IMG/VR virus record: IMGVR_UViG_3300046170_000097
Coordinates: 1-30,192 of that record
Origin: a virus
Length of the DNA: 30,192 bases
Strand: one strand, 5' to 3'
This document shows positions 1-30,192 of the stretch, piece by piece. Position 1 is the stretch's first letter; every line of letters begins with the position of its first letter. The notes beneath the pieces are model-generated. The model was not told the DNA's origin, made no database searches, and was given only the letters and a program-made list of their open reading frames with translations. The position numbers and the translations under genes were made by a program.

Positions 1-1402
1 ATGCTGACTTAACATTTGGAGAGTGGGAAGTATTGAACGCCCCTAAACCTCTCTGAAATACAGAAGATAACACTCCTACAGTCACTCCGTAGCCCAATTT
101 CTTTTTGTACTTCTCGTTAAACTCATCCGCTTTCTTTTGTAAGGATGCACGGTCTTTTTTAGAGACCTTTGCACCCGTCTTTCCGGATGCATCACCTTTT
201 GCGGACCCCTCACCCTTTGGTCTAGGGTTCGGAGTGTCCGATTTGGGAGCTTTAGGAGAGCTTTTTATGCCACCTTTTGGTCCCACCTCTGCTAGATTGT
301 GCTTTTCACAGGGCATATACCAGGTTTTGCCTTCAAATTCGTGTTCGTGATATCCTTCGCATCCAATATCTTCAGCAGCTTTCTCTGCAAGCTCCTTTGT
401 TGCATACGCAAGCCTATCATCTATTATAGCGGTGTTCTTGTCAATAACCATAGATGCAAACTCCCCCCTTCTGAATTGCTTCATCTTACGGATAGCCCAA
501 TTTACACCTTCAGTACCACCCCAACCAAGCCAAGCAACATATCCCTTGTCTTTCCAAGGAGTTCCCCTTAAGTCTGGGTCTATAGTAGCGTTTCTACGGT
601 GTCTATTAAATGAAGCCATCCTAGCAATCGTTGAGCGGCTGATTTTTTGACCTTTAGAGAGCTGATTGGCTCTTCGCCAGCCCACCCTACTCATTCCTTT
701 AACCTCATCACGGCCATAACGTAAACGCCAATCGAGGACTTTCTGTGCATTTTCTCTTGCAGCCTTAGGATAATCATCATATGTGCGTAATTCGACCTCC
801 ATAGCCTCTGTAAGCTCTTCTATGAGTGATAAAGCCTCTAGTTCTTCATCTCCATACTCAGGAAGTTGCTCTTGAGGTCTTTCCATAGCGTCTGCGAAGT
901 GTCCTTCGATGCTAAAACCTTTTACTTTACCTGTTTTAACGTAATCTGACCACACTGAGTCATCATATACCTTCATAGAGACCATCCAAGTACCATTAGG
1001 TAGGTCAAAACCGTATTTTCTTGATTTGTCTTGATTTGTATCGTCTATAATCCAAGATTCTACGACAGATAAGCCATCTAGGTCTCCATCGTGTTCTAAA
1101 GTAGCATTATTTTGATATCCTTTAGTCAGGAAAAGCTCTGAGGCTTTTCTGACGGTATCTTCAGAGAAATAAATGTAATATTCATCCTCTCCACTTCTTC
1201 GGTATATCTTTTTATTAGGAATTAGAGCAGGTCCCATAAGAATCTTCTTCTCTTGATCTACTTCTGCTAGTTTCACCTCTTGAGAACTAAGCATAATGAA
1301 GTCCTCTTGTATTGCTGGGTCGTCTACGATTGAAATAGCATCTATTCCACTGATTTCATTCTCCTCATCAATGATAAGTTCGATTACTTTTATTTCTTCC
1401 AT
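1..1402 (-). CDS. Prohead maturation protease, XkdF-like (Peptidase S78_2), first 467 codons; runs off the left edge
   Basis: The frame opens at an ATG at 1402 and stays open to base 1. Residues 1-170 resemble XkdF-type phage serine proteases, which trim capsid and scaffold proteins during head maturation. The start reads VIELIIDEENEISGIDAISI; candidate catalytic residues are His104 (TLEHDG) and Ser164 (KGFSIEG). Residues of about 190-300 form a second conserved region (RVGWRRANQLS, RMASFNRH, KGYVAWLGWGG), followed by a Cys/His segment (CEGYHEHE, YMPCEKH) and a Gly/Lys/Pro-rich linker. The last codon is split by the window edge and is completed by bases 30192-30191. The gene lies 32 bp downstream of the tape measure stop. 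Domain roles beyond the protease are unknown to me. Confidence 0.85.
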   Translation of the reverse strand, partial: MEEIKVIELIIDEENEISGIDAISIVDDPAIQEDFIMLSSQEVKLAEVDQEKKILMGPALIPNKKIYRRSGEDEYYIYFSEDTVRKASELFLTKGYQNNATLEHDGDLDGLSVVESWIIDDTNQDKSRKYGFDLPNGTWMVSMKVYDDSVWSDYVKTGKVKGFSIEGHFADAMERPQEQLPEYGDEELEALSLIEELTEAMEVELRTYDDYPKAARENAQKVLDWRLRYGRDEVKGMSRVGWRRANQLSKGQKISRSTIARMASFNRHRRNATIDPDLRGTPWKDKGYVAWLGWGGTEGVNWAIRKMKQFRRGEFASMVIDKNTAIIDDRLAYATKELAEKAAEDIGCEGYHEHEFEGKTWYMPCEKHNLAEVGPKGGIKSSPKAPKSDTPNPRPKGEGSAKGDASGKTGAKVSKKDRASLQKKADEFNEKYKKKLGYGVTVGVLSSVFQRGLGAFNTSHSPNVKSA

Positions 1403-1434
1403 ACCTAAATAACTTATTAAGTTGCTTTTTGTTC

Positions 1435-2871
1435 TTATCCGAACGATGCAGTGTTTGTTATATTTCTGTCAAGCTCTTGCTGTGTTGATATATCTTTACC
1501 AACCACGAATGCTTTTACAGGTTTAGCTTGTTGTCCAGCAACAGTTTCTGCTAATTGAGATGTTTCTGACGCACCTACTACATTGAAGTCTGGAGCCGAT
1601 ATACTTGCGCCTGCTCCACCACCTCCGCCAGCTCCGCCACCTATTGCTGAAGGAACAAATTTAGTTCTTGCTATAGCTGCGACTTGAGCAAGACCCAATC
1701 CTATTACTGCAGTCATAGCTATAATTTTACCAACAAGACCTAGCTTTTCTCTAGCTAAAACATCTGTAGCGGCTAAATAAGTATTTACTAATGCATTAGC
1801 TATAGCAACTTTCTTATCATTCTCAAACTGTCTTTCTGCAATTTTATCTCTTTTTGCCTGAAGAGCTTCTTCGTTAGCTGCTATCTGAGCGTTTATACCC
1901 TCTCTTTGTTTAGCTGATAACGATTCGTTTTTCAGTCTTTCTTTTAGTTGGTTGTTGGCTAGAACAGTCCTTCTTTCTTCTATAGATATATCAGCTTCAT
2001 AAGCTGCTTGTGTTGCTTGAGAAAACATAGATGTGACCTGTTGAACAGTGGTAACGAGTTCGTCTATAAACCTTTTTTCATTTTTATTTCTGAGAGAATC
2101 ATAATAATCTCTTATTTTTTGCTTATCTGCTTCAGCAAGTCCTACAAGCTCCACCTCTTCGTCTAGCAGCTCTAACAATTTCAAGGACTCTTTCTCCATT
2201 CGGTCTATCCTTTGCTCAGATGTCTCGACAACGAACTGCCCCATAAAGTTCATTCGCTCCCCTAAAGCCATATCAAAAGCATCTAACTCCCTTAAACCTT
2301 CGTCTAAGTTTAATTCACTAAAGTCTAACGAAACCTTAAGCTCTTTTGATTTATCTATAAATTCATCGAATTTATCAATAGGTATTTTCTTACCAAACTC
2401 ATCAAGTTCAAAACCTTGTTTCTTGTATAATTCAGCTAAATCTTTTAAGTTCTGAACTTGCTCATCCTGGAGTGTATTAAATTCGGATCCTAATTTATTT
2501 AACAGGTCTTGCTGTATACTTCTAGAGATGGTATTGCTTAAATCTATTTTGTTTAAATCCTGTTTTTCTTTCTGTATATCTGAAAAGGTTTTTTCCTGAT
2601 CTATATTGTTTTTAGTTATTTTTTCTCTAAGCTCAGATATTGCTCTCTCTATCTCAAGCTCTTCTTTTTTTGTTTTAGCTAATTGTAGTATTTTCTCATT
2701 CCTTTCCTCTTCTGTTAGTAAATTATCTTGAAGAATAGCCTTGAGTCTTTTCTCCGTCTTTAGCATACCCGAAGCAATGTCAATACCCTCCTGTCTTGTT
2801 ATGTTATTATCATCTAAAGCATCAGTAAGTTCATTTACTATAATTACTTGCTGAGATACAGCATCAGTCAA
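1435..2871 (-). CDS. Tail tape measure protein, C-terminal fragment
   Basis: This 478-residue stretch is mostly long charged helices (coiled-coil-like, residues of about 1-360). A hydrophobic segment follows (VGKIIAMTAVIGLGLAQVAA), then a Gly-rich tail. That is the build of a phage tape measure protein, which sets tail length and is ejected with the DNA. The apparent start at 2871 is a TTG and is not convincing. The same frame is open further upstream to about 2990 and encodes KGPLGIVLAFQTVISLIDYF, a segment typical of tape measures in Bacteroidota phages. The fragment is best read as the 3' part of a gene whose 5' part is at 3110-3360. The repaired protein would be about 640 residues. Confidence 0.75.
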   Translation of the reverse strand: MTDAVSQQVIIVNELTDALDDNNITRQEGIDIASGMLKTEKRLKAILQDNLLTEEERNEKILQLAKTKKEELEIERAISELREKITKNNIDQEKTFSDIQKEKQDLNKIDLSNTISRSIQQDLLNKLGSEFNTLQDEQVQNLKDLAELYKKQGFELDEFGKKIPIDKFDEFIDKSKELKVSLDFSELNLDEGLRELDAFDMALGERMNFMGQFVVETSEQRIDRMEKESLKLLELLDEEVELVGLAEADKQKIRDYYDSLRNKNEKRFIDELVTTVQQVTSMFSQATQAAYEADISIEERRTVLANNQLKERLKNESLSAKQREGINAQIAANEEALQAKRDKIAERQFENDKKVAIANALVNTYLAATDVLAREKLGLVGKIIAMTAVIGLGLAQVAAIARTKFVPSAIGGGAGGGGGAGASISAPDFNVVGASETSQLAETVAGQQAKPVKAFVVGKDISTQQELDRNITNTASFG

Positions 2872-3112
2872 GTCCTCAGTAGTTTGTTGTGCTTTTTTTG
2901 TTGAACCAGCAAAATAGTCAATTAACGATATAACAGTCTGAAAAGCTAAAACAATTCCTAAAGGACCTTTACCTAAAGGTTTGCTTAAGCACCGTTAATG
3001 CTTCTTTAAATCCTCCTGATGTAGGATATTAGCGTGACAAATAGTGTAGATAACTGAGACAGGTTGTTCGCAACACCCCTAATTCCGTAAGGGCATATCC
3101 GATATAGTTCTA
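2872..3112 (-). pseudogene. Frameshifted middle of the tape measure gene
   Basis: Coding sense is present here but jumps frame. Following the best sense gives GRTISDMPYGIRGVANNLSQ, then LSTLFVTLISTSGGFKEALT, then VLKQTLGKGPLGIVLAFQ. To read through, one base must be dropped at each of four places: near 3113-3115 (GGG), 3091-3093 (CCC), 3020-3026, and 2966-2980. All four are apparent single-base insertions, three of them in or beside short homopolymers. Clustered sequencing or assembly errors explain this better than programmed frameshifting. True gene decay cannot be excluded. Confidence 0.65.
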
Positions 3113-3469
3113 CCCTAATTCTACAAGAGTAGCACCAGCAAGCCCAGACTTATTCATCATATCTAGGTTTTTCTTACCCATAGTTTCAAGGGCATCTCCT
3201 GTATCTAAAGAAGCATTCTTCAGCTTCTTCATACCCGACTCTAGTTTAACGAATCCCTTAGTGAGACCGTCTATTTTCATTTTAACGTCTCCGTCAATAA
3301 CCTTTATCTCTATTTGGTACTCACCTTTTGCTACTTGCCATCTCTTATGTTTTTTAAGTGCTTCTTTTATTGTTCTAGGTGCTTGGTATTTTCCTTTGGC
3401 GATGTCGATGTAAGGCGACACGCCATAGTAATCATCTAACTTCAATAAGTCTAAAATATTCTTTATCAT
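3110..3469 (-). CDS. Small tail protein fused in frame to the tape measure N-terminus
   Basis: The ATG at 3469 overlaps the upstream stop as ATGA. Residues 1-46 (MIKNILDLLKLDDYYGVSPY...) look like a separate small protein. From about residue 48, YQIEIKVIDGDVKMKIDGLT begins a typical tape measure N-terminus. An out-of-frame ATG lies at about 3341. Removing one A from the AAAA run near 3325-3328 would give a tape measure starting MASSKGEYQIEIKV and would end the small protein about 52 residues long at a TAG. I infer that the fusion is an indel artefact like those just downstream. The frame stops at 3110 because of the extra G near 3113. Confidence 0.6.
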   Translation of the reverse strand: MIKNILDLLKLDDYYGVSPYIDIAKGKYQAPRTIKEALKKHKRWQVAKGEYQIEIKVIDGDVKMKIDGLTKGFVKLESGMKKLKNASLDTGDALETMGKKNLDMMNKSGLAGATLVELG

Positions 3470-5781
3470 AATACGTTTAATAATTCTAGTTTAGATTCAC
3501 CTGTTTTTAGGTTTGTATCTATTGAGTTTATAGTAAACACTTTGTCTCCTATTTGAAATCTATCATTTAACTTGTAGTTAAGTAATATACTAGTTGGCAA
3601 ATGTGCTGTTAGTTTGAATATTCTTTTTTTAGCGTTAAAAGCATCTTCTATGTATGTTTGATAAAACTTCTTAAACAATGAATTTGTTGTACCGCCATAA
3701 TTTTTCTGATTCCATTCGTCAATCTCATCGTCAAAATTTATAGTAAAATCTGGAGGTACTGATGCTGTTCCGCTTTCTACTGTATTAGACGGTTTCCAAT
3801 AAGAGGTTAAGGCTTCGTGTGCTGCTCCATTCCAATTTAATCTATAATCACCAGTCAAACCACTAACTATAATTCCATAAAAAAGGAAGGGTGATGTTAA
3901 AACAGAATCATAATTTGCTGTTGGTTGAGGTGTTGCATCTGCATCTGGCTTAAAATTATTTCCTGCTGAATAACCCCATTGAAAATCTGTTAAACCTATT
4001 CCACTTGTATTATCATCAATAAGTCTTTCAAACTTAAAGTGTTCAAATGGAGTTTCTATTTTATATGGCTTACCTCTGTCTACGCCTTGAGGATGGTAAA
4101 TTGCATCTCCGAACACTTCGTTATTTACTTCTTCGTGATTAAGCATTAAAAGTGTTTTAGTCTTTTTATTCTTAAACTCAATCTCACTAAATGGAACTGT
4201 GGATTCTACATCCGCCTCTGAAGAATCAACATATTTGCTTATATCAAAAATCTTCGGATTATCATTGTAATAATCATCAAGTGGTAAAACCCTTATCTTT
4301 CCATAATCAGCATCATTTCTATCATCTATAAAATATGATGTAAGATTAAACACTTTAAATAAACCAGAAAGAAAATCAATCGTTTTCATTTTTGGTATTC
4401 TCTCTGTTGGTATTATTTCGCCACTATCCGTTGCTGTTATTGATGCAGAATCATAATAAGCATCATATATTGTGGAATAAGATGCTACTGAATTGTCCGC
4501 TTTCTGCTGTCTTATTCTTAAACTAAAATCAGCTTGAAAACCACCTTCTGAATTAACAAGAAACTTAATCCCCCAATCCTTTAAATCTGCAGGAACTGTT
4601 GACGGTATTGCTAATGTTGTTGATACTGTTTTCGTTGATGTTAAATTATCAAAAACCCCTACTGTGGAATTGTTATCCAAAGTATTTATCATACTTACGC
4701 TATAAGAAGTTGATGCGGTAGTTGTAACTGTTAAATCTAAAAGTATTCTATATCTATCTGCATTTTTTAAAGAACCGCCACCTAAAAAGGTTTGAACCCT
4801 TAAAATTGAATCCGTTTCTCCGCCAGAAGTAATAAAAGAAGGTGTGATGCTTCCGCTAAAAGGGTATTCAAAGAAGTCTGACAACTGGTCTCCAGAGTCG
4901 TGTGCAAAGCTAGATAATGTGGTTTCTGTTGTTTCATCATCTCCACCTATCTTTCCTTTCTCCCTGCTCAACCACATATACAGACCTCTATTTTCAGTTG
5001 TACCGTCTCCAGCAAATGCTTCTGAATCAAAAAAGTCTCTTGTGAATATCAAATCCACAGGATAACCATTTGCAACATTATACTTGTTTTCTATTGCTTC
5101 TATTATGTATAAAAGGCGTATGGCTGGCTTTAGGTCATCAAACTGCAATGCTACGTCTGCGTTATGCGAACCTTGAGTGTGATATGATAGATTTCCAGAA
5201 ATAGTGTCTGATGAATGGTTGTCATCTGAATCAAAATAAAGTCTCTTTGTGTGTGTTACTAATGGAACGACTATTGGGTCATATTTAACTACGCTATCAA
5301 CTGTTTTATTTAGGTTACTTGTAAGTCTTGCTTTAGTGGTTACACTCGTATATGTATATTTAAAGTTGTCAAGCCAAGTAAGTGATTCTAATTCATCATC
5401 GCTAAGCAAGTCCTTTAATGTAACTGTATTACCAAAGAATGTTACGTTGTAAGCGAATGGCTTGTTATTTTTCATCTTCACACTATTAAGAAATACCTTA
5501 CCGTCTCTAAACGGGATATAATTTATCTCAAGCCTTGATTCAATCTTTTTTCTTGCATCAAACGCACCGTTTGATATAAAATAGTTATAGAAATGTCTAA
5601 ATATCTTGTTATTCTTCTTTGAGGCAGGTATTGTAAATGATTGAGAGAAGTCAGTAAACACTTTTGCTATATCTCGTATATCCTGTATTTTAGACGTTAC
5701 AGAGATTGTTTCATCTTCAAACAAGTCTACCGCCTGATAAACGTTATCGGCATCTTTTATATAAAGTACAACTTTATTCAT
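3466..5781 (-). CDS. Large tail-tip / baseplate-like structural protein
   Basis: This 771-residue protein has an N-terminus (ISVTSKIQDIRDIAKVFTDF, then SQSFTIPASKKNNKIFRHFY) that I recognise as conserved among flavobacterial phages next to the tape measure. The middle (about 190-430) is rich in Ser, Thr and Asp, as in beta-structured receptor or fibre modules. The end (FQIGDKVFTINSIDTNLKTG) looks like a small beta barrel. The role is inferred from position: a long gene upstream of the tape measure in transcription order, translationally coupled on both sides (TAATG at 5781, ATGA at 3466-3469). It probably forms part of the tail tip or the host-contact apparatus. No enzyme motif is visible. 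Confidence 0.65.
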   Translation of the reverse strand: MNKVVLYIKDADNVYQAVDLFEDETISVTSKIQDIRDIAKVFTDFSQSFTIPASKKNNKIFRHFYNYFISNGAFDARKKIESRLEINYIPFRDGKVFLNSVKMKNNKPFAYNVTFFGNTVTLKDLLSDDELESLTWLDNFKYTYTSVTTKARLTSNLNKTVDSVVKYDPIVVPLVTHTKRLYFDSDDNHSSDTISGNLSYHTQGSHNADVALQFDDLKPAIRLLYIIEAIENKYNVANGYPVDLIFTRDFFDSEAFAGDGTTENRGLYMWLSREKGKIGGDDETTETTLSSFAHDSGDQLSDFFEYPFSGSITPSFITSGGETDSILRVQTFLGGGSLKNADRYRILLDLTVTTTASTSYSVSMINTLDNNSTVGVFDNLTSTKTVSTTLAIPSTVPADLKDWGIKFLVNSEGGFQADFSLRIRQQKADNSVASYSTIYDAYYDSASITATDSGEIIPTERIPKMKTIDFLSGLFKVFNLTSYFIDDRNDADYGKIRVLPLDDYYNDNPKIFDISKYVDSSEADVESTVPFSEIEFKNKKTKTLLMLNHEEVNNEVFGDAIYHPQGVDRGKPYKIETPFEHFKFERLIDDNTSGIGLTDFQWGYSAGNNFKPDADATPQPTANYDSVLTSPFLFYGIIVSGLTGDYRLNWNGAAHEALTSYWKPSNTVESGTASVPPDFTINFDDEIDEWNQKNYGGTTNSLFKKFYQTYIEDAFNAKKRIFKLTAHLPTSILLNYKLNDRFQIGDKVFTINSIDTNLKTGESKLELLNVL

Positions 5782-6974
5782 TATCGAATATTGTTTATTT
5801 TATCTGCTGCAACATCAAACTCCATACTGTATTGAACGAGTTTGTCGTTTACTCTTTTTTTCATCTGAAGCGATTGTGTTTTTAGCTTCAACGGTACAAT
5901 TTTCTCTTCGTCTGTAAGCCTTGTCATCCAAACTTGCTCTGATAACATAAGCTGTTTTATATGTTCATTGCAAGACTCATCTATGTAGTCTGTGTTTAGC
6001 GTTATGCTATCATTACCTATTAAGTTCAATGTTCTCATTTGATGCTCTGAAGTGTCATAAGAGAAGTTTGCAAAGTCCATTACAGAAGCCTTGTAATCCT
6101 CCTTTTTTATATTCAAAGATTCATTGCTTCTTCTTGTGAAGTAAATGTCTTGTAGTGCGCCATACTTATTCACAAACGTAACTCTTATTGGCTCATACTT
6201 TGAGCAATCAAATGTTTTTACTTTTAGTATCTTCGTTTTTGTTTCTGTGGCGTTTGTATAATTCACATACACCTCGTCAACCTTTCCTATATCAAACGAG
6301 TCTTCAAACGCCTCAAGTAATGAGTTTGCTTCAAGTATACCACCATCTTCTAATACTCTTTCTTTGTAGCTGTCTGCTGTTGAATTGCTATCAGAAGCTA
6401 TGTATTGGATTGCTTCAGATGTTGTTGGGTTTGCTGGATCTGTATAAACAACATTTTTAGAATATACAGTTTCCCCGTTTAATCTAAACGCTACGCTATT
6501 TGTACTACCTGTGTAAACAGGAATATTCACGCTTCTGTCATTAACTCTGTATATAGTACCTTCAGACATCATTAGTCCTTCATCAAAGTCTGGATTGATA
6601 CCTTCTTCAAAGTAACCATATCCATCTGTTGCTATAAATTGGTTATAATAATCACTTGGCGTTACTGTTGGTGAAGAAAGTGTGTTGCCGTTTTCATCAA
6701 AAGCAGTAATTATAGGATTTACCAAAACTACATAACTATCATATTCGCCATCATACTTTATCTGGATGTAGTCTCTTACAAGTTCAGATATTTCAAATAC
6801 AACGTAATTGTTACCTTCTAACTCCGCTTTAACTATGGTGTACTTTAAATCTTCAGGGTCGGGAGTTGAATCTCCTGCGCCCTCATATATGTATAGTTTA
6901 AGTTCCGCCTCAAATAGTGATGCGTGATAAACCTTTATGTAAAAAGGGCTTCGTGTGTTTATTAATCTTGCCAT
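5781..6974 (-). CDS. Tail structural protein, baseplate-associated, unknown fold
   Basis: This is a 397-residue protein of Bacteroidota phage type starting MARLINTRSPFYIKVYHAS. It is rich in short beta-like stretches. At about residues 206-226 it carries SYKERVLEDGGILEANSLLE, which resembles a segment of the 65-residue protein at 25389-25586. The start overlaps the upstream stop as TAATG at 6974, and its own stop overlaps the next ATG in the same way at 5781. These overlaps place it in one tail operon with the 771-residue protein and the tape measure. A structural role at the tail tip is likely; the precise part is not known. Confidence 0.6.
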   Translation of the reverse strand: MARLINTRSPFYIKVYHASLFEAELKLYIYEGAGDSTPDPEDLKYTIVKAELEGNNYVVFEISELVRDYIQIKYDGEYDSYVVLVNPIITAFDENGNTLSSPTVTPSDYYNQFIATDGYGYFEEGINPDFDEGLMMSEGTIYRVNDRSVNIPVYTGSTNSVAFRLNGETVYSKNVVYTDPANPTTSEAIQYIASDSNSTADSYKERVLEDGGILEANSLLEAFEDSFDIGKVDEVYVNYTNATETKTKILKVKTFDCSKYEPIRVTFVNKYGALQDIYFTRRSNESLNIKKEDYKASVMDFANFSYDTSEHQMRTLNLIGNDSITLNTDYIDESCNEHIKQLMLSEQVWMTRLTDEEKIVPLKLKTQSLQMKKRVNDKLVQYSMEFDVAADKINNIR

Positions 6975-7441
6975 TACTTAAGATTTGGTATTTGTTCCTC
7001 TAATTGTTCTTCTAAGTCTTTTAGGTATGAATCACCTATTCTTTTTGTTATTATATCCTGTGATTTAATAAATGATTTAGCCACATAATTTATCCCAGGA
7101 TAACCCCGCTTCATTAATGTTTTACTAACCGCAAAAGCAAATTGCTCTAACGATTTATTGTTCTTTGGGACAATCTTTTTGAGGGTTGCCCAACGAATTA
7201 GAGGTTGTATAGGGACGTACTTACCTGGCCTTCTACCTAAATCTACGTTAGATGAGTAATTATACCCCTCCGGAGACCTTGCCTCATTCTTAATGCCAAT
7301 ACCATCTTCAAAAAAATCTGTCTTAAAAGAGTCTCTTACAGAACCACTAGCAACCCTATCTCTTGTGGTTATCTCATTAACCATATCTTGGATAAGCTCA
7401 TTAGCAATCTCACGCAATGTCCCTTCTAAATTAGACCCCAT
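6974..7441 (-). CDS. Tail completion / neck protein, HK97 gp10-like
   Basis: The protein is 155 residues when started at the ATG at 7441, which forms TAATG with the upstream stop; a start six bases earlier is less likely. The pattern SGSVRDSFKTDF, then DLGRRPGKYVPIQPLIRWA, and a C-terminal helical region with FAFAVSKTLMKRG, is typical of the HK97 gp10 family. Proteins of this family sit in the neck or tail-completion complex. It follows the putative tail terminator gene, the usual order for a siphovirus tail module. The family call is by pattern only. Confidence 0.65.
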   Translation of the reverse strand: MGSNLEGTLREIANELIQDMVNEITTRDRVASGSVRDSFKTDFFEDGIGIKNEARSPEGYNYSSNVDLGRRPGKYVPIQPLIRWATLKKIVPKNNKSLEQFAFAVSKTLMKRGYPGINYVAKSFIKSQDIITKRIGDSYLKDLEEQLEEQIPNLK

Positions 7442-7902
7442 TAGCAAATACTTATATCGTTATTAGGAAATGATATAGTGATATTGAGAGACCAGCCTGC
7501 AAGCTGGTTCTCAAATCTATCTAAAAATGGCTCTGCAGACACATTACTCTCCACTTGAAAAAGCTCATCGTAACTGCTTCCCCTTCTCAGGTCCGACACT
7601 AAGATGTTGGCTTCCGCCAACAGAGTGTTTAGGATATCCTGAAGGTTGTCATTACTGTAAAAATCATCTGTAACCGCCGAATTCCGATTGTCGTCTACTA
7701 CATCAAGCAATGTAAGGCTTATTCCGACTTCTAGCTTGTGTTCCTGTATAGAGGTAGTTCCAAGCCCGATATGAGCGATGGGATATATATCTGTCTTATT
7801 GAGGTCTATATCAAACAAATCACCAAACGATACTGTCTGTATGTTAGGGGACGACCTTAGTTTGTCTTTCATTTTGTCTAATACTTGATATACTGCTCTC
7901 AT
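7441..7902 (-). CDS. Putative tail terminator protein
   Basis: This 153-residue protein starts MRAVYQVLDKMKDKLRSSPN, has a central YPIAHIGLGTTSIQEHKLEV and ends FLDRFENQLAGWSLNITISF. That resembles small tail-terminator-like proteins of Bacteroidota phages, which cap the tail tube before it joins the head. The start lies in an ATGA overlap with a 23-codon ORF. The gene is followed immediately by the gp10-like completion protein, which supports a neck or tail-end role. The assignment is inferred from pattern and position. Confidence 0.6.
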   Translation of the reverse strand: MRAVYQVLDKMKDKLRSSPNIQTVSFGDLFDIDLNKTDIYPIAHIGLGTTSIQEHKLEVGISLTLLDVVDDNRNSAVTDDFYSNDNLQDILNTLLAEANILVSDLRRGSSYDELFQVESNVSAEPFLDRFENQLAGWSLNITISFPNNDISIC

Positions 7903-7970
7903 TGCTTATATGCTTTTTTTATTCTTTCTGCTTCTAATTCGTTTTTCTCTTTTTCAAACTCTAACCACAT
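7899..7970 (-). CDS. 23-residue charged mini-protein between tail genes
   Basis: A minus-strand ORF runs from an ATG at 7968-7970 to a TGA at 7899-7901 and encodes MWLEFEKEKNELEAERIKKA plus three residues. Its ATG shares a base with the upstream TAA (TAATG), and its stop overlaps the next ATG (ATGA). It therefore fits exactly between two genes with no free base. The product would be a single charged helix. It may be a real mini-protein, or a translational bridge carrying ribosomes from the chaperone-like gene to the terminator gene. Confidence 0.5.
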   Translation of the reverse strand: MWLEFEKEKNELEAERIKKAYKQ

Positions 7971-8680
7971 TAAACATTGATGGACATTGAGTTGAGTGAC
8001 TTCTTCAAACTTTCTGACATCGCTTCCAGCGAGCGCATAGACTGATTGATACCATCCCCACTTACTTCCGAAAGATTGTTCCCTACTTGTCGTAACGCCC
8101 CCCTCGCTTCCTCCGCTAAAGATTGGATTGTAGCTTTCAGTAATTCTTTGCCTAAATGATAAAAAAAAACCATTGCCCCAAGCGCAACTGTAACAGGAGA
8201 ATCCTTCATTACATCTGCATACTTTTCTGAACTACTATAAGGTTCTATTTCATAAAACTCACCCCTTCCAGCAACAATAGGTCTATATAGCACCGCTATA
8301 GCTTTATTCATTGTACTCCAATCAGAAATATACTTCTCCAAGTCAATGTATTCACCTAGAGACATTTCATCCATATTAGGTATAAAACCGAACTCAACTG
8401 TTTTACCGCCTGGATCAGTCATAGTAAACCTTTGCTGAAGTTCAGCCTTTCCATTAAGTAATTGAAGTACGTGAACCACTATACTGTCTAGCTGATTAAT
8501 TGGTAGACTATAGGCCTGCTTCAATGTGATACCGCAAAATATCTCAAGTATCTTTGCTCGTATAAAATCCTCTGCTAAATCTCCTTCAGCATCATCAACT
8601 ATTTTAGCATACTTCTGGTATTTACCTAACTGAATATCCGCCTGCGTTGCAGGAACTTTAAGCTTAATTTCTTTACTCAT
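7970..8680 (-). CDS. Putative tail assembly chaperone-like protein
   Basis: This 236-residue protein opens MSKEIKLKVPATQADIQLGK and continues with IRAKILEIFCGITLKQAYSL and FGFIPNMDEMSLGEYIDLEK. I recognise this pattern from proteins encoded just upstream of the tail genes in many Bacteroidota phages, where a tail-assembly chaperone is expected. An AMVFFYHLGKELL segment and a helical C-terminus follow. It is the first gene of the tail operon, preceded by about 700 bp of non-coding DNA that holds a perfect palindrome. The chaperone role is inferred from position. I see no slippery site giving a longer second product, only the 23-codon ORF that follows. Confidence 0.5.
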   Translation of the reverse strand: MSKEIKLKVPATQADIQLGKYQKYAKIVDDAEGDLAEDFIRAKILEIFCGITLKQAYSLPINQLDSIVVHVLQLLNGKAELQQRFTMTDPGGKTVEFGFIPNMDEMSLGEYIDLEKYISDWSTMNKAIAVLYRPIVAGRGEFYEIEPYSSSEKYADVMKDSPVTVALGAMVFFYHLGKELLKATIQSLAEEARGALRQVGNNLSEVSGDGINQSMRSLEAMSESLKKSLNSMSINV

Positions 8681-8722
8681 ATATATATAACTTAGTTAGT
8701 ACATATTTGTACCATAGGCAAT

Positions 8723-8740
8723 TTGTTATAAATATAACAA
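8723..8740. promoter_or_regulatory. Perfect palindrome upstream of the tail operon
   Basis: TTGTTATA, two A residues, then TATAACAA form a perfect inverted repeat with 8-bp arms. It lies 43 bp upstream of the start of the tail operon at 8680. Its size and position suit an operator for a dimeric regulator of late transcription. I found no clear TAnnTTTG element near it, so the promoter itself is not placed. Confidence 0.45.
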
Positions 8741-8780
8741 AATAATAAACAAAAACGTACAACAAATCCAAAAAAAAACA

Positions 8781-8972
8781 GTTACTTATAAGTAGTATCC
8801 GTGGCTACGGTCAAAAACGTAGACGCGGAACGCCACTGAGCGATATAAAAATATATATGATATCGTATCTTACCGTATAAGGAGGTCTTGGGGATACTAT
8901 ATTCTTTTCTCAAATTTAGTACAATACAGATATATACAGATGTCTACGTCCGCATTTGGGGATGCTACCGTA
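8781..8972. other. Non-coding stretch with nested inverted repeats
   Basis: No convincing gene lies in 8681-9400. Inside it, TACTTATAAGTA (8783-8794) is palindromic. TAGTATCC (8793-8800) pairs with GGATACTA (8892-8899). GTGGC (8801-8805) pairs with GCCAC (8832-8836), enclosing TACG/CGTA (8806-8809, 8818-8821). ACGTAGAC (8817-8824) pairs with GTCTACGT (8942-8949). TACGGT at 8806 has partners ACCGTA at 8872 and 8967. Several foldings compete, so this may be a structured RNA, a replication site or a packaging site. The function is unknown. Confidence 0.4.
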
Positions 8973-9110
8973 AACATCCATTTAGCAGTCGGCTTAAGCC
9001 ATTTCTATTTAGGTTGATTTGGTTAAAGGTGGGTACTTACCCCTGGCATCATTCATTTTACGTTAATACAACTTTATTCCGAAATATCCAAATATTTCTG
9101 TACTTATTTA

Positions 9111-9143
9111 TTGGCTTTATTTAAAAAGATATTCGTATCTTTG
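9111..9143 (+). promoter_or_regulatory. Possible plus-strand promoter (Bacteroidota type)
   Basis: TATCTTTG at 9136-9143 fits the TAnnTTTG -7 element. TTG lies at 9112-9114, about 21 bases upstream, near the long end of the usual spacing. It would drive transcription to the right into a gene-free region. It is the only credible plus-strand promoter I found. Confidence 0.35.
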
Positions 9144-9148
9144 CCGGT

Positions 9149-9362
9149 TTTTTCTCTGTTATAGATAAAATTGATAGGAAAGGAGAGGCGGCATAAACCC
9201 AAACAATACCTATTTTTGATTCTCAGCTACTTATATTTTTTTACGGCCATAAAAAAAGCCCCAATAAAGGGGCTAATGCGTGTCAAACATCCTTTCTGCT
9301 GCTTGCCGATTAGCAAGTTTCAACCATTCGTGATGGCCTTAGTGGGAAACACACTATTTTTG
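9149..9362 (+). ncRNA. Candidate plus-strand non-coding RNA
   Basis: Downstream of the plus-strand promoter lies a run of local hairpins: AGCCCC/GGGGCT (9257-9274), CTTGC/GCAAG (9302-9317), CCAT/ATGG (about 9324-9336) and TAGTG/CACTA (9340-9356). The last is followed by TTTT, as in a weak terminator. An open frame that crosses this DNA starts only with TTG and runs through the strong hairpin, so coding is unlikely. A small RNA of about 210 nt is possible. The evidence is structural only. Confidence 0.3.
9250..9274 (-). terminator. Intrinsic terminator after the accessory gene cluster
   Basis: On the minus strand AGCCCC-TTTATT-GGGGCT is followed by seven T residues, a six-bp stem with four G:C pairs and a proper T-tract. 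It lies about 135 bp past the last gene of the accessory cluster (9409-9561), whose transcript it would end. Read on the plus strand it has no T-tract. Confidence 0.75.
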
Positions 9363-9408
9363 TATTGTATTGCCTGTTTTGTGATCGATTGTTATATTTT
9401 TGGCTTTA

Positions 9409-9561
9409 TTAGTCTGGTATTGTCACCAGGCCGGTGCCTATTTTAATTTGACCGATAACGTTGCAAATCGCATCTTGATCATCCAGGCGTAAGCCGCCCT
9501 TACTTAATTTATCAACGAGTGCGTCGTGTATTAACTTCTGGTTTTTTGTTAGCTCGTGCAT
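9409..9561 (-). CDS. 50-residue protein of unknown function
   Basis: I chose the ATG at 9561 (MHELTKNQKLIHDALVDKLS...). It has an A/T-rich leader of the type used by Bacteroidota and follows the previous stop by 10 bp; the longer frame upstream overlaps another gene. The product looks like two helices with a Gly-rich turn (KGGLRLDDQDAICNVIGQI), possibly a small helical DNA-binding or regulatory protein, but no family is recognised. It is the last gene of the transcription unit from the promoter near 9816-9848. Confidence 0.5.
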   Translation of the reverse strand: MHELTKNQKLIHDALVDKLSKGGLRLDDQDAICNVIGQIKIGTGLVTIPD

Positions 9562-9571
9562 AATTATATTT

Positions 9572-9652
9572 TTAAAGTGATCCAATATACAGGGCAGCCA
9601 TAAAGATAAGGCCACCCAATATAAACAAAGATATATTTTTTAGTGCTTTCAT
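9572..9652 (-). CDS. 26-residue single-span membrane mini-protein
   Basis: An ATG at 9652 shares its first base with the preceding TAA (TAATG), and the ORF ends with TAA at 9572-9574. The product is MKALKNISLFILGGLIFMAA plus LYIGSL: a short basic N-terminus followed by one hydrophobic segment. It follows directly on a 44-residue membrane protein, so the two are probably made together. The function is unknown; a holin-like or host-membrane role is possible. Confidence 0.5.
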   Translation of the reverse strand: MKALKNISLFILGGLIFMAALYIGSL

Positions 9653-9786
9653 TATCCTAAGATTCCAAATGTAGCATTATCAAAAGAACCAGACAATAAA
9701 GCAAAGATAGCCCAAACAATGCCGGATGCTGCTAATACTGTTAAACTGAAAGTTACTAATTTAAGTGTAAAATTTAAAAGTCTCAT
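9652..9786 (-). CDS. 44-residue membrane protein of unknown function
   Basis: The ATG at 9786 is preferred over a longer frame because it sits about 25 bp downstream of the predicted transcription start and behind an A-rich leader. The product has a basic amphipathic start (MRLLNFTLKL) and one long hydrophobic stretch (VTFSLTVLAASGIVWAIFAL), suggesting a single inner-membrane span. It is the first gene of a three-gene unit with the 26- and 50-residue proteins. No family is recognised. Confidence 0.5.
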   Translation of the reverse strand: MRLLNFTLKLVTFSLTVLAASGIVWAIFALLSGSFDNATFGILG

Positions 9787-9815
9787 AATTGTATTATTTT
9801 TGTTTTTGTATACTA

Positions 9816-9843
9816 CAAATGTAAGCAATTTAATACTGCCCAA
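9816..9843 (-). promoter_or_regulatory. Promoter P1 of the accessory cluster
   Basis: Read on the minus strand, TTG (9843-9841), a 17-bp spacer and TACATTTG (9823-9816) match the Bacteroidota primary-sigma promoter. The TTG abuts the first of the 11-bp spaced GTTA elements. The same layout recurs at 11201-11228 and 12679-12706. It would drive the 44-, 26- and 50-residue genes. Confidence 0.7.
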
Positions 9844-9885
9844 TGTTAAGCCAATGTTAAGAAATTGTTACCAAATTGTTAAGGG
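9841..9885 (-). repeat. Four 11-bp spaced GTTA elements upstream of P1
   Basis: Plus-strand GTTA begins at 9845, 9856, 9867 and 9878, an exact 11-bp period, in the context AATGTTAAG or ATTGTTA. One element per helical turn on the same face suggests cooperative binding of a regulator immediately upstream of the -33 element. Confidence 0.65.
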
Positions 9886-9903
9886 CCTCAGCTGAGAAAA
9901 TAT

Positions 9904-10101
9904 TTATTTTATGGTTTTATATTTTTTGTCCAATCTTGCGGCGCAATACTCTAAAAGTATTGACCGCATACCATTAGCACCGCAGTCTAATATATAGTAT
10001 ATCTCTTGTTCTAATATATATCTATCTTTGATGCTTGCAAGCTCAGAGGCTAATTTAATAAGGTCGTTATCCGTTACTTTGTCTATATTTTCGTATGTCA
10101 T
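9904..10101 (-). CDS. 65-residue protein of unknown function
   Basis: It starts at an ATG at 10101 behind an A/T-rich leader, 11 bp after the stop of the Gp88-like gene. The sequence MTYENIDKVTDNDLIKLASE is followed by helical, charged residues and LDCGANGMRSILLEYCAARL. It has no membrane segment and no motif I recognise. It is the last gene of the unit that starts at promoter P2. Confidence 0.55.
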   Translation of the reverse strand: MTYENIDKVTDNDLIKLASELASIKDRYILEQEIYYILDCGANGMRSILLEYCAARLDKKYKTIK

Positions 10102-10112
10102 TATATTTATTT

Positions 10113-10865
10113 TTAAATTATTGTGAAACCTGTTAAATCTTTGCGTGCAGCACCTTTGGCCTTAAGGCCTAATATAACCCCGTTATATTTTAGCATTTGC
10201 AAGTCACTTTTGTCACCGTCGACAATTTCAACCCCGCGCCAGGTATCCGGCAGCTCATTAAAAACTGCCGCAACATTAACACCGTGCTTTATAGCCAGCT
10301 CAGTTTTCACGGCGTTATCTTCGGCACGTGAAAAAGTGACCGTATAATTTGGGTGACCTTTGTATCGGATGGCCTTTTGTATGTTCTTTGTATAGTCATA
10401 AAATACGGCGTGCGGCTGCAGTGTCTCAATATCCAGAAACCCGTACTTTTTTAACATATATATAAAGTCAACGTCGCTAGTCCCGTTTAAACGATATGCA
10501 ACCCGATACCCGCCCCGCTTAGCCTTTGCGGTCTCTTGTGCAATTTCGTCCGCTAATTTATTTAGGAAGGCTAATTTATTTTTGACGAATAATTCTGTTT
10601 TATTTACTCTTGCTTTTATTACATTACTAAACGCCCCGCGCCCCGCCGACACTAAGCAGGCTGCCGCGCAACCTTTGGAGGCGTGCGGGCATAAATTGCG
10701 GCCTTCGCTATTTTGGTTATATGGCATAAGATACAATATAAAAGTTTTTATTTCATTCTTTGCCGTCTTCGCATTTGTACTTCCTGGTGAAAGTAGTTTC
10801 TTTGGCATATTAGGCACGGCCATCGAAACCGCGTCCCAAACATTATTATTGAAAGTAGTTGTCAT
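10113..10865 (-). CDS. Gp88-family phage protein
   Basis: This 250-residue protein has the hallmark Cys cluster of the phage 'gene product 88' family: C59-P-H-A-S-K-G-C66-A-A-A-C70, followed by LVSAGRGAF. It also has YRLNGTSDVDF and, near the end, GVNVAAVFNELP. Family members are widespread in phages, and their biochemical role is not settled. The Cys cluster suggests a metal or Fe-S site. By eye, the GC content here is higher than in neighbouring genes (for example around 10620-10690), which may point to separate acquisition. It is the second gene of the P2 unit. Confidence 0.75.
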   Translation of the reverse strand: MTTTFNNNVWDAVSMAVPNMPKKLLSPGSTNAKTAKNEIKTFILYLMPYNQNSEGRNLCPHASKGCAAACLVSAGRGAFSNVIKARVNKTELFVKNKLAFLNKLADEIAQETAKAKRGGYRVAYRLNGTSDVDFIYMLKKYGFLDIETLQPHAVFYDYTKNIQKAIRYKGHPNYTVTFSRAEDNAVKTELAIKHGVNVAAVFNELPDTWRGVEIVDGDKSDLQMLKYNGVILGLKAKGAARKDLTGFTII

Positions 10866-10867
10866 AA

Positions 10868-11176
10868 TTATAATACTTTAACATTTACGCCTTCGCTTGT
10901 TAATATATATTCATATTCAGCCCCGAATTCACCATCAAAAGGAATTACGCCCCATCCAGTATATTGGCTTGCGTCTAAATTAAACTCACTAGTCTTTTTT
11001 TGTGCGAATCTTAAGCACTGAGCAAATTTATAATCGGGGTCCGGCCCTCTGTTTATATTAAAGTCATTATTAAAGTCATTAAGCCAGGGGAGCATATGGT
11101 CAGGGTAGCCGTCCCAATGTTTATATATTTTGGCGTAGTTTACGCCCTCTATTTTTATTGTGCATCTTGTTGCCAT
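10868..11176 (-). CDS. Conserved phage protein of unknown function (MATRxTIKIEG family)
   Basis: The start was moved to the ATG at 11176 (102 residues) because a TAAAACTAAAAAAA leader precedes it and the family begins MATR. The longer frame would begin only about 5 bases before the promoter. The protein reads MATRCTIKIEGVNYAKIYKH, then WDGYPDHMLPWL, YKFAQCLRFA and GWGVIPFDGEFGAEYEYIL. I recognise this pattern from many phage and bacterial hypothetical proteins, but no function is known to me. It is the first gene of the P2 unit, directly ahead of the Gp88-like gene. Confidence 0.65.
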   Translation of the reverse strand: MATRCTIKIEGVNYAKIYKHWDGYPDHMLPWLNDFNNDFNINRGPDPDYKFAQCLRFAQKKTSEFNLDASQYTGWGVIPFDGEFGAEYEYILTSEGVNVKVL

Positions 11177-11200
11177 TTTTTTTAGTTTTATAATTCCCCA

Positions 11201-11228
11201 CAAACATAAGGCACCTATTGTAGCTTAA
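11201..11228 (-). promoter_or_regulatory. Promoter P2 of the accessory cluster
   Basis: On the minus strand TATGTTTG (11208-11201) fits TAnnTTTG. The element 17 bp upstream is TTA instead of TTG (11228-11226), set exactly as in P1 and P3. The first GTTA of the upstream array begins two bases further on. It would drive the genes from 11176 to 9904. Confidence 0.65.
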
Positions 11229-11277
11229 TGTTAACTTAATGTTAAGAAATATGCATCCAATGTTAAGAAATTGTAAA
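11226..11277 (-). repeat. 11-bp phased GTTA elements upstream of P2
   Basis: GTTA begins at 11230, 11241 and 11262, with a variant GTAA at 11273. The spacings are 11, 21 and 11 bp, that is one, about two and one helical turns. The context AATGTTAAGAAAT matches the arrays at 9841-9885 and 12704-12733. Confidence 0.6.
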
Positions 11278-11330
11278 CAGAAAAGCCCTACACCAATGTA
11301 GGAAATGCCCTACAGAGATGTAAGGCAAAC

Positions 11331-11404
11331 CCTACTGCGTTTAAGAATTACCCTACTGCGTTTAAGAACCTACTGCGTTTAAGAACCTACTGCGTTTAAG
11401 AATT
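11331..11404 (-). repeat. Four-copy iteron-like array with core TTAAACGCA
   Basis: The plus-strand unit TACTGCGTTTAAGAA occurs at 11333-11347, 11354-11368, 11371-11385 and 11388-11402. The starts are 21, 17 and 17 bp apart, and the last three form a clean 17-bp tandem repeat. An A/T-rich stretch (about 11403-11440) adjoins it. Direct repeats beside A/T-rich DNA are the usual form of an iteron-type replication origin or a multi-site operator. Single copies of the same motif are scattered over the genome. Confidence 0.75.
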
Positions 11405-11440
11405 ATATTTTTATTTTCTCAACCACTTAAGAAAAATTTT

Positions 11441-11725
11441 TCAAATATACATCGCATCGTAATCGTGAATCGATTCCCAATATTTTACTGCGTTCTTATA
11501 ACTTCCTGTTGATCCTGCCTTGACTTCATCACGTGAAGGAATATAATTACCATACGTATCCTTGTGGCTTTGCTTGGGCAGCATACAAGCTCCGGAGCTT
11601 AGTAACTCCATCGCTTGCCTTCCTACAGTACCTTCCAGGTGCCATACTGATCCGTTGTCTATTAGGCGTTGCATTACATCAACGCCATTCTCCTTTTGCA
11701 GTTTTCTAATCTTCTTGTAGTTCAT
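11441..11725 (-). CDS. 94-residue conserved phage protein of unknown function
   Basis: The ATG at 11725 gives MNYKKIRKLQKENGVDVMQR. An upstream TTG would add two residues. The sequence continues GSVWHLEGTVGRQAMELLSS, GACMLPK and YGNYIPSRDEVKAGSTGSY, a pattern I recognise from hypothetical proteins of Bacteroidota phages and of their hosts. It has no transmembrane segment. It overlaps the upstream 51-residue gene by 20 bp and is the last gene of the P3 unit. Confidence 0.6.
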   Translation of the reverse strand: MNYKKIRKLQKENGVDVMQRLIDNGSVWHLEGTVGRQAMELLSSGACMLPKQSHKDTYGNYIPSRDEVKAGSTGSYKNAVKYWESIHDYDAMYI

Positions 11726-11861
11726 TGTCAATTAATTTATTCAGTTCATATATCTGTTTTTCTATTAGCTTCTTAGAGCTATCTTTTGGGCTTATGCAGG
11801 AATTTATGTCTCTAAACAAATCCCTGCAGTCCTCTACCAATTTAAGTGCCTCATCATCCAT
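11706..11861 (-). CDS. 51-residue acidic helical protein, unknown function
   Basis: The ORF runs from an ATG at 11861 to a TAG at 11706-11708. The product MDDEALKLVEDCRDLFRDIN... is charged and helical, with two Cys residues (C12, C22) and an end rich in Asn, Glu and Leu. The start lies 1 bp past the previous TAA, and the 3' end overlaps the next gene by 20 bp, as expected in a compact operon. Confidence 0.5.
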   Translation of the reverse strand: MDDEALKLVEDCRDLFRDINSCISPKDSSKKLIEKQIYELNKLIDNELQED

Positions 11862-11862
11862 A

Positions 11863-12135
11863 TTATTCGATTAAAGACTTTCTGCCACGCTTGCCTTTGT
11901 AATCGCTGGCAAGCTCCTTCTTAAAGTTCACGTACTTATTTAGTTCGTGAGCCTCTTCTTGTTCTACAGCCTGCTTGGCCATTCTATATAGAGATGGAAT
12001 ATCTTCTAATAACGCTCTTGCGTCAAACTCTATATATGCAGAATCCTCAGGTTCAAATCCTATTGATTGTATATGTACAACTCCTAGAGAGGTATACAAT
12101 TCTGTTGTCTTTAATATAAATAGTTCTTTACTCAT
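11863..12135 (-). CDS. 90-residue protein of unknown function
   Basis: It starts at the ATG at 12135 (MSKELFILKTTELYTSLGVV). The first half looks beta-rich and acidic (FEPEDSAYIEFDARALLEDI). The second half is helical and ends in a basic KGKRGRKSLIE tail. No family is recognised. It overlaps the end of the preceding 38-residue ORF by 8 bp within the P3 operon. Confidence 0.5.
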   Translation of the reverse strand: MSKELFILKTTELYTSLGVVHIQSIGFEPEDSAYIEFDARALLEDIPSLYRMAKQAVEQEEAHELNKYVNFKKELASDYKGKRGRKSLIE

Positions 12136-12244
12136 CTTCTTTAGTTTTATTAATTTCCTTTTGCTTATCTGCTATTTTCTTAGCCTCAGAAGTTAGTTCG
12201 TTAACCTCCTTTAATACATCGCCAAATATATGATCTAAACCCAT
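12128..12244 (-). CDS. 38-residue charged helical mini-protein
   Basis: The ORF runs from an ATG at 12244 to a TAA at 12128-12130 (MGLDHIFGDVLKEVNELTSE, then a Lys/Glu-rich tail). Its start follows the previous TAG by 2 bp and its end overlaps the next start by 8 bp. It is probably a single amphipathic helix; the function is unknown. Confidence 0.45.
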   Translation of the reverse strand: MGLDHIFGDVLKEVNELTSEAKKIADKQKEINKTKEDE

Positions 12245-12246
12245 AA

Positions 12247-12534
12247 CTATATAAATTTAATAGTTTTACCATTTACTTTTGCTTCGATGAGCGTGTTTAA
12301 ATTAATCATCTTAAACGACTGCTGCTGCATATCGTATACGACCATCAATCCTTTTGATGCCGGATCAAAGGACATACCTTTACCCGTCACACCTTTTTTA
12401 ACTGCTCTTCTGCAGTTAATAGTTCTAATAGTACCATCCTTCTTTTCGAATGTAGCACTGAAGATTTTACCACCTTTAGTGGCCTCCTTTAGTTTATCCA
12501 CCTTTGTTTGTGGTGCTGTTAATATCCAAGTCAT
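12247..12534 (-). CDS. SH3-like beta-barrel phage protein
   Basis: The 95-residue protein contains KGGKIFSATFEKKDGTIRTI, then NCRRAVKKGVTG, LMVVYDMQQQSFKMINLNTL and a short C-terminal strand. This pattern fits a common family of small phage proteins annotated as having an SH3-like barrel. It is basic and could bind nucleic acid, but the role of the family is not known to me. Its ATG forms TAATG with the stop of the 46-residue gene before it. Confidence 0.6.
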   Translation of the reverse strand: MTWILTAPQTKVDKLKEATKGGKIFSATFEKKDGTIRTINCRRAVKKGVTGKGMSFDPASKGLMVVYDMQQQSFKMINLNTLIEAKVNGKTIKFI

Positions 12535-12674
12535 TATATAGTAATTTTAAGTGTTATACCTTTATTGTTTATTTTTACTTCTTTCGCTTCTTTGGCGAGC
12601 TTCGCTACTGTCTTAGCGTCCTGCGGATTAAAGCCCTGGGCTTTCAATACGCTTTGTAGTGTTGGTTTCTTCAT
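12534..12674 (-). CDS. 46-residue basic protein, first gene of the P3 unit, probably leaderless
   Basis: The ORF runs from an ATG at 12674 to a TAA at 12534-12536 and encodes MKKPTLQSVLKAQGFNPQDA, then AKTVAKLAKEAKEVKINNKG and ITLKITI. It looks like a short helical unit with a beta end. The ATG begins only four bases after the TAnnTTTG element of P3, so the mRNA would start at or next to the start codon. The stop is coupled to the next gene as TAATG. Confidence 0.6.
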   Translation of the reverse strand: MKKPTLQSVLKAQGFNPQDAKTVAKLAKEAKEVKINNKGITLKITI

Positions 12675-12678
12675 AGGG

Positions 12679-12706
12679 CAAATATATAAAGCCTTGGAGA
12701 ATCCAA
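12679..12706 (-). promoter_or_regulatory. Promoter P3 of the accessory cluster
   Basis: The minus strand has TTG (12706-12704), a 17-bp spacer and TATATTTG (12686-12679), four bases before the ATG at 12674. The geometry equals that of P1 and P2. It would drive the six genes down to 11441. Confidence 0.7.
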
Positions 12707-12733
12707 TGTTAAGCTAACGTTAAGAAATGGTTA
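12704..12733 (-). repeat. 11-bp phased GTTA elements upstream of P3
   Basis: Plus-strand GTTA begins at 12708, 12719 and 12730, an exact 11-bp period, in the context AATGTTAAG / AACGTTAAGAAAT. The first element starts two bases beyond the -33 TTG, as in P1. Confidence 0.65.
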
Positions 12734-12744
12734 AGGATTGCCAG

Positions 12745-12779
12745 GTGTCAAGTTTGTCACCTTTGTCAAGTTTGTCAAA
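12745..12779 (-). repeat. Four-unit 9-bp tandem repeat (ACTTGACAA on the minus strand)
   Basis: Plus-strand GTCA begins at 12747, 12756, 12765 and 12774, every 9 bp, in the context TTTGTCAAG or TTTGTCACC. It lies directly between the P3 array and two TTAAACGCA motifs. The period is not helical, so it may bind a different protein or be a simple replication-slippage product. Confidence 0.6.
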
Positions 12780-12783
12780 AACC

Positions 12784-12821
12784 CTACTGCGTTTAAGAAT
12801 TACCCTACTGCGTTTAACGAT
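12784..12821 (-). repeat. Two further TTAAACGCA motifs upstream of P3
   Basis: Plus-strand CTACTGCGTTTAAGAATTA (12784-12802) and TACTGCGTTTAACGAT (12806-12821) are spaced 21 bp apart, the same spacing as the first pair of the 11.33-kb array. Both P2 and P3 thus have the order: TTAAACGCA motifs, phased GTTA array, promoter. Confidence 0.7.
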
Positions 12822-12885
12822 AAACCCCCAATCTGAATAGCTTCTTTTACACCAGACAAAGAACAAACAAAACTAGGGGTTATCT
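12821..12885 (-). other. Possible long stem in the leader between terminase and P3
   Basis: On the minus strand GATAACCCC (12884-12876) can pair with GGGGGTTTATC (about 12829-12819) with a small bulge, enclosing about 46 bases. There is no T-tract, so it does not look like a plain terminator. An attenuator or processed 3' end of the terminase mRNA is possible. The rest of 12675-12949 contains no gene. Confidence 0.3.
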
Positions 12886-12926
12886 ACTTGGTAATGAAAA
12901 AATACAATTTTTATCTTTCGACACAA

Positions 12927-12934
12927 CAAATATA
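12927..12934 (-). promoter_or_regulatory. Weak candidate -7 element past the terminase stop
   Basis: TATATTTG on the minus strand fits the TAnnTTTG consensus and lies in gene-free DNA. No TTG is found at the expected distance, so this is only a possible promoter. Confidence 0.25.
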
Positions 12935-12949
12935 CAAAAATATTTTAAA

Positions 12950-14161
12950 CTACCTAATAGTATAAGAACCTTTTGTGCGATTTACTAAAACATATTGAGC
13001 TGCATACCTGATAGCATCAATACAGTGGTTCCATTTATCTACAGGCTTTGTCTGACCCTTAGTGGCCCATACGTAATTATTAAGCTCTTTAATCAGCTCT
13101 GTGGAGTCAGGATCAACTATTAAGTCATAGTCTTGTAGGAGTGCGATACCGGACAAGATAGACCCACTGCGTTTAACGGTCGGGGTAATGTTACATCCTT
13201 TCAATTTAATCTCCTTAATCAGCCGTGGTTCTGCAGAGTCCGACACTATGAGGTGCGGCCCCGCATAACGAATATTAAAGTCTGCTATTTGTGTAGTAGA
13301 CATTCCTGTCCTGGCATACATTACCTTTAGGAATATCCGCTTATTACCTTTGTCGATGGCCAGCTTCACAAGTGTAGTGGGGTCAACAGAGAAACCGAAA
13401 TCCTGTCCGAAGATAGTCTCATAGTTATCGTTAAATTCTCCTACTCTCCAATTGGTAAATATAACACCCTCTTGCTTTTCCATCCATCCACCAAGTATTT
13501 GGTGTGTGTACTTCTCTGGTCTACGTCTACGTATCTCTGCTATCTGATTCAGGAACGACTGCGACAGGTTATCAGTGTTATCTAAGTATGTCGTATGTAT
13601 ATATGTAATGCCTGACTTAATACCGTTGAAGCCCTCGGGAATGTCTCTGTTGGCGTAGAAACGCCCCCAGATCCAGTGTTCTTTAGTGGTTGGGTTAAGT
13701 ATCAGTATAACTCTATTGGGTTTAGTCTTGACCCTAACAGACTGATCAATCTTATCGAATGTGTCCTCGTCTATCAGCTCTTCAGCCTCATCCAGGACAA
13801 AGGTGGTTATTGCGTTTAACGATTTGAGTGATGCTGTCTGATTCCCTGAGGCTGTGCGTATCCCTTTAAACATAATCGATGAGCCTGTCTTTATGTTTGT
13901 TATCTCGTCCTTCGTTATGCGAAAGTCCTCGACAACTCCCATAAGCTCCAGCTTCTCAATGAACTCAGGAATAATCGATGAAGATGCAGATACCATCGTA
14001 TACCGTGTAAAAAGTATCTTATGTCCTTTCTCGTATGTTAGGAGCAGTAAGAATACGTTAACAGCAAAAGACTTACCAGACCCTCGACCACCTGTGGTGA
14101 TAAAGTATCTAGAGTCATTACCAAACGATTTATACTTCGGGTTCAGATTCGGTACCTTCAT
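12950..14161 (-). CDS. terL: Terminase large subunit
   Basis: This 403-residue DNA-packaging motor has a Walker A motif GGRGSGKS at residues 24-31, a Walker B motif FVLDEAEE at 121-128 and a C-terminal RNase H-like nuclease. The nuclease acidic residues are visible at D254 (GQDFGFSVD), D308 (LIVSDSAEP) and D382 (NHCIDAIRYA). The length and motif order match the PBSX/Terminase_3 group. It would pump DNA into the prohead through the portal and cut it. The gene overlaps the small-subunit candidate by 32 bp. Two TTAAACGCA motifs lie inside it (13165-13180 and 13808-13824) in different codon frames. Confidence 0.95.
   Translation of the reverse strand: MKVPNLNPKYKSFGNDSRYFITTGGRGSGKSFAVNVFLLLLTYEKGHKILFTRYTMVSASSSIIPEFIEKLELMGVVEDFRITKDEITNIKTGSSIMFKGIRTASGNQTASLKSLNAITTFVLDEAEELIDEDTFDKIDQSVRVKTKPNRVILILNPTTKEHWIWGRFYANRDIPEGFNGIKSGITYIHTTYLDNTDNLSQSFLNQIAEIRRRRPEKYTHQILGGWMEKQEGVIFTNWRVGEFNDNYETIFGQDFGFSVDPTTLVKLAIDKGNKRIFLKVMYARTGMSTTQIADFNIRYAGPHLIVSDSAEPRLIKEIKLKGCNITPTVKRSGSILSGIALLQDYDLIVDPDSTELIKELNNYVWATKGQTKPVDKWNHCIDAIRYAAQYVLVNRTKGSYTIR
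13165..13180 (-). repeat. TTAAACGCA motif inside terL
   Basis: Plus-strand CACTGCGTTTAACGGT. It is read in terL as Thr-Val-Lys-Arg-Ser-Gly, with frame ...AAA CGC AGT. Confidence 0.6.
13808..13824 (-). repeat. Second TTAAACGCA motif inside terL
   Basis: Plus-strand TATTGCGTTTAACGATT. Here terL reads it as Ser-Leu-Asn-Ala-Ile (TCG TTA AAC GCA), a different frame from the other terL copy. That argues for selection on DNA, not on a peptide. Confidence 0.6.
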
Positions 14162-14552
14162 CTTCAGGTGTAATGTCGATTATGTCTTCTATTTCTTTTG
14201 GCTTCTCTGAGCCTGTAAATATGTTTACGATAGAGAAGTCTATATCCTTTGCTTGGGACAGCGCATCAGGATTATCCATTGCCTTACCGTATACATACTC
14301 AATAACCATCTTACGGTCGTACTGCGAGTTCTCTGCCTTTTCAGCAACCATCTTCCAAAAGTTAGCCTCAGACCCATAAACCTCTTCTATCGCATTGGTA
14401 GCAAGTATCTTTGACCTGTTCTTCTTAGCCTTGTTTATATTAGCAGGAGTAGCCATAGTCTTCCGGACAAGTGCATCGCCACGCTTTGCACCGTTACCCT
14501 TCCGACCATCGGTCTTCTTCATATACTTACGTTCTGGCTTTCGTTTAGGCAT
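14130..14552 (-). CDS. Putative terminase small subunit
   Basis: This 140-residue protein has a very basic N-terminus (MPKRKPERKYMKKTDGRKGN), a helical middle (about residues 50-95, EEVYGSEANFWKMVAEKAEN) and an acidic tail (DIIDITPEDEGTESEPEV). Its place directly before terL, with a 32-bp overlap, and this composition suit the DNA-recognition subunit of the terminase. I see no definite helix-turn-helix, so the call rests mainly on position. Confidence 0.55.
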   Translation of the reverse strand: MPKRKPERKYMKKTDGRKGNGAKRGDALVRKTMATPANINKAKKNRSKILATNAIEEVYGSEANFWKMVAEKAENSQYDRKMVIEYVYGKAMDNPDALSQAKDIDFSIVNIFTGSEKPKEIEDIIDITPEDEGTESEPEV

Positions 14553-14890
14553 TACTTAAAATTACTTATTTTATCTTTATATTCATCTAAAGAATAATAA
14601 ACCAAAAGCTCTTCTCCAGGAGCTATATCTTCCTCTGTATATAACATTCTTTTGCTTCTGCCATATTCATTATCTTTATACACTATGGAACAATTTGGAT
14701 TTGAACTATGATTTATAAATCCGCCTAACGGAGTTCTGATCCATTCAGCTTCCATATACAAAAAAATATGTGTGATTCCAAGATAAGTTTCTGCCTCTAT
14801 ATATTCGTTAGCGAATAAGCCTAGACCATCAATCCTACTGCGTTTAATGGTAAGAGAAGGTGGTAGCGGCCTATAGGTTTCTTCCTTCAT
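14552..14890 (-). CDS. SET-domain protein, putative protein lysine methyltransferase
   Basis: From the ATG at 14890 the protein has 112 residues and is almost only a SET domain. Its elements in order are SRIDGLGLFA (18-27), the TPLGGFINHSSNPNC motif ending at Cys67 that helps form the active site, and GEELLVYYSL (92-101) with the family's C-terminal Tyr. SET enzymes transfer methyl from S-adenosylmethionine to lysines. I see no separate post-SET Cys cluster. Similar stand-alone SET proteins occur in marine phages, but their targets are unknown. A TTAAACGCA motif overlaps residues 14-19. Confidence 0.8.
   Translation of the reverse strand: MKEETYRPLPPSLTIKRSRIDGLGLFANEYIEAETYLGITHIFLYMEAEWIRTPLGGFINHSSNPNCSIVYKDNEYGRSKRMLYTEEDIAPGEELLVYYSLDEYKDKISNFK
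14836..14850 (-). repeat. TTAAACGCA motif inside the SET-domain gene
   Basis: Plus-strand TACTGCGTTTAATGG. It encodes Thr-Ile-Lys-Arg-Ser-Arg at the start of the SET domain. Confidence 0.6.
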
Positions 14891-15086
14891 ATATCCTATC
14901 GTATAATTCCCATATAGCATCATACCATTCGGTTTTACTATATATCTTTTCTCCTAATTTAGTCTGACCCTTATACTCTATTTGTATACGGTAATCCAAT
15001 CCTTCAGGGATTGGGTATATCTTATAGCCTTTATTGAAACAGTAACTTTGAGCTTCCATATTCCTAGAAGCTTCCAGTCGTTTCAT
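14871..15086 (-). CDS. 71-residue conserved phage protein of unknown function
   Basis: I chose the ATG at 15086, giving MKRLEASRNMEAQSYCFNKG, which overlaps the upstream gene by 23 bp. A shorter start at MEAQSY is possible, and a longer frame to 15131 exists. The core YKIYPIPEGLDYRIQIEYKG and EWYDAIWELYDRIYE resembles small proteins of flavobacterial phages. The fold is probably a small alpha/beta unit; the role is unknown. Confidence 0.5.
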   Translation of the reverse strand: MKRLEASRNMEAQSYCFNKGYKIYPIPEGLDYRIQIEYKGQTKLGEKIYSKTEWYDAIWELYDRIYEGRNL

Positions 15087-15645
15087 AAGAGCCGATAATT
15101 TCCGTTTTTTGGTTCCTCGGTTCAATTGCAAATCCTTTTAACATTACACCTATTCTAAATTCAGCATCATCAAGTTTGTCACTTGGTATCTTAAGCAACA
15201 AGTCTACAAGACGCTCAATGTCTTTACGATAAGGTCTGACGTTACTTAATTGTAACTGAAGGTCAGTTATTTTGTTTTTCAGATCATCTATCTCTAAGTC
15301 TCTTTTATCTACACTTTCATAAACATCTCCTAGACTACCGAACACCTCAACACAAGTATCGTACATCTTCTTGTTTAATGGAGATAAAAGTATATCCTCA
15401 TTAAAGTTATTCATAGCGTGCAGTACTGTAGCGTGGTTCTTATTCATATACTTGGCTACGTAGTTCTTAGCACCTATCCTAACACCAGACCTACACAAGT
15501 ATTCGTGTGTTATATTATAGAATATAGAACGAGCCATAACATTCTTATGGTCTCTTACTTTGCTTCTAAGGTCTCTGCCTGTAACTGTTTTTACTATCTT
15601 CTCTATCCTTGACACTTCTGATGCTATCTCACTGTTTATCGTCAT
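15064..15645 (-). CDS. DnaA domain IV-like DNA-binding protein
   Basis: Residues of about 24-85 of this 193-residue protein resemble the C-terminal DNA-binding domain of DnaA. A basic helix (VRDHKNVMARSIFYNITHEY) is followed by the signature-like helix-turn-helix VAKYMNKNHATVLHAMNNF (about 63-81). In bacterial DnaA the matching stretch is GRDHTTVLHA. Here the Asp and first Thr are Asn70 and Ala72, while His71 and Thr73 remain. There is no AAA+ domain; the rest is coiled-coil-like (about 110-140) with a helical tail. It may mark a phage origin or regulate transcription, and the dispersed TTAAACGCA motif is a candidate binding site. Confidence 0.7.
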   Translation of the reverse strand: MTINSEIASEVSRIEKIVKTVTGRDLRSKVRDHKNVMARSIFYNITHEYLCRSGVRIGAKNYVAKYMNKNHATVLHAMNNFNEDILLSPLNKKMYDTCVEVFGSLGDVYESVDKRDLEIDDLKNKITDLQLQLSNVRPYRKDIERLVDLLLKIPSDKLDDAEFRIGVMLKGFAIEPRNQKTEIIGSYETTGSF

Positions 15646-15919
15646 TTTCTTCTTTGTTTAAATAATTTGTTAATGTTAATGTAGTACACAATTGGCACGC
15701 CAATAGTATTCCTTCACACTCTTCGTATGCCTCTAGTTCTTCGAACAGGTCAACGCTTATATATAGTTCCTTTAGTGGAACACCAGCAATTATATCGTGG
15801 CAAGTTAGGATAAAGTATTCTTCTACTATGGTACTTCTAAAATCCCACTCCTTCAATATAGTTGCTAATTGCTTCGCCAACCTTTTGTTTGCCCTGCTGT
15901 ATGTCATCTGAATTTGCAT
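15629..15919 (-). CDS. Protein of unknown function, up to 96 residues
   Basis: The frame ends at 15629, overlapping the DnaA-like gene by 17 bp. With the ATG at 15919 it overlaps the nuclease gene by 83 bp, which is long for this genome, so the true start may be a later non-ATG codon. The shared part (VEEYFILTCHDIIAGVPLKE, then CEGILLACQLC) is hydrophobic-acidic with four Cys. No family is recognised. Confidence 0.45.
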   Translation of the reverse strand: MQIQMTYSRANKRLAKQLATILKEWDFRSTIVEEYFILTCHDIIAGVPLKELYISVDLFEELEAYEECEGILLACQLCTTLTLTNYLNKEENDDKQ

Positions 15920-16580
15920 CGTATGTTTTTACCTTTAGTGTTTTTTTGTCTACTATTACAAATGTAAAGCTTTTTTTCTTAAATATGGTCATATAAATGT
16001 ATGCTTGTGCATCATATCCGTAAAAGTCCATATTGTAGTGCCAAGAATCTATATCGGATGTCGTCTTGAGGTCGACAATCCGATCACCATTCAGGCAGTC
16101 TGCTTTCGCTCTGAAGGGGAGTCCATCAACGTATCCGATTCCTGGTAACTCATATTCACCTCCTGTAAATAATTCATTTGCTGTTGGGTTGTCCAGAACA
16201 GCATCAACAATGCTTTGCGCCCATACTTTCTCCTTAGATAGCATAATCTCTTTACCTTCCAAAGAAGGGTCTTTAACAGCTTCCTTATAGCCTTTGTTAC
16301 GCCTAGTAGCCACATCAACAAAATGGTAATAGTCATCTAGTTTATCTTTTTCTAATAGTGAAACGTGAATAAGCCTACCCTCTCTGAGTGGCTTCATATT
16401 ACTGTCCAAAGGTTCTCGGTTACCTAAGTAGCTGTCGATACCCTCTAGTAATTTCTTGCAGGACGATGAGGACAAGGATGCCTTGTTGAGATATCCATAG
16501 TAGAACTCATTATCGTACATCTTTTCGACTATATCATCTATAGCCCAGTCAGTACCATCAAGCAGTCTTATTGTTTCCAT
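15837..16580 (-). CDS. PD-(D/E)XK exonuclease, RecB/Cas4-like
   Basis: This 247-residue protein carries the motifs of phage RecB-like nucleases. These are an N-terminal GRLIH (His72), a catalytic Asp at 161 (RAKADCLNG), the D-L-K triad at 170-172 (RIVDLKTTSD), and a conserved YGYDAQAYIYM helix carrying Gln. Such enzymes resect double-stranded DNA and work with an annealing protein. An ERF-type annealing protein and a putative ssDNA-binding protein are encoded upstream at 19.8-20.7 kb, so this may be the exonuclease partner of a phage recombination system. Confidence 0.75.
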   Translation of the reverse strand: METIRLLDGTDWAIDDIVEKMYDNEFYYGYLNKASLSSSSCKKLLEGIDSYLGNREPLDSNMKPLREGRLIHVSLLEKDKLDDYYHFVDVATRRNKGYKEAVKDPSLEGKEIMLSKEKVWAQSIVDAVLDNPTANELFTGGEYELPGIGYVDGLPFRAKADCLNGDRIVDLKTTSDIDSWHYNMDFYGYDAQAYIYMTIFKKKSFTFVIVDKKTLKVKTYDANSDDIQQGKQKVGEAISNYIEGVGF

Positions 16581-16704
16581 CTGTTCTGGCTTTAGTATTT
16601 TCTTGCACCATTCTGTAAATGTCTACAACCATTGACTGCAATTGTGCTACGTTGCTTTCTAGTTGTTTAAGCTTCTGAGCTTGAGTAATTCGTTTAGCTT
16701 TCAT
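16558..16704 (-). CDS. 48-residue coiled-coil mini-protein
   Basis: The ORF runs from an ATG at 16704 to a TGA at 16558-16560 (MKAKRITQAQKLKQLESNVA, then QLQSMVVDIYRMVQEN). The heptad-like spacing of hydrophobic residues suggests a coiled coil. It overlaps the nuclease gene by 23 bp and the upstream gene by 11 bp. Similar short basic coiled-coil proteins occur in the replication modules of related phages; the function is unknown. Confidence 0.5.
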   Translation of the reverse strand: MKAKRITQAQKLKQLESNVAQLQSMVVDIYRMVQENTKARTDGNNKTA

Positions 16705-17044
16705 TCTCTATTTCTTTTTGCAGATTAGCCAATGCTCTCCAAGCCACTTTAGCTGAATGTCTTACGCCATCTGTATCTATTGTTCCTGCATCGATGAGGT
16801 GACGCATTAAAGCGTCTAACTCATCTCCAGATTTACTCCTGTCCCAATGTAATGGCTTATCAGGATTATGCTGTTGCTGTCCTGCATAACTGCATTTAGC
16901 TACTTCTTTTATAGCATCAGGAAAGTAATTAATTACTCCGGAATAAACAGGTATCTTTTTTCTATCTTCTTTTGGGGGGTTTACAAAGTCGCTGTAATCC
17001 GATACATATCCTCCTCCGTAAAATGATTTTTTAGGATTATTCAT
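16694..17044 (-). CDS. dATP/dGTP diphosphohydrolase-like protein (DUF5664 type)
   Basis: Residues of about 30-115 fit the phage DUF5664 pattern: KIPVYSGVINYFPDAIKEVA, then HWDRSKSGDELDALMRHLID, and SAKVAWRALANLQKEIE. Conserved polar residues include the D-E-L-D and R-H-L set. The family is named for a dATP/dGTP diphosphohydrolase domain, which suggests a role in the nucleotide pool during replication. The N-terminal 30 residues are unlike the family. The start is coupled to the upstream stop as ATGA. I infer the activity from family pattern only. Confidence 0.6.
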   Translation of the reverse strand: MNNPKKSFYGGGYVSDYSDFVNPPKEDRKKIPVYSGVINYFPDAIKEVAKCSYAGQQQHNPDKPLHWDRSKSGDELDALMRHLIDAGTIDTDGVRHSAKVAWRALANLQKEIENES

Positions 17045-17436
17045 AATTTCGTTGCTTCTTTTATGTTTAAATATGCTACTTCTTTTTCTATCCTAGCCCC
17101 ATTAGCGAACTCAGTAGTAGCTGGATTTCTTCTGTTGATTTCCCAGTTAGGTTCAACCCAAAATAAATTAAATGCGAATAAACCACTTGGAGTGCTACAA
17201 ATATACATAGGTATGTCGAGATTGTCTTCACAGACCTCAATAATCGCATCAAATTTCTTTTTTTCAATAAGTAATGTGTCATAATGTTTTCTTCTGCATT
17301 TAAGTTCTATACGGTGCCTAACCTTTGGCGAGTAGCAATCCCATCGACTCATTTGGCTTTTAGCCTTAACAAGATCAGGATATGTACTGCGTTTAAGAAA
17401 GTCGAATAAATCGGCTTCTTTATTTATAGGTTCCAT
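17041..17436 (-). CDS. Putative PD-(D/E)XK nuclease-like protein
   Basis: The 131-residue protein contains VRHRIELKCRRKHYDTLLIE followed by KKKFDAIIEV. An E-L-K motif with downstream basic residues is the signature of many PD-(D/E)XK nucleases. The later part reads MYICSTPSGLFAFNLFWVEP, with strands typical of that fold. Similar proteins are common in flavobacterial phages, but their substrate is unknown. A TTAAACGCA motif (17385-17400) overlaps residues of about 13-17 (FLKRST). The stop and the next start overlap as ATGA. Confidence 0.5.
   Translation of the reverse strand: MEPINKEADLFDFLKRSTYPDLVKAKSQMSRWDCYSPKVRHRIELKCRRKHYDTLLIEKKKFDAIIEVCEDNLDIPMYICSTPSGLFAFNLFWVEPNWEINRRNPATTEFANGARIEKEVAYLNIKEATKL
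17385..17400 (-). repeat. TTAAACGCA motif inside a nuclease-like gene
   Basis: Plus-strand TACTGCGTTTAAGAAA. It encodes Phe-Leu-Lys-Arg-Ser-Thr near the N-terminus. Confidence 0.6.
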
Positions 17437-17839
17437 ATAATGTTTTTAATGGTTTAAATATACTGTTGATAAAACAAGAATTACAGTTAGTTGGCTTTCT
17501 GTTTTCATTGAAAACCCTATTATAAACCTCAATCATTCTATTTACTTGTGCGGCATCTAGTCTATCAACTCCACTTTCAATTATATCACTAACAAAATTA
17601 TATTCATCTTCAAGCAAACAATTAGGCTTCTTATATCTAAATTTCTTGTTAAGGACTTCCTTACGCTCGTCGCAACCGCAATCTTCTCCGGCTAAGAACT
17701 TCACAGCCTTTTTTATTCCTGTAGCTGTAGTAATCTTTTCTATGGTATCACCCAGCCCTTTTGGGGCTGAGTCATACTTGGCTTTCCACTCCTTATATGC
17801 TTTGGTTCGTTTATCTTTTGGTGCTTCTGGTATGTTCAT
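17420..17839 (-). CDS. Conserved Cys-containing phage protein of unknown function
   Basis: This 139-residue protein has a conserved core GLGDTIEKITTATGIKKAVK, then FLAGEDCGCDERKEVLNKKF, and a C-terminal NCNSCF. The CxC and CxxC pairs could bind zinc or form a redox site. The pattern is common in flavobacterial phages, where the gene often accompanies replication genes, but I know of no function. It overlaps the sigma-factor gene end as ATGA and the next gene by 17 bp. Confidence 0.6.
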   Translation of the reverse strand: MNIPEAPKDKRTKAYKEWKAKYDSAPKGLGDTIEKITTATGIKKAVKFLAGEDCGCDERKEVLNKKFRYKKPNCLLEDEYNFVSDIIESGVDRLDAAQVNRMIEVYNRVFNENRKPTNCNSCFINSIFKPLKTLYGTYK

Positions 17840-18396
17840 ATCTTATCGTAATCTTGATTGAAAAAGTCTTCTATGTCTTCACCGAACTTTTCTTTAATAA
17901 TCTTTCTGTAGTTCTTGCAAGAATTATATATGCTCGTAAGTGAAATCTTTGTATCGCTAGCAATGTCTCTAAGAGATTGATCAGTATAATAGTATAGCTT
18001 GAATAATTTTTGGTCGTACCAATGCCAAGTAGAAACTTCCTTATCAATGGCTTCAAATATATTAAAATATGCCTCCTCCATAAGGTCATTTTCCTTTCTT
18101 TCTTCTGGAACTTCCGCAAGAGACGAAAGGATATTGACGTTTTCAATAGCGGAATAGTTTTTATTGATTTCTGCCTTGTAGCTCTTTTTAGAGTCATAGA
18201 ACAGGTTGCGTAAAGTGATATATATAAAGTAAGAATTAACCTCACCATCTTTAATAATTTTATTTGGTTTATCGACATATCTATTTATTCTCAAGTACAT
18301 ATCCTGAACTAAATCATTAGCCAGGTGTATATCATTACATATGGACTTAGCCATCTGTATCCACTCTTTATGCCTCTTGGTCAGTATCTCCCACAT
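17836..18396 (-). CDS. RNA polymerase sigma-70-like factor (ECF size)
   Basis: The 186-residue protein has a region 2-like helix with LANDLVQDMYLRINRYV (25-41), which in sigma factors contacts core polymerase and the -10 DNA. A variable linker follows, then a region 4-like helix-turn-helix (QSLRDIASDTKISLTSIYNS, about 139-158) for the upstream element. This is the two-domain build of an extracytoplasmic-function sigma. A phage copy probably redirects host polymerase to middle or late promoters. Its target may differ from the TTG/TAnnTTTG promoters, since none is evident before the tail or capsid operons. Confidence 0.7.
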   Translation of the reverse strand: MWEILTKRHKEWIQMAKSICNDIHLANDLVQDMYLRINRYVDKPNKIIKDGEVNSYFIYITLRNLFYDSKKSYKAEINKNYSAIENVNILSSLAEVPEERKENDLMEEAYFNIFEAIDKEVSTWHWYDQKLFKLYYYTDQSLRDIASDTKISLTSIYNSCKNYRKIIKEKFGEDIEDFFNQDYDKI

Positions 18397-18544
18397 AATA
18401 TAAAAAAGTTATTCCAAATACAAAAAAAAGAAGCTGGATCATAATATAATCTCCAACCTCTTCAAAAGCTTCATCCATTGCTGAATCCTTAAAATTAACT
18501 CCAAGAACACAACCGTAAATAGGAAAAAATGATATTCCGAACAT
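18368..18544 (-). CDS. 58-residue membrane protein of unknown function
   Basis: The ORF runs from an ATG at 18544 to a TAA at 18368-18370 (MFGISFFPIYGCVLGVNFKD, then an acidic middle and IQLLFFVFGITFLYYVG). Two hydrophobic segments flank an acidic linker, suggesting two membrane spans. It overlaps the sigma gene start by 29 bp. Similar small FGISFFPIYG proteins occur in flavobacterial phages; their role is unknown. Confidence 0.55.
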   Translation of the reverse strand: MFGISFFPIYGCVLGVNFKDSAMDEAFEEVGDYIMIQLLFFVFGITFLYYVGDTDQEA

Positions 18545-18559
18545 ATTAAATTGTTTGCA

Positions 18560-18979
18560 CTAATATAGTAATTTTATTTCAATATAATCGCTTTCTCCGT
18601 AAAACTTTTTCAAATCTTTTACCTCAACGATATTTTGGTCCTGCTCGAATATAGTTCCTTCCAAAGCATCTATGAATGCTTTGTTCAGGTTGTCTAGTAA
18701 GTCTGGCTTAGTTGCCTTTGGCATACCTATTATTCTGCGTTTAAGAGCTGTGGACTTGGTAAATGCAAAACAATAATGCAGATGCTCCACTATAATCGGG
18801 GTGCCTGCTCTTATTATTTCAAACCCATCTTCTACTTGGGACATTGCGATTTGCGCTATGTCTTTTTTAAAGTCAAGTATTTTCTTTGGTGTGTAAGCAA
18901 TACCGTTCCGGCCTCTTCTAAAGGATTGGTGCGGTGTTGGTCTTATATCAAAATGAAGTGTCAATTCTGAGTATGTCAT
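18560..18979 (-). CDS. RusA-like Holliday junction resolvase
   Basis: This 139-residue endonuclease-like protein has the RusA signature KPDLLDNLNK (91-100), followed by DALEG (104-108), an Asp at 114 and a Lys-rich KDLKKFYG segment. RusA dimers cut four-way DNA junctions with metal held by the acidic residues (here Asp93, Asp96, Asp114). That suits resolving recombination intermediates before packaging. It overlaps the ATPase gene by 32 bp. A TTAAACGCA motif (about 18733-18748) encodes ALKRR at residues 78-82. Confidence 0.8.
   Translation of the reverse strand: MTYSELTLHFDIRPTPHQSFRRGRNGIAYTPKKILDFKKDIAQIAMSQVEDGFEIIRAGTPIIVEHLHYCFAFTKSTALKRRIIGMPKATKPDLLDNLNKAFIDALEGTIFEQDQNIVEVKDLKKFYGESDYIEIKLLY
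18733..18748 (-). repeat. TTAAACGCA motif inside the RusA-like gene
   Basis: Plus-strand TTCTGCGTTTAAGAGC. The core is intact and the flanks are partly degenerate. Confidence 0.5.
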
Positions 18980-19766
18980 CGATTTTATCTATTATTCGTG
19001 GAGTGCCTTGCCTATCTACCTCAAAACTAAACTGCTCAAAGGGGTAGGACCTACTGCGTTTACATATAACGTCAACTATGTCTTCGTTATCTTCCTTTAG
19101 TTTAAGTTGTATCTGTGTCTCTGTTTTCTTCTCTAGGAATGAACCTAAGTGTCCTGTAGGTTTATCGCTATTAAAATTACTATGGATAACTACCATAATA
19201 TGAACATTGTACTCTTCGCTCCATCTCATTATCTCCTGGACTATAGCTGCTGATTCTTTAATGTCGTTAACATCTAGCACTAGGTCAGCAACACCATCTA
19301 TAATCACAAGGCCTGTTTCATCTTGATACTTATCTAAGTACCAATCAATAAACTTTACTCTTTCGTTTGCAGGTAATGTCCTCATTGCATAAGGATCATA
19401 ATCCAGGCCATCATATTTAGATATATCTAGGACTCTACGAAATACCTTCTGAGCGTGGAATATACCTTGCTCAGTGTCAAAGTGAACTAACCTAAGATTA
19501 TCTCTATGGCCTCTTATTGCGCCTGTGCAGTCCGTTTTGCCGGACAAGTAGGCTCCTGCAATCATTGATATAAAGAATGTCTTCTTACTTTTTGGTGGTG
19601 CTTGTACAAAGCTGAAGTTTCCATAGGTTCCTATGGGTGTTGGATATGTGTCGTCTTTTGATTTGTATGTACCATAGCTAATAGCTATTGGCGGGTACTC
19701 AACCTCTGCGTATGGGTTTACCGATAATTCTGCCCTTAATTGTTCGTATCTTTCGTCTAATGTCAT
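18948..19766 (-). CDS. RecA-like AAA ATPase, putative replicative helicase or helicase loader
   Basis: The 272-residue protein has a nucleotide-binding loop at 55-65 (QAPPKSKKTFF), a Walker B strand at 153-161 (LVIIDGVAD) and a sensor-like VIHSNFN segment (about 193-199). These features match RepA/DnaB-type ATPases of phage replication modules. The P-loop lacks the usual second Gly (PPKSKKT instead of GxxxxGKT), a variant that still keeps the Lys-Thr pair. It stands between the RusA-like gene and the ssDNA-binding/ERF pair. I infer a role in DNA unwinding or loading at replication or recombination sites. Confidence 0.7.
   Translation of the reverse strand: MTLDERYEQLRAELSVNPYAEVEYPPIAISYGTYKSKDDTYPTPIGTYGNFSFVQAPPKSKKTFFISMIAGAYLSGKTDCTGAIRGHRDNLRLVHFDTEQGIFHAQKVFRRVLDISKYDGLDYDPYAMRTLPANERVKFIDWYLDKYQDETGLVIIDGVADLVLDVNDIKESAAIVQEIMRWSEEYNVHIMVVIHSNFNSDKPTGHLGSFLEKKTETQIQLKLKEDNEDIVDVICKRSRSYPFEQFSFEVDRQGTPRIIDKIDDILRIDTSF
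19052..19067 (-). repeat. TTAAACGCA-like motif inside the ATPase gene
   Basis: Plus-strand TACTGCGTTTACATAT. The core has one mismatch (GTAAACGCA on the minus strand). It encodes Cys-Lys-Arg-Ser-Arg. Confidence 0.5.
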
Positions 19767-19785
19767 CTCTCTTAAAATTAGTGGT

Positions 19786-19817
19786 TAAAAAAGGGTGAGG
19801 TTTTAAGCCCACCCTTT
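19786..19817 (-). terminator. Intrinsic terminator after the ERF/ssDNA-binding genes
   Basis: On the minus strand AAAGGGTGGG and CC-T-CACCCTTT form a stem of about 10 bp with one bulged base and a loop of about seven, followed by TTTTTT. It separates the gene at 19840-20127 from the ATPase gene and may reduce expression of the genes that follow. Confidence 0.75.
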
Positions 19818-19839
19818 GAATAAAACAAAAGAGACAACA

Positions 19840-20127
19840 CTAGAACTCTAAATTAGAGTCAAGGGTTTCGGCTGCTTCGGGCTGCTCTAATGAACGAGCC
19901 GTAGCAATATTTCCATCAGTCCAGACAACTTTGCCATTTCCGATATAGTTTTTATTGGTTTTAGCTTCACGCTCCTCTTTTGATTGAGCGTAGAAGACGG
20001 ATACATTCTGACCGTATTGAGACAACTCATCACGAGTAGCTACGGTTAGATTAAGGTATTGACCTTTATTTAATTTACTTTTATCGATTTTTTTTACATC
20101 GATTGAGATTTCAGTTAATGCTGCCAT
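19840..20127 (-). CDS. Putative single-stranded DNA-binding protein
   Basis: The 95-residue protein reads ISIDVKKIDKSKLNKGQYLN, then TVATRDELSQYGQNVSVFYA, NKNYIGNGKVVWTDG and an acidic end. A compact beta-rich body with a negatively charged C-terminus is typical of ssDNA-binding proteins, and this pattern is common next to ERF genes in Bacteroidota phages. It lies 2 bp downstream of the ERF stop and ahead of a strong terminator, so the two are expected to be made together. Confidence 0.55.
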   Translation of the reverse strand: MAALTEISIDVKKIDKSKLNKGQYLNLTVATRDELSQYGQNVSVFYAQSKEEREAKTNKNYIGNGKVVWTDGNIATARSLEQPEAAETLDSNLEF

Positions 20128-20129
20128 AT

Positions 20130-20693
20130 TTATTTATTTACAAGTTTGATTTTCGCTGCATCTGAAATATTATATTTCATCTGCACCTTTTCTATACTAC
20201 CTCCATTGTCCATATAGTTCTTTACTTTATCGAACTCAGGGGTATTCGGTTTAAGAATAGCTTTCTTTACATCAACCTTTTTAGGTTGAGCAGTAGCTGT
20301 CTTTCCGTGTGTGTTAGTCGCATCAGCATCTTTGGTATCATCAATTAAGAATAAACCGTTTAACGCATACTTGCGAGCGTATGAAGAAGAAGATCCAAAC
20401 GACTGGGCAATATCCATTCCCTTTCTGTTTGGGTCAACCCCAGCCTGCGCACTTACAGTGATTTCGTCAGTGCCATCAGTAATCTTAGCCAATGCCTCAA
20501 TAAATGGAATTTCTCCATTGTAGAATTGGTCGTCTATAGTCAGAACAAGTCCCTGCTCTGCGAGAAGCGGTTTGACAGCCTCCAGGATGTCTTCACAGCT
20601 TCGGTAGTTATACTTGCCAAAGTTATTCCTTTGGTTTTTCGGTGCCTTCAGTCTCCCCTGAATAGCAACCAGCTTATTTACTAGCGTAGTCAT
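20130..20693 (-). CDS. ERF-family single-strand annealing protein
   Basis: Residues of about 1-130 match the ERF recombinase pattern: NNFGKYNYRSCEDILEAVKP, then LLAEQGLVLTIDD, the signature FGSSSSYARKYALNGLFLID and DDTKDAD. A Pro/Lys linker and a small helical C-terminus follow. ERF proteins anneal complementary single strands during phage recombination and genome circularisation, usually with an exonuclease and an ssDNA-binding protein, both of which have candidates here. The ATG at 20693 begins four bases after a TAnnTTTG element, so its mRNA is probably leaderless. Confidence 0.85.
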   Translation of the reverse strand: MTTLVNKLVAIQGRLKAPKNQRNNFGKYNYRSCEDILEAVKPLLAEQGLVLTIDDQFYNGEIPFIEALAKITDGTDEITVSAQAGVDPNRKGMDIAQSFGSSSSYARKYALNGLFLIDDTKDADATNTHGKTATAQPKKVDVKKAILKPNTPEFDKVKNYMDNGGSIEKVQMKYNISDAAKIKLVNK

Positions 20694-20697
20694 AATG

Positions 20698-20726
20698 CAA
20701 ATATATACATTATTTTTGATTTACAA
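20698..20726 (-). promoter_or_regulatory. Promoter for the ERF replication operon
   Basis: The minus strand has TTTTG ending at 20724, an 18-bp spacer, and TATATTTG (20705-20698). The ERF start codon follows four bases later. It fits the Bacteroidota consensus and lacks the phased GTTA array seen at P1-P3. Confidence 0.7.
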
Positions 20727-20733
20727 AATAATA

Positions 20734-20979
20734 TTATTTATTTATCTCTTCATACTCCTCACACTTAAAAGACAACATACTGACTTTTACATCCTTTTCG
20801 CGGCACTCCTGTTTGAGGCTTTTAATCAGCGTATTATTCTCTCTGCATTCCAAATGTAAGCTAGCTACATATATAGCTATCTCATTCAGTGATTTCACGA
20901 CCTGAGGGTCGTGGTCTTTTAGGGTCTGTGATATTAAGTCAAAATTATTATAAAAGTTTATTTCGTGTATTGCATCCAT
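20734..20979 (-). CDS. 81-residue coiled-coil protein of unknown function
   Basis: I chose the ATG at 20979 (MDAIHEINFYNNFDLISQTL). The longer frame to 21051 would add a Tyr/Leu-rich segment across an A/T-rich leader. Residues of about 35-78 (LHLECRENNTLIKSLKQECR, EKDVKVSMLSFKCEEY) have heptad-like hydrophobic spacing and Cys residues, suggesting a coiled coil. It precedes the ERF promoter and is the first gene after the A/T-rich region. The function is unknown. Confidence 0.5.
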   Translation of the reverse strand: MDAIHEINFYNNFDLISQTLKDHDPQVVKSLNEIAIYVASLHLECRENNTLIKSLKQECREKDVKVSMLSFKCEEYEEINK

Positions 20980-21040
20980 ATCTTTGTGTTTTATGCTGCT
21001 AATATATAAAACTTTTTTTAAATACAATGCATATAATATT

Positions 21041-21067
21041 ATTACATACAATTTATTTGTATGTAAT
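21041..21067. other. Hairpin with perfect 11-bp arms
   Basis: ATTACATACAA (21041-21051) and TTGTATGTAAT (21057-21067) are perfect inverted repeats around TTTAT. There is no T-tract on either side. It stands at the edge of a long A/T-only stretch, upstream of the replication genes, and suits a protein-binding or origin-associated hairpin. Confidence 0.55.
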
Positions 21068-21137
21068 AGTATATATAATATATAATATAATAATAATATA
21101 TAATATAATAATAAAGTATAATATATAATATAATATA
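21068..21137. repeat. A/T-only low-complexity tract, candidate unwinding element
   Basis: About 70 bp with almost no G or C, built from TATAATA and AATAATA words. It lies between two hairpins and just upstream of the replication operon. Easily melted tracts of this sort are common at replication origins. A role as a DNA unwinding element is inferred. Confidence 0.5.
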
Positions 21138-21167
21138 GGGCATAGCCCCCTTGAAAGGGGCTAGCCC
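21138..21167 (-). terminator. GC-rich hairpin after the lysis genes
   Basis: GGGC-A-TAGCCCC (21138-21149) pairs with GGGGCTAGCCC (21157-21167), an 11-bp stem with one bulged A and a seven-base loop. It lies 3 bp past the stop at 21170 and should stop or protect the lysis transcript. The sequence after it is A/T-rich but not a run of T, so termination may be incomplete. Confidence 0.5.
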
Positions 21168-21169
21168 AC

Positions 21170-21571
21170 TTATTTTATAGTTCTTTCGTGTATTATTTCA
21201 AATGGAAATATGGAGTCAGCTTTCATATCATCATTATCCACATAGATATATTTATTGTTTATACCTATCCTTGTGAATCCGACCTCTAGTAGAGCCGCTA
21301 TTATCCGATACCGTTTATAAGGATGTTTGCATTGTATTACGGCTGCTCTGCCGATCAAGTGTGATGAATGTTCAAGTTCATTTATTTTACCTCTGCACCC
21401 GTAACAAACAAATCCTTTAAGTACTTTAAATTTCAGCTCGGCTAATTTCCTTGCTTCATCCAACATCTGCAGGAAATGTCTATCCATATTTTTAAAACCT
21501 GTAGAGTGCTTATCGCACCACTTACAGTCAAACTCTTCGTATTCGAAGTGCTTAAGCTCGTGTATACCCAT
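21170..21571 (-). CDS. Degenerate M15-peptidase paralogue, predicted inactive, with added Cys pairs
   Basis: This 133-residue protein aligns along its length with the endolysin at 22091-22447: HFEYEEFD to YFNYSEFD, ELEHSSHLIGRAAVIQC to GVESSSHLKGLAADIHC, and KYIYVDND to KFIHVDID. Of the three expected zinc ligands only His71 remains. The Asp is Val78 and the second His is Tyr. Instead there are two CxxC pairs (C16-K-W-C19 and C56-Y-G-C59), which could hold a structural zinc. It probably no longer cuts peptidoglycan and may bind cell wall or regulate the active enzyme. A TTAAACGCA motif abuts its start codon. Confidence 0.7.
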   Translation of the reverse strand: MGIHELKHFEYEEFDCKWCDKHSTGFKNMDRHFLQMLDEARKLAELKFKVLKGFVCYGCRGKINELEHSSHLIGRAAVIQCKHPYKRYRIIAALLEVGFTRIGINNKYIYVDNDDMKADSIFPFEIIHERTIK

Positions 21572-21586
21572 TGCGTTTAAGAATTA
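21569..21586 (-). repeat. TTAAACGCA motif at the start of the M15-like pseudo-enzyme gene
   Basis: Plus-strand CATTGCGTTTAAGAATTA. It fills the 12-bp gap between the upstream TAA and the ATG, and overlaps both. Confidence 0.6.
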
Positions 21587-21709
21587 ACGCCCTTGTCCCT
21601 GATAAGCTTTCTTGTGTCCCTTTTGTCCAGGAGATGCGTTCTTAGAATGAACACCTGGTCTTTTTTTTCTTGACGATTGTATAAAACTGTTAATTATCTT
21701 TTTCGCCAT
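21584..21709 (-). CDS. 41-residue basic protein
   Basis: The ORF runs from an ATG at 21709 to a TAA at 21584-21586 (MAKKIINSFIQSSRKKRPGV, then HSKNASPGQKGHKKAYQGQG). The RPGVHSK...GQG pattern is common in Bacteroidota phages. It overlaps the holin gene by 20 bp. Very basic and probably disordered, it may bind nucleic acid or acidic protein; the function is unknown. Confidence 0.6.
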   Translation of the reverse strand: MAKKIINSFIQSSRKKRPGVHSKNASPGQKGHKKAYQGQGR

Positions 21710-22091
21710 TTTTCTTTCCTTTTTCCCAACTTCTTCCTACAAAGTAAGCACCGTAAACGGTAATCAGCAATGTTTGGAAGATTGGAATATATTCTTTTTG
21801 TACTTTAAATCCACCTATATTGCCATCCGTAAAAGCGAACAGCGTAAACATCACTGTCAGGAATACCAATACCATAGGACGTATGTTTTTTGACAAGAAC
21901 GAGTCCGACTGCATATCGTACTTCCAACGCTCCGTTACTTGGTCCTGCGCTTCCTTGTCAGCTTGCTCAAGCAGCTCCTGAAGCTTTTGCTTGGCCTCTA
22001 AGCGTTCTTCTTCACTTGTGTGGAGGTTGTCTATTACTTTTCCAATATCCTTCAGTAAACCGCCTGTAATGGCTTGAAATATCTTTTTCAT
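21690..22091 (-). CDS. Holin, 3TM / gene-transfer-agent holin type
   Basis: From the ATG at 22091 the protein has 133 residues. A charged coiled-coil N-terminal half (about 20-60) is followed by two clear hydrophobic segments, IRPMVLVFLTVMFTLFAF and YIPIFQTLLITVYGAYFVG, and a Lys-rich tail. The SKNIRPMVL...GAYFVGRSWEK pattern is typical of the GTA_holin_3TM family, which forms lesions in the inner membrane so the endolysin can reach the wall. The start is coupled to the endolysin stop (TAATG), as expected in a lysis cassette. Confidence 0.75.
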   Translation of the reverse strand: MKKIFQAITGGLLKDIGKVIDNLHTSEEERLEAKQKLQELLEQADKEAQDQVTERWKYDMQSDSFLSKNIRPMVLVFLTVMFTLFAFTDGNIGGFKVQKEYIPIFQTLLITVYGAYFVGRSWEKGKKNGEKDN

Positions 22092-22447
22092 TAGTATAGC
22101 CAAATTAAGTCTTGTGATTTATCAGGATCAATATCAACGTGAATGAATTTTTCAGCAACCCCAATGCGTTTAAAGCCTACATCTAAAAGACAGTTAATTA
22201 AGTTATGTCTATCTCTTGAATTGTCGCAATGAATATCCGCAGCCAATCCTTTAAGATGGCTGCTAGATTCCACACCGTTAACCTCTTCATTCCAAAAAGG
22301 AGTTCTGAATCCGCTTGTTATGTGGATAGGCTTATCAAACTTATCTCTAGCTTGATCTAACATTTCTAAAATACGCTTATCCATCATTTGACCACTACCT
22401 TGAACATCAGGGCTGTCAAACTCGCTATAATTAAAGTATTTTAACAT
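22091..22447 (-). CDS. Endolysin, M15 family peptidase (M15_3 type)
   Basis: I chose the ATG at 22447 (MLKYFNYSEFDSPDVQGSGQ; 118 residues); a longer frame would add six residues. It contains ITSGFRTPFWN (43-53), the zinc-binding SSHLKGLAADIH with His64 and Asp71, and FIHVDID with His103, the full ligand set of zinc D-Ala peptidases of this family. It should cut peptide crosslinks of the host wall. It has no signal peptide, so it depends on the adjacent holin. A TTAAACGCA motif covers GFKRIG (about 91-96). Confidence 0.85.
   Translation of the reverse strand: MLKYFNYSEFDSPDVQGSGQMMDKRILEMLDQARDKFDKPIHITSGFRTPFWNEEVNGVESSSHLKGLAADIHCDNSRDRHNLINCLLDVGFKRIGVAEKFIHVDIDPDKSQDLIWLY
22162..22178 (-). 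repeat. TTAAACGCA motif inside the endolysin gene
   Basis: Plus-strand CAATGCGTTTAAAGCCT. It encodes Gly-Phe-Lys-Arg-Ile-Gly. The paralogue at 21170-21571 has GFTRIG at the matching place and no motif there. Confidence 0.5.
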
Positions 22448-22475
22448 AAACCGCAATGTACGCAAATATCACACA

Positions 22476-22634
22476 TTATTTCTTCTTTTTTTTTAACTCG
22501 TACCACTTTTGGGCTGTATAGCCAATAGTAACCAACAATAAAAGTATTTTAAGGCTATCTTCTAATATATCCATTGTGCTAACTGTAATAGCTGATAAGT
22601 TTATTAGATAAAGTTTAAACGAGTTAAAGTCCAT
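22476..22634 (-). CDS. 52-residue small membrane protein of the lysis region
   Basis: The ORF runs from an ATG at 22634 to a TAA at 22476-22478 (MDFNSFKLYLINLSAITVST, then MDILEDSLKILLLLVTIGYT, ending in KKKKK). An internal ATG at 22574 would give a 32-residue form with only the second hydrophobic span, like dual-start holins. It sits directly ahead of the endolysin, so a holin or antiholin role is plausible. The family is common in Bacteroidota phages. Confidence 0.6.
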   Translation of the reverse strand: MDFNSFKLYLINLSAITVSTMDILEDSLKILLLLVTIGYTAQKWYELKKKKK

Positions 22635-22636
22635 AA

Positions 22637-22957
22637 TTAAAAATTTCTACCTGCAAAGGTGTGTACACCGTTACCTTCGGGTTCTACTTCATAAGTTTTC
22701 CAACCATAAGGGCTTTCATCTAAACCATCCCAAAGCACATCAATAGAATATTTATCAGATTGTATACCTTCTGCTTCTATTTCACCATCAGCATCAAATG
22801 TAGGTTGCTCAATATATAGATAACCTAGCTTTACGATAGTATGATTAGCCTCTAAATAGCTTTCGCCTGATAATTCATCTTCAATGTGTGGTAAATCGGC
22901 AATCTTTTCTTCTGCCTGTTCTTGTGTGTTAAACTCGTATTTCTTGAATAGTCTCAT
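22637..22957 (-). CDS. Conserved phage protein after the fibre genes, unknown function
   Basis: This 106-residue acidic protein has a conserved C-terminal part, YSIDVLWDGLDESPYGWKTY, then GNGVHTFAGRNF, seen in many flavobacterial phages. It follows the second fibre gene by 11 bp and lies 3 bp ahead of the small membrane protein. It could be a fibre chaperone or virion accessory protein. No motif tells which. Confidence 0.6.
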   Translation of the reverse strand: MRLFKKYEFNTQEQAEEKIADLPHIEDELSGESYLEANHTIVKLGYLYIEQPTFDADGEIEAEGIQSDKYSIDVLWDGLDESPYGWKTYEVEPEGNGVHTFAGRNF

Positions 22958-22967
22958 TATTTATTTA

Positions 22968-24149
22968 TTAACTTGTTAATGCAATTAGTTCGCTGTTTGA
23001 TAGTGCTTCGTTAAATAAGATAAATTGGTCGCAACTATTTCTTTTTCCTGTATCTGTATTATCTCTTAATTGACCGATAAGTACGCTGTCAGGTGTATCT
23101 GCACCTATGTATGGTACAGAAGTTAAACTTGTACTATCAAGCACCTCTGTTCCGTTTATATATATTTTAGTAGCAGTTGCAGATATAAAGCATACAGCTA
23201 TCTTGTATGTAGTGTCTTTATCACTTGTAAACGATACAAAAACACTATTGTCGCTATCATTTCTTCTTCTTAATGTTAATTGACTTGTACTATAAAAGTT
23301 TAATCCAAAATAACAGTTAAATGTGCCTGTTGCAGCAAGAGAAAATGGTACTTGTGATGTAAACCCACTACTGTCATAATCATCAATCCTTCCTTGCCAA
23401 AATGCAGTAAAAGGGTAATCAGTAGGCATATCAGCAAAGTTTATTTTTTTACAAGTGTCTGCTGTCCTTGTAACTGCTGAACCGCTTGTTTCTATTAAAC
23501 TCGTGCTATAATTTCCTTCCTCAAGTTGAGCACCCCAAACAGCTATTTTGTCACCAGATACACCGCTTACTTCAATGTCCACAAATATAGGTACGCCAAA
23601 ATTACTTGGCGTTACATTGTCTTTTGTATATCTTACCCATTCATTAGTGGGTGTTATACTGTCTTGTGTGTCTGTAATTCCAAAAGATACAGTAGGGTTG
23701 CCACTTAATTTTTTAATATATATTGACGCTGACCTAATTGTACTGTAGTTTGTTAGTGTAGTATAAAATCTTAAAGTAGTATTGTCGCTACCTGTTTTTT
23801 CAATAGTAGCTGCTGTATTTGAACCATTAGGTGCTGTTGCATCATTGTTAGTAACCGTTTCACTTCCACCTAAATCTTGCCAACCTTCTAAATCTCTTGA
23901 TTTGGATATTTGATTAGTCCTTGTGCGTTCTAACAATAAATAACCATCGTTATTGTCAAACTGTACTCTTGGTCTGTTGAGTTCTACGTTTTCAATAAGA
24001 CCTGCTTTATTTACCCTTGTTGCTGTGCTTGCCCTATCGGCATCAAACTGAATAGGTTTAAAGTTGCCATTTTCATCATTGTAAGCTAACAACTCATCTA
24101 CCTTTGTAGCCCAATTATTATCTGTTCCTAATTTAAGTTTTGTTGCCAT
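22968..24149 (-). CDS. Fibre-like protein with LamG-type end, second copy
   Basis: This 393-residue protein shares its layout with the preceding 413-residue protein. It has STATRVNKAGLIENVELNRP, then YLLLERTRTNQ, a beta-rich region with TAPNGSNTAATIEKT, VWGAQLEEGNYSTSLIETSG and a C-terminal LamG-like section ending FNEALSNSELIALTS. Such proteins form receptor-binding tail fibres or head decorations. The N-terminal 30 residues differ fully from those of the other copy, which suggests different attachment. It lies 1 bp downstream of the first copy. Confidence 0.65.
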   Translation of the reverse strand: MATKLKLGTDNNWATKVDELLAYNDENGNFKPIQFDADRASTATRVNKAGLIENVELNRPRVQFDNNDGYLLLERTRTNQISKSRDLEGWQDLGGSETVTNNDATAPNGSNTAATIEKTGSDNTTLRFYTTLTNYSTIRSASIYIKKLSGNPTVSFGITDTQDSITPTNEWVRYTKDNVTPSNFGVPIFVDIEVSGVSGDKIAVWGAQLEEGNYSTSLIETSGSAVTRTADTCKKINFADMPTDYPFTAFWQGRIDDYDSSGFTSQVPFSLAATGTFNCYFGLNFYSTSQLTLRRRNDSDNSVFVSFTSDKDTTYKIAVCFISATATKIYINGTEVLDSTSLTSVPYIGADTPDSVLIGQLRDNTDTGKRNSCDQFILFNEALSNSELIALTS

Positions 24150-24150
24150 A

Positions 24151-25392
24151 TTATTCTATTGTATATAGTAATGCTTTCGCCATTTGCCCAAAGCTGTCAT
24201 AGCTTGTTATTGTTTCTAATTCGCTGTCTGTTAGTGCTTCGTTAAAGTATTGTAGTTGTTTTAATTTACCACTAAAATAAAACCCACTACCTAAATTACC
24301 GTTTGTAAAATCTATTCTGTCTAATCCTGTTGGCGTATTTGCATTTGTGTCAGTTCCTATTTGCGTTCCATTTACATATAGTGCAATATCATTTTGCTTA
24401 TACCTTACGGCAATTTTATTGTAATTGGTAAAATTATAACTTGTAGTAGATATTGACGCTTCTGTACTACCTCCCGAAACAATGTCAGATAAGATTAGAT
24501 TGTTATTGTCGCCTAATTGAATTACTACCCTGTTAGACAATGTGCCGTCAGATATATTTATTATTCTGTATGTGCCGTCATTACCTAAAGCAGCAGCATC
24601 TATAAACAATGTACCCTCACTATCATTAAACGTATCAGAATTTCCTGCCCCACTTGCATAATCTACTGTTCTTGTAACTGATGAGCCACTTGTAGGTATT
24701 AGACTTGTAGCGTAAGTTCCTGCTTCTATTTGACCACCCCACACTAAAATATCAATAGGGTTATCCTCGCCTGTAAATCCTGTATTTACGCCTAAATTTA
24801 GAAAATTACTTTGTCCGCTTGTACTACTTCCGTTTAATTCAAATCTTTGCCATTCACTTGTAACAGTAACTACTTGGTTTCCTGTATTTCTACCATAAAT
24901 ACAAACTTCTTGGCTTGAACCATTTGTACTTTTTAAATATACAGTAGCAGCGTAATTACCAAAAAATGAAGTTGTACTTTTTGAAAGTAAAGCATAACCA
25001 CTACCACTAACACTTGCCTCTAATCTTGTTGCTTCATTTGAGCCATTTGGTGCTGTTGAATAGTTTTGTGTAGTTGTAACCGTTCCGTTACTTTGCGTCA
25101 CCCCCCACAAACTTGCATCGTTGCTATTTGTAAGGTAATTAGTCCTTGTGGGTTCTAAAAGTAAGAAAGGGTCAGGCTGTACTACTCCGTCTATAAAGTT
25201 TCTGCTTAACCTTGCTTGGTTTGCTGCTGTGCTTTCTATAAGCCCATCAGAGTTTACTCTTGTAGCATCTGCATCTGCTGATACTGTAAAATCGCCATCT
25301 CCATTAGCAGGTAGGACTGAATAGAGTTTAGCACCACTTGCTTTGTAACCGCTTGGTATCTGTACTAAAGTTGCTTTATCGTATATGCTCAT
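24151..25392 (-). CDS. Fibre-like protein with LamG-type end, first copy
   Basis: The 413-residue protein starts MSIYDKATLVQIPSGYKASG, a pattern typical of flavobacterial phages. It continues with ADATRVNSDGLIESTAANQA, LLLEPTRTNYL, TAPNGSNEATRLE, VWGGQIEAGTYATSLIPTSG and a LamG-like end with LYVNGTQIG and FNEALTDSELETITS. A role in receptor or polysaccharide binding is inferred. Together with the next gene it is a tandem duplication. Its start overlaps the 65-residue gene by 4 bp. Confidence 0.65.
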   Translation of the reverse strand: MSIYDKATLVQIPSGYKASGAKLYSVLPANGDGDFTVSADADATRVNSDGLIESTAANQARLSRNFIDGVVQPDPFLLLEPTRTNYLTNSNDASLWGVTQSNGTVTTTQNYSTAPNGSNEATRLEASVSGSGYALLSKSTTSFFGNYAATVYLKSTNGSSQEVCIYGRNTGNQVVTVTSEWQRFELNGSSTSGQSNFLNLGVNTGFTGEDNPIDILVWGGQIEAGTYATSLIPTSGSSVTRTVDYASGAGNSDTFNDSEGTLFIDAAALGNDGTYRIINISDGTLSNRVVIQLGDNNNLILSDIVSGGSTEASISTTSYNFTNYNKIAVRYKQNDIALYVNGTQIGTDTNANTPTGLDRIDFTNGNLGSGFYFSGKLKQLQYFNEALTDSELETITSYDSFGQMAKALLYTIE

Positions 25393-25586
25393 TGTTTTAC
25401 TGTGTTATGAAGGGTGTCTACTAAACTCTCTTGTGCTTCAATAGTACCGCTATCGTCTAATACTCTTTTTCTATAATCATTTGCTTCACCTACAATATTT
25501 ATAAAAGGATATTCTCCAACCCAACTACTTTTGTAGACTTTGCCGAAACCTATCGCATTTATTATCTTTCCCCAACCTGTTGCCAT
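25389..25586 (-). CDS. 65-residue structural mini-protein
   Basis: The sequence MATGWGKIINAIGFGKVYKS, then WVGEYPFINI and DYRKRVLDDSGTIEAQESLV, is a type I recognise from flavobacterial phages near fibre genes. The RKRVLDDSGTIEAQ part resembles KERVLEDGGILEAN of the tail protein at 5781-6974, so both may present the same short module. Its stop overlaps the fibre start (ATGA-like, 4 bp). Confidence 0.6.
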   Translation of the reverse strand: MATGWGKIINAIGFGKVYKSSWVGEYPFINIVGEANDYRKRVLDDSGTIEAQESLVDTLHNTVKQ

Positions 25587-25650
25587 TATTCTCTTTATTT
25601 AAAAACTGCTTTAGCTTAATTATGTTTTTTTTCTTTGGTTTGTAACTCAT
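25525..25650 (-). CDS. Possible 41-residue basic protein overlapping the next gene
   Basis: The ORF runs from an ATG at 25650 to a TAG at 25525-25527 (MSYKPKKKNIIKLKQFLNKE, then a Cys- and Arg-containing tail). The ATG overlaps the connector stop as ATGA, the usual coupling in this genome. It overlaps the 65-residue gene by 62 bp, which lowers confidence. Confidence 0.35.
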   Translation of the reverse strand: MSYKPKKKNIIKLKQFLNKENNGNRLGKDNKCDRFRQSLQK

Positions 25651-25967
25651 AAAACCCATCCATTGAAATTATCAGACTTATCCGGATACATACCATCTTG
25701 ACTAGAATCGTTGTATTCAGGGTAGCTACTGCTATTATCAATTATATAATCTAAAAATCTTCTAGTATAGAATTGAGCCTTTGTCTTTGAATTTTCTACT
25801 AAGTAATGAACCTCTTCCATAGACAGGTTCTCTGAAGCTTCACTACGGTGTTTGAATACACCTCCGTTGCTTACCTGGTAAGAAGCAAACATATAATAGT
25901 CTGACTGAGCAAACCATATAAGCATCGGTGTTATATAGTCGTTCAGGAGTGTCTTGTAAGCCTGCAT
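25647..25967 (-). CDS. Head-tail connector-like protein, C-terminal part (frameshifted gene)
   Basis: This 106-residue frame continues the coding sense of the gene at 25843-26157. YKTLLNDYITPMLIWFAQSD, then ASYQVSNGGVFKHRSEASEN and a PEYN...GWVL end are the usual second half of one conserved protein of Bacteroidota phages encoded after the portal. Its apparent ATG at 25967 lies at the break. Removing one A from AATAATG (about 25967-25973) joins the halves as ...TIDAVNMQAYKTLLN into a protein of about 170 residues. Probably one head-completion protein split by a single-base insertion. Confidence 0.65.
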   Translation of the reverse strand: MQAYKTLLNDYITPMLIWFAQSDYYMFASYQVSNGGVFKHRSEASENLSMEEVHYLVENSKTKAQFYTRRFLDYIIDNSSSYPEYNDSSQDGMYPDKSDNFNGWVL

Positions 25968-26157
25968 TATTAACAGCGTCTATAGTGTTGTTTATGATTA
26001 AGCTAGATATCTTATCATAAAGAGATGTGCCTAAATAGTTCTGTATGTGTATGTCTTGACTTACCTCAATAAACTGAACAAACTTGTCAGCATCCACAAC
26101 CCCACCTACGATGGATTTGCGTCTTAAATCATCAGTTGTTATGAATAGTGCCTTCAT
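25843..26157 (-). CDS. Head-tail connector-like protein, N-terminal part (frameshifted gene)
   Basis: The 104-residue frame starts MKALFITTDDLRRKSIVGGV, then DADKFVQFIEVSQDIHIQNY and LGTSLYDKISSLI, typical of a small connector-like protein encoded next to the portal. Family-like sense stops near residue 65, after NNTIDAVN. The remaining 39 residues are out-of-frame reading of the C-terminal half. The true 3' part is in the frame at 25647-25967. The 26-bp overlap with the portal gene is usual here. Confidence 0.65.
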   Translation of the reverse strand: MKALFITTDDLRRKSIVGGVVDADKFVQFIEVSQDIHIQNYLGTSLYDKISSLIINNTIDAVNNAGLQDTPERLYNTDAYMVCSVRLLYVCFLPGKQRRCIQTP

Positions 26158-27364
26158 CTTCCTTCTTTTTAAATAGTGACTTTACTCGATCTATCGCAGA
26201 CAACTTCTCTCCTGTCTCCTCTTCACGTTTAATCTTTGTTTCAATATTATCTAATTGAGTAAACTCAATAGGTTGTAGAGTAACAAAATATAAGTTTAGG
26301 TCAATCTCATTGAACGCTAACATAGTTTTTAAACACTCTATAATTTTTTCTTGGAATGGTCGTATAACAATGTTATCCATAAGTACCGAAGCTGTTCTAA
26401 GCTCCTCCGCATTATTACCAAACCCTGTATTGTCTTTTATTCCAAGAAGTATCGGAGAAACAACTCTGTGACCGAGCATAATTTTCTCACGAGCCTCATC
26501 AGCAAGGAACTGATATTGTGCGTGCGCATCAGGGAGGTGGATAGGCTCTATGTCCGCTTGACGGTCTGGGTCTTCATTGAACGCTAAAATGAACTTTCCT
26601 GAGTTAGATGTCCCTCCGAATTTATCTTGGATTTTGCTTTCAATTAGTTGTTGAGCCTCCTCGTCAGGAACTCCATTATTAAAGTTGATTAATAGTGATG
26701 GCTGTAGGCCATTAAGAATGTTGTTTATATGGTAGTTAGATACCTCTTCTTCTAATGAACAGTACTGTAAACAACCGTGATAATCTACAGGTGCATAGTA
26801 ATAAAACCCTGGTCTGTATGGTTTGATTATATAAAGCTCTCTATGCTCATTACTTTTTCCGTTACCAAATGTGGGTATTCTTTTAGGATTGTCAGACGGC
26901 TTATATTCGCTCCACTTAGGGTGGTAGTAATATGCTTTTATCTTTCCTTCGTCTGCTTTTTCTGCTCTTAGCGTTTCCATAGGGAAATGCGTAAGAGAAG
27001 TAATTCTAGTCTTGCTTTTATTGTAAACAACCTGAACAGCACCTTGACCAAGTAACTTGTAATCATTAACTATCTTTTTTACTTCTTCGTCTTTTAATAT
27101 CATTTTAAAACGAGCAAACATCTCAGGTTTTTCTTCGCTGTCTGTTGCGCTCAATCCTCTTCCGTAAATCATATCTACGATACCATTCACGCAGCAAGAG
27201 TTTGTTGGGCTACTTAAATAATTATCAATTAAATCTCCAAAGTAATTATTATCTTGTCCGTAGGTAACCCAATCATTTCTGTAGTCCTCCTTAATTTCAG
27301 GAATAGTATATCCCTGTAGGTTTACTACTCTAATTGTTCCTGTCGGTTTATTCTTTCTAGGCAT
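26132..27364 (-). CDS. Portal protein
   Basis: This 410-residue protein has portal-like features: NDWVTYGQDNNYFGDLIDNY near the N-terminus, a middle domain with LGQGAVQVVYNKSKTRITSL, a helical core (SNYHINNILNGLQPSLLINF and EAREKIMLGHRVVSPILLGI) and a Lys/Glu-rich tail. The portal is the dodecameric ring through which terminase packs DNA. It is encoded next to connector-like and capsid genes, but more than 12 kb from terL, an unusual order. No frameshift is visible in this gene. Confidence 0.75.
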   Translation of the reverse strand: MPRKNKPTGTIRVVNLQGYTIPEIKEDYRNDWVTYGQDNNYFGDLIDNYLSSPTNSCCVNGIVDMIYGRGLSATDSEEKPEMFARFKMILKDEEVKKIVNDYKLLGQGAVQVVYNKSKTRITSLTHFPMETLRAEKADEGKIKAYYYHPKWSEYKPSDNPKRIPTFGNGKSNEHRELYIIKPYRPGFYYYAPVDYHGCLQYCSLEEEVSNYHINNILNGLQPSLLINFNNGVPDEEAQQLIESKIQDKFGGTSNSGKFILAFNEDPDRQADIEPIHLPDAHAQYQFLADEAREKIMLGHRVVSPILLGIKDNTGFGNNAEELRTASVLMDNIVIRPFQEKIIECLKTMLAFNEIDLNLYFVTLQPIEFTQLDNIETKIKREEETGEKLSAIDRVKSLFKKKEDEGTIHNN

Positions 27365-27365
27365 A

Positions 27366-27722
27366 TTATATTGTTATATATTTTTCTCCAGTAGGAGCAG
27401 CACTATGCTCTGTATATTTACCTGTGTTTAGTGTATGTTTTTGTGTTCTGTCGGTCTGTGCCGTAACATAAACTTTATCCCTAAACAACAATGTAGAGCC
27501 TTGTTTAAGCTCCATAAAATAAATACTACCTTCAGAAAGTATTGAAAAGGTGCAAGGGATACTTATATAGTTACCATCAATGGTTGAGGTAAGGCCCGTC
27601 AAGGTTTCCGTTTCGCCAGTTCCATCTCTTTTAATAACTAAAGTAAGATCACTAGCCTCGACATAAGTTCTTGGTATAATCTTAATTATTTGCTCTTCAG
27701 TAGATGGAAGTAATACTTTCAT
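27366..27722 (-). CDS. Conserved structural protein of unknown function before the portal
   Basis: The 118-residue protein (MKVLLPSTEEQIIKIIPRTY, then LTLVIKRDGTGETETLTG, IYFMELKQGSTLLFRDKVYV) appears to be an all-beta fold. It matches a family found beside portal or tail tube genes in flavobacterial phages. It lies 1 bp ahead of the portal gene and after a terminator. Possibly a head or neck decoration protein. Confidence 0.55.
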   Translation of the reverse strand: MKVLLPSTEEQIIKIIPRTYVEASDLTLVIKRDGTGETETLTGLTSTIDGNYISIPCTFSILSEGSIYFMELKQGSTLLFRDKVYVTAQTDRTQKHTLNTGKYTEHSAAPTGEKYITI

Positions 27723-27756
27723 ATATATATAACTTAAAGGAGCATTATTTGTTTAC

Positions 27757-27785
27757 AAAAAAGCCCCACCGTAAAGGTGAGGCTT
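27757..27785 (-). terminator. Intrinsic terminator after the tail tube gene
   Basis: On the minus strand AAGCCTCACC-TTTAC-GGTGGGGCTT forms a 10-bp stem with one G:T pair, followed by TTTT. It lies 25 bp past the tail tube stop and would limit read-through into the portal genes, fitting a high need for tube protein. Confidence 0.85.
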
Positions 27786-27820
27786 ATTGCGTTTAAGAAC
27801 CTACTATGTTTAAGAATTAG
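27784..27820 (-). repeat. Pair of TTAAACGCA motifs between terminator and tail tube gene
   Basis: Plus-strand TTATTGCGTTTAAGAACC (27784-27801) and a variant TACTATGTTTAAGAATTA (27802-27819) are spaced 17 bp, as in the 11.37-kb array. The second, with core TTAAACATA, supplies the TAA stop codon of the tail tube gene. Confidence 0.65.
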
Positions 27821-28370
27821 TTCCTTCTACTATAGTCGCATTTGTGGCAGTTCCAGCATATGGGTCTCCAGCAGTTGGTCCGCTTAAGAAGTTAGCAGGA
27901 GCAGTTTCCTGTGCGGTAAAAGTAAGTGTGTATCCGCTAAGGTCTCCCATAGCAGCACCAGTTACGATTGTACCACCAGATACGTCAGCACCGTGTTCTA
28001 AACCTACCATCATTACATTACCGTTGTAATCTTCAACAGCAATATGAGGTCGACCAGCAGCTAAAATCTTAATTTCTTTGTGGTCTTCTTTGCTTAATTT
28101 GTGTAGGGTTAGGTTAAGTGTTTGCTCATAAAAAGAAGTTCCATTCTCACGAGAAGCATTGATAGTTTGCTCAAGAGAAGAATTTCCTTTTACGTCATAT
28201 TTATAGGCATCAAAAGTTCCTGAAAGAGTAGCAATTTCGTAATCTCCATTAGGAGCGTCTGTATAAGATACAGTTCCGAGATCACCAAAATCAGTAAAAT
28301 AAACAGCTTTTATACCGCCTACTACGTCTTTACAAGGTTCTTTTCTACCTCTAGTTAAATCACAAGCCAT
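27810..28370 (-). CDS. Putative major tail (tail tube) protein
   Basis: The 186-residue protein (MACDLTRGRKEPCKDVVGGI, then KAVYFTDFG, ENGTSFYEQTLNLTLHKLSK, VEDYNGNVMMVGLEHGADVS and GDLSGYTLTFTAQETAPANF) matches a highly conserved structural protein of Bacteroidota phages, usually placed as the tail tube subunit. It lies between two terminators, right after the major capsid gene, in keeping with a protein needed in many copies. Its stop codon is inside a TTAAACGCA-type repeat. Confidence 0.7.
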   Translation of the reverse strand: MACDLTRGRKEPCKDVVGGIKAVYFTDFGDLGTVSYTDAPNGDYEIATLSGTFDAYKYDVKGNSSLEQTINASRENGTSFYEQTLNLTLHKLSKEDHKEIKILAAGRPHIAVEDYNGNVMMVGLEHGADVSGGTIVTGAAMGDLSGYTLTFTAQETAPANFLSGPTAGDPYAGTATNATIVEGTNS

Positions 28371-28385
28371 AATTATTTAAGTATT

Positions 28386-28423
28386 AAAAAAGGGCAGGTA
28401 GGCTCTAAGGCTTACCTACCCTT
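28386..28423 (-). terminator. Strong intrinsic terminator after the capsid gene
   Basis: On the minus strand AAGGGTAGGTAAGCC and GCCTACCTGCCCTT pair in a long stem (about 13 bp with one mismatch and one G:T), followed by TTTTTT. It begins about 22 bp past the capsid stop. Confidence 0.85.
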
Positions 28424-28445
28424 CTTTGATTAATGTTTCAGTTTA

Positions 28446-29366
28446 TTAAGAATAAAGAACGATATCAGAACCGATTCCGAACTGTACACCTGCAGTATAG
28501 CGCATAACTACACGAACATTTTGTGAACCATCGATATCAGCCATATCAATCAACTTAACTTCGTTTCTGTCATCTAATAGACCTGTTCCGAAGAATAGGT
28601 TAGATTTCTGAGCTGCAACAGCAGTATTGTCAGCAAGTCCTTTGGCTACAACTACATTGATACCTTCGAAAGAAAGTTGACCACCGTTGTACCACTGAGA
28701 ACCTTTGTTATCTATACCTGCACCACCGATAGTAGCAACGAATCCACCAAGCGCACGAACGTAAGCTCTTGCGATGTTAGAAGATACATATAAAGTTAAG
28801 TCTTCTTTTCCGTAAACAGCAGTTGGGATAGCATCAACGATAGCACCTAATTGTGCGATTACGTTAGATGAAGTAACAGTTGCAGCAGTAACGTCTACAA
28901 CAGTTGCGTCAGCAGCAAGTAGAGTTTCAAAACCATCGAAAGACCCTTCTCCAGCAGAACCACTCCAGATAGAAGTTTCAGTTGCTTTAGCAACCTCAGC
29001 AGCTACTTGTCCGATTACGAAATCAGAGAATAGTGGAGGTAAGCTGTCAAAAGCAGAATAACCCATCTGAGCAGCTTCCCAATCAGCGTGTAATTCTTTT
29101 TTACAGATTTGTAGGTTTACTTGTAACTCAGTAGGAGTAAGCACTTTTTCTGTAAGTGTCATTCCTGAAGTACTGTCATCAAAGTCGCAGTCCGCAGAAC
29201 GAACAAGATTTGAAAAAGCACCTACTTTCATAGCTGCCTTGTACTTTACGTTAGGCAGAATAGTAATAGTACCTTGATCTAAGGTATCAGCAGATAAAAG
29301 TGCAGCAGCTAAATACTTGCCAGCAAATTCGCCTGCGTATGAACTAGTAATAGTTGGATTTGGCAT
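28446..29366 (-). CDS. Major capsid protein
   Basis: This 306-residue protein starts MPNPTITSSYAGEFAGKYLA and has KVGAFSNLVRSADCDFDDST, LQICKKELHADWEAAQMGY, DLTLYVSSNIARAYVRALGG, VVVAKGLADNTAVAAQKSNL and a C-terminal NVRVVMRYTAGVQFGIGSDI. The series fits a HK97-fold-like capsid subunit of Bacteroidota phages. It is preceded by a scaffold-like gene and a protease gene and followed by the strongest terminator in the window. There is no long N-terminal delta domain, consistent with a separate scaffold. By eye its codon use is more even than in the neighbours, as in highly expressed genes. Confidence 0.85.
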   Translation of the reverse strand: MPNPTITSSYAGEFAGKYLAAALLSADTLDQGTITILPNVKYKAAMKVGAFSNLVRSADCDFDDSTSGMTLTEKVLTPTELQVNLQICKKELHADWEAAQMGYSAFDSLPPLFSDFVIGQVAAEVAKATETSIWSGSAGEGSFDGFETLLAADATVVDVTAATVTSSNVIAQLGAIVDAIPTAVYGKEDLTLYVSSNIARAYVRALGGFVATIGGAGIDNKGSQWYNGGQLSFEGINVVVAKGLADNTAVAAQKSNLFFGTGLLDDRNEVKLIDMADIDGSQNVRVVMRYTAGVQFGIGSDIVLYS

Positions 29367-29377
29367 TTTATTTTATT

Positions 29378-29848
29378 TTAGTTGTTTGTTATTTTTGACA
29401 TTACTCTGTCAAGAGTTGATTTACTTCTATTTTGTGCAAATAGGTGTGTTGGTTTTTTAGACACCTCTGCTTCTGGACTATGAGATAATGGCTCCACAGC
29501 AGGTTCTTGATTTGATAGTTCAGTTGGAACTTCCAATTCTTCCTTTTGTGCAGTAAGCTCTTCAATCATACCTCTTACTTCAGCCATAGCTTTAGCGAGT
29601 TCTTCTTTAGTAGCGTACTTATCTTCTTCTTCCATTACTTCTTCTTCGACTTCCTCAGTTTCTTCTAACTCTTCAGTCATTTCAACTTTTTCAAAAGTTT
29701 CTTTAACTTCCTCAGCAGCGTCAACTTGGATGTCTTTAGCTTCCTCAGACAATTCTACTTGGTCTTCAACTACAGGAGTTTCCTCTTCTTTAGTCTCAGT
29801 ACTAAGTAAAACGTTTTTGAAACGCTCTACAATTTCGTTAGCTTTCAT
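29378..29848 (-). CDS. Putative capsid scaffolding protein
   Basis: From the ATG at 29848 the protein has 156 residues (MKANEIVERFKNVLLSTETK). A long Glu-rich coiled-coil-like region (about 15-110) is followed by a basic end with LFAQNRSKSTLDRVMSKITN. An acidic helical body with a basic capsid-binding C-terminus is the hallmark of scaffolds, and it lies 11 bp upstream of the capsid gene. The XkdF-like protease would remove it on maturation. A longer start at 29872 is possible. Confidence 0.7.
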   Translation of the reverse strand: MKANEIVERFKNVLLSTETKEEETPVVEDQVELSEEAKDIQVDAAEEVKETFEKVEMTEELEETEEVEEEVMEEEDKYATKEELAKAMAEVRGMIEELTAQKEELEVPTELSNQEPAVEPLSHSPEAEVSKKPTHLFAQNRSKSTLDRVMSKITNN

Positions 29849-29918
29849 ATACGAATTAATAAGGTTAAACAATAATTAACTAACTACTTAACTAAATCGG
29901 TATGTATTTGTTGTATTT

Positions 29919-30071
29919 TTAACTTGTTCCGCTAGTAGGACCTATCCCTTGAGCCTGGAGTGACCCATCGCAGCATTTCTTACTGTAAGTCCTACCGTCT
30001 TTACATAAACATCCTCTACGTCCGCCTCTTGGACTACTATTCGATGGTGTAACGAATTTCTTTCTGTTCAT
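29919..30071 (-). CDS. 50-residue Cys-rich basic protein
   Basis: The ORF runs from an ATG at 30071, overlapping the protease stop as ATGA, to a TAA at 29919-29921. The product MNRKKFVTPSNSSPRGGRRG continues CLCKDGRTYSKKCCDGSLQA and QGIG. The CxC...CC set could bind zinc. This CLCK...YSKKCC...QGIG pattern recurs in flavobacterial phages between protease and scaffold; its role is unknown. Confidence 0.65.
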   Translation of the reverse strand: MNRKKFVTPSNSSPRGGRRGCLCKDGRTYSKKCCDGSLQAQGIGPTSGTS

Positions 30072-30192
30072 TTTGAAGATTTAGGGTGTTTTTTTGGTAA
30101 TAAATCGTAATCTGTAGTGTATTTTGCATTCTCGGGACGGCCATTCTTGACTAAGTACATAAACGCATTCACTCTTGCGTGCGCCCATTGAG
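30068..30192 (-). CDS. C-terminal end of the XkdF-like prohead protease, entering from the right edge
   Basis: The minus strand from 30192 reads CT, then 40 codons (QWAHARVNAFMYLVKNGRPE and onward to KHPKSSK) and a TGA at 30068-30070. Joined to base 1, the split codon becomes TCT (Ser). The junction SPNVKSA-S-QWAHARVNAF is what I expect for the conserved C-terminal region of these proteases. The stop overlaps the next start as ATGA. This feature and 1-1402 are therefore one gene of about 508 codons, if the molecule is circular or circularly permuted. Confidence 0.8.
   Translation of the reverse strand, partial: QWAHARVNAFMYLVKNGRPENAKYTTDYDLLPKKHPKSSK

Follow-up and report, generated by a model that had tools for sequence, protein, structure and literature searches.

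A tandem repeat array in a phage genome as one cluster of putative directional regulator-binding sites

What is the role of four direct repeats lying close together in an intergenic gap of a phage genome? The question is raised by positions 11331–11402 of the IMG/VR virus record IMGVR_UViG_3300046170_000097, of which the first 30,192 nucleotides were analysed as a whole (hereafter, the window). An earlier note on this DNA had proposed an iteron-like replication origin or, alternatively, a control centre. Among the genes recognised in the window, all on the minus strand, are those for terminase (12950–14161), exonuclease (15837–16580), Erf (20130–20693) and portal (26132–27364). The closest named phage by terminase large subunit (TerL) is Nonlabens phage P12024L/S, with 53% identity, and therefore the host is probably a flavobacterium. 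We think that the array is most likely a cluster of putative directional regulator-binding sites. The observation is more interesting in that it belongs to a genome-wide directional code, and less so in that no origin is demonstrated.

The array, its surroundings and its recurrence in the window

The four direct copies described in the earlier note are found as exact 17-mers CCTACTGCGTTTAAGAA on the plus strand (11331–11347, 11352–11368, 11369–11385 and 11386–11402), and the exact 17-bp period of three of them is borne out, the start-to-start spacings being 21, 17 and 17. The array is also intergenic, in agreement with its proposed placement between transcription units: ORF 11441–11731 ends before it and the next gene (likely ATG at 11176) comes after it, both on the minus strand. 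The A/T-rich stretch that was thought to accompany the repeats is present as well, with 83% AT at 11403–11450; 0.9% of 48-bp windows are at least as rich. The stretch extends into the 3' end of ORF 11441–11731, upstream of the array in the transcription sense. The array flanks of related genomes contain 67% AT versus 66% genome-wide, that is, the A/T-rich flank is not conserved. The promoter P2, suggested about 105 bp downstream of the array, is probably a plus-strand sigma-70-like match at 11520–11547; this match lies inside a minus-strand gene, and the credible promoter is on the minus strand.

Read in the direction of transcription, the layout consists of the array, the hairpins, the TTAAC repeats, TATGTTTG at 11208–11201 and the ATG (Table 1). 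In the intergenic gaps of these genomes, 42 of about 70 pairs of adjacent TTAAC units are 11 bp apart, and the repeats look like binding sites in phase with the DNA helix, distinct from the 14-bp motif of the array. TTAACATT-like repeats occur directly upstream of TAnnTTTG boxes at 11222–11270 and at 9840–9883.

The earlier reader overlooked that further copies of the motif are spread over the genome and that all of them follow the transcription sense. Read in this sense the motif is TTCTTAAACGCAGTAGG, with TTAAACGCAGTAGG as its 14-letter core. The window has 14 copies of the 14-mer at ≤2 mismatches, all on the minus strand, versus 0.29 expected and a maximum of 2 in 100 dinucleotide shuffles, and because of these figures the array is not due to chance. 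TTAAACGCA is present 14 times on the minus strand and 0 times on the plus strand. Scanning of the window against Rfam gave no match, as did a DNA-level search of phage records with its 9.5–13.5 kb part, and no description of the motif was found in the literature, in which open-licence papers only were covered.

Several other features of the window deserve mention. The 728 bp at 8681–9408 contain no convincing gene, but a stem followed by a T-run, plus the inverted sequence GGATGTTTACGGTAGCATCC; they had no Rfam match, and a structured RNA or a second control region is possible there. About 3.7 tandem 9-mers (TGTCAACTT on the plus strand) are located at 12746–12778, between the TerL array and the next gene, and a 74-bp ATATTATA-rich tract at 21064–21137 lies upstream of ORF 20734–21051. 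Beside the TerL cluster, a SET-domain protein is encoded at 14552–14923 (PF00856, E 1.5e-10), which is found in one of 19 relatives (G019).

Table 1. Motif copies, neighbouring elements and genes discussed in the text (window coordinates)
Feature	Position	Strand	Basis
Pair of hairpins following the array; the one farther from it resembles a terminator	11286–11325	−	
TTAAC repeats lying between array and promoter, including two with a spacing of 11 bp	11222–11270	−	
TATGTTTG, fits the −7 box of flavobacteria (TAnnTTTG); the ATG at 11176 follows after 25 nt	11201–11208	−	consensus of PMC9723704
Array of four direct TTCTTAAACGCAGTAGG copies (minus-strand reading)	11331–11402	−	
Array of two copies, TCGTTAAACGCAGTAGG and TTCTTAAACGCAGTAGG, in the gap that follows TerL; position common to all 20 genomes	12783–12820	−	
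TerL, landmark	12950–14161	−	
Site TTAAACGCAGTGGG inside TerL; its 5-codon stretch ranks first for synonymous conservation	13163–13176	−	
Site TCGTTAAACGCAATAAC inside TerL; its stretch ranks second for synonymous conservation	13806–13822	−	
Intragenic site TTAAACGCAGTAGG in the SET-domain ORF	14834–14847	−	
DnaA domain-IV-like protein without AAA+ (PF08299, stand-alone); candidate reader ranked second	15064–15645	−	
Site near the start of ORF 17041–17436; same place in G009, G010, G018 and G019	17383–17399	−	
ECF-sigma-like protein (region 2 + HTH), PHROG 1740	17836–18396	−	PHROG 1740 and predicted fold
Weak intragenic site CTCTTAAACGCAGAATA in ORF 18560–18979 (RusA-like)	18731–18747	−	
Intragenic site GTAAACGCAGTAGG in ORF 18948–19766 (AAA ATPase)	19050–19063	−	
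Site over the start codon of the M15-peptidase-like gene 21170–21571	21567–21583	−	
Weak intragenic site TTAAACGCATTGGG in ORF 22091–22465	22160–22173	−	
Two sites, TTCTTAAACATAGTAGG and TTCTTAAACGCAATAAG, at the 3' end of ORF 27810–28370	27783–27816	−	

Conservation among relatives and drift in sister lineages

The motif was followed in 19 related IMG/VR genomes (G001–G019), which together with the window make 20 genomes. About 150 sites at one mismatch were counted in 20 related records, with a single orientation within each record; these records are those behind the related loci, and 19 of them are G001–G019. Essentially all copies in the 19 relatives point with transcription, and looser counts gave one reversed site, in G001. 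The information in the motif is limited to about 14–17 bp, and the exact tandem 30-mer is found in 42 stretches of viral contigs.

The position is conserved as well. In 20 of 20 genomes there is an array at most about 220 bp past the TerL stop codon, and this stop codon is itself often the TAA within a TTAAAC of the array. The deepest branches (G001, G003, G005 and G006) have the TerL-adjacent array only and lack the 11331 type. Window-like genomes possess a second array of that type 1.2–1.6 kb past the TerL one, and sometimes a third; that of the window is such a second array, 1.55 kb beyond the TerL-adjacent one. Window-like genomes carry further sites before the M15-peptidase gene, and before ORF 27366–27722 and portal. 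The site at the start of the M15-peptidase-like gene is shared by G009–G011 and G019, and the pair at 27783–27816 directly precedes a terminator hairpin, upstream of ORF 27366–27722 and the portal gene. Most genomes have in total two to four arrays besides intragenic sites.

The intragenic sites occur at the same codon positions in relatives, for instance at nt 984 of TerL, nt 702 of ORF 18948–19766 and nt 39 of ORF 17041–17436. When 62 distinct TerL sequences were compared, the two TerL sites were located in the windows ranking first and second of 399 for synonymous conservation, and therefore selection acts on the DNA or RNA letters, not on the protein alone. At the nt-984 site one sequence group has both AGA and GGA codons, which is consistent with loss of the whole site in that group. 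In our judgement it is highly probable that the motif represents a real family of protein-binding sites under selection.

Sister lineages, with a TerL identity of about 61%, were found via a search for relatives of the DnaA-like protein. Several of them keep a TerL-adjacent array in the same orientation with the motif changed to TTAAACATAGTAGG, and others have, also next to TerL, five or six copies of TTTAACATG[AG]GGG, none of them reversed. All motif classes have TT[AT]AAC in common. A fixed location with a changing sequence is the signature expected of a site that co-evolves with its protein. Regarding the spacing of the repeats, the distances between neighbouring sites in the tandem arrays of G001–G019 and of the sister loci are almost always odd: 91 distinct spacers have periods of 17, 19, 21, 23, 25, 27, 29 or longer odd values, versus 10 with even ones, the spacers of homologous arrays being non-independent in these counts. 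In the gap after the TerL array, the sister lineages L228 (about 12500), L211 (about 12450) and L196 (about 7950) have a T-run followed by alternating GTATACGCGCGCGC or GTGCGTGCGTG, stretches that are possibly Z-DNA-prone.

Candidate reader proteins and rival explanations

The flavobacterial −7 box has the consensus TAnnTTTG (PMC9723704). It is present in 24 of the 52 intergenic gaps with sites versus 42 of the 289 other gaps, and TTAACRTT repeats in 25/52 versus 5/289. The surroundings of the window array are arranged in this way too. The sites are associated with host-type promoters, and this richness of the site-bearing gaps therefore points to transcription control. We infer that transcription is probably the process in which the sites are read out. 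The alternative reading of the earlier note, a control centre, gains support from the several intergenic clusters and the conserved intragenic sites, all in one orientation.

In our opinion, the array is best explained as one cluster out of a genome-wide family of asymmetric 14-bp sites for a DNA-binding protein, reading TTAAACGCAGTAGG with transcription, in lytic flavobacterial phages. The members of this family are found where operons meet, across stop or start codons, and in a few places within genes that are conserved. A phage DNA-binding protein, most likely the ECF-sigma-like one, would bind them and control transcription in a direction-dependent manner. The effect might be to start or boost transcription of the downstream operon or, with the opposite sign, to pause or block polymerase coming from upstream. 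To this explanation as a whole, of directional, stoperator-like transcription-control sites read by a phage protein, we give about an even chance. Speaking against it are tandem arrays of 4–6 copies, which are unusual for promoters, the lack of a −10 element at a fixed distance, the sites that abut terminators or overlap a start codon, and three sigma-like proteins of other lineages (L198, L223 and L232) that come without arrays of the three motif classes.

The ECF-sigma-like protein is, on comparative grounds, most likely the best candidate reader. It belongs to PHROG 1740, "RNA polymerase sigma factor", has a predicted fold of the ECF sigma type and, like the DnaA-like protein, is present in all the genomes. 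When phages with the same motif are compared, no other window of the protein is as well conserved as its HTH segment ISLTSIYNSCKNY (0.93 vs 0.53). Drift of the motif between lineages is tracked by the recognition helix, which has NSC with TTAAACGCA, NS[IV] with TTAAACATA and GRSSIYNT with TTTAACATG; arrays of these three motif classes are absent in L198, L223 and L232, whose sigma-like proteins carry other helices. Each motif class is a single clade, the covariation resting on about three changes, and therefore it does no more than suggest a link; the motif would also be followed by other proteins with vertical inheritance. That the sigma-like protein reads the sites seems to us about equally probable as the contrary.

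The DnaA-like protein invoked in the earlier note does exist in the window, and in our first view, from its co-occurrence with the motif (PF08299 domain in 20/20 motif-bearing genomes), it was the sole reader. The sites would then be diverged DnaA boxes, from which this stand-alone domain-IV protein would act as a silencer or organiser. Its profile matches E. coli DnaA domain IV (1j1v), its predicted fold matches the DnaA–DNA complexes 3pvp and 1j1v, and the residues aligned with E. coli R399, R407 (which we take to be a DnaA contact residue) and H434 are invariant. TTAAACGCA has two mismatches to TTATNCACA, at positions 4 and 7, inside the usual tolerance of at most 2 mismatches to a TTATCCACA-type consensus (PMC5043019, where the base-contact positions of DnaA are also listed). 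Nevertheless, the match is modest, being obtained by chance in about 5% of cases over offsets and strands according to our estimate, and the likeness becomes weaker in the TTTAACATG lineage. When phages whose motif is identical are compared, conservation of helix 5 is no higher than 41% (rank 23 of 181), with the variants KNHAT, RDHAS, CNHAS and VHHTS. Moreover, flavophages such as Harreka_1 and phi46:1 have DnaA-IV proteins but not the motif, and a comparable oriented repeat was absent in the DnaA-IV flavophages Harreka_1, phi46:1, Arctus_1, part of phi46:3 and P12024L. The protein was demoted as sole reader because of the comparison of recognition-helix conservation, and the reading of the sites as its boxes now appears rather unlikely to us. 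The sigma-like protein is ranked above it. Stand-alone DnaA domain-IV proteins form a large family in viral contigs (451 loci) with variable recognition helices, which evolves much faster than TerL. Harreka_1, phi46:1 and phi46:3 have similar genes that carry the annotation DnaA protein.

An iteron-type origin, in which a DnaA-like phage initiator would bind the repeats and open the adjacent A/T-rich DNA, would agree with the direct repeats, with their lineage-specific sequence, with the DnaA-domain protein in the gene cluster before TerL and with the TerL-adjacent array being present in every genome and the sole one in deep branches. That conserved array, however, is not the one at 11331, which is missing in the deepest branches; most genomes have several arrays and intragenic sites (a single array is found only in G001, G003, G005 and G006), and the motif is dispersed. 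The A/T-richness beside the array is not a conserved property of the relatives' arrays, the DnaA-like protein is devoid of the AAA+ domain that melts origins, and its recognition helix is variable despite a constant motif. GC-skew, put forward in the earlier note as a check, was detrended for five circular relatives and has its minimum 12–22 kb away from the end of TerL, a weak signal, as the skew range clearly exceeds block shuffles in only 1/5 of them. The origin proposal is thus poorly supported, and we regard it as unlikely. The universal place beside TerL with a drifting sequence would also suit a packaging (pac) site bound by the small terminase, and ORF 14130–14552, which overlaps the TerL start, is positioned like a small terminase subunit. 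This ORF has no terminase family match, though, and sites are also found far from TerL, at conserved places inside other genes and in promoter-rich gaps, all of which leaves packaging very unlikely. Less probable still is an element acting in the transcript, where the repeats would bind an RNA-binding protein or take part in termination control. It would account for the strict orientation with transcription and for motif copies at gene 3' ends, sometimes within a terminator stem; several sites abut a terminator or form part of one. Terminators are nevertheless not enriched beside sites (13/61 clusters versus 44/269 site-free gaps), on which ground a terminator-associated element was rejected; in addition, the window has no Rfam match and many clusters are in promoter-rich gaps.

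Comparison with known systems and significance

The stoperators of Cluster A mycobacteriophages (L5, TipsytheTRex) are 13-bp asymmetric sites with 20–30 copies per genome, oriented with transcription and located in small gaps between genes; their versions differ by lineage and follow the cognate protein (PMC6550527; PMC9283540). The sites described here are likewise short and asymmetric (14 bp, about 5–17 per genome), transcription-oriented and in short gaps, and their sequence is lineage-specific and tracks the candidate protein, a likeness that is confounded by phylogeny. They differ in forming tandem arrays, and the candidate reader is ECF-sigma-like or DnaA-IV-like instead of a two-domain immunity repressor. 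A Phage_integrase domain was searched in 17 genomes and none was found; therefore there is no sign of lysogeny, and an immunity function is unlikely. Other asymmetric repeats are the SAS/ESAS of Cluster K mycobacteriophages, 13 bp long, almost all in one orientation and of unknown function, of which SAS lie 3–7 bp before start codons with a Shine-Dalgarno core and sometimes include the stop codon of the upstream gene (PMC3203893). Our sites share the shortness, asymmetry and single orientation, and some are over stop codons or near starts, but start-codon placement is seen at the M15 gene only, most sites being in post-stop arrays or intragenic.

Comparison with promoters and origins gives a similarly mixed result. 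Many −35 elements of ECF promoters contain AAC, which the shared TT[AT]AAC resembles, and the phage itself encodes an ECF-like sigma. However, the conserved block runs 8 bp past the AAC, the copies are tandem at 17–29 bp and there is no −10 at a fixed spacing: apart from a stretch rich in T that immediately follows the motif, and from signals left over from arrays or homology, no second element was found. An ECF promoter of the classical kind, with two elements, is hence unlikely. Compared with the DnaA boxes of bacterial oriC, the likeness lies in the 9-mer core two mismatches from TTATNCACA and in a DnaA domain-IV protein in every genome, whereas here no fused AAA+ initiator was found and the sites are scattered, all in one direction. 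The direct repeats of about 17 bp beside A/T-rich DNA recall the iteron arrays of plasmids and phages; the differences are several arrays plus single sites per genome, an irregular period and no recognised cognate Rep protein.

A more specific picture can be put forward tentatively, as possible rather than probable. The ECF-sigma-like protein of a lytic lineage would serve, instead of as a usual factor for two-element promoters, as the reader of dispersed, direction-locked 14-bp sites, forming a stoperator-like regulon without lysogeny. From one lineage to another the specificity would have changed together with the recognition helix, Cys being replaced by Ile/Val where GC in the site is replaced by AT.

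What seems valuable to us is that the tempting annotation as an iteron origin is corrected. If the favoured explanation is true, it would define the regulatory code of a group of marine flavobacterial phages that is abundant and for the most part uncultured, and the natural series of matched sites and proteins would offer a way to ask how a phage regulator changes its specificity. Orientation-locked sites are best known from actinobacterial temperate phages. A lytic case in Bacteroidetes with a different kind of reader would suggest that direction-dependent site families are a more general strategy of phages.
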